Assembly (NCBI GenBank): GCA_947646735.1
Contig: CANTFK010000836.1
Span: 124,001-188,000, forward strand
Source: Peronospora farinosa
Lineage: Eukaryota > Oomycota > Peronosporomycetes > Peronosporales > Peronosporaceae
Length of the DNA: 64,000 nucleotides
Direction: 5' to 3'
This document shows positions 1 through 64,000 of this stretch, in pieces. How positions within the stretch are numbered: the stretch's first letter is position 1; every line of letters starts with the position of its first letter. A program made the translations under genes and the position numbers. The notes under the pieces are model-generated. The model did not search any database. It saw only the letters and a program-made list of their open reading frames with translations, and was not told the origin of the DNA.

Positions 1-2096
1 TTCTTGCTACGAGACTTGCTCTTCGTATCAGTCGACAGCCACGGGTTCTCTTCACCCTCTGCAGCCGGCTCCATGTCAGCGTCTTCTGCTGACTCAACCT
101 TTGACTGGGACTCAGAAGCAGCATTGATAGCTTTCTGATCAAGGGTCTTGACACCAAGCTCCAACTCCTTGCTCTGCTTCTTGTCTCCGTTCGAAAGCGC
201 GACACTGCTACCACCTTCGCCAAGGTCAACCGCAACCACGCCTGAGGTATGGGTCGACATGCCGCCACTCATGCTTACGTTGGTCGTTTGGAGTGCACTT
301 CCAGCCAGTGCAAGGTCAACGGCTACCTTGTCCGCTTCTGTCACCACCACCTTCTTCTTCAGCTTCTTGACACGTTTGTTCTTCTTCGCAGCAAAACCTT
401 CGTCGCCGGAGCTAAGATAGTCCTCACCATCTGAAAGAATACGATCGCCATCGGCACCGTCGCCAGTGCGAATCTCACGAAGAAGCTTCTCAGCCTCAGC
501 ACGCGCCTCCTCACGCTGCTTTTCGGCTGCGCGCTGCATGAACTTCATTCCTTGTAGACCTCGTTTATTGCCAGCCTCCTCAGAATCTGCGTCAATTTCC
601 GAGACCAAAGCATTCGCTTGCCTTTCTAAACGCTTCTGTAGACGCGAAACACCATCCTCTTCACAATTGTCTTCATCATCATCCATATCATCCTCGTCAC
701 TGTACACCGTATTGATCTTGCGGCGCAATTCCTCACCACGACGCAACTGGTCGGCAATGGCACTACGCGTCGCATCGTCAGCTTGAGTACCACGGCGAAG
801 CTGGTGCTTCACCCACTTGCTTGTGTTGCGATGCTTGAGAGTTAATCGTTCCTCCGCTCGCTTCTCCGCCAGCTCCTCGTCAAGCTTACGAGCTAACTCC
901 GGGTCCAAAGCACGCAGCTCTTCCTTTTGTCTTGCCACGGTCTTCTTGTCCTGCGCATTACGAATCTTGTGGTACAACTTGCTCTTTATCTTTTTAACAC
1001 GCTTCTTCTTTTGTTCCTCATAAAATAGCAGCGACCTCAGTTTCGCAAGCTCTTTCTGCCGCGCAGCCACTTCCTCCGTCGACACGTGCTTACGCGCAAG
1101 CTCTTCCTCCTCACCTTTTGCTTGCTTCTTGTCACTCAAGTCGCCAGCCTCCAACAAAGCCGCGACGCTCTTTTCCATGTCTGTCTGTGCAACAAACTTG
1201 CTCGCCAACGCTGCAGGTGTCAACTTCTCAAGTTTTGGGGCCTGAACACGCAAATCCAGCGTCTCCTTCTGTCTGTTGCGACGCACCACCGGCTCAAAAA
1301 GATCCACGCTCTTAGTCTTTTCCATATAGGCCAATTTACGTTGCGCACGTGCATCATGCACCGCTTCCCGATTGGCCTCGAGTGTAAGCGTCATGCCATC
1401 TCCTTCAAGTTCCCTAATCTGCTGTCTCATGCGTCTCAAGTCTAGTCCTAGCTTGGTCTTCTCCTGAGCCTCCTTGTTATCCTCCTCAGCAGTCTCCGCT
1501 CCAGGTTTCACCATCTGTGCACCCAAAAGATTGCCGAGTGTCAGCTCTCCGTCTACAGCTTCATTGGCAAACTGCGAGTCGATCTCAATGAGCTTCTTGG
1601 TGCTCTTGTGCTCGACCAAACTGTCCACCATCTTGCTCAAATTCTTAATCTTTTCTTCTTCTCCTTCTTTTTCTTCTTCACTGATACTAACAAGTCTAGC
1701 AGCAGGTGCAGTACCTAAAAGGTCCGAAAGTAAATCTCCTCCTTCTTCTTCTTCTTCTCCTCCTCCTCCTTCTTCTTCTTTGCCCTTTGTCCCATTAAAA
1801 AATAGTCCATAGGCTGCCTCATCTTCACTATTAAACGCTTCATCTTCATCCACTTCGGAATCTTCCTGGTCAAATGTCGGCTCTTCGTACTCGAAAACTT
1901 CATTCACGTCGGCCCGTGCGTTCATCGTGCGTTCCTGATGCGCGGCTTTTTCTTCATCGTCACTAAATACGTCATTAGACTGGATACTAATGCCTTTACT
2001 TCGACGTTTGATATTTTTAGAGGTAGCATTGGACTTGACGTTGCTGGTATTAGTAGCAGTTTTCCTACCCTTGCGCGCTGAAGTTCGACGCACCAT
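1..2096 (-). CDS. UTP14: UTP14-like U3 snoRNP / small-subunit processome protein, N-terminal 698 codons (runs off window)
   Basis: An open minus-strand frame begins with ATG at 2096 (MVRRTSARKGRK...) and stays open to base 1, so the C-terminus lies outside the window. The protein is highly charged. It has a basic N-terminus, an acidic Glu-rich run around residues 105-125, long Lys/Glu/Arg-rich helices, the sequence KIKSKLYHKIRNAQDKK at about residues 366-382 and EENPWL near residue 680. A KIKSK-[KL]-YH block and an ENPWL block are hallmarks of the Utp14 family, nucleolar proteins of the U3 snoRNP that act in 18S rRNA maturation and activate the helicase Dhr1 in yeast. No intron is needed in the visible part. 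The start is the first ATG of the frame. The family call rests on these motifs and the overall composition; the C-terminal domain could not be checked. Confidence 0.85.
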   Translation of the reverse strand, partial: MVRRTSARKGRKTATNTSNVKSNATSKNIKRRSKGISIQSNDVFSDDEEKAAHQERTMNARADVNEVFEYEEPTFDQEDSEVDEDEAFNSEDEAAYGLFFNGTKGKEEEGGGGEEEEEGGDLLSDLLGTAPAARLVSISEEEKEGEEEKIKNLSKMVDSLVEHKSTKKLIEIDSQFANEAVDGELTLGNLLGAQMVKPGAETAEEDNKEAQEKTKLGLDLRRMRQQIRELEGDGMTLTLEANREAVHDARAQRKLAYMEKTKSVDLFEPVVRRNRQKETLDLRVQAPKLEKLTPAALASKFVAQTDMEKSVAALLEAGDLSDKKQAKGEEEELARKHVSTEEVAARQKELAKLRSLLFYEEQKKKRVKKIKSKLYHKIRNAQDKKTVARQKEELRALDPELARKLDEELAEKRAEERLTLKHRNTSKWVKHQLRRGTQADDATRSAIADQLRRGEELRRKINTVYSDEDDMDDDEDNCEEDGVSRLQKRLERQANALVSEIDADSEEAGNKRGLQGMKFMQRAAEKQREEARAEAEKLLREIRTGDGADGDRILSDGEDYLSSGDEGFAAKKNKRVKKLKKKVVVTEADKVAVDLALAGSALQTTNVSMSGGMSTHTSGVVAVDLGEGGSSVALSNGDKKQSKELELGVKTLDQKAINAASESQSKVESAEDADMEPAAEGEENPWLSTDTKSKSRSK

Positions 2097-3070
2097 GTCA
2101 AGAGATAGTGATGGGAAAAGGTGGTTGGTGCAGCGGAGTTTGTGTTAAGTGCGATATATGGGTACAATAGGACGACATTGTAGCCAAACCTGTTAGAGTT
2201 TATTTTAAATATCAATTACAATACCAGTCATTAAAATATTAATAGCAAAATTAATTCTTGCCAAAATGGACTTGAGCATCAGACAAAATTCTTGTCAAGC
2301 TGTTTCTTGCACCAGCGCATTGTTCGCGTAGATATCCACTCGATTTGACGGCATTCAAACCCACGGCATAGCCTTATACCAACAAATACACCACCACAGC
2401 TATAACTTGTAAGCCTTTCTTCTACTCGCTGGTACTGATGAACCACAACACAAATCATACACTGCGAGTAAGGCACAAATCGCGAGCTTTAGCTTCTTGC
2501 ACCAGCTGCTGCAACCGTCAGCATCAACGCCAACACCAGCTATAACCACATCATTTGTATCTCCTCTCGACCCTCTACATAGGAAACAATTGCCTTACGC
2601 GACAGAGAAGTGCAACACACAAGTAAACCGATCCATTAAAGCTTGTGGTAGCACCATTGCAAGGAAAATGCAGACGTTAGAGCCACCATCACTGAGCCTC
2701 CTCCTTTTCTCGGTTGCAGACTACTTCTTTGTATCTTTTACAGTTGTTGACGCGTCTTGCGAGTTCTTTTGGTCTGTACACTCTCCTTCTGATGCTTATT
2801 TTGCTCATTATTGTTGGAGTGATAGATCCTGCTGTGACATGTGGAAGAGCTTTTATTGCAAAAATCTAAGAATATTTATTATCTACCAGTAAGGAGTTCG
2901 CAAATCTTCTGCGTTTGAAACGATGGGGTGTCGTCTTTAGGTTTCGTTATATTTTCTCTTCGTGTCGGTGCCAATTGGTGTGGTGCCATCCAACCGCTTT
3001 TCTGACGGTCCACAATAGCCCCACACCTCTCGTTACTCAGTTCGCAACAAGTTTCGTACCTACTTTTACT
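2097..3070. other. Intergenic region between divergent UTP14-like and COX5C-like genes
   Basis: About 970 bases separate two divergent start codons, so both promoters should lie here. A short minus-strand frame at 2279-2476 (65 codons, several Cys) and a plus-strand frame at 2497-2892 are open, but neither resembles a family I know. I see no repeat or RNA gene. Confidence 0.5.
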
Positions 3071-3238
3071 ATGATTTCGCCCTTAAAGGACATTTTCATT
3101 GCCACAGCGCTTGGCCTCGGCTGTGGCCTCGTCTGGAACAAATACAGAGATAGCGAGATGGACCGCATTAGCCGATTCTACAAGTGGCACGACGCGCAGG
3201 AGCAAGTTCAGGCGAAGAAACTGCATTCCGACGTCTAA
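3071..3238 (+). CDS. 55-aa single-helix inner-membrane protein, COX5C-like cytochrome c oxidase subunit
   Basis: The ATG at 3071 opens a 55-residue frame ending in TAA at 3238. An upstream in-frame ATG at 2915 would add a leader with no sign of conservation, so the internal start is preferred. The protein begins MISPLKDIFIATALGLGCGL and has one hydrophobic helix (about residues 7-23). A polar stretch follows: WNKYRDSEMDRISRFYKWHD. The order Pro-Leu-Lys-(Asp/Glu)-Ile, Gly-rich helix, Trp, then charged R..FY is that of plant COX5C, a small nuclear-encoded subunit of mitochondrial complex IV. I infer a mitochondrial inner-membrane role by resemblance only. Other tiny respiratory-chain subunits share this form, so the exact subunit is uncertain, but that this is a real gene is likely. 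Confidence 0.55.
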   Translation: MISPLKDIFIATALGLGCGLVWNKYRDSEMDRISRFYKWHDAQEQVQAKKLHSDV

Positions 3239-3948
3239 ATACTGTCGATGCAGTGCTGACACCACGGCTTAAGGAAGCTCTTGCCTTCTTATAGCATCGA
3301 AAGGAGAGGTTAGACGCTTGTGTAGTGGATGTACGTCCGCTTTGGACAGATTACGACACCTGAAGAGACCTTACAGTGTCGGTGACGGACGGAGTCGTCG
3401 ACGATGAGTGAGATTTATACAGGAAAAGTTACGCCAAGAAAGACAAAATCAGGCTCATTTAATGCAAAGCTTAGACACTTTTGACCCTTTATTGTTGCTG
3501 GTGTTTTCTACTTTTATGTGGTGTATCGTACATATTTTGCATTGCCTCCTCTTACGAGTGTCATGAAAGTAGCAGTGAGACATGAGATGGCAATTTACGG
3601 AATTAGTGACAATTGTAGATGACGGACAGACGTTTTTACATGTGAAAAGTGGGGCTGTTAGCGGTAAAAGCAAGCACAAAATGGTATTTGCTAATAAATT
3701 GGAGAGGTGCTACATTTGATGAGGTAAAATGAGCCTACGTGGATGCAGGGAACCAGCTGCATCTAAAGTACTGCACAACTCCAGACCCAGGAGCTGGTAT
3801 ATAAGTGATGAGTGGGATTATGAGCTGCCGCTCCTTTTGACTTCTTCCTCGATAAACTTGTGCGGATATCTCGGATTTTATAACCCTTTGCTGTTGTTCA
3901 GCGAGACAAGCAAAGGGCTGGTTGCTGTTTGCTAATCTGTTGCAAGTG
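3239..3948. other. Intergenic region, no gene seen
   Basis: This is the 3' flank of the small COX-like gene. Short open frames on both strands (for example 3455-3679 minus, 3729-3935 plus) have no recognisable composition or start context. No repeat or RNA gene was recognised. Confidence 0.4.
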
Positions 3949-3970
3949 GTATGTATGTATGTATGTATGT
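3949..3970. repeat. GTAT tetranucleotide microsatellite
   Basis: Five GTAT units plus GT occupy 3949-3970. The run sits exactly at the edge of a GC-richer block (about 3971-4540) that differs in composition from the flanks. It could be the simple-repeat tail of a non-LTR or other element on the minus strand, but no reverse transcriptase is present. Confidence 0.8.
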
Positions 3971-4540
3971 TAACGCGTTACGCGAGCCGTCTTGCGCACC
4001 AAAGTGGCCCAACTTCCGCATGCGTCGGGTTATCTCTCTTCTTTACATTTCTCTCTACTCTCGCCAGGGTCCATTAAGCGGCGCGCGCTATATGCGCCGC
4101 GCTGAAGGCCGTCCAGGCTGCACGACATTTTGCACACCACCAAAAGAGGTGCAGGTCTGGGGCCAGTCGACAGCGGTGTCCAGCGGTAGGTTTCTTGCTT
4201 GGATCCTTGGATGTCTATCTTGTCAACAGGTCCTACCCAGGGAGGGTCTTTTGTTGTTTGCACCGTGGAACAAAGGATATGCGAGCGTACCTAAGCGGAG
4301 ATGTCGGAATTCGGGCGTGGCGGCGTACATCGTGGCGGCGTACATCGTGGCGGCGTACATCGTGGCGGCGTACATCGTGGCGTCTTGACTGGCGGATGGG
4401 GGTGAGAGCGGCATGAGAGAGGTGTGTAGAGGGAGAGAGGCCCGTCCTAAACTGACGGATACCGCGAAGCATCCGTCCAAGGCCCAACTAGCATTAAGCT
4501 AGCTCAGGCCTTCCGGGAGGGCGTTACCCCGACCCGACCA
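3971..4540. other. GC-richer block of unknown origin, possible repeat fragment
   Basis: The block is bounded on the left by the GTAT microsatellite and on the right by CCCGACCCGACCA near 4531-4543. It is richer in G+C than the surrounding intergenic DNA and contains the 15-bp tandem repeat at 4316. Frames are open on both strands (3951-4388 plus, 4030-4263 minus), which is what low-stop GC-rich DNA gives. I do not recognise the element, and no target-site duplication or terminal repeat was found. Confidence 0.35.
4316..4382. repeat. 15-bp tandem repeat, four perfect copies
   Basis: The unit CGTGGCGGCGTACAT is repeated four times without mismatch (4316-4375) and followed by a 7-base partial copy. 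The 15-bp period keeps every reading frame open. One plus frame reads VAAYI repeats and another RRTSW repeats; minus frames read TMYAA and HDVRR repeats. This explains most of the long ORFs in this stretch, which I do not call as genes. Confidence 0.95.
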
Positions 4541-4635
4541 GGATTGCAAGTGATAATAATCACCATTTCGCTTGATTCGCAATCTTGCTTTCTAATGGTG
4601 TCTTGTACGTCTGTATTGACGATCGCCAGCATTTA

Positions 4636-4916
4636 TCAGCTCGGTGTACATTCTGTCGTTTGGCAGCACGTTCCGACCTTTGAATCAAAGAAACTACTAT
4701 TCGAGCATGTAGAGCTCGCATCATTGTCATCGCTACCAGGGTTGTAACCAGGAAATCGTCCCACATTGTCATGCTCAGAGATGGAATCTTTGAGTCTTTT
4801 TAGGAGAGATGGTTCAGACGAGAAGTCGTAGGGCATTCAAACGTTCGACAAGGTTTTCAAGATCTTTTTCTCGCGACTTAGGGAGTTCACCGTCAATCCA
4901 ACCGTTTAAGTCGCTC
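4636..4916 (-). pseudogene. Possible decayed protein-coding fragment, minus strand
   Basis: Two overlapping minus-strand frames look coding by composition. One (about 4916-4815) reads SDLNGWIDGELPKSREKDLE and on to NALRLLV before a stop. The other (4836-4636) starts MPYDFSSEPSLLKRLKDSIS and contains GYNPGSDDNDASS. They could be parts of one gene separated by a frameshift or an unrecognised intron; a CTTACAG acceptor-like site directly precedes the first. No family was recognised. Chance open frames remain possible. Confidence 0.22.
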
Positions 4917-6051
4917 TGTAAGGATAAGTGGCACCTACCTCAGTTGCATCGGACTTCATGTACAAGATGACAGGAGTAAAAAGTATCAGGTCACGACATA
5001 AAGCATTGAATCGATTTCAATGGTAACGATTGTCCAAGGCTTAGGTCGCTGAAGCTATAGATGCTGCTGTGAAGCCAAGGTACAACTTTGATGCAGATTT
5101 CTATGAATGATAAACGAAGGCTAGTAACTGCAAAGCGGCTAAACACTGAAAGGGCAGACATGGTTGCGCAACGCCTTGCCCTGTTCATTGTCGCATGCAG
5201 ATCGAGGGATAGATACTTTTATGAGGCTTCTAGCATGGCAGCTACTGGGAAACGTCTTAGTAAACGAGTAAGCTGTGCACCGACAACTGCAAGTGGTGAC
5301 AAACGGGTAAAGCAGGTCAGACTAATAAGGATGCAGCGAAGACGAGCATGATTACGACCACGTTGAAAATAAAAACTAAACATTCTCGTCAAAGTTGGGG
5401 TATGAGTTTAGAGAAGGAACATTAAAAAAAAAATTTTTTTTATTTAATTAAAAAAAAAAAATTTAATATAAATAGTTATATAGCTCATCTTTCTATGGAT
5501 ATCGTCGATACGTGCGTTAAAAAAGACATGTAGCCCAGTTCCTGAACTAGAATTAAATTTAACATGCGTGTATCGTCGAGTAGGTCGTGCATCAATCGTA
5601 GTCATGTGCTTCCATTTAATATTGCGTGAAGCGTAGAACCGTGAGTTATGCACTCATGAAACGAAACATGTACGCAGCTATCAGCTTTCTTTGAAGACGA
5701 AAGCGAAGTATCTGATTAGCAGTATCCTCGCACAGAGTTGCAGATATATTTACCACGAGATTGGAAAATCTGGCAAGAAGAACTTATGTTTAGTGATACC
5801 CTTGAGACTGTGGGAATCTATCAGTTAAGACAAGTTAGCAGCATTACCTTGGTCGCGACCCGAATTATTTAGCAGTTGTCCTTAGTTAAGGCAGTATAGA
5901 TCAGGCAAGTTTTTGTAGTCGCTTCGGCTTACATGATGTAGGAGTCCCCTGTCTTCACCCAATCAAGATTTTGTCCATGATGGGGAGCCGGCTATCTTCC
6001 CAATCGCAGAGATAATGGGCTGAACCGCAAGAGAGACAGCGTCGCTAAATG
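4917..6051. other. Intergenic region with AT-rich homopolymer tract
   Basis: An A/T tract (5424-5470) has runs of eight or more A and T. A plus-strand frame at 5088-5351 (87 codons, Arg/Lys-rich) and its minus-strand counterpart at 4991-5188 are open, but neither has a recognisable domain. The last few hundred bases are the upstream region of the kinase gene. Confidence 0.4.
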
Positions 6052-6066
6052 TTCATTTCACGAACA
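6051..6066 (+). promoter_or_regulatory. Oomycete-type initiator-like element of the kinase gene
   Basis: GTTCATTTCACGAACA lies about 40 bases before the kinase ATG. It matches the core of the oomycete initiator (GCTCATTYYNCA-type), which usually sits within about 100 bases of the start codon. It is a pattern match by eye, not a mapped transcription start. Confidence 0.4.
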
Positions 6067-6101
6067 CCGTCGTTCAGGCGAAAGTTTGCGTACCGATCGC
6101 G

Positions 6102-7862
6102 ATGTCGCTCAGCAGATGGCTGTTTAGGGCGATGGCGATGGCTTCTCTGCTCATGACGCCCTTGATCGCGATAAATTTAATTGCAAAGGAGCTTTACTCA
6201 GGAAGCCACTGCGCTGGTACGCCCAATGTCCTCAAAATGGTCGAGGCAGAGAGCTGCGATGCCGAAGCCTGTACGGCACACGACCTGGGTGGCTATACGC
6301 TTTTCGTGGCTGTATCATGCAACGTCATTGACCGGTTCAAGTATACGAAGGATCGCTTTAAAGGAAATGACTACGTGATGATGGAAGAGTACAGCGAAGC
6401 TGGATGCCAGAAATTGGTTCAGACTACCGTATATCCGACGTCAGGTGTCTGCGAGAGATCGTCGGCAGTAGCTAATGAGTCTAACATTGTGCGTCTTTAT
6501 GAAAACGGCGCAGCGGCTGTTTTAAATTTTGAAAGTGGTGATTGTGGCAGTCCACCTTCGCAAGAATTCCAGCTCAACCACGACGAAATCTCAAACGGCG
6601 ACTGCATTCAAGAGCGTTACAGGTTTTACACTTCGCTAAAATCGAAAAAAACCGACTATAGCAGCTCGACATACTTCTCTGAAAGCAACCAGTTGAAGGA
6701 CAGCTTGGATGACGATGGTCTCAGCGGCGGCGTTGTCGTCACTATTGTAGCTGGAGTGGTTGCTTGCGTTGGAATCCTGGCTTATGCTACGTTTAGGTTT
6801 ATACGACACCGGTACGATAACAACTTTCAGAAGGACACAGGGATTGCAGCTCTTGCTGCAAGTTATGCCGGCTACCCGACACCCGAAAGCGCTTTGAATG
6901 CTATCACGCTGGGCTCGGAATCCTCGCACTCACAGGATAATACAATTACTGAAGAGAAAATACGTGGCCGAAGCGGGGCTAATGGGTTGTGGGACGACGA
7001 GATCATTGTTACCGCTCGTGTTCCTCGCGAAAAAATTCTCGTGCAGGACCTCATTAGTCGAGGAGGTTATGGGGAAGTCTACGTGGGCTTATTCAATGGT
7101 GAACGTGTGGCCGTGAAAATGTTGTTGCCAGAAATGCGCAAGAGTATTAGTCACTTGAACGATTTTCTGGCGGAGGTCAAGCTGATGGCGACACTGAACC
7201 ACGAACGCATCGTCCATTTCGTTGGTGTTGCCTGGGACTCGCTCACCGATCTTTGCGTGTTGTCCGAGTATATGGAAGGTGGCGATCTTCGAATTCTTCT
7301 CAAGAATTGCGAAGACGAGCACACTCCGCTTGGCTTTGACCGAAGCAAAGCTACAATTGCTCTCCACGTCGCTCACTCTCTCACGTATCTGCACTCGTTG
7401 TCACCACCCGTTCTTCATCGTGACCTCAAGTCCAAGAACATTTTACTGACATCACAATTGGATGCAAAGCTCACAGACTTTGGGGTCTCTCGAGAACGGT
7501 CCGACTTTACAATGACTGGCGGCGTCGGATCCTCTCGGTGGATGGCACCGGAAGTGATGATGGGAGACCGGTATGACGACAAGGCCGACATGTTTTCGTT
7601 TGGTGTTGTGCTGGCCGAATTAGATCAGCATTTGCTTCCTTATGCTAACTCCAAGGACAAAAGCAATTCCGGCCGAGCGATGCCTGACCTAGCAATTTTA
7701 CAATTGGTGGCGTCGGGTAAACTCCGAATCGAGTTTTCTTTAGGAACCCCCAAAGCTATTAGGGACTTAGGAATGGCATGTGTGTCCATTGATCCCAAGG
7801 ATCGACCCTCAGCAGCAGACGCGCTGTACAAACTTCACACCATTTTAGCGCGGGGACTTTAG
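6102..7862 (+). CDS. Membrane-anchored TKL-family Ser/Thr protein kinase
   Basis: This intact 586-aa frame begins with a hydrophobic signal-like segment (residues 8-27). A Cys-bearing extracellular region follows to about 205, with no domain I recognise. One transmembrane helix spans about 209-231 (GGVVVTIVAGVVACVGILAY), then a cytoplasmic linker, then a complete kinase domain at about 313-582. The glycine loop is SRGGYGEVYVG, the ATP lysine is K339 (VAVK) and the helix-C glutamate is probably E358. The catalytic loop is HRDLKSKN (D441) and Mg binding is DFG at 459-461. The activation segment ends GSSRWMAPE, typical of tyrosine-kinase-like kinases. All catalytic residues are present, so an active receptor-like kinase at the plasma membrane is inferred. 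Such kinases are numerous in oomycetes; the ligand is unknown. The gene has no introns. Confidence 0.9.
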   Translation: MSLSRWLFRAMAMASLLMTPLIAINLIAKELYSGSHCAGTPNVLKMVEAESCDAEACTAHDLGGYTLFVAVSCNVIDRFKYTKDRFKGNDYVMMEEYSEAGCQKLVQTTVYPTSGVCERSSAVANESNIVRLYENGAAAVLNFESGDCGSPPSQEFQLNHDEISNGDCIQERYRFYTSLKSKKTDYSSSTYFSESNQLKDSLDDDGLSGGVVVTIVAGVVACVGILAYATFRFIRHRYDNNFQKDTGIAALAASYAGYPTPESALNAITLGSESSHSQDNTITEEKIRGRSGANGLWDDEIIVTARVPREKILVQDLISRGGYGEVYVGLFNGERVAVKMLLPEMRKSISHLNDFLAEVKLMATLNHERIVHFVGVAWDSLTDLCVLSEYMEGGDLRILLKNCEDEHTPLGFDRSKATIALHVAHSLTYLHSLSPPVLHRDLKSKNILLTSQLDAKLTDFGVSRERSDFTMTGGVGSSRWMAPEVMMGDRYDDKADMFSFGVVLAELDQHLLPYANSKDKSNSGRAMPDLAILQLVASGKLRIEFSLGTPKAIRDLGMACVSIDPKDRPSAADALYKLHTILARGL

Positions 7863-8187
7863 AGAGAGACCCATTAATTAGTTCATTCAGTTTTATATAT
7901 CAAGCGACATGCTTAAAACATAAAACGTACTATTCATTCGCTCAATCGTTATAGTTGTACATAATACAAGCTACAATTACATGATCCCCACCAGAAAAAA
8001 GACGGATATTCGATACATCGAATTGCCCGTACATAAATATCCATTTATCCAATTATGTAAAAGCAATCAAATATATATTAAATATCCGTCTAAAATAACA
8101 ATAATAATTAAAATAATTCAAAGTACTATTTTAAACTTGATATATGATCAGAACCCTCGATAAGCATCAAGCTTCAACCGGCCAAGC
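7863..8187. other. Intergenic, AT-rich, kinase 3' region and chloride-channel 5' region
   Basis: The sequence is strongly AT-rich, with repeated AATAAT and ATATAT stretches near 8040-8140. Frames at 7981-8163 are low-complexity. No gene was seen. Confidence 0.5.
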
Positions 8188-10593
8188 ATGTCATCGCCCT
8201 CGTCCAGCGCAGCATCTACGTCCTCCCACGCGGACAATAAAGGCTCATTCTCTCTGTTTATATCTGACTCTATATCAATTCATGATATTAACTCCAGTGA
8301 GAGCGTCCAGACGACTGCGTCTGTCGCCACTTCCTGCGCTCCGCCCGTAAACACCGTCCAGAGAGCAAACGTCAATGCGTTAAGTGCTACAACTAAGTGG
8401 ACAAATGGATGGTCACCTTTTGAAGCTCTAGAGCAAGCTAAAATATCCATGAAACAGTCAGGATCGGATCTAAACACGCTAAACGGACGTTACCGACCGC
8501 TGCAGCTGCTTGACGACGACGACGAGGGGCTGGAGGAATTTCAGGGCTTTCGGACGTGTGATACTGAAGCTTCTGGGTCTTTAATAGATATGGAGACTAC
8601 CTTTATTCCATTGGCTCGCACTCTGCTTGAGCGCGAGCGCATGACGTCATTTCTGCAGAGTTCCTGGGTCTTTCTGCTGCTTTTGGGTGCATTAGCATCT
8701 ATAACAGCCTGGAGTATTTATGCTGGCGTGTTGATTGTTTCTAGACTGCATCAGAGCTTCACAGCATTAGGAGAAGGATGGCTGCGGGAGTATTTGTTGT
8801 ACATCCTTTTTCGAGTTTTTATCTTGCTATTAGGAGTAGGCTGCACGGTTGTGGTGTGTCCTGAAGCCGTCGGGTCAGGTATACCAGAGATGAAAAGCAT
8901 ATTAGGAGGATTCCCGCTTCCAAATTATCTCACTGGTCGTGCGCTGATCGCCAAGTGCTTCGGCTTGGTATTCGCACTGAGTAGTGGGCTTACGATTGGC
9001 AAAGAGGGACCATTCGTGCACCTGAGCTCCATCATTGCTCGACAATTGTTGAATTTGCCGCTGTTTGAGCAGATCCGGCAGTCAAACGATCTAACACAAC
9101 ATATGCTAGCTGCGGCCTGTGCTGTTGGAGTTACTGCAACATTTGGTGCTCCAGTCGGCGGTGTCCTCTTCAGTATCGAGGTCACAACGTCGTACTACGT
9201 GACGTCCAACTATTGGCGTGCCTTCTTCTCTTCTGTCGTGAGTGTTGTGGTTTTTCGTGGTCTTAATAGTCTATTGGCTGGATCGCACGGTTCGCTTTTC
9301 ACGACTGATTTCGATGCACTGCCATACAAAAATTGCGAGATTGCGCTCTTTTTGTTGCTTGCAGTAATTTGTGGAGTACTTGCTGGACTCTTAGCACGGT
9401 CATACCGCATGATTCTTGATTTGAAAGAACGATCGATGGTCCAATTCTTACTACCATTGTGTGGCGGGCTTTCTCCGTTCATTTATGCTGCATTGGTGGC
9501 ACTTTTATTCTCTCTCGTTGAGTATCCAGTTGGACGCTTCATGCAGCTTACCCAACACCAGACTATCAATGACATGTTTTCTACAAAAACGCTGACAGCT
9601 CATGAAGTATCAAACACAACTCACTTGTCAGTCGATTTCGGCAGCTCTTGGACATCTCCGTCGCTGATTATGAACTTGTTCCTCTACGTGATTGTACGCT
9701 TCTGGTCTATGATTATCAGCATTACGGTGTTTGTGCCAAGCGGCATTGTCACGCCCGTGTTTGCAATTGGTGCAGTAGTTGGTCGTCTATTTGGCGAAAT
9801 GATCGTGATCTTGAGCGAAGGAGAGTTGTCTGTCGGAGGATACGCAGTCGTTGGTGCCGCCAGCTTCACGGCTGGTGCCACTGGAACCATCAGTATTGCA
9901 GTGATTGTGTTCGAGCTTACAGGCCAGCTAAGCTACATGATTCCAGTCCTCCTTTGCGTGATCGTGGGGCGTGCTGTCACGCGGTCGTTCTCGCTCGATA
10001 TGTATGAGACAATGGCTCGTCAAAAGAACTTGCCGCAGTGGCCAGACCTCACAAAGCAGATATCGTACTCGCTCTCAGCCGGTGATCTCATGCGCGATGT
10101 ACCGTCTTTCTACCTCGTTCGGCACCAAACATTGGCTTCAATCAAGCATTTGCTGGACGTGACCAGCCGTGGAAAGAAGGGCAAGGTAGTTGATGTGTTT
10201 CCAGTCATAGATGATGTCAGGACGATGATCATGCTAGGCGTTGCCATCCGGGAGGAGTTAGAGTCTCTTGTTGTACGATGGGAGATCAGTCTTCGAAGTG
10301 GGAAAGCTTCAAACTACACTTGCGTTCCGGTGGCTGGCATCACGGCCAAGCAAGCCATTGTGTTGTCAAACCCAGCGACAGAGACGTCCGAGGTTGTGGA
10401 TTTGGTGCACCTTGAAGTACTGAGCCTGGAAGATGAATACATTCACGTACCTCGCGACACTTTTGCCAGCCACTTGATCCTGCTTATCTCAGTACACAAG
10501 TGTCCACAGTTATTCGTCACACACCGCGGCAAACTTCAGGGTGTCATACACGCAGCTGACCTGCTGGCACGCTCACGTCGATACAAGTTGTAG
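8188..10593 (+). CDS. CLC-family chloride channel, channel-type (proton glutamate replaced)
   Basis: This intact 801-aa frame has a Ser/Thr-rich cytoplasmic N-terminus to about 150. A CLC membrane domain with many helices spans about 155-605, and a C-terminal tail has two regions placed like CBS domains (about 632-690 and 750-800). CLC signature residues are visible: GSGIPE at 229 (selectivity Ser230), GKEGPFVH at 271 with gating glutamate E273, PSGIVTP at 517 and the pore tyrosine Y606. At the position of the internal proton glutamate of CLC antiporters (E203 in the E. coli protein) this protein has V332, in GVLFSIEVTTSYY. That is the residue found in ClC-0/1/2-type channels. I therefore infer passive chloride conduction rather than H+/Cl- exchange. 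It lies downstream of the kinase on the same strand with its own start; no intron is needed. Confidence 0.92.
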   Translation: MSSPSSSAASTSSHADNKGSFSLFISDSISIHDINSSESVQTTASVATSCAPPVNTVQRANVNALSATTKWTNGWSPFEALEQAKISMKQSGSDLNTLNGRYRPLQLLDDDDEGLEEFQGFRTCDTEASGSLIDMETTFIPLARTLLERERMTSFLQSSWVFLLLLGALASITAWSIYAGVLIVSRLHQSFTALGEGWLREYLLYILFRVFILLLGVGCTVVVCPEAVGSGIPEMKSILGGFPLPNYLTGRALIAKCFGLVFALSSGLTIGKEGPFVHLSSIIARQLLNLPLFEQIRQSNDLTQHMLAAACAVGVTATFGAPVGGVLFSIEVTTSYYVTSNYWRAFFSSVVSVVVFRGLNSLLAGSHGSLFTTDFDALPYKNCEIALFLLLAVICGVLAGLLARSYRMILDLKERSMVQFLLPLCGGLSPFIYAALVALLFSLVEYPVGRFMQLTQHQTINDMFSTKTLTAHEVSNTTHLSVDFGSSWTSPSLIMNLFLYVIVRFWSMIISITVFVPSGIVTPVFAIGAVVGRLFGEMIVILSEGELSVGGYAVVGAASFTAGATGTISIAVIVFELTGQLSYMIPVLLCVIVGRAVTRSFSLDMYETMARQKNLPQWPDLTKQISYSLSAGDLMRDVPSFYLVRHQTLASIKHLLDVTSRGKKGKVVDVFPVIDDVRTMIMLGVAIREELESLVVRWEISLRSGKASNYTCVPVAGITAKQAIVLSNPATETSEVVDLVHLEVLSLEDEYIHVPRDTFASHLILLISVHKCPQLFVTHRGKLQGVIHAADLLARSRRYKL

Positions 10594-11300
10594 ATTCTAA
10601 AATATTAAAAAATTATTGCTTGAAAGTATCACTACCCCGACGTCACGATTTAAGGAACAGAAATGACTTAATCTGTAGCGTCAAAATGCATGCAGATGTA
10701 TTAAGTAAGATACGACAGGCAGTGGTCTGGCTTGATAAGACCTTTACTAGCGAAGTCTTCTTCTCTAGGCAGAAGAGGGTTTTATAAATTTAGCGGACCG
10801 GTGGTGGTATTTTGCCTGCCTGCTCCTGGCTTTGCCTGTTGGAAGACGAGGATGGGTCGAAGACGCGGCCTGTAACGCTCTGCCTATGCTGATAACAGGA
10901 TAGTCGGTACAGCAAAGAGGCACCTGCTTACAGTGTCACCTGTTTAAAGGTGGGACTTTGTATCGATCCAGGTACTAGATGTACGCCGTGAAGTCTGCTA
11001 GGTAGTGCTAGAATAGTCTTTTGCGAGGTAGATTTTAGAATATTCCATGCATAGGTTAACGTGTGGCAGCAGTAGAGGTCTAGAGAGAGATTACTTTGCG
11101 ATCGGTAAGCTACTGAGTAGGCCCGCGGCGGCGGGCCGAAACGCGTCTGGCATGCGTTTGTAAGTTAAGTGTTTTTGTCATGCCTTCCTAATTTTCTACA
11201 GGTTATGAGCCCAAATTGCGCGCGCCACCCAATGTGGGTAAGCGCTGCTGCATAAGTGTGACCAGAAGAAGCGCGTGACAGAGGACTAAGCATAAGAGAT
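10594..11300. other. Intergenic region between chloride channel and retrotransposon block
   Basis: No open frame of note is present. A splice-like pair (GTAAGTTAAGTG ... TTTTCTACAG, about 11160-11202) stands in non-coding sequence and may be chance. The retrotransposon pile begins at 11301; the five bases before it are GAGAT, but the partner duplication cannot be checked because the far end of A1 is truncated. Confidence 0.45.
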
Positions 11301-11907
11301 TGTAGACGGGCCACTTCTACGAAGTTGCCTCGTGCTTCTTAGCGCACACCTTCAGCACAAGCGAGGAAGCGTTTAGATCGTCTTAACTTCGCGTGCGAGG
11401 GAGGATATGCGGTTGGTCGACTGCTTAAACAGTCGTATCACCAGTTTCCTATCGCTTAAGCGAGAGCGAAACGAACCTCTGAACAAGTGTCCTACTTAAG
11501 TCACGCAGAAGCTTACTCAGCTTCTCGTGCGTGGTGCTTTGCGTTTAGGCAATTCAAGACTGATTTATATTTAATGAATTATAATTAAATATAAACATAA
11601 CTACTGATTGGCTATATATATATATATAAGAGATCGGATACGCGACTCTTTAGAAGAGTATCCTAATGCATGAGCCTAAATCTAGATTTAAGTTTGCGAA
11701 TGACATTCTTCTGAGACGTCGCGATGCCTAGCTTCAGCTAGCGCCATCCCTTCCCATGTGAATCCATCAATGGCTATCACATTCACGAGGGTGGATCACG
11801 TTTGTGTATCGCACCCAAGTGACAGGTCAAAAGTAATCATGGATACTTTTAGACCTTACATTAAGTATATTACCTAATGTTTACGTGTAACTAGACACTC
11901 TGTTATA
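11301..11907 (-). repeat. 3' LTR of A1 (about 607 bp)
   Basis: On the plus strand it runs from TGTAGACGGG to TTATA, aligning end to end with both 597-bp LTRs of A2. The last bases read TTATA where A2 has TTACA, so the terminal CA has decayed. A TATATATATATATATA stretch lies at about 11615. Confidence 0.9.
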
Positions 11908-12003
11908 CCATCCTCCGTTTTAGAACGATTTTTACATTTTGTAAAACATCGCCTAGGAGACAGAGTGATTTGTAAAACGCGCCGCTTAGTCTACTCAATT
12001 CTC

Positions 12004-12987
12004 ATGCCTTTGAAACGTGGTAAGGCTGATGGGTCGCCTGAAAAGGCGCCCATGCAGTCCAGCACTAAGCGCACGCGCCACGATGATTCGCAGCCGTCGC
12101 ATAGTGCTTCAGGCACTGAGGCGAATTTTTCATCTCACTGTCGTTTACGTAAAGATTTTCCTTTAATATCATGTAATTCGAGGGAAATGTGGATGAAGAT
12201 TCACTTCTCATTGTAGACTACAATGAGAGCACGCCATTGCGATCACCCCAAAGTGGAGATAAGCAAAGCGCGTTGATGGGACATATGTCCCCAACATTTG
12301 AGGTATCCGTCCTTGAGGGAGCGTCTGTGCTTCCTGCAAGCGAAGGTAAGGCCTCGTCGCCTGTGCCTTCGAGCGCAGCGACTAAGGCTGAGCGCGCTAC
12401 TTCGAAAGGAGCAGTCGCAACTCAATTTAATGTGACTCCTCAGGCTGATGTCTTGACAATCCATAACGGAGAGCCAGACTGAGGTGAGTGTAAGCTCAAA
12501 GCTCCACCGAGTACACCTTTGGCCTCGCTAGCCCGCCGTCGCGAGGGAGGCTACGTGGGTGGTGGCTTGCCACCAATGCCACCTCCATCTGAGTGGATGA
12601 ACTCGGATGGGTCCAGCGCAGCGCTTTTGCAGCGTGCAACTATTGACGCCCATAAATTTTATAGCTTCTTTCCCTTGTGGAAAAAGCAGGGCAAAACACT
12701 TGGTCGTGCTTTCCCAATTCCAGTCGTGCTGCGTTCTAACGAAACAGCCGACGACTATGAAGCTGAACTTCGGCGCCGTGTTACCTTGCATGAAGATGCA
12801 ACTAAACAGCGGTCGCAGCGAATCAGCCGTGACGCGTGCGAATGAAATCTTGGGTGGTAAGCGACCCCCAAGTGATTCTCTCTACGCTTCTTCTGCTAGT
12901 CCTTCCGGACCTAGCAGAAAGACGACAGCTGGTGCTGCTTCACATAAGCAGCCACCAGCCCAGGCACGTCGACGCTCAAGGCGTTAA
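12004..12987 (+). pseudogene. Antisense ORF (aORF) of family A, copy 1
   Basis: The plus-strand frames run opposite to pol, between the pol 3' end and the 3' LTR. A first part starts MPLKRGKADGSPEK at 12004. A second (12189-12482) reads DEDSLLIVDYNESTPLRSPQ and ends in TGA. The same frame continues directly after that stop into ASLARRREGGYVGGGLPPMP, through KFYSFFPLWKKQG, to 12845. A frameshift leads to a basic Ser/Pro/Ala-rich end (RKTTAGAASHKQPPAQARRR) at 12987. The minus-strand frames here are short and unlike proteins, and the same plus-strand protein is kept in A2, so the plus strand is the coding one. I recognise no domain. The product is not intact: one shared in-frame TGA, one frameshift and one start-region shift. 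Confidence 0.6.
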
Positions 12988-15117
12988 CAGGCTCCCATAA
13001 ATTAAAGATCGCTGTGTAATCCTTCCACTGGACAAGGATTTGGAGCTTTCGCTTTACAAACCGGTGGGCCAACAGCCTTCCAACAAGGAAGCGCGTATTC
13101 CCATCCGTGTCCACCAACACAGGTGGCGCCCGATAGGAGTGGCGATTACGCCCACCTACTCGCGGCTGCCTATCCTGCTGCTGTTCAGTCGCAGGCTGAG
13201 TCCGCTGCGCTGAAGAGGCAGATGACAGATCTCTAGAGTCAAGTCTCGCGACTGACCTCGGATCTGCGCGATGTGAGGGCGAGGATCGTCAGGGGTATGA
13301 CCGCCTGAAGCCTCGGTTGGATCTTTTAGAGCGACTGGTGATGAGAGACCCGCGTCAAGCGCGAAGTACTCCTCGTCCACCGTGTCCTCTACCGAGACCT
13401 CGTTCGTATACGGGGAGCCTCTCGGCTTCCTCGTCTCCTGATCGGTCGCGACGCTCGACTCACAGTCGGCGTCACCATCGGTCTCGTTATACCGATGCGG
13501 ATATGTGATCTCTTCTGGATCAACATACCGTTTCAGACGACCCACGTAAAATACGGGGTGCGTCTTCATATACGGTGGGAGAGTGAGCCTATAATTTAGG
13601 TCTCCAACTTCTTTAACCGTAAAGGGCCCAATGAATCGGGGCAATAGCTTAGTAGTACCACCAGGTAGTACAAGAAATTGCATGTTTAGGTAGGGTAGCA
13701 GTACTTAATAGCACTTTGTCCCCCACACTTAAGTGTTCATTGTTTTTGCGACCATGCTGGTCTGCATATTGTTTTTGCTTGTCCTGTGCGCTTACCATCG
13801 CGTCACGGACTTTACGTGTGATGGCTAATCGCTCATCCACAAAGCGCTGAGCTTTGCTCACGCTCTTAGTATCCAGCTCGCCGATGACGCCTCCAAGAGG
13901 TCGTTCATGGGTCGACGCTGTTGATAACACGACAGTGTCATCGTCAAGGAGCACTGGCATTTCTTGCCGTGCCTCCTCTGTGACACCTATAGGTGTCGTG
14001 ACCACTGCTAAATTAGCAGTGTCACTAGGGCAACCTTGGCCCTCTTTGGCATTCGCACCGAGCGAAGGGAGGGGCCCTCCTCCACTAAGACTCGGGCTGC
14101 GTACAAACGAGACTGGCGTTCGAGAATGACGCAGTCCGTTAATATAAAACGGTGTTTCACCCGTACTGGCGTAAACACTGTTATTAATAGCGAAGTCCAC
14201 GAATGGAAATTGCTTGCTCCATTCTTTGGGAGTCGATAATTTACGCAACACATCCGCCACGACTCGATTGGCTCGTTCTGTTTGGCCATCGGTCTGGGGA
14301 TGATCAGCGGTTGACATGTGGAGCTTTCTACCCAGCATCTCGAACACATGTCGCCAAAACCCGACATAAAACGCGGATACCGGTCCGATACTATGGACTC
14401 GGGCATCCCGTGTAGTCGATACACGTGATCCAGGAACAAGAGGGCAGCCTCTTTTCCTGAGATCTTGGTGCTACATGGTGCTAAATGCACCATCTTGCTC
14501 AGTCTGTCTACAAAGACGACGAGTTCCGTCCTGCCTTTATGGTCAGGCGGTAATCCAAACATGAAGTTCAAACTTACCGACTTCCAAAAATCCGTTGGTA
14601 TCGGCAGTGGCTTCAATGGCGCACTACTAGAAGGTGCAGGCTTAATGCGCTGACACTCTTCAAAAGAGAGAATACAGTTGGCCACCCATGGAGCCAACAA
14701 AATTCCTCTGACACTCGTAAGAATGTCTTTTCACGGCCCAGATGCCCACTAGATGGCGCATCATGGCACTCGTAAAGTATCATTAGCTTGAGATCTGTGT
14801 CATGAGGGACATAGATTCTCAAGGGATCACAGGGTGACAGTTGATTCCATAACAGGCCATCACTGTAACTAAAGCGATTTAAGTTTTGCTTTGAGGTGCG
14901 ACTGAAAGGTACCCTTTTGTTCACCATAATGATCCAACAGCAGGCGACAATGTTCGTCTTGACTGTAACACTCCTTTATATCGGAGGCCATTGAGCTCGT
15001 CACATGGTAGGCCTTCATGGCTGCCAATATTGACGACTCAACTTGTGCTTTCGCACGAGACACACTTTCCTGGTGTCTTGCCTCGAAGTCTGACCTGCGC
15101 GATAACGCGTCAGTCAA
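12911..15117 (-). pseudogene. A1 pol, integrase and chromodomain region (broken)
   Basis: Overlapping minus-strand frames carry the C-terminal pol parts. The linker MTDALSRRSDFEARHQ starts at 15117. The zinc-binding HHCC region shows ECHDAPSSGHLGREKTF and a later EECQRIKP. The catalytic DDE core shows SDRYPRFMSGF and TDGQTERANRVV. The C-terminal tail has HPVFYVGRLKRYVDPEEITY, and the chromodomain (RFLVGRLLAHRFVKRK, QWKDY, WEP) ends at 12911. Integrase inserts the cDNA, and a chromodomain can steer it to modified chromatin. At least three frameshifts separate these pieces. Base for base this region is very close to A2. Confidence 0.85.
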
Positions 15118-16773
15118 GACATTAGACTTCCCCGGCTTATATTCAACTTTGAAATAAATTCAGAGAAGAATGTCAGCCATGTCGCCATTCTCGGCGAGAG
15201 GTGCGGTGAATTTATAGCGGTCCGCAGTGATGCGTGATCCGTATAAACCACAAAAGGTTCGGTACCCAAGAGGTGCACCCGAAACTTTACAAGGGCATAC
15301 TTAATTGAAAGTAGCTCTCTGTCATGCACAGGGTAATTCAGCTCTGCGTCTTTCAAAAGCCGAGACTGATAAGATATGACACGGTCAACGCCGCTGTTAT
15401 CCTTTTGCATGAGCGCGCTGCCGATTGCACAATTGCTTGCATTGCAGACGACGCTAAAGGGCTTATCCGCGTCTTAAAATTCCAAGACCGGTGCCTCTAC
15501 AAGAGATTGCTTCACTGAAGTGAACGCATCTTCTTGCTCCTTTGACCAAGTCCATTCTACAACCTTTTTCAAAAGGTCAGACAATGGCTTAGTCCGCTCC
15601 GCATAATTCTTGCTGTACTTATGCAAGTAATTAGCGAGCCCAAGGAATCGGCGCACATCCTTCACATTACGTGGGACTGGCCATTCCTTTACAGCCTTTA
15701 CCTTTTCTGGGTATGCTCGTACACCATGTGCACCTACGATGCAGCCCAGTACAGGTATCTCGGGGACCCCTATTACGCACTTTTGCGAGTTCACGTATAA
15801 TTGGGCGTCCCCAGAGTCTGCAACACAGTGTCTAAATGACGCTTGTGCGACTCTATCGCGCTCAGAACGTCCTCCGCCCTACTATGCACGAATACATGGT
15901 CAAAGTAATGGGGCGCGTAGGCACGGTGCTGACGCATCACGTGAGCCACCACTCGGTTGAATGTTGCCGGAGCATTTTTCAACCCTTGTGGCATCACAAG
16001 CCATACCGCTTGGGGTGCTTACTGCCGTTTTGGCTACTTCGGTATCTCTCATGAGAACTTGGTAGTAGCCATCCTTCAGATCCAACGCGGAAAAGATAGT
16101 TGACTTTCCCATGGAATTCAACAAGACATCTTTCCGCGGGATCGGCGTTTGCGCTGGAATGGTGGCTGTATTCCGCTTATTATAAGCATGAACCACGCGT
16201 CATCCACCTGTTGCTTTACACACAGAAGGTCGGGCTGCAGTGAGGCGATTTGCTCTCACGTACATGTCCCGCCTTAGCTCGCTTGTCGAAGAAATAATCG
16301 ATGTAATCGACTTGTTCCTTCGACAGCAGCCATTGCCTGGTCACACAATACTTGGTGCCAGGTTCCAGGTCAATCTCGTGCCTGATGCATCTATCGGCCG
16401 GTAGGCGGCTCTGCACTTCTGCTGGAAACACATCACGGTGTTTCCACAGAACATCATAGATGCTGCTATCCTTCAAGGCTTCCCAGCCTTGACCAGCAAA
16501 CCTTTTCTTCTTGTCGGTCTCCAAGACGCTCTCATCCATTGTGTATGAAGAGCAACAGTCCACCACGTACTCTTCTGAAACTGGTGCGACTATCTCGTGG
16601 ATCTTTCCTTCCTTTAGTTCGGACAGGAACAGATCTCCGAGAGATTTACTATCTCTTCGGCAGATGCCAAGACAAGTTGGAGCACCATAACTAAGGATGC
16701 CTCCGGCATTTGTCTTCGACGACCTCGAACAACTCGTTCGTAGGTCCGTCCTCTTGGACCGAGACTGATCCAA
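15114..16773 (-). pseudogene. A1 pol, reverse transcriptase and RNase H region (broken, YFDH active site)
   Basis: RT motifs appear in order: RHEIDLEPGTKYCVTRQW, PAQTPIPRKDVLLNSM, SALDLKDGYYQV, MMPQGLKNAPATFNRVV, then YFDHVFVHSRAED. RNase H follows with VISYQSRLLKDAELNYPVHD, ELLSIKYALVKFRVH and YTDHASL. The catalytic box normally reads YxDD; here the second Asp is His, and A2 has the same change. RT could not be catalytically normal. Several frameshifts and stops separate the blocks. Confidence 0.88.
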
Positions 16774-17641
16774 GAGTCACTCGTTTCGACGTGCCATTGA
16801 TCGTCTTAAAACGCCAGGTGCTCTTTCTTCGAGTCACCACGAACTTTGAACTGGAAGAAGGTGTCGTTACTATATAAGCTAACGCACTCCTTCCAACCGC
16901 ACCAGACTCATGGCTCTGTGCCGTTTCTTGTGGCGATTGACTTCTTGTCAGACCACTATCATCTTCCACATGCTCTCGGCTCTGTGCAGGACCATTGGAC
17001 GCATGACTACCTGTCATCGCCCCATTCACTACACCAGTCTGTTCGACCTGGGTAGAAGTATGTGTCACCTGCCTTTCTGCCAGGGCACTTCCAACTACAC
17101 CACTCCTTTCGAGCTGGGTAGTTCCTGGTGCCGATTGATATACCGTCATCTCACCCTCGACTGTGTTGGATACAGCATCAGCCACATAAGCCTCTCGCAA
17201 GAGCACATCCTTTCCGGTGTCTTGCCTAGAGCTAGCGACTATGCGTGTACGCCAGTCTATCCATGGTTGGTGTCTAGCCAACCAAGGCATGCCTAGGATG
17301 AGGTTATACGGACTCTCCATACCTAGCACTGTGAACTTCACTTTACAAGAGAAGTCACTAAAGCTGAAGGCGACTTCAACTTGAACTCCCTCCGATTTAA
17401 CGAGCACGCCATTTGCTAAACGAATGATCGCCTCTTCTCGCTTGCCATCCTGGCAAAGCGACTCATAACTCGCCGGTCTCTTTTTCAGAGCCGCGAGGTT
17501 CACAAAGTTTTGTGATGCACCCGAATCCACGAGAAGGGTCATCACTTGGTCATAGCCTCGTACTCGAGCGCTATAGACCAAAAGGGTTGAGGTCCGACCT
17601 TTCGAAACCTCAGGGACTATGCTACCCATTTGTTCGATCAC
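16691..17641 (-). pseudogene. A1 aspartic protease and linker
   Basis: This 316-codon open frame contains LLVDSGASQNFVNLAALKKR, the retropepsin active-site motif (D-S-G-A), followed by flap-like NLILGMPWLARHQPWIDWR. After about residue 150 it is Ser/Thr/Gln-rich with no domain. It would process the polyprotein. The frame is open by itself but is not in frame with the gag and RT pieces on either side, so the polyprotein is broken. Confidence 0.8.
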
Positions 17642-17716
17642 TCTGAACTTAGGGGTAGCTTCAAAGTCCGCGACAGTAGGGCATCCCTCCCCTACTGCGC
17701 TCCAGCATTTCCTGAC

Positions 17717-18784
17717 TTATCGGGGATCGAATATGAATCCGTGCGACGTGCACGGTTCTTCGAACCACCCTTCGGATTGGGAGACTTTTTGCTGGGCCTT
17801 GGCATCAGCAGCAAGTTTGGCATAGCAGCGAGCCATCATATGACCTCGCTTGCCGCACTTGTAGTAGACCACGTCTGCATTTCCTAGCTCCATAGGAGTG
17901 GCATCAGACTTCTCGGACGACGGCCTGTAATAGGCTGTCGCCGAGGCGCTGTTGCAGGATTGCTCCTCAACTAAGGCAATGTCAATTGCCTCTTCCATCG
18001 TCGCTGGCACCTTTCTAAAAAGGACCTGATGAGATGGGCCGTGCCTAAGTCCATTCATGAACGTGGCCACCTTGATACGTTCTGGTATCGGTTACCCATT
18101 GATGGACGTCTACATCGCACGCATCTCATTCACAAATTCTTGCTGAGAGCGTTTCGCCTGTCGTGCTTCAAAAACGCGCTCCATAAGCAACACTTTGTTG
18201 TTAGGCGGCTGATACATGGCGCGAATCTTTGCCTTAAAGATCGCCCATGATGGAAATGCATCAGCATTAGCCATCAGCGCAGAGTATGCCCACTCTGACG
18301 CTTTGCCACGCAAGTTGGACATGGCATACGACACCATTCTGGTGTCGTCTTCGATGAGCTGCGCCACTCTACATTGCTCAACTGCTAATATCCAGTGAAC
18401 AATCGTGTGAGGGCTAGTTCCATCGAACTTCGGAGGGTCCATCCGAATGGGCCTCGGTTGAGCAGGCCGGGCAGAGAGCGTCTCAACAGTTCTCTTGATC
18501 GCCTCATTACGTGCCTGCTCAAGCCTAAGCTCATCCTGAGTCTTATTGATGGACTCAGCGGTGGCTTGGCTGTTTACCTCGGACGCGTTTCTACGCTGTC
18601 CGATCACAAACGCCTCAAATTGCTTCAACTGAGCAACATGTTGCTCAGGAGGACAATGCAAGAGATTGACCAGGGCTTGTTCACCAATTCCCTGCGCCAT
18701 ATGCTCTGCCAACTCCCTATGATGTTGGGAGAGGTGAGGGAAGTCACTCCAGTCCATATTAAGGTCCATCTTAACCACACGCAC
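17717..18784 (-). pseudogene. A1 gag (two in-frame stops; zinc knuckle lacks first Cys)
   Basis: Gag starts at 18784 (MRVVKMDLNMDWSDF). It carries a capsid-like domain (DPPKFDGTSPHTIVHWILAV ... ASEWAYSAL ... FKAKIRAMYQPP) and ends with a nucleocapsid segment YYKCGKRGHMMARC. The frame is constant from 18784 to 17717 but carries two stops near 18090-18112, where A2 has sense codons (LLSTSINGEPMPE). The CCHC knuckle should have Cys three residues before KC-G; both copies have Tyr there, so zinc binding is doubtful. Confidence 0.8.
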
Positions 18785-18829
18785 GCTCAGAGAGACGGGT
18801 CGTGGCGAGGACTGCTAGTGCTACCAAGT

Positions 18830-19213
18830 GTAGACAAGCACTTCTACGAAATTTCCTCGTGCTACTAGCATACACCTTCAGCACAAGCGAGGAAGCGGTT
18901 AGACCTTCTTACCTTCGCATGCGAGGGTGATTAGGAGATTGGTCGACTGCTTAAACAGTCGTATCACCAGTTGCCTATCGCTTAAGCGAGAGCGAAACGA
19001 ACCTCTGAACAAGTGTCCTACTTAAGTCACGCAGAAGCTTACTCAGCTTCTCGTGCGTGGTGCTTTGCATTTAGGCAATTCAAGACTGATTTATATTTAA
19101 TGAATTATATTTAAATATAAACTTAACTACTGATTGGCTATATATATATATAGATCGGATACGCGACTCTTTAGAAGAGTATCCTAACGCATGAGCCTAA
19201 ATGTAGATTTAAG
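18830..19213 (-). repeat. 5' LTR of A1, truncated, with primer-binding site
   Basis: 384 of about 600 bases remain, from TGTAGACAAG to GATTTAAG; the U3-most part is missing. Just inside, on the coding strand, LTR-CT-TGGTAGCACTAG (18816-18829) is a typical primer-binding site two bases after the LTR. The break point abuts the LTR that starts at 19218. Confidence 0.88.
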
Positions 19214-19217
19214 CTCG

Positions 19218-20095
19218 TGTGGTGGAGTGGGATTCGCAAAATTGCTGATGCGACTCCAACTCTCCACTGGCGCCCGGACGACCGACTAACGGAGGGGGGT
19301 ACTCCGATTCCGTGTATAAAACCTTCCTCACCTTGTGTACCCGTCGGTTGGGCGGGTTGCTCTCTTCTCGGTGGACTTGAGTCGATGTTGATCCGAATTG
19401 GTGAGGGATAGGGGGTTTTGGTGATCTTGTGGAAATCTTCACAAGATCGACCGAGTACTTGGTGTGATATTTTCAATCGATCACGGTTGTCCAATAAGGC
19501 GAAACTTGAATCTTCTGACCACTTGAGCAGAACTTTCTGACCACTTGATCCGTCCTGCACTTGCTTCGCCTTGCCTTACTTGTTATTTCTACGTCCAATC
19601 GCAGCTGAGCTGTGTTGAGAGTTCTTGCAATCCCTGGCCAAACAATCCAGGGATATGACTTGCGTAGTGTGTAGGCTTTCTCGAGACGTCGGGTAGCCAA
19701 AGAATCCATCCCGGAAGAGAAGTCGACACGTGTATTAGAAGTAAAATTGAGCTCTGTTTAGTGGTAACGAATCAGATACCAAAACCTACGATTTTGTCTA
19801 ACTGTAGTCCAGGATCTATTACCACGTGTCGTCCTTTCAGAAAAATCAGATATCGATATGTGGTCCCCTCCAATATCGCTGCGATTTGGATCGCTACCTC
19901 GATAGGATCTAATACCAGTTTAGTATTGGATCACGGTACTTATCTAAGTACTCGGATCGCGGTACTAGTAGTGAATATCGGATCGCGGTACTAATAATTA
20001 GTATCGGATCGCGGTCCGCCGGATCACGACTTGTAACCTTCACCGTTCCTCGGATCATGTGAAATGTTCCATCTATATGATATGTCATGTCCACC
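19218..20095 (-). repeat. Lone LTR of the E/X family (E1), minus orientation; right edge approximate
   Basis: TGTGGTGGAGTGGGATTCGC at 19218 starts a stretch that matches, in the same orientation, the LTR at 37300-38250 and, inverted, the LTR at 23028-23939, to about 19880. Beyond that it holds its own version of the GGATCGCGGT repeats (about 19900-20020). I could not fix the right end. No matching internal region follows on the minus strand, so it is a solo or orphaned LTR. Confidence 0.75.
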
Positions 20096-20411
20096 TCATT
20101 AAATTCCTCCGTAGTGACGAAATTAACACCAGACCGTCTTTTACATACTTGAGCTTACCAATCCTCCTTCTTAACGATCGCGTTCACGCGGATCAACATC
20201 GAAAAATACCGGAGATCGCAATTGCGTATTTCGAGGCCGTAATTAATTTAACAAAGAGCTGCGAGCACCACCATTCACTGCAGTCCATTCCATTCGCAAC
20301 GTCTCGAAAACTCCTTCTGCTGGTTGCGATTCATCAATATTGACCATTTCGGACTTAACCGAAAATATGCGATCACACTTTGCAAAATTTATTCTTTAGC
20401 TTCGCCACACA

Positions 20412-20495
20412 CTATTACGAGATTTTGAACGTGGAGAAATTATCAAAAATCGTTTTGAAGTGATGCAGTCACATGAAGAAGGATCTGGTGGATAA
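20412..20495 (+). pseudogene. X pol C-terminus (chromodomain tail)
   Basis: The frame reads LLRDFERGEIIKNRFEVMQS then HEEGSGG and stop. Element F ends its chromodomain with LLRYFERKKKSHNRFEVMQS then HEN. The match shows that X was a plus-strand element whose pol ended here. The chromodomain core upstream is lost; a stop lies in frame just before. Confidence 0.7.
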
Positions 20496-20719
20496 CGAAG
20501 ATCGAGTGTTGGGAGTGGCACAATATGCAAGAAGGTTGCATAGGGTGGTGGAAAGGTAATTTGTATATAATAAGTATAGTGATCGAAGGTCTGCGAGACT
20601 GGATCGCGGCTGAAAAGGCCTGAGAAAAAGAGACAATTTTGGAGAAGATTAACGAAATGGAGAAACAAAATGAAATCGTATTGAACGATCAAGAAGTGTT
20701 ATCGGATCACGAATACAAT

Positions 20720-22740
20720 TTGGGAAGAGAATTACTGGATAAACGGGCGAGGGATGATCCGGGGTGATACGCGATTTAAGATCGATATTGGTTCCGCCAA
20801 GGCTCCGCTGAATCCAGTAACGACAGTGCAGTAATCAGGTTGGGGATGTTTTCTGTTTACAATCCAAAGGAGATACCACACTGGTACTTCGGAGGGCTGA
20901 GGGAAAGGGAGAAAAAAGTGTCCAACAAGATATCCAGATCACAGTGCCCCATGACCATTTCCCGAAGAATGAGTCGAAGCACCGTCTCCAAACAGGGTCT
21001 AGATCACGATCGACGCTGTTTATGCTCTTTGTAAAACTTCGCCAATTCTAATCGCTCTCTCGCTGTTCCTTCGATAGAAACAACGAATGAGACGATTCTC
21101 ATAGACCCTGCCGGTGCCGATCTTCAATTCAAAATAATATATTTATAACTTGTCAAACCACCCATTTATTGGAAAAGAAACCGGGGTGACTAACGTATCA
21201 AGATTTTTCTACGGTTGCTGATCATAAAGTGCCGCAGTTTGTGCCGCAGTGGCCAGCATGGGTAGTCAGGGAGCGGTAGGCAGCATGGAAAAAGGGTATC
21301 TTATGGGCTTGTAAAGATGCTTGTACAAAAGTTCCATTTCCAATTCAGCCACACAGGTTGAGCTAATTCGTCGGGCTGACCATGGCGCAACCTGAGCTGA
21401 CGATCGAAGAACTCGTTTGCGGTATCCAGGATTCCATTGATTTCGCGGCTTCTGAGTAGCTGGTAGATCGGCGTATTCGTGTTGCAAGAGCAAAATGTTA
21501 ATCTTCTTACGGAATTTTGGTTGAAATTGACAGCCCTTCGGAATCGCTAGAGGTTTCGCCAAAGAGATTTAGCTTTAAAATTTTAGTCGAGGTGGATGGC
21601 GCAGGCGAAGCTGGGAGTTACTCAGACGTAGAATTGGAAGTTTCGACATTGATCGGGGAACCAGGTGATACAAAGTGCTTAAAAATTCCAGTTGACGATC
21701 CACGACGCCTAGAGGAAGAATGCGATCCAGACAGAGCTACAAGTTTAGAATCTCCAGAATCGGAAGAATCTTTGTCGTCATCTGACTCGGAGAAGGGAGA
21801 CGCAGGAATTAATTTTTTACCTTTCCCTTTCGAAGGTATAAGAATTTTTTTCTTCCCTATCAATTTCGAAGGGGTGAGAACCTTTTTCCGTGTATTCGTT
21901 TGTGTTTTGGAGGCATACAAATCACGTCTACTGTATCCGAAACATCGCGCTGGCGCAGTGGAACTCGCCGATGGAGCGGATCGCGCTGGAGTATATTTCC
22001 GGATCGACGAAAATTTCCCTTGGATGGAGTCAGGTGGGGTCGAAGAAGAAGGGCCTACGGCTCGAGGACGCTTGGGTGAAATTCGGACGTTGATGGAGAC
22101 GAAGACCGTTTGCTTTTCCGGGATGCCGATCTATCTCGTGCAGTAGGGTTAGATTGGATGATTGAATGTGATCCAGATGCTAGCTGGGCTAAGTGGGATC
22201 TAAGCGCATCCCAATTGTGGACGGCAAGATCACGTTCCACTTCCGATCTGAATTTCCCCACGAAGCTGATCCAAGGAGGCATCTTTGCGAATACTCTCAT
22301 TGAGAATATCATCATTAGTGGCTTGGAGTTCATCCAACCGATTCTGGAGAGAAGCTAGCTGGAGTTGGAACTGATCCTTCAAGACTTGCTCAACCACAGC
22401 CATTTCTCGTCCGTGTCTCTCCTGAGCATGTTGGTTCGCCGTGTTTGCCTTGAGTAGAGCGGTTACAAACTTGCAATCTCTTGAGATTGATCCGCTTGTA
22501 GGCCCAATTCGTCTTCAAAATCTTGAGCTTTTTGAGCTGCAGCGTCGTAACGTTCCTGGAGCCGTTTATAGCGATCTAAGACGAACTTGGACTGAGGAGG
22601 TGCTAGTTCCTGGAAGGATCGCAATTCACATTCCAACCGATTATAGCGCACTTCTTGCTCTCGTAGAGCATCCTTCAAGGAATGATAATGTTCACAACGG
22701 CAGTTTGGGCGTCCAAACGATCGTATAATGCCGCAATGGA
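20720..22740 (-). pseudogene. Antisense ORF of element X, homologous to the F antisense ORF, frameshifted
   Basis: The minus-strand pieces read in order. A coiled coil comes first (DALREQEVRYNRLECELRSF, then in another frame QHAQERHGREMAVVEQVLKD and LQNRLDELQATNDDILNESI). Next are a basic Ser-rich stretch (SASRKSKRSSSPST), KKKILIPSKGKGKKLIPASP, and acidic SESDDDKDSSDSGDS. Then come NPGYRKRVLRSSAQVAPW (21380-21437), MGHCDLDILLDTFFS (about 20910-20953) and a degenerate NQYRS...YHPGS...ARL end near 20730-20800. Every block has a partner in the same order in F (39544-41522). At least three frameshifts are present, so it is a pseudogene here. The function is unknown. Confidence 0.6.
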
Positions 22741-23027
22741 TAACTCCAAGATACGGCGATTTATAACTGGCTAGAATTCTATACGAGTGGAAGGAAGCAA
22801 AATCCGTGATCGGAAAGAATGGCTCGTGGGAGGATCAACCATGCGAGAAAGTTCTGGTCCCGAAACGGCTAAAAGGCTTGCAAATATGACGGAATCGGAG
22901 CCATCCTGTCTGGCGGGGGAAGCGGCCGCAGACGAAGAAGAAGACATGGAGATGACCGAGTTGACAAATGTGGATACGATGCACAGTCATCCAACACTGT
23001 ATGCCGGCTAACGATGCAGGGGACAGT

Positions 23028-23939
23028 TGTGGAGGAGCGAGTAAACAAAATCTCGTAAAGTACAGATAATGCGATCAAGCTCGGAACCGCGATCCGACTC
23101 AGAACCGCGATCCGGAGAAGACCGCGATCCAGTTCAGATACGCGATCCAAAGTTGATCGCGATCCACTTCACAAGAACCACACTTTATGGAAAGATCGCT
23201 ATCCTGAAGTGATACGCGATTTAATTCAGATCGCGATCCAAGAATAAGGCAAGTTCGTGAGTGGATGGGGAAGGTGAGGGTATTTGGAGTGGACCACATA
23301 TCGATATCTGATTTTTCTGAAAGGACGACACGTGGTAATAGATCCTGGACTACAGATTGACAAAATCGTAGGTTTTGGTATCTGATTCGTTACCACTAAA
23401 CAGAGTTCAATTTTACTTCTAATACACGTGTCGACTTCTCTTCCGGGCTGGATTCTTTGGCTACCCGACGTCTCGAGAAAGCCTACACACTACGCAAGTC
23501 ATATCCCTGGATTGTTTGGCCAGGGATTGCAAGAACTCTCAACACATCTCAGCTGCGATTGGACGTAGAAATAACAAGTAAGGCAAGGCGAAGCAAGTGC
23601 AGGACGGATCAAGTGGTCAGAAAGTTCTGCTCAAGTGGTCAGAAGATTCAAGTTTCGCCTTATTGGACAACCGTGATCGATTGAAAAGATCACACCAAGT
23701 ACTCGGTCGATCTTGTGAAGATTTCCACAAGATCACCAAAACCCCCTATCCCTCACCCAATTCGGATCAACATCGACTCAAGTCCACCGAGAAGAGAGCA
23801 ACCCGCCCAACCGACGGGTACACAAGGTGAGGAAGGCTTTATACACGGAATCGGAGTACCCCCTCCGTTAGTCGGTCGTCCGGGCGCCAATGGAGAGTTG
23901 GAGTCGCATCAGCAAATTTGCGAATTCCACTACACCACA
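23028..23939 (+). repeat. 3' LTR of X (912 bp)
   Basis: It runs from TGTGGAGGAGCG to CACTACACCACA, the inverse of the LTRs at 19218 and 37300. The first 200 bases contain GATCGCG repeats. It is followed at once by gag of element B, without a primer site, so it is not the 5' LTR of B. Confidence 0.82.
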
Positions 23940-24881
23940 TTGCTGTCTCGTTTAGGAGACAAACTACATGCAACCATCGCCAAGTTTATACAACATGAGC
24001 TTGACGAAGTCGTAAAGAAACTCACCTTACTACAAGAGCAAGGTTGTCTGCAGGTTGACCTGTTGAGAGAAAAAGGCGCTCAGCAAGCTGACCTGCTGAT
24101 GTAGCAGGGTGCTCAACATTCGTAACTGTTGAGACAAGAGCAGGATAGTGCTGCTGCTGCCGGGTCGACGTATACACGTCGACCCGAGTCCTCGAAGATT
24201 GATGCATCCAAGTACAGGGCAGTCGAAAGTGACTCCTTGTTGAGATGGTTCGTCCAACTCGACGATGTCATTGAGGCTCGTACGATGAGATGAAGGTCAA
24301 GTTCGCCATGTCGAACTTGGAAGGACGTGCCAAAGCTTGGGCATTAGGGCTCACACAACACGACCCACACATTTTCTAGCGTATGATGTCTTCAAGGCGC
24401 GGTAGAGACACGCGTTTGAACCGCCTTGCGCCATATTCAGGGCTCGGGCTGAGCTCCTGGATCTGAGACAGGTTAAGCATGATATACACGCTTACGCCAA
24501 ATACGTAGGATACCTCGTTAGATGTTTCGTGCTTAACCCCATTGATAAATTCACGCAGGATACTGTGTTCATCAAGGGTCTGAAAAATGGTCCTGTCAAG
24601 ACCCACCTGTTCCGCTTTGAGCTAGAGTCGCTCGGTCAGGCGATATCTGCAGCGGAGAGAGCGAGCGACCTCACTCTCCAGGATCCAAGCGATTGAAAAA
24701 GTGCAATCGCTGTCAAAAGATGGGCCAATACGCTTATGAGTGTACTGCCCCACGCCCAGTGTCTCGTAACACTGGGAGCGACGATCGTCCTTCTGCCAAG
24801 AAGGGCCAGAGACGTGGGTCCCACGTTGCTGCAAAATCGCAACAACGTGGTGGACCATCAAAAAACGGTCGGGGTCAGTAG
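23940..24881 (+). pseudogene. B gag remnants
   Basis: The gag pieces are LLSRLGDKLHATIAKFIQHE followed by a helical LLQEQ-rich stretch, KIDASKYRAVESDSLLRWFV (a typical oomycete Gypsy capsid start), and a zinc-knuckle-like CNRCQKMGQYAYEC at 24702 in which the usual His is Gln. Stops and frameshifts separate them. Confidence 0.7.
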
Positions 24882-24883
24882 GG

Positions 24884-26783
24884 GTGGATCGCCCTACTGA
24901 TCCAGCAACGTCAAGAGAGTTCGCGGGACTCTTGAAGAGGGTTGCTCCCAACACACAGTCACCGTGTGCTGCCGCTCCTAGTGATGAGGTATCCCTCATC
25001 ACCTTGAAGATCAAAGTGACAACGAACACGTCACTTCGCGCCCTAGCTGATTGTGGGGCTTCGAACAACTTTGTTCGACGCCAATCGCTAGATGATCGTA
25101 GGCTCAAATATGTTGAGCGCTGAGACCCCTCCAACGAGGATGACGGTGCGCCTTGCAACTGGCGCATCCATAACAGTAAATAAACGTGTAGTGGGAATTC
25201 ACTACACGCTTGAAGGCAAAAAGTTCGATGATGATTTCATCGTACGTGATCTGGATGACATATTTGATGTCATCCTAGGATTACCTGGCTCAGAAGGTAC
25301 GAGCCATGGGTCAGCTGGAAGCATCGAAACGTAAAGATGCCTGCCGCTTGTTCCTCAGATGGCCATCTGATGAACGTCTTGGAGCGTTCACAAGCGTGTG
25401 AATGTACTACGAGTGAGTGTGATGGCCTCATTTGTGATTCGGTCGTTAGTGCGACTGCACAAGAACTCAGCGTGACAGACAGCCACATTGTGGAGAAAGG
25501 GGCCGGTGGCTGTGAACAAGCACAGGTAGCGCCGAAGGTCCACCTCTCGAATAAGTCGAGTGGACTGGGACATGAATGCTTGCCTAGAGGACAGCATTCA
25601 CCGAAGAGTAAACCGGTTGCCCAGAAGCGGCAACACGGTAATCCTAGATCAACTGGAAAGTTGATCGTAGAGGATCTCGCTGAGGTTGCGCCACCACAGC
25701 TAGATGAAGTCGATGGACAAGTTCCATCGAGCCTGCAAAAGGGAATAAGTCCCCAGGAAGTAACCGAGACGTTGAACGTCTTGGTTAATGACGGATCAAA
25801 CGTAGGCGCTTATACGCTTGATCTGATCGCGCCTCCGAAGTTAACTTCGGAGATAACTCAGTTGCCTACGCTAGAACCTAAAAGGTTCTTGCGTGATCTG
25901 CGTAGTGGCAAAGTCAAGCAGATTTGTGTGCTCGTCGCAGAAGACGAGTACATGACTGACATTCGGTCAGCAACAGTTTTTGACGAGAACGAACGGGTTT
26001 TCAGCAGCTCATCAATGGACGAAGGTGTCCTTGATTTAGAAAGACTCGGATTGAGAGATATACATCGCATATCCTGGGAGTCGTTAAAGTCAAATCATTT
26101 TTACAAGGATTTGATAGAATTCAAGGATGTGTTTCCTAAATCCGTTCCGTGCGAGTTACCTAAGAATAAAGGTACTCGACACGAGATCGACCTTGTTCCT
26201 GGCATAAAATATTGTGTCTTGAAGCAGTGACCACTGCCTCGAGAATAGGTCGAAGCGAGCGACAAGTTCTTTGCCGATCGCCTAGCTGCGAAACATATAA
26301 GCAAGTCAACTTCACCTCACAGCTCTCCGACCTTCTGTGTGCGCAAGGCCACAGGAGGGTGGCGGATAGTGCACGCGTTCAACAAGTTGAACGCTCAACG
26401 ATACCGGCACTAACGCCGATACCGAGAAAGGACGTAATCATAGATGGTATGTCTAAGAGTACCATCTTTTCGTCCATGGACCTGATGGATGGTTTCTATC
26501 AGATCCGAATGCGGACGCGGGACATCACGTATAAAGCAGTGAGCACTCCCAGCGGTAGGCTCTGAGAATGGTTGGTGATCCTACAAGGGCTTAGTAATGC
26601 ATGGGTCACCCTCAATAGATGTCTTTTACATCTATTGAGACCGGTGCGCTATTTCGCACCGGGTTACTTCAAAAATGTGCTCGTCCTTAGCCAGGCTATG
26701 TACGAAAAAAAAGACGTGGAATCTCACCGACTTACGTCCGTAAGGTTCTTACACTTATGTGCGAGCATAACATGTACGCCAAA
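24884..26783 (+). pseudogene. B protease and RT remnants
   Basis: The protease motif ALADCGASNNFVRRQ (DCGA in place of DSGA/DTGA) lies near 25050. A 297-codon frame (25337-26230) ends at RHEIDLVPGIKYCVLKQ, the beginning of RT. Then come PALTPIPRKDVIIDGMSKST, MDLMDGFYQIRMR, and a dead catalytic box GYFKNVLVLSQ (YFDD changed to YFKN) near 26670. The sequence is then cut by the LTR at 26784. Confidence 0.75.
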
Positions 26784-27130
26784 TGTAAGAATTGTAACGG
26801 CGCGAAAACGTAATGCCACTAGCTTACGTGCGCTTCAGAAAGACTCAAGCTTAAGTAACAGGTATTAAGTAAATCTAGCTCTTTTTTTATTTTTATCTCA
26901 ATTCGTACTAATTACGAAGATTTTAGTCGTAATAAATACGACAGTATTCCCGCCTTTCGGGAACCAAACATTTCAGGTTGATTTATTATTGGTCCATATT
27001 GGGGACTTTATGCCCAATAATAAACCAATAATAAATTACCACGCTGTGCCCGCTATTCGGGCCCAGCACCTGCCTACATATGTAATTGTTTATTTGTGTT
27101 AATACTATATGTGTAATGTAGCCCATTACA
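26784..27130 (-). repeat. 3' LTR of C
   Basis: It runs from TGTAAGAATT to CCCATTACA and is a diverged direct copy of 34180-34518. Conserved blocks include AAGTAAATCTAGCTC and CCCGCCTTTCGGGAACC. The internal side carries a coding-strand purine tract GAGAAGGGGGTGA. Confidence 0.82.
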
Positions 27131-27143
27131 TCACCCCCTTCTC

Positions 27144-28503
27144 ATGACAGCACTCACCAACCGTGAGTGCTCAACTGTCGAAAACCCTTCGCCCACAAAC
27201 GAAAAAGCAATGTCCGGAGACCCAAAACCCAATCCAGCAGCACCCCCAAGCACCATCAGAGGGAGCGCAACAACCAGCATCATGGCGCGGCAACTCATAC
27301 CTTGGTCACTCTACGACTTGTCCGGAGCTCACGCTCCGGATTACTGGACACGATGCGGGACTACTTCCGTCGATTTCGAAAACTGCGCGGGAAGGGTCTT
27401 GATGGAATCGAGTATGAAGCCCTGCAACGTTCTTGGTGTGCCTTCATTCAACGTTGAAATTGGATGCTCGAGAATGGTAGCAGATTCCAAATGTGATTTG
27501 CCAATCGAGAGGAACTTCGCGCCGATCACTTCATCGAAGCGCTGTTTGAAAAGATGTTTGAGAATGCTTGGAATGAGGACCGCCTCTGCTTCGTTCATGT
27601 CAATGAAGGATGTCAATCTTGTGACTCGACGCCACGCCCAACTCATGACGAATGGAGACGACACATCGCTGAGTGTACACTCAGTGATCGCGAACGAAGT
27701 TGGATTGCAAAGTCTGGGCGAAGTCTGAGAGAACGGAGAAGCGCAGTTATTCGTGGTGCGACTCGCTGGCAGCACCACTCGCGACAGCGGAGTCAATCTC
27801 CGCGGAATAATTAGCGCAGGGCAGCGACACGTTCGTCTGCCCGTCCTGTTGGGCGATTCTCGCCTCGTAATCGTGGTGAAATGTATTCACCACGACGTTC
27901 TCGATCACTTCATCGTTCTCGTTCTTGACGGCGTGGGTCACCTCACCGTTCTCGTTTATCACGAGAGCATTTGCGTTTGCGCTCGCATCGGAATAGCCCG
28001 ACTTCACGTCCTCGTATGACTGAACGATATCTGGAACGTCGCGAAGACGAGAGGAACGCAGTTATATCGTATCCTGCTCGGGTGGGAATCCAAGCCAACG
28101 TAATCGGTAACTGCGCGCGGATGGAATCGCGCGCTTCTCGTGAGCCGACTGTAACACTGCTCGAGGAAAGTCCTCGTGATCCCAATACGATCCACAATCC
28201 ATCGTACCTTTCCTTTCGCATCCACAAGCGGTGGTGGGCCCTCGCGACGGTGATGCTGGCGTCCTGGTTGCCCAGGACGACGTTCTTAAGACCGTAAACA
28301 AGGCTGCCGATGATCAGATGGAAGCTGAGGCTGCCCTTGAGCGTGCTGCACAGGCGGAGAAGACGGCGGATGTGATCCGGCAGTCGAATCGTGAACTGCT
28401 CGAACGGATGAGGGTTTTGGAGCTACAGTTCCTCGGTCCTGCAAAGACGGCGTCGCAACCTCGCCCAATGTCATCGGCGCGTCGAGCACGACGGGAAGGC
28501 TGA
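27144..28503 (+). pseudogene. Antisense ORF of element C (RS-rich and coiled coil), broken
   Basis: The plus-strand frames opposing pol are DTMRDYFRRFRKLRGKGLDG ... YEALQRSWCAFIQR; after an in-frame TGA, NWMLENGSRFQM, a second TGA, then REELRADHFIEALFEKMFEN through HDEWRRHIAECTLSDRERSW. A shifted frame is Arg/Ser-rich (SPRRSRSLHRSRS, HRSRLSREHLRLRSHRNSPT), and a helical end reads DDQMEAEAALERAAQAEKTA then NRELLERMRVLELQF, stopping at 28503. The last third lies antisense to the pol tail and chromodomain. I do not recognise the protein. Its general design (globular, RS-rich, coiled coil) resembles the family A antisense ORF, but I could not align the two convincingly. Confidence 0.45.
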
Positions 28504-28651
28504 TCGACATTTGGACCCCTGGAGCCGGCATCGGTGCCAAGCCGCGAAGCGTAGCCGGGAGATACTCCTTTAGCCGCCCGACGTAGAACGTCGGGTGGAG
28601 TCGTAATGACGAGGGGACATCGAGTGTATAAGCGTTGCCGATTGCCTTCAA
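28010..28651 (-). pseudogene. C integrase tail and chromodomain
   Basis: The tail reads LHPTFYVGRLKEYLPATLRG in the frame beginning 28651. A Ser/Pro-rich linker follows. The chromodomain is split by a frameshift: DAKGKVRWIVDRI at 28225 and YRLRWLGFPPEQDTI ending near 28062 in another frame. It is probably the chromatin-targeting end of integrase. Confidence 0.65.
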
Positions 28652-29174
28652 CCTTGAATGGACCGATGAAGTGTGGCGCGAGTTTACTCGCGCCTAGGTT
28701 AGTAACCGCTGAATCCCTTAGATCTTCTGTAGATAATTATTTACGATCACCTTTCTCAAACTTGATCATGTTCATTCTGCCATGTTTGTCAGCGTTCTAT
28801 TTCTGCCGGTCTACCGCAGACTGTAGTGCGTCACGTACAAATAGGGTAATGGCTTGGTGTTGGAGCATAAATTACGACACGGCCATGTCATCAATTGGTC
28901 GCGCCGACTCAATTGGCGCGTAGTTGGCAGTAGGCGAACGATTACTCGAAGACAGGTCAATCAATGTCTGTGCAGTCCATCGAGCTAAAGGGGACACCAC
29001 GTCACGTGGCGTCGAAGCACAGTTGATCGGGTCACTATATTCGTGCTCAAAATATCGTGAGCTGCACTCGATCCTTGTTTATCACCATTATACCCCCCCT
29101 AAAAGTGAAGACACTAGGTGTCGTGGGTCAACTCACGGCAAGAAGAGTAGGAACACGAGAGTGACGAGACGAAG

Positions 29175-29726
29175 TTACGATAAATGGACGTTATCCTGTT
29201 GACGCGTGTGCGGCGTTGTTGAGTGAGAGCTCAGCGAGTGGCAAAAATGCGCTACAACTTGTGATGACCTAGCGTAACTTCGAAGAACGTCTTCGAGGAC
29301 TCGGTTCACGCGCTCGGTTTGCCCATCCGTTTCCGGATGGGCCGTTGTCGATATCTGAATCTTCTTGTTGAGAAGCTCGACCATTGACGTCCAAAATGCG
29401 GACGTAAATCGCGGATCACGGTCCGAAACAATGTTTTCTGGAAGGCCATGATGACGGAGCACCGCGTCGATGAAGTGCGCCGCAGTCTCTGCCGCGGTGA
29501 TCTTAGCGTGAACAGGCACGAGATGGGTCATCTTGCTGAATCTGTCAACAAAAACCAGGATACCCGTTTGAGCTTGGCTATCGGGCGCAAGCCCGAAGAT
29601 GAAGTCCATCGAAACTGATCTCCAGGCCTCTGCTGCAATTGGCAACGATCGCAAGGGAGCCTGTGACGATGGAGATGGCTTCACACGCTGGCATATTCGC
29701 ACGTTCGGATCCAATTGCGTACCCAC
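29175..29726 (-). pseudogene. C integrase core
   Basis: A 183-codon frame carries the DDE core: SMDFIFGLAPDSQAQTGILV, VSDRDPRFTSAFWTSMVELL and HPETDGQTERVNRVLEDVL. All three acidic residues are present. An HHCC zinc region should lie just upstream, but only fragments are readable before 29726. Confidence 0.82.
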
Positions 29727-29875
29727 TTATACATGTGGGGCCAGAAGAAGTCTGAAGCCGCGAAAGTCTTTACGCGTCCTAAATGGCCGCCATCAGGGAC
29801 ATCGTGATACTCGTGGTTAATTCTAACCCATGTCGTTGGATATCACCGTACGAGAAGCATTAATTGATCGATGAT

Positions 29876-31776
29876 CTAAAGAAGAAAATCTTCGTCTAAA
29901 TTATATAGTTTAATATGATCGCGCTTGGTTCGGAATAAAGCTACCAGTGCAACATCGCTGGGAAAAATCAGATAATCGATGATGTCTGCATAATCTGTAT
30001 CGCTCTTGTATGCTGCGGCGATATCATCAAATAAACACAGCTCAGGTGTATCCCGAGTAAGGTTCAGCGATACACACATCTTACACCGATCATCGCCATC
30101 CTCGTCATCAGTCGCCTGACGACTCAGAGCAGTCCGAGTATAGTAGTCGGGGCGTCGTGACAGCGCGTCGGCGAGAGTATTAGTCTTGCCTGGATTGTAA
30201 TACACGACGATGTTGTACTCACAGAAGAACTAGATCCATCGTGCCATCTGTTGGGACAGGTGTGGGCTCTTCATCGCTGTGCGCAGCAATGCATAATCAG
30301 TATACAAAGCAAATGTACGTTCACTAAGCAGATGCACGCGAAACTTGATGAGTGCGTAGCGTATCGCTAACAAATCCTTTTCGTGAATCAATTAGTTTTT
30401 TTCAGCTGGCTTCATCTTTTGTGCCTGATAGCTCACGACTCGTTCACGGACCTCATCATTAAATTGCATGAGGGCACAAACGATTGGAAAATCACTGGCA
30501 TCGCATACCACGTGGAGTCGTCTGGTAGGACCAGCAACTGGCGCTGACGTCAGGACTTCACTGCTTCAAAAGCTGCTTTGTGCTCGGGACGCCACGATCA
30601 CGTGGCATCTTTTTTTCAAGAGTGACGACAGAGGCTGGATAGAACCAGCATAATGCTTCGTATACTTGTGCAAATAATTAGCCAAGCCGAGCCACTGGCG
30701 CAACTTCGTATGGTTCTTGAGTGTGGGCCAAGAAAAGATGGACGACACCTTCTCTGGATCAGCTCGAACTTCCAATTTATTCACATAGCAAACCAGCACC
30801 GGAATCTCCGGTGTACGAAAGACACACATCTTGAGATTCGCGTTTGACCTGTTTTCCCGCATAACTTGAAACACCTGTTGTAAGTGTTGAAGGTACACTT
30901 AAACATCGCTGAGGTTGCCCTCGGCGCGACTGTGGACGAACATGTCGTCAAAATAACTTGGAGCAAAGTTCCGAAGGGGTCTCAACACTTGAGACACCAT
31001 GCGATTGAAAGTGGCCGGAACGTTCTTCAACCCTTGTGGCATAACCAGCCACTCCCATAACATGCCACTCGAAGTGCTCACCGCGTTGAGTGGGATATCG
31101 CTCGGGCGCATCAAAATCTGGTAAAAGCCATCGGTCAAGTCGATGGCATGAAGATGACACTTCATGACATGGAATTCAGCACCATGTCCTTCTTGGGAAT
31201 TGGCGTTTGCGCAGGAATAGTGGCATCATTCAACTGATTGAACGCATGCACTATCCGCCAGCCTCCCGTAGCCTTCTTCACGCAGAAGGTTGGACTCGAG
31301 TGTGGTGAGATACTATTAAGCACATGACTCGCTTTGCGGCGGCCGTCGAAGAATGCGTCAATAGCTTCGACTTCATCTCGAGACAACGGACACTGCCGTG
31401 TTACACAATATTTCGACCCTGACACGAGATCAATCTCGTGCCGAACCACCACGGTCCGCAGGAAGTCAGCTGGGATCTTGTCCGGGAACTCGTCTGCATA
31501 CTCACGAGCAATGTCGTAGACAGGGTTACCAGACTCTTGCAGAGCCTCCCATGACTGTAATGCAAACCTTTCCTCACGCGCTGACTTTGGCTCAGCGCTT
31601 CGAGGACGCGCCATATGCTCCTCGTTTGCCACGGTTACCGTCTCTTTGGTGATCAGACACACTTGTTCCACAGTGCCTCCCTTAAGGTCACGTAGGAAAT
31701 GCTTCCAGGAAAGCCCTGGAAGACTTGTAATGAAAGACGCATCACGAGGAGGTCTCGACTTCGATATATTGGCCAC
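29876..31776 (-). pseudogene. C reverse transcriptase and RNase H
   Basis: Pieces in order: VRHEIDLVSGSKYCVTRQCP (frame from 31776), TIPAQTPIPKKDMVLNSMS, LHAIDLTDGFYQILMRPSDI, WLVMPQGLKNVPATFNRMVS, YFDDMFVHSRAEGNLSDV near 30920, RQWLGLANYLHKYTKHYAGS and, at 30205, YYNPGKTNTLADALSRRPDY. Unlike family A, the RT catalytic box keeps both Asp. Several stops and frameshifts break the polyprotein, and the RNase H centre (about 30560-30210) is poorly readable. Confidence 0.82.
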
Positions 31777-32503
31777 TCCCTACCACGTACACGATAGCAT
31801 GGACACATTCCAGCGCTGAATTCTCGGTGCTGTTGTCCCCATCGTGCTTCGAGTCACTACTCGAAGCTGGCGAACCGCAGTCAGGTGATAAACCATCACC
31901 CCCCTCTAGGCACTGGATGTCTTCATCCACGATGCCGGAAACACTAGACGGGAGAACCCCAAACTCGACCGTCGACAATTGATGCGGGAGCTCCTGCAAG
32001 GCCGCCGTAAACATGTGTGGGAGCCCATGCTCAACCACAATATGCCCATGTGGGAACCTCGGTTCGACCACAATGGGTGATGATGGGGATCCCGGTTCGA
32101 CCATCATGCTCTCGCGTGGGGACTCCTGTCCGTCCACGTGGTACTCGTGTGGGAGCCCCTGCTCAACCACAATATGCCCATGTGTGAACCTCGGTTCGAC
32201 CACAGTGGGTGATGATGGGAACCCCGGTTCGACCATCATGCTCTCGCGTGGGGACTCCGGTCCGTCCACGTCACAATCGTTGGCGAGCTCTTGCTCGTCG
32301 TCACAATGCCCTTGCGGGAGCCCCTGCTCAACCACAATAGGTGCAGATGGGAACCCCGGTTCGACCACTGCATTCACGTGCGGGAACTCCTGTTCAACCG
32401 CATTCGTGACGCGCGGGAACCCCTGTTCGACTGTGTAGTCCTCGTCGTCCTCTTTGCTCTGTAGCGAGGAGTCACTGTCACTTGTGTTTGCAGAACAGCA
32501 CAA
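31742..32503 (-). pseudogene. C repetitive linker between protease and RT
   Basis: This 253-codon open frame is built from repeats rich in Val-Glu-Pro/Gln-Gly (for example [20 protein letters not shown] and [20 protein letters not shown]). It has no enzymatic motif. It lies where families such as A have a Ser/Gln-rich linker. The repeats are also visible as DNA (32016-32279). Confidence 0.75.
32016..32279. repeat. 132-bp tandem duplication inside the C linker
   Basis: TGTGGGAGCCC starts at 32016 and again at 32148. The two 132-bp (44-codon) units differ at only a few bases, and shorter fragments of the unit (GGTTCGACCA, CTGTTCAACC) continue to about 32440. The period preserves the frame. Confidence 0.85.
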
Positions 32504-33060
32504 GAAGTGCAGAGAGGGCCATCGCTCGCTCTGTGCACCGCAAATGTATTATAATGACGATCCACGACTATGACGTTCGGCCAGTCACTTGGAGATACCA
32601 AGAGATGGGTAAACACTGTACTGACTTCGAACTTGCGTCGACGTCTCACTGATCTGGCTAACCAGTCGATCTGGGGCTTATAACGTGACAACCAAGGCAT
32701 TCCCACTATGAAATCGAATGAATAATTCATCTCGATCACCAAAAAATCATCACTACTGCGAAAGCCATAAATCGTGTACGGCAACGACATTTCGCGCCGC
32801 GATACGCGGTGTAGTTTCCCGTCAGCCAACTTGACGACGACTTGGCCAGGTCCCTCACGGACCTGAATGCTGGGAGGCAGCATCGATAAAAAAGATTCAC
32901 GAAAGAAATTATTTGTTGCTCCTGAGTCCAGGAGTGCTCGCAGAGGTCGCCGGACGCCGGCGACATGTAAACTGACAATAATTAGACGTGAATCACCACT
33001 CGTAGTGGTGACATTTAACCGTGCGCGTAGCGCAGGAGGACTGGAAGGTTGGGCTGCCAC
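32374..33060 (-). pseudogene. C aspartic protease
   Basis: This 228-codon frame has RALLDSGATNNFFRESFLSM (D-S-G-A active site) and DFIVGMPWLSRYKPQIDWLA, the usual retropepsin core of oomycete Gypsy elements. Its 3' end overlaps the repetitive linker frame. Confidence 0.82.
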
Positions 33061-33104
33061 CGGGGGACCCGGACCTCCGTTTCAACCAGTAGGGCGCCCT
33101 GCAC

Positions 33105-33955
33105 CTACTGGTCCCGACCGTTTTTTGGACGTGCGGCCGGTACAGCACCCTCATTATGGGCATCCACTACTTGCACCGATATCGGCGCTGGCTCACGGCA
33201 CTCAGCCGCGCGATGTCCTGGCTTGCGACAACGAAAGCAAACCATTTGACTCCCGGTGCGAGCATCACCCTTATGGGAAATGACACGTCGTCGGTCACCC
33301 GACGACTCAATCACGTCGATCTTCATAAGTTTTGGACCAGAAGGCCGGGAAACGGTGACGACCGAGGGTTTGGCATATGTCTTTGTGACCCTAAAGTCTT
33401 CACGGAGTGCGATGGCAAATGCCTCCTCCAATGTGGCAGGCTCGGCGAGCTCCAGCGATAAGCGGGTCTGCTCCTCACGCATACCATCCACAAAGACATT
33501 CACCTGCGTGTACATGTCCATGGGGTGAGCGATAATGCACGACGCCAGATGCCTAGCCATCTGCACGTAGTCGCGCATCGCCATTTTACCCTGTCGCATC
33601 GACAGAAATCTTGATCGCACCAGTTTCTCCTCTTGCGGTGGCTCGAAAGCAAGACGAAGATCGTCCTGGATGGTATCCAAGGTGGGGAATGCGTGCTCGT
33701 CCACAACGAGCTTACCAAGGGCCCACTCCTTGGCCTTACCGTGAGGCGGGAAAGAAGAAAGTTGACCTTCGCCTGGAGTGCCTCTGAAAGTCTCGAGGCG
33801 ATGGCGATATCAACTTCTCGGAACCACCGATTCAGCGACAACCGGTCCTTACCTTCTCCAGAGTAGAAAAAGGTTTCCATCTTCGCGGCTTCATTAGGTG
33901 AAGGTTGTGAGGGAGTTAAAACTCGCCGGTTCGATTCGGCGAGCTCGCGTGCCAT
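33105..33955 (-). pseudogene. C gag
   Basis: Two overlapping frames give the capsid ([20 protein letters not shown] ... [15 protein letters not shown]; then [20 protein letters not shown] ... [20 protein letters not shown]) and a normal CCHC knuckle [14 protein letters not shown]. One frameshift lies near 33720. Further N-terminal gag sequence toward the primer site at 34179 is open only in part. Confidence 0.8.
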
Positions 33956-34179
33956 AAACCCATGTATTGCGAGACGTTCCGCATCAGGGGTCGCTTATCT
34001 CATCAGCGACGCAGCAAATGCCTTTCCCGGTATCGTCGCGAGGCAAATAAGGGCCTCCCACTCAACACCAGTAAGATGGGGGAAGGTAGCGTGCTCCAGA
34101 AATAAACATGGAGCGTCATACCACGACAATTCGCTCATCCCAAACTCGGGCTTGGGAAGGACAACATAGAGCTACCAGG

Positions 34180-34518
34180 TGTAAGGAGGCTAGAACGTAC
34201 CGTCACGAGGTCACACGTGGGCTTGAGAAAGACTCATGTCCAAGCAACAGGTACTAAGTAAATCTAGCTCTGTATTTTGTGTTAATTCGTACTAATTACG
34301 AAGATATTAATCGTAATAAATACGACAGTGTTCCCGCCTTTCGGGAACCACACATTTCATATTAATTTATCATTGGTCCATATTGGGACTTTAGGCCCCC
34401 ATAATGAATCAATAATAAATTGCCACGCTGATCCCGCTATTTGAGCACAGTACCTGCCTACATATGTAATTGTTGGTTTATTTATGTTAATGCTATGTGT
34501 GTAATGTGACCCATTACA
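34180..34518 (-). repeat. 5' LTR of C with primer-binding site
   Basis: It runs from TGTAAGGAGG to CCCATTACA. On the coding strand the LTR end is followed by CC-TGGTAGCTC (34169-34179), the same type of primer site as in families A and D. The next bases outside (GATCTCTCACC) belong to element E2. Confidence 0.82.
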
Positions 34519-34556
34519 GATCTCTCACCCAGGTATCGAGATAATAGACTAGTTGT

Positions 34557-34960
34557 TCATTCAGCGTAATCTTGATTCTTGTACGAACATCCGTCATGTA
34601 TGCTTTTAACCATCCCAACACATTCTTGCCTCTGACTCTCGTCAATGACACATCCTACCTTACGAGCAAAGGTAGTGTCGACGATTGAGACTTCGGCTCC
34701 AAAATCAAATAACATAGCCGCTTTTTCATTGTTGATCTTGTCCAATGCCTTGGCTTGCTTAAATCATTTTCTGGATTATGATATTTCAAATATCTCCGTG
34801 ATCCCCCTGGTGCTAAGTCGAGCTCCATTTTCGCAGGCGATCGGGCATATTCGTCAACTCTTACGACACTTGATATTGAACGCAAATTTGAATCTTCACA
34901 TGTATTAGTCAGGTCGATCCGAGTTTTAACATCTTCTCTGTCGACCTTCTTTCCACACAT
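34557..34960 (-). pseudogene. E2 aspartic protease (active site DFGA)
   Basis: MLFDFGAEVSIVDTTFARKV matches LLFDTGAEISILDIAFARKV of element F. The catalytic motif D-[ST]-G-A has become D-F-G-A. A second frame (34960-34655) overlaps and carries KMELDLAPGGSRRYLKYHNP, so there is a frameshift within the domain. Confidence 0.75.
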
Positions 34961-35055
34961 GCATAAATGAAGAGCCTAGAACGCTCGGCTCGTATCATAT
35001 TCCAACCTGGCGAGCGTCCTAGTTTAACATTTCTTCAGCCTTCGGCGGGAGCATT

Positions 35056-37299
35056 TCAGCATGCTTGGTTGGGGCATACCACTTGCGTATCATGTTGTAG
35101 AGTTCTTCCATTCGACATTTTCCATTTCTCATGAACATCTCCGCAGGCAGCACAGGTGTAAAAACATTTATCTGAAGGATGTCCCTTACGACCACCCTTA
35201 TGACACGTAAGTCTCTTCCAGAATCCACAATCATCGTGTTTCTTCGATCCACAATGGGTACAAGCCTTCCGATTCACCACGCGATCTGGACTGCGATCTT
35301 GATCCAAATGGTCCGATCCCGCGCGATGATCACTATATTTCTTCATGCGATATGGTTTTGTAGCCACTATAGGTTGCGTCGATCTGTTTCGGCGTCTGAT
35401 CCACTAATATCCGAGTCTGACTCACTGCTACTGCCTTCCAGACGAATCGCTCTCACGGCACGAGTTGGTTTCGAGGGTAGGCCGACGCAGATCGCTGACG
35501 AAATTTGCTTGACCTCATTGCACTCGGATACTGTCTTCCCTCCATGCGTTTATATGTTTGCAGAGTTTCTTCCATATAATCGGCGTCTCCAAGGCGTAAC
35601 AACGTCAACTGCTTATCCAGATCGCGATCGTCAAGCGTACCAATGAAATATTCCACATGTTCTCGGCGAATTGAGAGCGATCCTTCCCGATTGGGAATTT
35701 TTGTTCGGATCGCGGCTACATTCAGCCGATACAAATATTCCAATGGAGTTTCATCAGATCGCTTCTTCGCATGATAGTATTGTCTCCCGACAGACATATC
35801 ATATCCACAATACTGGATCATGAAGGTTTCCAAAAACGCCTTCCATGAATTCCGAGTGTATCGGCTAAGCTGGATGTACCAATTTCGCGCCGGCCCCGTG
35901 AGTAAATCACCAAATACTAGACATTTTTTCTCATCCGGGGCTTGATCGCGTAAGAATGCAGACTTGGCCTTGTTAACCCAACTTCTCGCTCGATCTTCAT
36001 CCTTGTCCCGTCCTGTAAATTCTTTCAGGTCTGCGATTGCAGAATTCGAATTTGCTGCGTGACAATTCCACCATTAGGTACAGTGCCTGCACTTGCGACT
36101 TGTGGCCGTCTTAGATCCTCCAGCCCCAGATCGTCTGGATCGTAATTATTGGATCGCGATTGACGCGATCCGGCCGATTCCATGTCCACATCCGAGATGC
36201 CGACTTTTGGGGTATTTATGGAAATCGCGGATCGGCTAGCGATCATGCGAGCTTGGTCCTGTTCATACTTCCTCATAGCAGCTTCAACGTAGGACTGCAG
36301 CTGCCCTGATCCAGTCACATTCGTATCTTCAGCTGCGGATGTCGTTGGCGACTGCACTTCGGCCTTGGTCGGTACAAGTCGTTCACGAAGGTGTGCTGCA
36401 CCAGCCGGTTCAAGTGACATTCGCTGAATGTTGATCGAGGTATCCGACTCCCCTTCATATTCCGCTGACATATATTGTGACGATCCAGTATGATATCCTT
36501 TTGGAATATCTACGATCGATTGGATCGTCTGATCCACTGGATCGCATTCTCCAGTAAGCGGAACTAGCTTCAAGAAAAGAGATCGCCCTGCCTAGATCAC
36601 TCGATTATGGTCGCACTCCAACAGCACCTGTGCGTCAAAAACTCCAGCGGTGAATCCCTCGTTTTGTAGCAACTCCATAAGCCGGTCGATCGTTTCCAAC
36701 TGGATCGGTGTCGGAACGGGGGATGATACGGGTCCTCGAAGCGATCCAATCAACTTCGGTTTCAAAATCTTTAGAACGGGATCGCTTGACAACAAATCTT
36801 TAAGCGCCTTCCAGTGTAAACACCATTATATCGGATCCAATTGCCACCCTTCCGTCTTATCATCCTCCTGCGCCGGCTTCATGTAGGTATCATCATGATC
36901 CGATTCAGGCGCCTTCATCATCACTCGAGATGGCTTAGAATTCTTTTTCTTCTTCGATTTCGGTGTGGTTTTGGATAAATTTCTCTCGGTTTTTACCGTA
37001 GAGATTTTATCCAGCGGATCGCATTTTGCAACGCGATTTGAAGGGTCCTCGAAAAGACCTGGGGAGGGGGTTGAGGTTTTGCTTCAAGATCAATCTTTTG
37101 ATCTTCCAATTTAATTATTTTTTCATCTGCGCCCCTCCCAAAACGCTGATGATCCGGGGGTCTTTTTATCTTTACACGTCTGCTGTGATCCCTTTGCCGC
37201 TGACGCTTCAATTTCAGGTTCAATTTTGACCTTTACATCTTCTCTCAGGGACTCACGGTGAATTCCCGAGTCACCAGAAGATCGGAACACGCGCACCAT
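35056..37299 (-). pseudogene. E2 gag, starting exactly at the LTR border
   Basis: The first codon (ATG 37299-37297) is the first base triplet after the LTR: MVRVFRSSGDSGIHRESLRE. Later pieces are LIGSLRGPVSSPVPTPIQLE (36795-36592), the SYVEAAMRKYEQDQARMIAS frame (36573-36025), a capsid piece VGRQYYHAKKRSDETPLEYL ... RREHVEYFIGTLDDRDLDKQ (35833-35453), and a Cys-rich end CTHCGSKKHDDCGFWKRLTC ... RKGHPSDKC (35367-35056). Gag packages the RNA. The first three frames and the capsid frame are separated by stops or shifts. The order and wording parallel gag of F. Confidence 0.78.
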
Positions 37300-38250
37300 T
37301 ATGGTGGAGTGGGATTCGCAAATTGCTGATGCGACTCCAACTCTCCACTGGCGCCCGAACGACCGACTAATGGAGGGGGTACCCCGATTCCGTGTATAAA
37401 GCCTTCCTCACCTTGTGTACCCGTCGGTTGGGCGGGTTGCTCTCTTCTCGGTGGACTTGAGTCGATGTTGATCCGAATTGGGTTAGGGATAGGGTTTTTT
37501 GGTGATCTTGTGGAAATCTTCACAAGATCGACCGAGTACTTGGTGTGATCTTTTCAATCGATCACGGTTGTCCAATAAGGCGAAACTTGAATCTTCTGAC
37601 CACTTGAGCAGAACTTTCTGACCACTTGATCCGTCCTGCACTTGCTTCGCCTTGCCTTACTTGTTATTTCTACGTCCAATCGCAGCTGAGCTGTGTTGAG
37701 AGTTCTTGCAATCCCTGGCCAAACAATCCAGGGATATGACTTGCGTAGTGTGTAGGCTTCCTCGAGACGTCGGGTAGCCAAAGAATCCAGCCCGGAAGAG
37801 AAGTCGACACGTGTATTAGAAGTAAAATTGAACTCTGTTTAGTGGTAACGAATCAGATACCAAAACCTACGATTTTGTCAATCTGTAGTCCAGGATCTAT
37901 TACCACGTGTCGTCCTTTCAGAAAAATCAGATATCGATATGTGGTCCACTCCAAATACCCTCACCTTCCCCATCCACTCACGAACTTGCCTTATTCTTGG
38001 ATCGCGATCTGAATTAAATCGCGTATCACTTCAGGATAGCGATCGTTCCATAAAGTGTGGTTCTTGTGAAGTGGATCGCGATCAACTTTGGATCGCGTAT
38101 CTGAACTGGATCGCGGTCTGCTCCGGATCGCGGTTCTGAGTCGGATCGCCGTTTTGAGTCGGATTGCGGTTCTAAGTCGGATCGCGGTTCTGATCTGGAT
38201 CGCATTATCTGTACACTGGATAGCGATCGATCCTCAATTTGTGGTCCACA
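37300..38250 (-). repeat. 5' LTR of E2 (951 bp), U3 array of GATCGCG repeats
   Basis: In element orientation it starts TGTGGACCACAA (38250) and ends CACTCCACCATA (37300; CA decayed to TA). The primer site TGGTGCGCGTG follows after one base. About seven units of roughly 18 bp of the type GGATCGCGGTTCTGAGTC lie at 38072-38214, inside U3. It matches LTRs 19218-20095 and 23028-23939. Confidence 0.85.
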
Positions 38251-38269
38251 TAACTTGGATCGTGATCTA

Positions 38270-39509
38270 TGTGGTGGAGTGGGTTCTCAAAATTGTATGA
38301 TGAGACCCCAAACCACTCACTGTGCCGGACTGCCGACTGTCGGAGGGGGTACCCCGATGCCGCGTATGAACCTTCTCTCACCTTGTGTACCCGTCCGCTG
38401 GCGGGTTGCACTCTTCGGAGGACTTGGTGACGATGTAGATGTCTGCCTTGAGGGAGGTAGACCTGGGGGGCCTCGAGTGGATATGCTTCACTCGGTGGGC
38501 CGGTAGGTGGCCACTCGATCGACCTTGTCGAGAGTAGACTTAGAGCCAAATTCTTCAGGGAACTTATCTCTGGCCTTTTCCTTCTGTTTCAGGGGTATTA
38601 ACCACCTGACCTTTACGTTGCTCCCGGGCCTTGAGGTGAGGGAGACCGCTTCCGATAGCGGGTCTTGGGGGGTGGGTGTTGCTACTCGAACGAGCTCACA
38701 GGCCAAATACATCCTGGAGCTCTATTCGCCCTTGAACTTCGCTACGCAACTGTCTTCGACGGGGGGGGGAGCCAAATATATCCCTTCCCGGAACAGTGAG
38801 TAACTTAGAACAAGTCCTTCTTGGGTGACGGAGTCGTGCCACGTAGATCGCAAATTGAGTAGTATTTAATATAGTCCTATCCTTTTAATTCCTTTACTCT
38901 ATCCTTGCCTGAAGCTCTGATTCCTTGCGTCGACTGGTCTGATCCTTGTATTAACTGGTCAGGAGTAGCTAAACCCCTAGGGGCCGAGGTCGACTGATGA
39001 GGGACCCAGGTCTACCAATAAGGGACCCAGGTCTACCAATAAGGGGGCCGAGGTCGACCAACGAGAGACCGGGTCGACCAATGAGGGACCGGGTCGACCA
39101 ACGAGGGACCGGGTCTACCAATGAGGGACCCAGGTCGACCAACGAGAGACCGGGTCGACCAATGAGGGACCGGGTCGACCAACGAGGTACCGGGTCTACC
39201 AATGAGGGACCCAGGTCTACCAATGAGGGACTCAGGTCGACCGATGAGGGACCGGGTCGACCAATGAGGGACCCGGGTCTACCAACGAGCGGCCAGGTCG
39301 ATCAATGAGCGGCCATGATTAACCCCCTTTGGTACCGGTTAACCGGTACCCTGATACTGATTTTGGCGGATCCTGCGGATTGTCCTCCACCAACGGTCGC
39401 TCCCCTTCGAGACCCTTGTCTCTCTGGTCCCCTGTCCCTGACCCACGGCCTACTCCGCATCCAACTGGAGTCTAGGACCTCCACATCACAAAATTAGCAC
39501 TTCACCACA
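38270..39509 (-). repeat. 3' LTR of F (1240 bp)
   Basis: It runs from TGTGGTGGAGTG to CACTTCACCACA; the two ends form an imperfect inverted repeat. It is nearly identical to 49519-50564 apart from an expanded tandem array. It has a G9 run at 38761. In element orientation U3 is on the right side. Confidence 0.93.
38988..39314. repeat. 16-unit array of about 20 bp, core GGTCGACC / GGTCTACC, in U3 of the 3' LTR of F
   Basis: Sixteen units of the form GGTCGACCAAYGAGGGACCG occur head to tail; units 4-7 recur as 8-11, which shows block duplication. The palindrome GGTCGACC is intact in many units and reads GGTCTACC in others. The matching LTR at 50239-50364 has six units. Confidence 0.93.
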
Positions 39510-39543
39510 GCCGCCCCCTGTACTTGATCAACCGTACAACAGA

Positions 39544-41522
39544 TTGAGCACGCGAATGTCTTCACTTCCTTCGTCACGTAGGTTCTTTACTGTCCCCTTT
39601 GTTGCTCATCCATCTTTAACTCGTGTCTGTCCAGCCATGTCTTCCCCTGGTTCTGACCCACCGTCTGCTGACCCACCGTCCGCTGATCCACCGTCTGAAG
39701 AGCCGACCTCGGTCGCCCCAGCGCCTTCAATCGCCCCTGGTTCTAACACCCCATCTGCTGACCCACTGTCCGCTGACCCACCGTCTGAAGAGCTGACTTC
39801 GATCGCCGTCGCGCCTTCGGTTGCCTCTCCATGTAAAGGGGTGTCCTTGGCCGACCTTCCCGGGCCGGTGTCTTCGCCGTTGAGTGCTGCTGAAACTGTT
39901 GTCGTTCACAGCTCTCCTGTTTCCACCGCTTTGCCTCCTGCCGAGACAGCAGATGCTCCTGTCACGCCGGCCCCCATGGTTGACCGTCCGTCTTCCGTAC
40001 CCGTCAACGTACGGGCAGCTCTGCAGGAACTGCGAGCTCTCGCGGACGCCCATTCCCGCCGCATCGAAGACTGCGAGGGTCGGCTAGGTGTCCTTCTCCC
40101 TTCGGCCACTTTGTTGGCCACTCGTTGTGAGCGGTTGGAGGAGACGTTGCGCGACAATTCTCGGCTGGTGGCCCAACTCCGCGAAGCTCTCCAGCGCGAG
40201 ACTGCACTGGTGGACCGTCTGCGATGGAAGGTCGACCACATCCGAAGCCGGTACTCGCTTCTCGCCGTAGAGCTCGACCATGTCGACTTCTCTGACGGGC
40301 CACCTCCGGGACCAGCTACTTCTTCGGCAGCTTCGCCCCCGGCCGTATGTTCCCCTTCGAGGCCGGCGAAAGCTCTTGGTAAACGGTCCCGGCGGCCGTC
40401 ACCCCGGGTACCCGCCAAAGCCTCCAAGCTTCCGAGGCCTGACGCCTCTGCGATACCACTGTCGGCGGTCTCTGGTGGTCTCCTGTCGTGCTTGAGTCTT
40501 CGGACGACGACCTCAGCGACGACAGCGAGACCCTTCGGGCGGCTCTGGCCAAGTCTCGTTCTGCTAGTCGGCGCCCCGCCAGTGCGAACCCTGTACGTCT
40601 TCCGTCGACGTCCGCTCCTCCATCGAGGGCCACCTCGGCTACCGGCCTCTCGCTGAAACGGGCGATGTTCGGGACATCGGACTCGGAGACCGAGTCGTCT
40701 GCGGAGAAAGACAAGAGCGCGCCTACTGTTGCGGACAACACTTCGCCCCCTTTGGCCGACTCCAGCCTGATTCCCAGAGACGCCATGATCCCCGGGTACA
40801 TGCAGTCGAAGACCTTCTCCGCCGCGGAAGTGGCACCTTGGCCGGTCGACCTGGTCAATTCGTGGTGCATTGTTACAATGTCTTCCACAGACTTGGTCGA
40901 CCAGCTGGATCTACCTTGGGGTTGGTTTGGCCATCCGGACGGAAACCTCGACCGTCCCCCCAAATGGAAGAGGTCGTTGGTGAACCCTCCAATGATCCAG
41001 AGATTGCTAGCGGCGGAACCTTGGGTAGAAGCTCTTGTATACATTCAACCCGTTTCCTTCCGACCTGTTGGCTGGTTCGCCCAGTTGGCGGCGGTTTACA
41101 CCCAATTTGACGAAGACCATAGCCAAGCACTTTGGTAGGCGACCCACTGTCTGTGGATCTCCAAGGACCAAGCGCGAGCGAACTCTTTCCTCGCGTCCTA
41201 CTACAACGCGCGGAAGAAGCGTCGGAGTCGGGCAACTCGAGCTTGGCGGGAGGTGGTCGACCTTATCTTCATTGGGATGAGCAGGGGCCACTGCGATCTC
41301 GACATCTTCCTGGATCCCTTCTTCCGTTATCTTCCTCGAACCCGCCGTGTGGTTTATTGGTACCCTGGTCGTGAAGAGGGGTCGGACCCGGTCGACCTGC
41401 TTGAGGCCCTTCGGGTGTCGGATTCTGCGTGGCCGTGGATCACCCAATATCGGTTGTCTTCTGTACCCCATCCTGGAGCATTAGTCCCACGCCTCAAGCG
41501 TAAGTTTGGGCCACCCGTTTAG
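39544..41522 (+). pseudogene. Antisense ORF of element F (about 630-660 codons, one frameshift and one stop)
   Basis: The ORF lies on the plus strand between the 3' LTR and the pol 3' end, convergent with pol. The N-terminus is Ser/Pro-rich (repeats of SADPPS), from ATG 39544 or 39637. A coiled coil follows at 40005-40290 (RAALQELRALADAHSRRIED ... RLEETLRDNSRLVAQLREAL), then a basic stretch ALGKRSRRPSPRVPAKASK. After a frameshift near 40480 come acidic SSDDDLSDDSETLRAALAKS, IPGYMQSKTFSAAEVAPW (about 40785-40843) and a Trp-rich region. After a TAG at 41136-41138 the same frame continues through RGHCDLDIFLDPFFRYLPRT (41283-41342) to ITQYRLSSVPHPGALVPRLK and stop at 41522. The order of blocks is shared with element X. 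No known domain was recognised, and the role is unknown. Confidence 0.7.
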
Positions 41523-41689
41523 ATCTTCCTTTGAACACGAACCTTCATTCTCTTCGATCCTATTTTTGTGCGCTTGTCCATCTTCCATCTCCTCTGCCAT
41601 ACTTTTCTCTGTTCCAGGTGAGCTTGGCAATCTTCCTCCTTTTTTCTCCATTCTTCTATACACCGGACTCGTGAAAGGTCGAGGTCTCC

Positions 41690-41770
41690 CCATAGGCGAC
41701 CCAGGTCTATCAACGAGGAACCGGGTCGACCAATGAGGGACCAGGTCTATCAATGAGGGACCCGGTCTAC
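41690..41770. repeat. Short copy of the GGTCGACC/GGTCTA array at the convergence point of pol and antisense ORF
   Basis: About four units (CCCAGGTCTATCAACGAGG, CGGGTCGACCAATGAGGGA and variants) lie between the stop of the antisense ORF (41522) and the stop of pol (41796). They match the units of the U3 array. Confidence 0.85.
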
Positions 41771-41795
41771 CTTCCAAGGATCTTGCTATCGTCTG

Positions 41796-42251
41796 CTAGT
41801 TTTCATGGCTTTGCATTACTTCAAAGCGATTATGGCTTTTCTTCTTGCGCTCGAAGTACCGGAGTAAAGATCCGCAATTCAGATCCACTTCGTCCACCCA
41901 CGAGGGGCCAGGGTGTTCCTTCCATTGCACGAGGAATTCTCGTTGTTGCCTTCCATACTGAGTCTTCTTGCCTGTACGAATCTCTAAGATTTCTTCGACT
42001 TCATACTCGCCTTCTTCCAATTCCCGCACCCAGCTGTCTTCAAGTAACAGACATTCGTCGAAGTCAACTCGATCTGTTCCATCCACTTTCAGCTCGCTGT
42101 TAGGTCGATCGGGGAACTCTCTGACGGGCTTGAGCTTGGAGATGTGCACGATTGGGAACAGTCTGTATTCTGTACCTCGTAGTTCTAAACGTACTGCATG
42201 ATCTCCGACTAATTCCCGGACTCGTAACGGTACGTGCCAGAGATGGGCCAA
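41796..42251 (-). pseudogene. F integrase tail and chromodomain
   Basis: This 151-codon frame has the tail YRLFPIVHISKLKPVREFPD, acidic VRELEEGEYEVEEILEIRTG and the chromodomain core REFLVQWKEHPGPSWVDEVD with its aromatic positions (Y, W, W). It ends RYFERKKKSHNRFEVMQSHE-N. It probably directs integration to marked chromatin. It is out of frame with the integrase core upstream. Confidence 0.83.
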
Positions 42252-42331
42252 TTTCTTGGCATACCCCTCTTTCCCGATCTAAGTATAGCCATACCCGGGC
42301 CCCTGGCTGAATTTCGTGGCCGACTACCCCT

Positions 42332-43272
42332 TCATTTTGCGCTTGCACCGAGAGCCTGACTAGCCGCCCGTAGGTTCTCGTTGACTTGATCTCTTGCTCG
42401 CTGATAGTGACTTTGAATCCGATATCTCCATCTCCGAGGTCCTGATTCTTGACGTCGAGTGTTTACCACCGGTAACATAGTCTCAAGAGTGGTCCTAGCA
42501 TCCCATCCATGTACCAGATAGAACGGTGTTTCCTCCCGCACTCTGTCTTGGGCCGTGTTTGACGCGAACGTTAATCGTTCCGCGTATTCATCCCAGTCTC
42601 GCTGTCCCACGTCGACTACGTACATCTTGAGCGATCTTGTTAGAGTCTGGACCATTCTCTCCGCAGTGCCGTTCGCTTGAGGTCGGTAGGCCATGGTCGC
42701 TCTCTGACGTTAACCCACCATACGACTGAACGCTCGAAAGAAGTCCGACATAAACCCCGGTTCCCGATCGTGACGGATCGTCTCATTGGCGCCAAAACGG
42801 CGGAAAACGCATTCTTCATATCCCTCAGCTACTGTCTGGGCTGTCCGTGACGCACTAGCCTTAGCCATCACATAACCTGTGAACAGGTCGACCCAGATCA
42901 GTAGTTCCGTATTTCCTTTATGTGACTTGGGGAGAGACGGTATGTGGTCCATCGCAATAATTTGGAAGGGGTACGTCGCTTCAACATTCCCCGGAGACTT
43001 CCCTTGTAAAGTGGGTCTCCCTTTTCTAGTCTCACAATCTATGCACTGACCCACATATTTCTGGACACTCCGGAACAGACCCTCCAATGACAGTATCGTC
43101 TGATCCGATGATAAGTACGCCCGATTCCTTGATTTCCGCCTTCCAAACTCGTATGATAATGATGGAGGACGTCGTCTTGGAGACTCTCAGGTATCACCAA
43201 TCTGGCAGTTATGTCTCGGTCTTCTCCCTTGATCCTCTGGCCGGCCGCAGTACACCAGCAGTTCTTCTTCAC
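42332..43272 (-). pseudogene. F integrase (zinc region and core, three frames)
   Basis: The zinc region has LHHYHTSLEGGNQGIGRTYH (43272 frame) and GQCIDCETRKGRP (43087 frame). The core has IIAMDHIPSLPKSHKGNTEL, FGANETIRHDREPGFMSDFF and MAYRPQANGTAERMVQTLTR, which give D, D and E. Frameshifts lie near 43080 and 42700. Confidence 0.85.
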
Positions 43273-45127
43273 TTATCAAGTAGTCTCCCGACATTTTGCT
43301 GCAGTTTCTGGCCGCTTCCACCGACAAGTCTTTCCAGTCTCCCTTCAAATATGCCTTCAACTCGCGTACCCAGCTCTCCTCTTCTTGCGCATCTCGGATC
43401 CTATCCATCCGGAGTTGTTGTACCACATTTTCTTGCATGACCTCTCCCGATATTTTGACGGGGAACCGTGATCTCGTCACCGCAGATACCTTGACCGACT
43501 GACCTCGGTCTCTAGGGACCAAAACCTCTGGCAGCCGATTAATTGCTTCTATACCTGACCACTCTCCTTTCGGTATCGATTCGGCCCCTTGATGCTGATG
43601 TAAAGCTGTACTGGCCAACTGGTCTGCGCTCTGATTCCAGTCTCGTTTCACATGTAGGACTGCCTGGTTGGGCCACGACTGGAGTTTACTCAACGCCTTG
43701 GCCCGCAACGGGGATAAACCTGAAGCTTTGCATTCAATCTCTCCACGCATCTGTCTTATAACCAGATTGGAGTCTCCACAAATAATCAAACGCCATCGCT
43801 CCATTGGCTCCAACAGGTCAAAACCCAGCAACATGCCCTCATATTCAGCTTCATTCACTGTAGACTTGTCGAGATATTTCGATGCAGCTGCGACTATAGT
43901 CCATGCAGGGAGTCTCCACACAATAGCGCTGCAAGCACCTCCCCCTTGTTTCACCCGGGCCGACCCATCGAAACTCATCACATACAGTTCTTCATTTAGT
44001 TCCACTGTGGGCGTCGGTAGGTCGACCACTTGCCTGGATTGCTTCTTGGGAGCAATTGACGACAGAATTGAGTCCACATTCTCTCGAGGCGTGATGCTGG
44101 CTGCTAACGCCCCCAGTACCTGGTCCTCGCCTTTCTTGCATTTCACAATCTCCAAAGTCCACTGTGACAACAGAGCGGTCCAATTTCCCAAGCGACCTTG
44201 CAACCCCGAAGACTTCACTAGCCAGGCTAGTGTAGAATGCCTCGTCAGAACCTTGAGAGGTCGGGTGACCAACATCGTGAAGCAAGTCTCCAATATTCGT
44301 AACAACGCCAGCACTTCCTTTTCCACTGTGCTATAGTTCACCTCGTTTGACGTGAGGGTTCGGCTCGTAAACATTACCGGCATATACAGGCCGTCGTAAT
44401 TCTGCACCAACGACGCCGAGATAGCCCAATCACTTGCGTAGACAATGATGACCGCCTCTCTAGCCGGGTCGAAATGTCGTAGGATGGGCGCCGTAGCAAT
44501 CTTGTTCTTGAGCATGGCAAACGCTACTTGTACCTTCGACCATTTTTCTTCGTCGTCTTCCTGGGCCGCCACTTCCTCGTTATCCTTCAATTTGCACCTC
44601 CAAGCGTGAAAATCCACCTCTCTCAGTTCGTAAAAGATCGACGCGTATATGGCATAATCTTCGATGTACCTGCTGTAGTAATTTAGGCTTCCTAGAAATG
44701 ATTGCATAGCCTTCAGCGTTGTCGGTAGAGGTAGGTCGACCAAAGACTGAAGATCTTTTGGATGGGCCTCTAGTCCCCCTTTGGAAACTCGATGCCAAAG
44801 ATACTCGACCTTCCGACATCCCCACGTACTCTTGACGGCACTGACCGACAAATTCCAATAGTCACACACGTCTAGCAGCCGCTCCACTTTCTGGCATAAT
44901 ACGTCCCACGATTCGGCCGGAACAAGTATGTCGTCAATGTATGATCGTCGACCCAATATAGAGAAGCCCGAGTTTGCATCTGGTTCCCCTGTTGCGAACA
45001 AATCCTCTGTTTCCTCTGTGGCAGCCCCTGGCGAAAATCCGTAAGAATCCATATAACGCATTATCCAACAACCTTTGATATATCTGAGGCGCATTCTCAA
45101 GCCCAAAAGGCATCCGAAGCCATTCAA
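43187..45127 (-). pseudogene. F RT end, degenerate first RNase H and intact second RNase H
   Basis: This 646-codon frame contains RT box YIDDILVPAESW (residues 63-74) and the thumb/connection (GSLNYYSRYIEDYAIYA). The first RNase H (about 215-330) has VYASDWA where TDAS is expected and LTRHSTL where TDH is expected, so two catalytic Asp are missing. The second RNase H (about 381-510; 43987-43598) has all four acidic residues: FDGSA (D387), NEAEYEG (E428), CGDSNLV (D452) and NQSADQLAS (D502). Plant Tat and oomycete elements with such a second RNase H are known; the first domain then tends to become a non-catalytic tether. The frame runs on into the pre-integrase region. Confidence 0.88.
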
Positions 45128-46943
45128 ATAATCCCAGTGGAGTAACGAAAGATGAGATTAGTCTCGCCCTTTCGGTCATACTGACGACCCAAAAAACACT
45201 TGCCATATCAAGAGAACAGTACCACAAAGCTCCGTCCAGGTCCTCCAGTAATTCGTTAATCAGCGGCATCGGGTACACCATAAGCTGGGTGAGATCATTC
45301 ACCAACCGATAGTCGATACACAATCGAATATCGACCCCATTCTTCTTCACGATAATTACAATTGGGCTGGCCCATGGCGAGGTGGAAGGCTGAATGATCT
45401 TTGCTGATAACAGTCCCTTGATCAGGTCGGCCAGCTTCTCTCTGAATTGAGGGACCAACTTTCGTACGCGCTGCGCGATCGGTCTTGCGTTCCCTAAATC
45501 GATATCGCATATCGCTCCTCGGTCGGCCGGGGGTAAGGCGTTACCTTTGCCCATCAGCAGATGTCGTTTCTTCCATATTATTTGTCGCAACCGGTCCACC
45601 TCTTCGGGAGTGTTCCCATCTGGATCAGGAATCTGTATATCTTCCAACTCAATGCCTTCGGATGAGGGGTCCACTTCCGGTACGACCGCCCACCCTGGCC
45701 TTATGTCCTCGGCCCAAAGTTCCCCACTCTCGAAAGAACACACCTGGTAATCTGCCTGTAACGAGTCTACCAGTTTGGCTTCCTTCTCATTGGTGGTGGT
45801 CACTGAATTTAGGTCTTCTTTAGATACAATCCGCTCCTGGGCGGTCCCCTCCTGCCAATTCACCCTCTCTTCGCACGGTTGTTCTTCACTGTCGGGTACC
45901 GGTTGGTGCGTTATATTCATCACTGGGGTTGGGGCCTGCGGTCGCTGTAAGATGTGTGACGGAGTCTTATACTCTGGTCTCTCCACTAGTGGCCCCTCTT
46001 CCTCTTCCGTTAGGTCGACCTGATGGTCGACCTGGTCGGTAGTAGATTCGTAAGCCAGATTTAGCCATTCCGCGTATCTTCGAGAGCCTACCGAGACAAA
46101 CCCTGGCGTTCTCGGAACTTGCTCCCTAGTCAACCACATACCTACCTTGGTATCTTCGTGCAATGTTAAGGGGCGAGGGCTGACATTGGTTATCTTCAAA
46201 ATCGGTCGACGTCCTATCCCTTGTATCATGGTGGTCACCCATCGTTCGCCTCTCGTGACCAACAATTTCCACTGTTCTGAGATCGACCTTTTGAGAGGCA
46301 CTTCCGTACACCCTCCAACGGATATCTGTACATACCGACCCAATTTCACATCCGATACTCGAGTATTATACAGTGTCCTTCGCCCAGTCAACTGCACCGT
46401 GATCTCATCGGGGAGGCAAAGAGTTCCGTCGGCCAAGTCTAACCGGATACCGGCTGGGACCATGAAGTCCATCCCCAAAATTGCATCTTGGCCTATTATA
46501 GGGCCTACCCACACCTTAAAGATGTACACCAAGTTCCCATTCAGAGTGACCTTGATGCGAGTGCGCCCCTCCGTGGTGTATACGGCTTCCCCAATACCAA
46601 TACATTCTTGTCGTTCACTTTCATCAATTTGGCAGCCTACCTTACGAGCAAAGGCGATATCCAGAATGGATATTTCGGCACCAGTATCAAACAACAAATT
46701 TGCATGGTCGTTGTTGACCTTTCCAGAAGCTTTCGCTTGCCTGAACCATTTAGTAGGGGCGTGGTATTTCCAGTACCCCCTAGACTCGCCTGGCAATAAG
46801 TCCAACTCCATTACTGAACTTTCTCGAACAAAATTATTAAGTTCATTCAAAGAAGCAACATGGACCACAGGGTAATTTCCAATCTTCGATATATTTCCAA
46901 TCTTAACTGGCATACCCATCTCCTCCTTGGGCTGTTTTTCCAC
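44934..46943 (-). pseudogene. F protease and reverse transcriptase N-terminal part
   Basis: This 669-codon frame has retropepsin LLFDTGAEISILDIAFARKV near residue 105 and flap-like GQDAILGMDFMVPAGIRLDL. RT motifs follow: PIAQRVRKLVPQFREKLADL, RLCIDYRLVNDLTQLMVYPM, YCSLDMASVFWVV, and FEWLRMPFGLENAPQIYQRL. The RT catalytic YIDD lies after a frameshift near 45060, in the overlapping frame that starts at 45127. This is the longest open retroelement frame of the window. Confidence 0.88.
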
Positions 46944-47005
46944 ATATGCAAAGATGCAACAATTAGAACGCTCGGCTCGTACCAGATTCTAACCTGGCGA
47001 GCTTC

Positions 47006-49518
47006 CTAATTTGCCATCTTCTCGAGTTTCTCCGGGAACATCCCTGCATGCTTGGCCGGGTTGTACCATTGACGGAACAAATTGTAGAACTCCTCCATCT
47101 GGCACTTCCCAATCTCGAGAATCTCTCCACAACCCCGGCATACAAACAGGCAGCGATCTGATGGGTGACCCTTCCTTCCACAGCGGTCGCAGGTCAATCT
47201 TTTCCAGCAATTCAGATCTCCATGTTTCTTGGACCCGCAATATGCACATCTCGTGTTAGGGGTCGCTGATGATGGACCGGGTCGCTGGTCTACTGCCTGG
47301 CGATGTTGGTCGGCCTCTCTAGTCGGTAGATTCTTTGAGAACCGCACACTTGGGTCCCTTCCTGCTTCCTTCTCCATAAGGTAGACTCGCCTTAGATCTC
47401 CTTCGTTCTCTGAAGAATCTGGGCTGGAATCTTCAGAGCTCGAGTCTTCAAGGGGCGCCCGTACTGCATGTATGGAGCGGCGATTCATATCTCTCGGCTC
47501 TCTGGTAGTGCCGGTGCTTTCTGACGAAACTTGTTTGATCCAAACAACATCTTGCCTCGTCGTGCCTTCGTCCGCTGACATGCTGTTAATACTTCTTCCA
47601 ATTCTTCCACATCCGCCAGACGCAACATAGTCAACTTTTCTGCTAGCTCCGGGTCGTCCACCGTCAAAATGTAATGATCGACATGATCCTTCTGAACCTT
47701 GGGCGACCCATCCTTAATCTTCATCTTCGCCCTGAGTCCAAGCACATTCAGGCGGTACAGATAATCCAGTGGGGTCTCTTCCGACCTTTTCTTCGCATGG
47801 TAGTACTGGCGGGCGACCGGTACCCCCGTGCCACAGAACCGAATTATGAATTCTTGGATTAAGTCCTTCCAGTTTCCTCGGACTGAGCGACCCAGTTGAC
47901 GGTACCAATTCTGTGCCGGTCCAGTCAGCAATCCTCCAAAAACGAGACATCGTTCATCATCTGGTGCTTGGTCTCTTATGAATGCTGTCTTGACCGTTGA
48001 TACCCAGCTGCGCGCTCTGTCTTCGTCTTGGTCTCTTCCATGAAATTTTTTAAGGTCCGAGGTCGCCGAGAATTTGATGCGAGGGACCATATTTGGCATC
48101 TGTCCCAGCGCTGCGTTCGACATTTGAGGTCCCCTCAAATCCATGTTGTCAGGGTCGAACTCACAGAAACCGACGGATTCCATATCGACGTCGGTCATCG
48201 TGTGGCCTCTTGGCATTTGTATGCCTGGATGCTGGTCATGGTGAGCGGTCGTCCTTTGCGCCTCTGGTCTTCCTCCTGCTATATTCCCGTTAGGGTGTGC
48301 CCGCGGTACTTGGCGTTCATTCAAAAATCTTGCCATCGCCGCGTCGAAGAGGGTCTGCAGATCACCTACCGGGTAGGTAGGTCCTTCCCCCCAGCATCTT
48401 CGTCACGGGGCAGAGCAAATTCTAACTTTTTCCCTTGCTGATTTTCCATTGGTTGAAAAACGGAATGATTTTCATTCTTGCCACGCGTCGCCATTTCGAG
48501 ACCACGTGGTTCCTGCTCCGCGCTGCGCGCTCGGGCCTGGAGCAGCGCCGCTCCAGTAGGTCCTAGGGGCATCCTAGTGACCGACCCAGTTGAGGACGAT
48601 CCTGGGACCACGGTGATGCTTCCTTCTGGCCGCTTGGCATCCGGTGTTGAGATGGGCCTTGATTCGCCCCTGGGTGGCCGGCGGCTCCGTACATGTGGGG
48701 ACACACCGTGATGTCTTGAAGCGTCATCTGGCTGTCGTTGGACCGCTTGTGTGTAGGTGTCACCAGAGGTGGGTGTTCCGTTGCTGGTGTGGTATCCACC
48801 AGGATCGACAGACGCTTGTGCATGTGCTCTAACGTTGTTGTGATTCTATCGAATCCCAGGGATAGCAGATCGTCCGGGTCGAACCACCCTGCGACCATGT
48901 TCGCTTCACGAAGAAGGGTGACCAGCGCTGTGATCGCGTCCGTGACGGATTGCAGCCGTGGTAGGGTCGACACCGGCCCAGTAAGTTGACCCAGCTGCCG
49001 GATCTCCAGGGTCTTCGCGACGGGGTCGCTCTCCAGGAACGCGTTCAGCTTGCGTTGGTGGTAGGCCCTCGTGACGTCAGCGTCTGACCATGATGCCAGT
49101 CCTTACTTCTCGGGGCCTATCGACTAGGTGTTTCCGGGCGCCTTCATCCGGAACTTTGTCGGCTTGGATTGCGCGATCTTTGTTTTTGGTTTGTTCGGGG
49201 ACCTTAGCCTCTCGGTTTTCACCGTCGGCTGATGGTCCTCTGGATCATGATAGGCATCATGACCCAAGGTGTCCTCTACGAGGACATAGGGAGGGTATTT
49301 AGGCTTCTCTTCAATAAATTCAACCTCGACCATGTTGACCGGGCCCCTCCCAAGGCCCGGTCGGTCCTTCGATCCTTTGTTTCTTCTTCTTGAGTCACTG
49401 GCGATCGGTCTTCCAGTGACTCTTCGGTCTTGTGCTCCTTCTTGACATGAACATCGTTATCGTCTTGGGACTCGCGGTGAAATCCCGCGTCTTCCAAAGA
49501 TCCGGGCACGCGCATCAT
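47006..49518 (-). pseudogene. F gag, starting exactly at the LTR border
   Basis: The first codon after the LTR is ATG (49518-49516): MMRVPGSLEDAGFHRESQDD. Later frames carry RLQSVTDAITALVTLLREAN (48973-48563), the capsid SATSDLKKFHGRDQDEDRAR ... YRQLGRSVRGNWKDLIQEFI ... RQYYHAKKRSEETPLDYLYR (48336-47485), and a double Cys cluster CAYCGSKKHGDLNCWKRLTC ... RKGHPSDRCLFVCRGC (47581-47006). The four frames are separated by shifts. The same order is seen in E2. Confidence 0.82.
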
Positions 49519-50564
49519 TGTGGTGGAGTGATTTCTCAAAATTGTATGATGAGACCCCAAACCACTCACTGTGCCGGACTGCCGACTGTCGGAGGGGGTA
49601 CCCCGATGCCGCGTATGAACCTTCCCTCACCTTTTGTACCCGTCGGCTGGCGGGTTGCACTCTTCGGAGGACTTGGTGACGATGTAGATGTCTGCCTTGA
49701 GGGAGGTAGACCTGGGGGGCCTCGAGTGGATATGCTTCACTCGGTGGGCCGGTAGGTGGCCACTCGATCGACCTTGTCGAGAGTAGACTTAGAGCCAAAT
49801 TCTTCAGGGAACTTATCTCTGGCCTTTTCCTTCTGTTTCAGGGGTATTAACCACCTGACCTTTACGTTGCTCCCGGGCCTTGAGGTGAGGGAGACCGCTT
49901 CCGATAGCGGGTCTTGGGGGGTGGGTGTTGCTACTCGAACGAGCTCACAGGCCAAATACATCCTGGAGCTCTATTCGCCCTTGAACTTCGCTACGCAACT
50001 GTCTTCGACGGGGGGGGGGGAGCCAAATATATCCCTTCCCGGAACAGTGAGTAACTTAGAACAAGTCCTTCTTGGGTGACGGAGTCGTGCCACGTAGATC
50101 GCAAATTGAGTAGTATTTAATATAGTCCTATCCTTTTAATTCCTTTACTCTATCCTTGCCTGAAGCTCTGATTCCTTGCGTCGACTGGTCTGATCCTTGT
50201 ATTAACTGGTCAGGAGTAGCTAAACCCCTAGGGGCCGAGGTCGACTGATGAGGGACCCAGGTCTACCAATAAGGGACCCAGGTCTACCAATAAGGGGGCC
50301 GAGGTCGACCAGTGAGGGTCCCCAGATCTACCAACGAGGGACCGGGTCGACCGATGAAGGGCCATGGTCAACTCCCTTCGGTACCGGTTAACCAGTACCC
50401 TGATACTGATTTTTCTTATGTGGGTCCTGCAGATTGTTCTCCGCCAACGGTCGCTCCCCTTCGAGGCCCCTGTCTCTCTGGTCTCCTGTCCCTGACCCAC
50501 GGTCTATACCCCGAATTCAGCTGAATTCTGGGGTCCCCATATCGCAAAATAGCACTTCACCACA
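49519..50564 (-). repeat. 5' LTR of F (1046 bp) with primer-binding site
   Basis: It is near-identical to 38270-39509, with TGTGG...CCACA ends. The coding strand continues ATGATGCGCGTGCCC, giving a primer site TGATGCGCGTG one base inside. It has a G11 run at 50010-50020. The flank on the right (AAACTATCTAATAAAAC) is host-like AT-rich DNA. Confidence 0.92.
50239..50364. repeat. Six-unit GGTCGACC/GGTCTACC array in U3 of the 5' LTR of F
   Basis: The units are of the same type as those of 38988-39314, but only six, with one AGATCTACC variant. The first three units are identical to the first three of the other LTR, so the difference arose by array expansion or contraction after that point. Confidence 0.9.
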
Positions 50565-50892
50565 AAACTATCTAATAAAACTAAGTCATCAATAACCTTG
50601 TCTTAACTACAACTATGTATGTTGACAATATACCTTCATTCTTTCCGCGCGTCCATTGGTCATTGGCCAGCGCCTTGGTTGATATAATGGCCTACATTAA
50701 CCAATTAGAGGGCATCTTCAACTTTAAGGAGATCTTTGTTTTAAAACAACACCGTTCCAACAACTGTTTTAATTGTTGTATCAGTAACCACAGCAAATTC
50801 TGGAAATCTCGCACTTATACGAGTTATTTCAGTATATACAGATGTACCACACGTTTCAATCAGACCGATAGACCACCCAAACTATAGACACT
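50565..50892. other. Host flank, upstream region of the COX14-like gene
   Basis: The sequence is AT-rich. The frame at 50615-50887 is open but has no domain. This should contain the promoter of the 63-aa gene. No repeat was seen. Confidence 0.45.
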
Positions 50893-51084
50893 ATGTCCGG
50901 CTCAAACAAGGTTGCAGACATTTTGCACAAGACGGTGACGGGTGGCCTAATCCTAGCCACAGTCTTTTCGCTTGTCGATGTAACGCGAGGCTTCAGCGTG
51001 TTGGTGAAGCGCAACATCGACCGACGGGCGGAAAGTGCAGCAGCACAGAAGCAGAGCGACGCTGACAATAAGGACTCAAATTGA
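50893..51084 (+). CDS. 63-aa single-helix protein, COX14-like
   Basis: The ATG at 50893 opens 63 codons to TGA at 51084. The sequence begins MSGSNKVADILHKTVTGGLI, has one hydrophobic helix (about residues 15-32) and a charged tail (VLVKRNIDRRAESAAAQKQS, then Asp/Asn-rich). The pattern D-x-LH-(K/R)-x-TV followed by one helix and a basic-to-acidic coil is that of yeast Cox14, an inner-membrane factor that couples COX1 synthesis to complex IV assembly. Size and topology fit, but similarity over so short a protein is weak. The gene converges with the phosphatase gene 350 bases downstream. Confidence 0.5.
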   Translation: MSGSNKVADILHKTVTGGLILATVFSLVDVTRGFSVLVKRNIDRRAESAAAQKQSDADNKDSN

Positions 51085-51434
51085 CCAGCAGAACTTGAGG
51101 GAACGTCATTATAGTTTAATCCAGTCTTCACAGACAGGTGGTCCACGTGGACGCCTTTCTATAATTCATGCAGCTCTTTGGCTCTGAACTTTTCTTGGTC
51201 TTACGGAGTTCTGTCTTGAGCCCTATCGCTCGTTTTCAAGTTAATGGTGTGCTTGCGACGCTGAGACTACTTCTTTATTTACAGCTGACACTGTGGAAAG
51301 GTTGGCACAAAGTCTCATCTAGTTCACGATGGACAACAAATATTAAATCGCTTACAAGCTTTCTACATTGCCAAGCACAGTGAAATGCCTACAATAAGCA
51401 GCCGACGATCATGCATCCAGCAACCCAGGATCGT
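51085..51434. other. Intergenic region between convergent genes
   Basis: This is a shared 3' region of the COX14-like gene and the phosphatase gene. The open frame 51168-51383 has no recognisable content. I see no repeat or RNA gene. Confidence 0.5.
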
Positions 51435-53830
51435 CTACGAGTCCTCCCAGGGCGTGATGGTAAACTCATCGTAAATGTTACCGTTCTCGACGAGCACAAA
51501 CTGGAAGCGCATGTCGTTTGGACTCGAAGTGACGCGAATATATCCGTACTCATTCACGTGACGAAGACTGTAGTTCCCGTATTTTGAAGAAAATCCATCT
51601 GGCCCCAGGGGAAATCCAGCGGATCCCACAACAAGATGGACTGTGCTCTTTCCGTTTTCCACACACTTCTTGCGATACACGGGACAGGTACGTTCGTAGG
51701 AATGCTCATGGCCGACCTAATTATAAAAACGCTTAGCGCAAAGTTTATCTCGACGGCCTACAGCAACAAATGAACGTACCAACATTACGTTAACGCGATG
51801 CTTGTAAATCAAATCTTCAACTTCTTCTTGAAAATGATAGGAAACTTCCATATCGGGCTCAATGTTCAACTGGCTCGAGTACTGAAAATAAAAACAAACA
51901 TTAGCCGATAATCCGCCAGAGTATGATCCAAGATGCCGTACCATCATGCGATGCGCTGTTAGCACCACCCATGGTGTAACATTACGATCCACTTGTTCTA
52001 AATCGTTCTCAAGCCACTTGTATTGCTCAGATCCTCTGGTCCAGTTGTGCTCGGTCGACATTTGAACTACATGAATGCCCCCGTAATTGAAGCTGTACCA
52101 GTAAATCCAATTTCCTGTCTTAGGGACTATCAGATCCACATAAAATGTTAAGCATCGTATCGCACCACAAGCAAGAAAAGAAAGACAACTTACCGTGCCA
52201 CCGGTGATGCATAGGCACTCCACATTCTCCTCCAGAATCGGTATGGAAATTTCCCCACGAAGGGTTAAAGCTGCCTCCATATGGTAGCATACCTCCGCTG
52301 AGGTCATGCTTTCCGCCTTCGGTGTAGCATATTCATCTGCACAAGCAGGTCCCACAACCGCACAAAATCAGTAGCACAATCTGTAGGAGCACAAGGACAC
52401 ATAACACTTACGGTTTCCAATGCCCACCATGTACGGCCTATAGCAGTCGTATGTACAAGCAAGTATACACGATGAATCAGTAAGTATTCATCACAAAAAA
52501 TAAACGCCACCGCCAACTTCAAGACGCACACTATGGTTGCGTACGGCTCGATCAAATGGAAGAATTTATCCCAGACGTGGCCCTGGGATTGAGCATAACT
52601 AGAGAACGGTCATCAACATTAACGGGTAGAATAGCCGTTTTAGCAACGTTATGCAACAAGAGTGCTTGCTTTTTCGTACCTGATATCGCCAAAGTGCAGC
52701 AAAAACGAATCGTATTCCCCTTCAATCACATCCTTAAAAACTCTAGCAGCAGTAGACTCTGAACCACCATAAGGCGCTGCGAACGCTCCCATGTCTCCAT
52801 ATGCAATGAAGCTTGCATATTTATAGCTACTCAAAGGTCGTGACTTGAATCGATGCACCTTGCTCAGTCCGTGCTCTTCGTGTCCGTACTGATAGAAGTA
52901 GTAGGTATTGGGCTTCAAATCAGTCATGATAACTGTGTGCATGTAGCCCGGATCACGGAAATGTGACTGTGCAACAGTGTTCGCATGAGCTTGACACCTA
53001 TACCATCCGCTTTAGTATCAAAAGACATCACATTCTCTCCCACTCCAAACAAATATCAACACTCACATGTCATCGGCGCCGTAGGTCGTGGACGTCCCCG
53101 TTGCATAAAACTTGAGATCTTCCGGCTTCATCCCATACTTAACCATAGGTGTTTTTGAAGTCCCTGAATTAAACATAATTGCCATCGCCTTCTCATCGTC
53201 CGTGAAACTCAAGTGACCATGCTTGGGTGTCTCCGGCGGCTCCTTCATTCTTGCTTCCACCTTTGCAATGGCCTTATGTTTGCCCGACATCTCCTCGTAA
53301 TTATAGTAGATCGCCGTGTAATTGCAGCGCATCATGTAGAGCGACGAGAATCTGACCGAAAGGTCGGACACACGTACCGTCTTATTATAAAGATAGTCTC
53401 CTTTACCCGTCGTTGGACCGCAGCTCAGCGTCACGCAATCGTGATCTGTCAAGGTCATCGCGTTGTTTCTCTCCCACGATACGACGAGATCTCCACCATC
53501 TTCAATTAATGGAGGATATGTCTTTAACTCAAACTCCTTGACTTCGACAAGGTCCTTGATTGGAAGCAGTCTACTAGCACTCGTGGTTAAAAATAGGTTA
53601 TCAGCTTCCTTGGTAGGGATCAGCCTATCAGGCACGTCGGATATGTTCTTGGTCGTAATCAGCCTATTAGCGATGTCGCCGAAATGCATGGTCCTCTTGA
53701 CTTTCCACGGCAGCTCCAAGACAGCTACTAGTACAAAACCAACCAGACCACAGAGCGCGACGGTCACGAAAGCGGTCCTACGCTTATATAGACAGCAATT
53801 GGTTCCTGACGTGTTGTCTTCTGTCATCAT
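51435..53830 (-). CDS. Purple acid phosphatase-like metallophosphoesterase, membrane-anchored, eight exons, one apparent 1-nt frameshift
   Basis: Exons (minus): 53830-53067, 52997-52680, 52598-52530, 52437-52412, 52336-52194, 52114-51942, 51881-51780, 51716-51435; all seven introns are GT-AG, 60-92 nt. The ATG at 53830 gives a short cytoplasmic tail and one helix (TAFVTVALCGLVGFVLVAVL), then a beta-rich N-terminal domain with SGTSKTPMVKYG. Metal-binding blocks are complete: AYGDMGA, GDI/SYAQ across intron 2, GIGN/HEY across intron 4, VVLTAHRMM and GHEHSYERTCP. It probably hydrolyses phosphate esters outside the cell or in vesicles, with a di-metal site. In exon 5 the frame after HEYATP must change to read EGGKHDLSGGMLPYGGSFNP and the following ECGVPMHHRWHG; one base is missing near 52318-52322. 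The cause may be an assembly error or a recent null allele. Confidence 0.85.
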
Positions 53831-54023
53831 TGAAGTGATCTTGATTGTGGCAGGGATGCGTGAAAAAAGAAAAAGAAAAGAAAAAAAAGCGCGACCTTCG
53901 ACCAATGACTGGCTATGTATCATTGTGGGTAATAAACATTTTATGTGGATAACACAGTCAAGCACCAACTGGACAGTTGGGACAAGGCGATACGGCTGCA
54001 ATATCGGATCACCGAACGAGATG

Positions 54024-54471
54024 TGTAACGAGGTGAGCCCGTTACATAATATTGACACTTATATGAAGTGTCAATAAAAATATTATTATAACTAATAATA
54101 TCTGACGATATTATCTTTTCTTATAATATTGTTCCTAGATCTCCTATAAAGTTGGAGATGCCCTCTCATTGGTTGATACGGGCCATCATATCAACCAACG
54201 CGCTGACCAATGACCGACGAACGCGCGCAATGAGTGGTCAACATACAAAGTTGTAGTTTAATATAGTTAACATAGGTAATAACAGATTAGTTTTATGAAG
54301 ATAGTTAACTATATTAAATACAGTTTTCTTTTCCTCTACTTCTAAGCGTTTGTTTAGTTGTTTGACTTCCTCTGCCTCTTGTGTAAGAGAGTTAAAGAAG
54401 GCAACTGCTTTCACTGTAATCAGTAAGTAGACTATACTATAATCAGTATAGTCGGAGGGTGCCCCATTACA
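54024..54471 (+). repeat. Solo LTR (family D) with perfect 5-bp target duplication AGATG
   Basis: TGTAACGAGG to GCCCCATTACA is flanked by AGATG (54019-54023 and 54472-54476). No internal sequence is present, so it is a solo LTR left by LTR-LTR recombination. It is related to the LTR at 62779-63237. Its left end lies about 190 bases upstream of the phosphatase start codon. Orientation is inferred from that relative, whose primer site lies on its right. Confidence 0.9.
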
Positions 54472-54551
54472 AGATGGGCAGGTATACGACTGCATTATGA
54501 CCCCACCGAGCGGGATGGGCAGGTAAGACGGGTGCCATCTGACACTTACAT

Positions 54552-55148
54552 TGTAGACGGGCACTTCTACGAAGTTGCCTCGTGCTACTAGCATACACCT
54601 TCAGCACAAGCGAGGAAGCGGTTAGACCGTCTTACCTTCGCGTGCGAGGGTGGTTATGCGGTTGGTCGACTGCTTAAGCAGTCGTACCACTAGTTGCCTC
54701 TCGCTTTAGCGAGAGTGCAACGAACTTCTTAACAAGAAGACACCGACTTCACGCAGAAGCTTACTCAGCTTCTCGTGCGTGTTGCTTAAGTGTTAGAAAA
54801 ATTCAAGAATGAGCTATACTAAATGAATTATAATTAAATATAAAAGCTAACTACTAATTGGCTATATATATAGATCGGATACGCGACTCTTTAGAAGCGT
54901 ATCCTGACGCATATGTTTAAATCTAGATTTAAGTTTGCGAATGACGTCCTTCTGAGACGTCGCGATGCCTAGCTTCAACTAGCGCCATCCCTTCCCATGT
55001 CAATCCATCAATAGCTATCACATTCACGAGGGTGGATCACGTTTGTGTATCGCACCCAAGTGACAGGCCAAAAGTAATTATGGATAGTTTTAGACCTTAC
55101 ATAAAGTATATTACCTAATGTTTACGTGTAACTAGATACCCTGTTACA
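54552..55148 (-). repeat. 3' LTR of A2 (597 bp)
   Basis: It runs from TGTAGACGGG to CTGTTACA. On the coding strand, purine-rich AAAAGAGGGGATGG directly precedes it, a good polypurine tract. Confidence 0.95.
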
Positions 55149-55244
55149 CCATCCCCTCTTTTAGAACGATTTTTACATTTTGTAAAACATCGCCTAGGAG
55201 ACAGAGTGATTTGTAAAACGCGCCGCTTAGTCTACTCAATTCTC

Positions 55245-56239
55245 ATGCCACCGAAACGTGGTAAGGCTGATGGGCCGCCTGCAAGGTGCCCATGCATTCC
55301 AGCACTAAGCGCACGCGCCACGATGATTCGCAGCCGTCGCAAAGTGCTTCAGGCACTGAAACGAATTTTTCATCTCACTGTCGTTTACGTAAAGATTTTC
55401 CTTTAATATCATGAAATTCGAGGGAAATGTGGATGAAGATTCACTTCTCATTGTAGACTACAATGAGAGCACGCCATTGCGATCACCCCAAAGTGGAGAT
55501 AATCAAAGCGCGTTGATGGGACATATGTCCCCAACATTTGAGGTATCCGTCCTTGAGGGAGCGTCTGTGCTTCCTGCAAGCGAAGGTAAGGCCTCGTCGC
55601 CTGTGCCTTCGAGCGCAGCGACTAAGGCTGAGCACGCTACTTCAAAAGGAGCAGTCGCAACTCAATTTGATGTGACTCCTCAGGCTGATGTCTTGACAAT
55701 CCATAAAGGAGAGCCAGACTGAGGTGAGTGTAAGCTCAAAGCTCCACCGAGTACACCTTTGGCCTCGCTAGCCCGCCGTCGCGAGGGAGGCTACGTGGGT
55801 GGTGGCTTGCCACCAATGCCACCTCCATCTGAGTGGATGAACTCGGATGGGTCTAGTGCAGCGCTTTTGCAGCGTGCCACTATAGACGCCCATAAATTTT
55901 ATAGCTTCTTTCCCGTGTGGAAAAAGCAGGGCAAAGCACTTGGTCGTGCTTTCCTAATTCCAGTCGTGCTGCGTTCTAACGAAACAGCCGACGACTATGA
56001 AGCCGAACTTCGGCGCCGTGTTACCTTGCATGAAGATGCAACGAAACAGCGGTCGCAGTGAATCAGCCGTGACGCGTGCAAATGAAATCTTGGGTGGTAA
56101 GCGACCCCCAAGTGATTCTCGCTACGCTTCTTCTGCTAGTCCTTCCGGACCTAGCAGAAAGACGTCAGCTGGTGCTGCTTCACATAAGCAGCCACCAGCC
56201 CAGGCACGTCGACGCGCAAAGAGTCAACAACTCCCATGA
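55245..56239 (+). pseudogene. Antisense ORF of family A, copy 2
   Basis: It parallels 12004-12987. The first piece MPPKRGKADGPPARCP shifts frame early. The main frame can start at ATG 55411 (MKFEGNVDEDSLLIVDYNES) and reaches TGA at 55720-55722. The same frame continues (ASLARRREGGYVGGGLPPMP, KFYSFFPVWKKQGKALGRAF) to a second TGA at 56061. A third, shifted piece ends in RRRAKSQQLP at 56239. The first TGA is shared with A1, the second is new. Downstream on the same strand, 56395-56721 is open with a helical stretch (DLESQVSRLTLDMRDM) and an RS-rich end, overlapping the minus-strand chromodomain and tail; whether it belongs to the antisense protein is unclear. Confidence 0.58.
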
Positions 56240-58347
56240 ATTAAAGATCGCTGGGTAACCCTTCCAATGGACGAGGATTTGGAGCTTTCGCTTCACAAAA
56301 CGGTGGGCCAACAGCCTTCCAACAAGGAAGCGCGTGTTACCTTCCGCGTCCCATGGTTCCCGATAGGAGTGGCGATTATGCCCACCTACTCGCGGCTGCC
56401 TAACCTGCTGCTGTTCAGTGGCAGGATGAGACCGCTGCGCTGAAGAAGCAGGTGACTGATCTCGAGAGTCAAGTCTCCCGACTGACTTTGGATATGCGCG
56501 ATATGAGGACGAGGGACCGTCAGGGGTATGACCGCCTGAAGCCTCGGTTGGATCTTTTAGAGCGACTGGTGATGAGAGACCCGCGTCAAGCGCGAAGTAC
56601 TCCTCGTCCACCGTGTCCTCTACCGAGACCTCGTTCGTATACGGGGAGCCTCTCGGCTTCCTCGTCGCCTGATCGTCCGCGACGCTCGACTCACAAATGG
56701 CGTCACCATCGGTCTCGTTAGACCGATGTGGATATGTGATCTCTTCTGGATCAACATATCGTTTCAGACGACCCACATATAATACGGGGTGCGTCTTCGT
56801 ATACGGTGGGAGAGTGAGCCAATAATGTAGGTCTCCAACTTCTTCAACCACTGTAAAGGGCCCAATGAATCGGGGCAATAGCTTAGTAGTACCACCAGGT
56901 AGTACAGAAATTGCATGTTTAGGTAGGGTAGCAGTACTTTGTCCCCCACACTTGAGTGTTCATTGTTTTTGCAACCATGCTGGTCTGCATATTGTTTTGC
57001 TTGCCCTGTGCGCTTGCAATCACGTCAAGGACTTAACGTGCGGTGGCTGATTGCTCATCCACAAAGCGCTGAGCTTCGTTCACGCTTTTACCATCCAGCT
57101 CGCCTATGACGCCTCCAAGAGGTCGTTCATGGGTCGAATCTGTTGATAACACGATAGTGTCATCGCTAAGGAGCACTGGCATTTCTTGCCGTGCCTCGTC
57201 TGTGACACCTATAGGTTTCGTGACCACTGCTAAATGAGCAGTTTCACTAGGGCAACCTTGGCCCTCTTTGGCATTCGCACCGAGCGAAGTGAGGGTCCCT
57301 CCTCCACTAAGACTCGGGCTGCGTACAAACGAGACTGGCGTTCGAGAATGACGCAGTCCGTTAATATAAAACGGTGTTTCACCCGTACTGGCGTAAACAC
57401 TGTTATTAATAGCGAAGTCCACGAATGGAAATTGCTTGCTCCATTCTTTGGGAGTCGATAATTTACGCAACACATCCGCCACGACTCGATTGGCCTGTTC
57501 TGTTTGGCCATCGGTCTGGGGATGATCAGCGGTTGACATGTGGGGTTTGCTACCTAGCAACTCAAACACATGTCGCCAAAAATCTGACGTAAAGCGGATC
57601 CCGGTCCGATACTATGGACTCGGGCATCCCGTGTAGTCGATACACGTGATCCAGAAACAAGAGGGCAGCCTCTTTTCCTGAGATCTTGGTGCTACATGGT
57701 ACCAAATGCACCATCTTGCTCAGTCTGTCTACAAAGACGACGAGCCCCGTCCTGCCTTTATGGTCAGGCGGTAAGCCAAACATAAAGTCCAAACTGGCCG
57801 ACTTCCAACATTCAGTAGGAATCGGCAGTGGCTCCAGTGGCGCACTGTTAGAAGCTGCAGGCTTTATGCGCTGACACTCTTCGCAAGAGCGAATATAGTT
57901 GGCCACCCACCGATATAGGTGGGGCCACCAAAATTCCTCTGGCACTCGTAAGAATGTCTTTTTACGGCCCAGATGCCCACTAGATGGCGCATCATGGCAC
58001 TCGTGAAGTATCATCAGCTTGAGATCTGTGACATGAGGGACATAGATTCTCAAGGGATCACAGGGTGACAGTTGATTCCATAACAGGCCATCACTGTAAC
58101 TAAAGCGATTTAGTTTTGCTTTGAGGTGCGACTGAAAGGTACCCTTTCGTCCACCATAATGATCCAACAACAGGCGACAATGTTCGTCCTGACTGTAACA
58201 CTCCTTTATATCGGAGGCCATTGAGCTCGTCACATGGTAGGCCTTCATGGCTGCCAATATTGACGACTCAACTTGTGCTTTCGCACGAGACACACTATCT
58301 TGGTGTCTTGCCTCGAAGTCTGACCTGCGCGATAACGCGTCAGCCAA
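56180..58347 (-). pseudogene. A2 integrase and chromodomain
   Basis: The frame from 58347 (MADALSRRSDFEARHQDSVS) has the zinc region ECHDAPSSGHLGRKKTF and RSCEECQRIKPA and the start of the core (SLDFMFGLPPDHKGRTGLVV, ESIVSDRDPLY). The next frame (57569-57033) has HPQTDGQTEQANRVVADVL. The last (56878-56180) has the tail HPVLYVGRLKRYVDPEEITY and the chromodomain RFLVGRLLAHRFVKRK-LQILVHWKGY before its end drifts out of frame. At least two frameshifts are present. Confidence 0.87.
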
Positions 58348-58441
58348 GACATTCGACTTACCCGGCTTATATTCAACTTTTAAATAAATTCAGAGAAGAA
58401 TGCCAGCCATCTCGCCATTCTCGGCGAGAGGTGCGGTGAAT

Positions 58442-60004
58442 TTATAGTGTCCGCAGTGATGCGTGATCCGTATAAACCACAAAAGGTTCGGTGCCCAAGA
58501 GGTGCACCCGAAACTTTACAAGGGCATACTTAATTGAAAGTAGCTCTCTGTCATGCACAGGGTAATTCAGCTCTGCGTCTTTCAAAAGCCGAGACTGATA
58601 AGATATGACACGGTCAACGCCGCTGTTATCCTTTTGCATGAGCGCGCTGCCGATTGCACAATTGCTTGCATTGCAGACGACGCTAAAGGGCTTATCCGCG
58701 TCTTAAAATTCCAAGACCGGTGCCTCTACAAGAGATTGCTTCACTGAAGTGAACGCATCTTCTTGCTCCTTTGACCAAGTCCATTCTACAACCTTTTTCA
58801 AAAGGTCAGACAATGGCTTAGTCCGCTCCGCATAATTCTTGCTGTACTTATGCAAGTAATTAGCGAGCCCAAGGAATCGGCGCACATCCTTCACATTACG
58901 TGGGACTGGCCATTCCTTTACAGCCTTTACCTTTTCTGGGTATGCTCGTACACCATGTGCACCTACGATGCAGCCCAGTACAGGTATCTCGGGGACCCCT
59001 ATTACGCACTTTTGCGAGTTCACGTATAATTGGGCGTCAGAGTCTGCAACACAGTGTCTAAATGACGCTTGTGCGACTCTATCGCGCTCAGAACGTCCTC
59101 CGCCCTACTATGCACGAATACATGGTCAAAGTAATGGGGCGCGTAGGCACGGTGCTGACGCATCACGTGAGCCACCACTCGGTTGAATGTTGCCGGAGCA
59201 TTTTTCAACCCTTGTGGCATCACAAGCCATACCGCTTGGGGTGCTTACTGCCGTTTTGGCTACTTCGGTATCTCTCATGAGAACTTGGTAGTAGCCATCC
59301 TTCAGATCCAACGCGGAAAAGATAGTTGACTTTCCCATGGAATTCAACAAGACATCTTTCCGCGGGATCGGCGTTTGCGCTGGAATGGTGGCTGTATTCC
59401 GCTTATTATAAGCATGAACCACGCGCCATCCACCTGTTGTCTTACGCACACAGAAGGTCGGGCTGCAGTGAGGCGACTTGCTCTCACGTACATGTCCCGC
59501 CTTAGCTCGCTTGTCGAAGAAATAATCGATGTAATCGACTTGTTCCTTCGACAGCAGCCATTGCCTGGTCACATGCCAGGCTACAGGTCAGTCTTGTCCT
59601 ATCGGCCGGTAGGCGGCTCGGCACTTCTGCTCACGGTGTTTCCACAGAACATCATAGAGCGGGCTGTCTTTCGAGGCATCCCAGCCTTGAGCAGTAAACC
59701 GTTTCTTTTTTTCGATCTCCAAGACGCTCTCATCCATTGTGTATGGAGAGCAACAGTCCACCGCGTTCTCTTCTGGAACTGGTGCGACTATCTCGTGAAT
59801 CTTTCCTTCCTTTAATTCTGACAGGAACAGATCCCACGTCACCTCCGAGATATTTACTATCTCCTCGGCAGATGTCAAGACAAGTTGGAGCACCTCAACT
59901 GAGGATGCCTCCGGCATTTGTCTTCGACGGCCTCGAACAACTCGTTCGTAGGTCCGTCCTCTTGGACCGAGACTTATCCAAGGGTCACTCGTTTCGACGT
60001 GCAC
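58442..60004 (-). pseudogene. A2 reverse transcriptase and RNase H (YFDH active site)
   Basis: The blocks are the same as in A1: LLSKEQVDYIDYFFDKRAKA, VRKTTGGWRVVHAYNKRNTA, FSALDLKDGYYQVLMRDTEV, MMPQGLKNAPATFNRVVAHV, YFDHVFVHSRAEDVLS, FLGLANYLHKYSKNYAERTK, VISYQSRLLKDAELNYPVHD and YTDHASLRTL. The second catalytic Asp of RT is His, as in A1. A short segment with the HEIDLEPGTKY block is deleted or garbled near 59575. Confidence 0.87.
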
Positions 60005-60236
60005 TTGATCGTCGTAATACGTCTGGTGCTCGTTTTTCGAGTCACCACGACCTTTGACCTGGAAGAAGGTGTCGTTGCTATTTCAGCTAACGCACTCCTT
60101 CCAACAGCATCAGGATCATGTATCTGTGCCGGTTCTTGTGGCGCTTGACTTCCTGTCAGCCCACCTTCAACTGCCACAGACTCTTGAATCTGTGCAGGAC
60201 CATTGTACACATGTATACCTGTCATCGTCCCAATCA

Positions 60237-61084
60237 CTACACCAGTCTTTTCGACCTGGGCGTGTCACCTGGCTTTCTTCTAGAGCACTTCCAACTACAC
60301 CACTCTTCGATCTGGGTAGTTCCTGATGCCGATTGACATACCGTCATCGCACCCTCGACTGTGTTGGACACAGCATCAGCCACATAAGCCTCTCTCAGTA
60401 GCACATCCTTTCCGGTGTCTTGCGTAGAGCTAGCGACTGTGCGTGTACGCCAGTCTATCCATGGTTGGTGTCTAGCCAACCAAGGCATGCCTAGGATGAG
60501 GTCATACCGACTCTCCATACCTAGCACTGTGAACTTCACTTTACAAGAGAAGTCACTAAAGCTGAAGGCGAGTTCAACTTGAACTCCCTCCGATCTAACT
60601 ATCATAAACGAACGATCGCCTCTTCTCGCTTGCCATCCTGGCAAAGCGACTCAGAACTCGCCGGACTCTTTTTCAGAGCCGCGAGGTTCACACAGTTTTG
60701 TGATGCACCCGAATCCACGAGAAGGGTCATCACTTGGTCATAGCCTCGTACTCGAGCGCTATAGAACAAAAGGGTTGAGGTCCGACCTTTCGGTACTTCA
60801 AGGACTATGCTACCCATTTGTTCGATCACTCTGAGCTTTTGGGTAGCTTCAGAATCCGCGACAGTAGGGCATCCCGCCCCTACTACGATTTCACTGTCCT
60901 TGACCCATCTTGGGCAGGTTCTGAACCTGTGCGTCGTGCACGCTGGTTTTTCGCACCTCCCTTCGGGTTGGGAGACTTTTTGCTGGGCCTTGGCATCAGC
61001 AGCAAGTTTGGCATAGCAGCGAGCCATCATATGACCTCGCTTGCCGCACTTGTAGTAGACCACGTCTGCATTTCCTAGCTCCAT
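60237..61084 (-). pseudogene. A2 protease
   Basis: LLVDSGASQNCVNLAALKKS (D-S-G-A) lies in the frame from 61084. The flap/core part YDLILGMPWLARHQPWIDWR lies in the frame from 60644. One frameshift near 60610 separates them. The first frame begins inside gag (MELGNADVVYYKCGKRGHMM). Confidence 0.82.
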
Positions 61085-61964
61085 AGGAGTGGCATCAGAT
61101 TTCTCGGACGACGGCCTGTAAAGGCTGTCGCCGAGGCGCTGTTGCAGGATTGCTCCTCAACTAAGGCAATATCAATTGCCTCTTCCATCGTTGCTGGCAC
61201 CTTTCTAAAATGGTCCTGACGCAATGGGCCGTGCCTAAGTCCATTCATGAACGTGGCCACCTTGATACGTTCTGGCATGGGTTCCCCATTAATGGACGTC
61301 GACAGCAAACGCATCTCCTGCACAAATTCTTGCAGAGAGCGTTTCGCCTGTCGTGCTTCAAAAACGCGCGCCATAAGCAACACTTCGTTGTTAGGCGGCT
61401 GATACATGGCGCGAATCTTTGTTTTAAAGATCGCCCATAATGGAAATGCATCAGCATTAGCCATCTGCGCAGAGTATGCCCACCATAACGCTTTGCCACA
61501 CAAGTTGGACATACCATTCTTGTGTCATCTTCGATGAGCTGCGCCACTCCACATTGCTCCACTGCTAATAGCCAGTGAACAATCGTGTGAGGGCTAGTTC
61601 CATCGAACTTCGGAGGGTCCATCCGAATGGGACTCGGTTGAGCAGGCCGGGCAGAGAGCGTCTCAACAGTTCTGTTGAGCGCCTCATTCCGTGCCTGCTC
61701 AAGCCTAAGCTCATCCTTAGTCTTATTGATGGACTCAGCTGTGACTTGGTTGTTTACCTCGGACGCGTTTCTACGCTGTCCAAGCAAAAACGCCTCAAAT
61801 TGCTTCAACTGAGCAACATGTTGCTCAGGAGGACAATGCAAGAGGTTGACCAGGGCTTGTTCACCAATTCCCTGCGCCATATGCTCTGCCAACTCCCTAT
61901 GGTGTTGGGTGAGGTGAGGGAAGTCACTCCAGTCCATGTTAAGGACCATCTTATCCACACGCAC
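61075..61964 (-). pseudogene. A2 gag
   Basis: It starts MRVDKMVLNMDWSDFPHLTQ at 61964. The capsid phrase PPKFDGTSPHTIVHWLLAVE follows. After a frameshift near 61510 it reads FKTKIRAMYQPPNNEVLLMA and ERIKVATFMNGLRHGP. The knuckle YYKCGKRGHMMARC again lacks the first Cys. The two A1 stops near 18100 are sense codons here, so those stops are private to A1. Confidence 0.82.
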
Positions 61965-62008
61965 GCTTAGAGAGACGGGTCGTGGGAAGGACTACTAGTG
62001 CTACCAAG

Positions 62009-62605
62009 TGTAGACGGGCACTTCTACGAAGTTGCCTCGTGCTACTAGCATACACCTTCAGCACAAGCGAGGAAGCGGTTAGACCGTCTTACCTTCGCGT
62101 GCGAGGGTGGTTATGCGGTTGGTCGACTGCTTAAGCAGTCGTACCACTAGTTGCCTCTCGCTTTAGCGAGAGTGCAACGAACTTCTTAACAAGAAGACAC
62201 CGACGTCACGCAGAAGCTTACTCAGCTTCTCGTGCGTGTTGCTTAAGTGTTAGAAAAATTCAAGAATGAGCTATACTTAATGAATTATAATTAAATATAA
62301 AAGCTAACTACTAATTGGCTATATATATAGATCGGATACGCGACTCTTTAGAAGCGTATCCTGACGCATATGTTTAAATCTAGATTTAAGTTTGCGAATG
62401 ACGTCCTTCTGAGACGTCGCGATGCCTAGCTTCAACTAGCGCCATCCCTTCCCATGTGAATCCATCAATATCTATCACATTCACGAGGGTGGATCACGTT
62501 TGTGTATCGCACCCAAGTGACAGGTCAAAAGTAATCATGGATACTTTTAGACCTTACATAAAGTATATTACCTAATGTTTACGTGTAACTAGATGCCCAA
62601 TTACA
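62009..62605 (-). repeat. 5' LTR of A2 (597 bp) with primer-binding site
   Basis: It runs from TGTAGACGGG to CCCAATTACA. On the coding strand the LTR is followed by CT-TGGTAGCACTAGTAG (61992-62008), the primer site. TACAT follows outside. Confidence 0.95.
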
Positions 62606-62778
62606 TACATGGTCATGTTGCAGTGTCGTTTGAGTGCATGTTGTAGCATTTTCGAAACAAAAGTAATTAATGTCATTAACATTTTACTTTACTTTTAACT
62701 ACCAAACACAAGTGCAGATCAAGACGCATGTGAATCAACACATGCGTTAACCTGTTGATTATAAGCCCAAACGAGCGC

Positions 62779-63237
62779 TGTAACGGGGTGAGTCCGTTAC
62801 ATAATATTGACACTTATATGAAGTGTCAATAACAAATATTATTTAAACTACAAATATTACAACAACTTGTTTTTTTTAAATATTGTCCTCGTATCTTCTT
62901 GAAATTGGAGATGCCCTATAATTGGTTGATATAATCCATTATATTAACTAAGGCGCTGAACAATTACAGATGGACGCGCGCAATGAATGGCGGGCGCGAA
63001 TGTAGCATACATGTTTGTACTTAAATATAGTTAAGACAAGGTTATTTATAGTTCAGTTTTATTAAAAAGTTTAACAATATAAATACAGTTCTCTTTTTCT
63101 CTACTTCTATGCGTGTTGTTTAAAAGCAAAGCTTCCTCTGCCTCTTTGTGTAAGAGACGTTTCTTAGGCATCTGCCTTCGCTGTTATCAGTGAAGGTTGA
63201 TTATACAAAAGTATAATCAAGAGGGTGCCTCATTACA
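62779..63237 (+). repeat. LTR of family D with primer-binding site, rest of element interrupted
   Basis: TGTAACGGGG to CCTCATTACA is homologous to the solo LTR at 54024-54471. It is followed by CC-TGGTAGCTCTTCGTGG, a primer site identical in its first nine bases to that of element C. This is therefore a 5' LTR on the plus strand. Only about 39 bases of internal sequence follow before another LTR starts at 63277. Confidence 0.85.
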
Positions 63238-63276
63238 CCTGGTAGCTCTTCGTGGTACGTTCAACGACCACCTTAT

Positions 63277-64000
63277 TGTGGTGAAGTAGATTCTCAAACG
63301 ATGTGAGAGAACCACAAACACACACAGCGCCGGACTGCCGACTTACGGAGGGGGTACCCCGATACCGTGTCACGTCAACCTTGGGTCTCACCTTGTGTAC
63401 CCTTCGGCTTGGCTGGTCTTGCTCCTCGTTAGACGCAGAAGAATTATAGACTGTGGTCCTTGAATGGAGGGACTTGGGGGCCCACGAGTGGATATACTTC
63501 AGTCGGGCCTAGGGTTTCTTGGGCTCAATCAACTGTGTCAAGAGCAATGCACCTGGTACTATGTACCCATATCGGTGTATAACTGTTGCTTGGTCCTTGG
63601 ACCCCTTTTTTCTTGTTCTCCGTAGGGAAACCGCTTCCTGTAGCGGGTGTTGGGTGTCTTGACACTTGCTTAACACCTCAGGCCAACTATCTTGAGGTTC
63701 AACTTGCGTAGCTTGAGCCGTCACCTCACCTGCTGACGCCGAGGGGGGGGGGGGCAAAGAGTATCCTACCTGAAAGAGGTTGAGCGACGTAGAAGCTAGG
63801 TGGGGGCGCTTAGAGCTGCCACGTGTAAAGCAAATTCGATTGTGTTTATTCATCTTATACTTTGTATGCTTTTCCTGCCAAACTCTAACCCCTCGCTCTA
63901 GGTAGTGCCACGTGTCGACTCTTGGAGGAAGAACTGGCTTCTTAGTACTTGTACTTTTTGTAACCTTTGGGGTTCCGTGTACCGTTTTTCGCATCCTCGG
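63277..64000 (-). repeat. Partial LTR of family G, related to LTR F, running off the window
   Basis: TGTGGTGAAGTAGATTCTC and CGCCGGACTGCCGACTTACG match the start of LTR F with moderate divergence. Further matches include ACGGAGGGGGTACCCCGAT, CACGAGTGGATATACTTCAG, a G12 run at 63743-63754 and AACCCCTCG-like ends. The orientation is that of F, and it stands inside the D element. The 161-codon minus frame at 63509-63994 is most likely an LTR shadow. Confidence 0.75.

What the first reader, a model, noticed from the sequence alone, without database searches (positions are those of the whole stretch)
39544..41522. Homologous antisense protein shared by two different retrotransposon families (F and E/X)
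Element F carries a long plus-strand ORF convergent with its minus-strand pol. Element X (20720-22740), in mirror orientation, carries one in the same place. Both have, in order: coiled coil, basic stretch, acidic stretch (SSDDDLSDDSE / SESDDDKDSSDSGD), a PGY...(S)SA..VAPW motif, GHCDLDI(F/L)LD(P/T)FF, and QYR...HPG...RL. Conservation of wording across families that have diverged in LTR and gag means the protein was under selection in the antisense orientation. I know of no named family with these motifs. It could be an RNA-binding or chromatin protein made from a 3'-LTR promoter, or it could act against or for the sense transcript. Extra antisense ORFs exist in some plant Ty3/Gypsy elements; homology to them is untested.
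Basis: partly seen in the sequence, partly recalled or inferred. Interest (0 to 1): 0.88.

Follow-up and report, generated by a model that had tools for sequence, protein, structure and literature searches.

The report
Antisense accessory gene in oomycete retrotransposons
A family of jumping genes in an oomycete (water mould) genome carries an extra gene, read in the opposite direction to its other genes, that natural selection has kept working as a protein, as happens in some unrelated plant jumping genes.

Summary
Element F (38270-50564, minus strand) carries a plus-strand reading frame filling the space between pol and the 3' LTR. In the window this copy is broken (one frame change, one TAG). 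7 of 40 fetched F copies are open from the N-terminal block to the stop, and 15 of 122 matches are sister-subfamily copies open for at least 905 codons. Among F copies, shared variants show purifying selection in the antisense frame (N/S 0.59 of expectation; 0.37 in the C-terminal domain), much as in pol (0.49); singletons and the LTR show no comparable deficit. The five subfamilies examined all carry the gene, including one that first seemed to lack it. F and X are subfamilies of one lineage with the architecture of the published oomycete clade Chronos (two RNase H domains plus a chromodomain). Every named protein relative is oomycete (22 of 29 are named). The C-terminal domain matches no Pfam family. 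The arrangement is known from plant Retand and Grande elements, whose TRP28 domain is not matched here. Best reading: a trans-acting, probably nuclear, coiled-coil nucleic-acid-binding accessory protein. Derivatives without the gene but with open pol exist. Expression is untested.

The parts
38270..50564 (-). Element F, an LTR retrotransposon of the Chronos type, minus strand, degraded copy
   Evidence: LTR pair by BLAST, LTR edge and PPT-like tract, pol domains, pol homology to L049
38270..39509 (-). 3' LTR of F (left copy), holding tandem 20-bp repeats; presumed source of antisense transcription
   Evidence: 97.5% identical over 845 columns to the right LTR; edges read. Promoter activity is inferred, not tested
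49519..50564 (-). 5' LTR of F (right copy)
39556..41522 (+). Antisense ORF of F, broken in this copy: frame change between about 40480 and 40587, TAG at 41136-41138
   Evidence: open frames in other copies; purifying selection
40003..40308 (+). Coiled-coil-like segment of the F antisense protein (approximate, partly by eye)
   Evidence: weak SlyX match to residues 192-255 of the window ORF (E 0.023, below cut-off); heptad scan flags windows from L011 residue 295 (crude); the equivalent region of L050 is predicted as one long helix, residues 86-278
40542..40574 (+). Conserved AL..SRS..RR motif following the acidic stretch
40776..41519 (+). Conserved C-terminal helical domain (MIPGY...APW...RKKRRSR...GHCDLDIFLDPFF...HPG..RL)
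   Evidence: profile and tblastn, alignment, model pLDDT 83.9, pTM 0.80 on the L049 member
43607..43972 (-). Second (archaeal/plant-type) RNase H of F pol, RVT_3, with residues D-E-D-R-D read by eye
41850..42005 (-). Chromodomain at the end of F pol (position approximate, mapped from L049)
41802..46574 (-). pol of F, broken into several frames in this copy
47009..48336 (-). gag region of F (capsid-like piece; zinc-knuckle-like piece by eye)
20692..22890 (-). Remnant of the homologous antisense ORF of element X
   Evidence: tblastn with L049 and L054 antisense proteins; profile hits at 20734-21466
20412..20492 (+). Remnant of the end of X pol (27 residues, 89% identical to L049 pol), convergent with the X antisense ORF

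Best explanation
This is a conserved accessory gene of Chronos-type Ty3/Gypsy elements. It runs antisense to gag-pol, starts a few dozen bases inside the 3' LTR edge and ends about 200 bases short of the pol stop. SHOWN: it is protein-coding and has been under purifying selection, it is present in the five subfamilies examined here, and related proteins exist in three Peronosporales-type genera. INFERRED: a short antisense mRNA starts in or beside the 3' LTR. Its product enters the nucleus, self-associates through the coiled coil, and contacts nucleic acid or chromatin through the basic stretch of the C-terminal domain (RKQRRSR...RWK). It acts in trans on integrated or nuclear copies, as a regulator of element transcription, silencing or nuclear handling. 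Copies that lost the gene can then be carried by full-length ones.
For: Selection: in 40 F copies, variants shared by two or more copies give N/S 0.59 of expectation in the antisense frame (z -4.9) and 0.37 in the C-terminal domain (z -5.8). Singletons give 1.06, pol 0.49, LTR shared variants 1.0. Six-frame test between subfamilies favours this frame. Distribution: 86 of 123 pol ends have an antisense hit within 2.5 kb in convergent orientation, none on the same strand. Open frames lie in F, L049, L050, L070 and, for the C-terminal part, L054. Relatives: 23 proteins and 29 proteins, all named ones oomycete. Layout: LTR-edge motif 46, 85 and 84 nt before the first ATG in F, L049 and L050. Protein: a long helix, then a low-confidence stretch, then a conserved helical domain; basic clusters in most members. 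Trans action: gene-less copies with open pol and one deletion junction at four loci, a fifth by eye.
Against: No transcript, protein or localisation data. Nuclear entry and nucleic-acid binding rest on basic motifs and on analogy with maize Grande gene23, HTLV HBZ and plant TRP28 proteins, none of which is shown to be homologous. 6 of 23 proteins scanned (P0004, P0011, P0016, P0017, P0018, P0022) have no basic cluster, by the pattern used, outside the C-terminal domain. Loss of the gene in derivatives with open pol (C28, C180) may mean it is simply dispensable. 37 of 123 pol ends have no listed antisense hit, partly because the searches score only the best candidates. The L070 copy has no ATG near its start. 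Pfam matches in the family are generic coiled coils, all below cut-off for the ten proteins. The full-length model is poor outside the long helix (pTM 0.30), and the C-terminal domain is less confident there than when modelled alone.
Confidence: 0.5

Rival explanations
1. The open frame is a mirror effect of coding constraint on the opposite (sense) strand, or of GC-rich composition, and no antisense protein exists.
For: A sense-strand frame of 397 codons is also open across this region in many copies, and its frame shows an N/S deficit (0.76, z -2.8; 0.60, z -2.7 in the C-terminal domain).
Against: The antisense frame shows the stronger deficit (0.59 whole, 0.37 in the C-terminal domain). In pol the mirror frame likewise shows a shadow deficit (0.57 versus 0.49). 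Between subfamilies the antisense frame gives the best match by 33 or more orders of magnitude. Proteins read in this frame are found in other oomycetes.
Confidence: 0.02
2. The gene encodes an RNA-binding suppressor of the host's small-RNA silencing. Convergent transcription makes double-stranded RNA, and the protein made from the antisense mRNA protects the element from it.
For: Convergent layout with about 200 bp between the two stops; basic stretch in the most conserved helix; sRNAs of both strands map to P. infestans Gypsy elements (passages of PMC3522703).
Against: No dsRNA-binding or other RNA-binding family matched above cut-off in the ten proteins; coiled-coil and acidic architecture is not typical of known suppressors (recalled, not tested).
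Confidence: 0.15
3. Only the antisense RNA matters; the reading frame is incidental.
For: Non-coding antisense RNAs are described for some retroelements, as reviewed in PMC7264820 (part 2 of the text).
Against: Codon-level selection, amino-acid conservation at 32-40% identity between F, L070 and the L049 group with long open frames, and conserved blocks.
Confidence: 0.04
4. It is a structural or envelope-like protein, or a second capsid component.
For: It occupies the env position between pol and 3' LTR; coiled coil; helical domain.
Against: It is antisense. The four own-genome proteins have no 19-residue stretch above mean hydropathy 1.46; 5 of 41 relatives exceed 1.6 (P0011, P0014, P0032, P0034, P0039), the highest 2.89 in P0032. 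No gag or capsid Pfam match among the rows shown.
Confidence: 0.07
5. It is a host gene captured once by the element, now carried as a passenger or used by some hosts after domestication.
For: Some relatives sit on long contigs (P0009, P0015, P0020, P0023, P0039) and could be single-copy genes; their context was not seen.
Against: Long-term selection inside elements, co-occurrence with pol in 86 of 123 cases, a gene tree that groups F with the C270 type (88/91) as the pol identities do (76 against 74%), and no relative shown to lie outside elements.
Confidence: 0.12

Closest known systems
Chronos LTR retrotransposons of oomycetes (Ustyantsev et al. 2017, PMC5348765; abstract, sections 5 and 9 and term passages seen)
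   Same: Ty3/Gypsy pol with native plus additional RNase H, integrase and chromodomain; oomycete host
   Different: The main text has no occurrence of 'antisense', 'opposite', 'complementary' or 'additional ORF', and the figure legend speaks of ORF1 and the ORF2 domains only. The antisense gene is an added feature.
Antisense aORFs of plant Tat/Retand elements with TRP28 domain (Vicient 2025, PMC11963269; passages seen)
   Same: [quoted passage not shown] tandem repeats in this region in about half; Tat elements also have two RNase H domains (PMC5348765)
   Different: No TRP28 (PF04195) match; chromodomain present here; oomycete, not plant
Maize Grande gene23 (as reviewed in PMC7264820, parts 1 and 2 of 3 of the text seen)
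   Same: Antisense gene between pol and 3' LTR; nuclear product and own promoter reported for Grande
   Different: Sequence homology not tested; localisation and promoter untested here
Antisense retroviral proteins such as HTLV HBZ (mentioned in PMC11963269 and PMC7264820 passages; coiled-coil nature recalled)
   Same: Antisense promoter in the 3' LTR; nuclear regulator
   Different: No sequence evidence of kinship; analogy only

Membership tests
Chronos (oomycete Ty3/Gypsy clade) | Ty3/Gypsy pol order with RT, RNase H, integrase | tested here: met
   Pfam on L049 pol, F window pol, F copy L024; the integrase core (rve) is below its cut-off in both, the H2C2 finger above
Chronos (oomycete Ty3/Gypsy clade) | Two adjacent RNase H domains, the second of archaeal/plant type with D-E-D-R-D | tested here: met
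   RT_RNaseH plus RVT_3 above cut-off; residues read by eye in F and L049
Chronos (oomycete Ty3/Gypsy clade) | Native RNase H degraded at catalytic positions | tested here: inconclusive
   First aspartate position reads Y in the VYAS motif of both F and L049; the other positions were judged by eye only, without an alignment
Chronos (oomycete Ty3/Gypsy clade) | Chromodomain at the C-terminal end of pol | tested here: met
   PF00385 in L024 (F type): 27.6 bits, cut-off 25.1; in L049 21.0 bits, E 3e-4, below cut-off
Chronos (oomycete Ty3/Gypsy clade) | RT phylogeny places it in the clade; Peronosporales or Pythiales host | not tested
Antisense aORF-3R class of LTR retrotransposons | ORF antisense to gag-pol, between pol and 3' LTR | tested here: met
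   F with both LTRs; L049, L050, L070 by pol end and LTR-edge motif
Antisense aORF-3R class of LTR retrotransposons | Present in most copies and conserved like other element proteins | tested here: met
   86 of 123 pol ends; N/S 0.59 against 0.49 for pol, though identity between subfamilies is lower than in pol (39 against 74%)
Antisense aORF-3R class of LTR retrotransposons | Transcribed antisense; nuclear product (shown for Grande) | not testable with these tools
   No RNA or cell data
Plant Retand TRP28 (PF04195) proteins | TRP28 domain detectable by profile | tested here: not met
   Not among any matches at E 1 for ten full-length proteins; not among the 25 of 43 family rows shown for 29 members at E 0.1
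Plant Retand TRP28 (PF04195) proteins | Shared fold | not testable with these tools
   No plant TRP28 model was at hand
Envelope-like aORFs | Sense orientation with transmembrane segments | tested here: not met
   Antisense; hydropathy scan of the four own-genome proteins

The most novel reading that the evidence does not exclude
Two unrelated retrotransposon lineages, plant Tat/Retand and oomycete Chronos, each gained both a second RNase H and an antisense nuclear gene in the same slot, using unrelated proteins. This points to a common requirement of such elements. In Chronos the antisense protein acts in trans, so that gene-less derivatives live as parasites of full-length copies.
Probability: 0.33. 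Interest if true: 0.78.

Novelty: new variant of a known kind. Interest (0 to 1): 0.62.

Why it matters
Antisense genes in retrotransposons have been described mainly in flowering plants, and their function is unknown. Finding one without detectable kinship to the plant domain, conserved in oomycete elements that are thought to have independently acquired the same second RNase H, suggests a shared need. It also gives a comparative way to find out what such proteins do. The proteins are present but unnamed in Phytophthora and Peronospora annotation; naming them as element genes would stop them being counted as host genes.

Tried and rejected

Known families: Pfam and the PDB sequence search gave generic coiled coils (the PDB profile was built on all of A1, coiled coil included), and the viral contig collection gave no relative. 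Intron hypothesis for the frame change in the window copy: rejected, because other copies are open in one frame. 'A fourth Chronos subfamily lacks the gene': rejected by L070. An oomycete initiator motif before the ATG: looked at by eye in the sequences (the motif itself recalled, not from a call), not convincing across subfamilies, dropped. 'Gene-less copies descend from one deletion': rejected for F, where C28 and C17 have different junctions and the fetched piece of C73 runs past the C28 junction. One junction does recur at C273, C271, C225 and C237, and C17 looks the same but more diverged. Whether this is one amplified deletion or recurrent deletion at an 8-base repeat is undecided. One search contained a wrongly framed L070 row and is discarded; one search replaces it. 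The count '10 of 40' missed copies by its text pattern; one search gives 12. Literature: the listings of searches of the held open-licence library, and the passages opened from them, showed no report of an antisense gene in oomycete elements; subscription papers and supplements were not seen.

Full report
What is there. The window lies in contig C223 of an unnamed 46.85-Mb genome. Element F is bounded by LTRs at 38270-39509 and 49519-50564, 97.5% identical over 845 columns of their shared part, and its gag-pol runs on the minus strand. In this copy it is broken: it changes frame between about 40480 and 40587 and has a TAG at 41136-41138. A DNA search with 651 bases of it found 40 scored copies in the same genome, a lower bound, the window's own included. 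I fetched all 40 with flanks. In 7 of 40 one frame is open from the N-terminal block to the final stop, and in 12 of 40 it is open across the C-terminal domain. So the gene is one continuous frame of about 656 codons counted from the ATG equivalent to 39556 (L011); the window copy is a pseudogene.

Element X. Remnants of the homologous gene lie at 22890-20692 on the minus strand, beside 27 residues of a pol end on the plus strand at 20412-20492. X resembles the L049 and C255 subfamilies. A profile of the C-terminal domain hits the window only at F (40761-41513) and X (20734-21466). The two 7.9-kb elements at 11299-19213 and 54550-62390 give no hit and serve as a built-in control.

Selection. 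I compared the 40 F copies site by site, reading each variant in the codon of a real copy that carries it and comparing with random placement of the same kinds of change. For variants shared by two or more copies, which should mostly predate insertion, the nonsynonymous/synonymous ratio in the antisense frame is 0.59 of expectation (261 to 201, z -4.9). In the C-terminal domain it is 0.37 (64 to 74, z -5.8). Four of the other five frames give 1.23-1.47. The mirror frame on the sense strand gives 0.76 (0.60 in the C-terminal domain), a shadow of the kind also seen opposite pol (0.57 against 0.49 for pol itself). Singletons, which should mostly postdate insertion, give 1.06 in the antisense frame. 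In the LTR, read in two arbitrary frames, shared variants give 1.03 and 1.01, singletons 0.84 and 0.83 (z -1.8). The count is not tree-based, so z values are a guide only. One search, an earlier version, gave the same picture, with 0.71 for the N-terminal part. Between subfamilies (F, L049, L050) the antisense frame gives the best protein match (E 8e-48, 1.5e-44, 1.6e-105); the next-best frames are 33 or more orders weaker.

Distribution. Searching the genome with the C-terminal part of F, of L050 and of L070 gave 125, 122 and 128 matches (lower bounds, pieces of one copy count apart, and the lists overlap). In one search, 15 of the 122 matches are L049-type copies without stops in frames of 905-973 codons. 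L049 shows the inner layout: antisense ORF 1588-4374 on plus and pol 4558-9888 on minus. L050 shows pol ending at 877 on plus and the antisense ORF at 1098-3374 on minus. From two pol searches I took 123 distinct pol ends (one more, C26, in two pieces, was left out); 71 had a convergent antisense match within 2.5 kb, rising to 86 of 123 after the third query, and none had one on the same strand. One group of pol copies (C6, C270, C171, C24 and others) first seemed to lack the gene. I fetched the region next to the C270 pol and found an open convergent frame of 784 codons with the same domain. That copy has no ATG near the start. A further type, 51-57% identical to it (C200, C246, C253, C24, C90), has open frames of 699-754 codons.

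Relatives. A protein search with the L050 protein gave 23 proteins, and one with P0004 gave 29. 19 of 23 and 22 of 29 carry an organism name, and every one is an oomycete (Phytophthora species, Peronospora matthiolae, Nothophytophthora). An earlier search with the F piece alone gave one protein. Their genomic context was not seen. The C-terminal domain tree groups F with P0001 and, less firmly (88/91), with the C270 type, which is a long branch; L049, L054 and L050 group with P0004 and P0005. This agrees with pol identities (C270 type 76% to F, 74% to L049), which fits vertical descent of the pol-antisense pair. The antisense protein is less conserved than pol (39% against 74% identity between F and L049).

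Anatomy of the protein. A Ser/Pro-rich start is followed by a long helix (residues 86-278 of L050), a long Ser-rich part predicted with low confidence and holding basic clusters in most but not all members, an acidic stretch, an AL..SRS..RR motif found in 17 of 23 proteins scanned, and a C-terminal domain of about 250 residues. Its near-invariant residues include PW, RRS, C-D.D, LD, H.P and W.P positions. The domain alone is predicted with pLDDT 83.9 and pTM 0.80, all helical; in the full-length run it is less confident. No transmembrane-like stretch is seen in the four own-genome proteins; 5 of 41 relatives have one above 1.6. Pfam finds generic coiled coils and nothing in the L049 C-terminal domain at E 0.1.

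Layout next to the LTR. The inner LTR edge ends ACTTC.CCACA, followed by a tract that is purine-rich on the element's own strand (by eye). This motif is found once upstream of the gene in F, L049, L050 and L070; the first ATG of the frame is 46, 85 and 84 nt inside it in F, L049 and L050 (in F one further ATG lies within the LTR). For F both candidate ATGs, 39556 and 39637, are kept in 38 and 39 of 40 copies, which does not separate them. The antisense transcript should therefore begin in the LTR or in this short gap. That is inference; no RNA was seen.

Copies without the gene. 37 of 123 pol ends have no listed match. I looked at two. C28 is an F element, 99.8 and 99.6% identical to L024 on the two sides, with pol open for 1761 codons, but with L024 positions 1535-3420 missing. 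C180, an L049-type element with pol open for 1937 codons, lacks L049 positions 3046-4351, which code for the C-terminal domain. Among the 40 listed matches, 8 span the whole C28 junction query, C28 included, and 13 listed matches span the whole C180 query, C180 included. For F, junctions differ between C28 and C17, and the fetched piece of C73 continues past the C28 junction. One junction at an 8-base repeat recurs at C273, C271, C225 and C237, and C17 looks like a diverged form of it. So the gene can be lost from elements that still keep an open pol, and some such derivatives may have multiplied. This fits a trans-acting product supplied by full-length copies. It also fits a gene that is useful but not essential.

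Kind. The pol architecture (two RNase H domains, the second with D-E-D-R-D, the first with its first aspartate position reading Y, and a terminal chromodomain) matches the description of Chronos in PMC5348765 (abstract, sections 5 and 9, and term passages seen). I built no RT tree. That paper's main text has no occurrence of 'antisense'; its supplements were not seen. The 2023 follow-up on plant elements has no occurrence of 'antisense' or 'aORF' either (term search). [quoted passage not shown] in Retand 97% of clusters encode a TRP28 domain (PMC11963269, passages). So the kind is known, and the protein family and host lineage are new as far as the searches made can tell. Plant Tat elements also have two RNase H domains (PMC5348765), which makes the parallel striking; the same paper leaves a single origin of the second RNase H open.

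Verdict. A real, selected, antisense protein gene of an oomycete retrotransposon lineage with Chronos architecture; a new variant of a known kind. What it does is inferred: most likely a trans-acting nuclear accessory protein.

Noticed in passing
window 11299-19213 and 54550-62390: Two copies of another 7.9-kb LTR element, 92% identical, without the antisense gene.
   Followed up: partly
window 19218-19873, 23085-23937 and 37302-38153: Nearly identical LTR-like repeats in mixed orientation lie around X and abut F; perhaps solo LTRs or nested insertions.
   Followed up: no
window 6102-7862 and 8188-10593: Two host-like genes, a protein kinase and a CLC chloride channel, in a repeat-rich region.
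   Followed up: no
window 39024-39307: Tandem repeats of about 20 bp in the F LTR; tandem repeats also expand the linker of the L070 antisense ORF (30/45-nt steps). Plant Retand elements have repeats in the same interval.
   Followed up: partly
window 31986-32414: Tandem 132-bp repeat within minus-strand open frames.
   Followed up: no
protein P0028: A predicted protein joining the RT-RNase H region and the antisense C-terminal domain on one strand, from a 1.9-kb contig; probably a rearranged copy.
   Followed up: no
protein P0031: A Phytophthora fragariaefolia gene model with precomputed Pfam PF06839 (name zf-GRF recalled) in front of the antisense C-terminal domain; could be a host fusion or an annotation error.
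   Followed up: no
G000:C223:201575-202225: A copy 99% identical to the window's F antisense piece lies 37 kb away on the same contig and shows the same pattern of frames and a TAG.
   Followed up: partly
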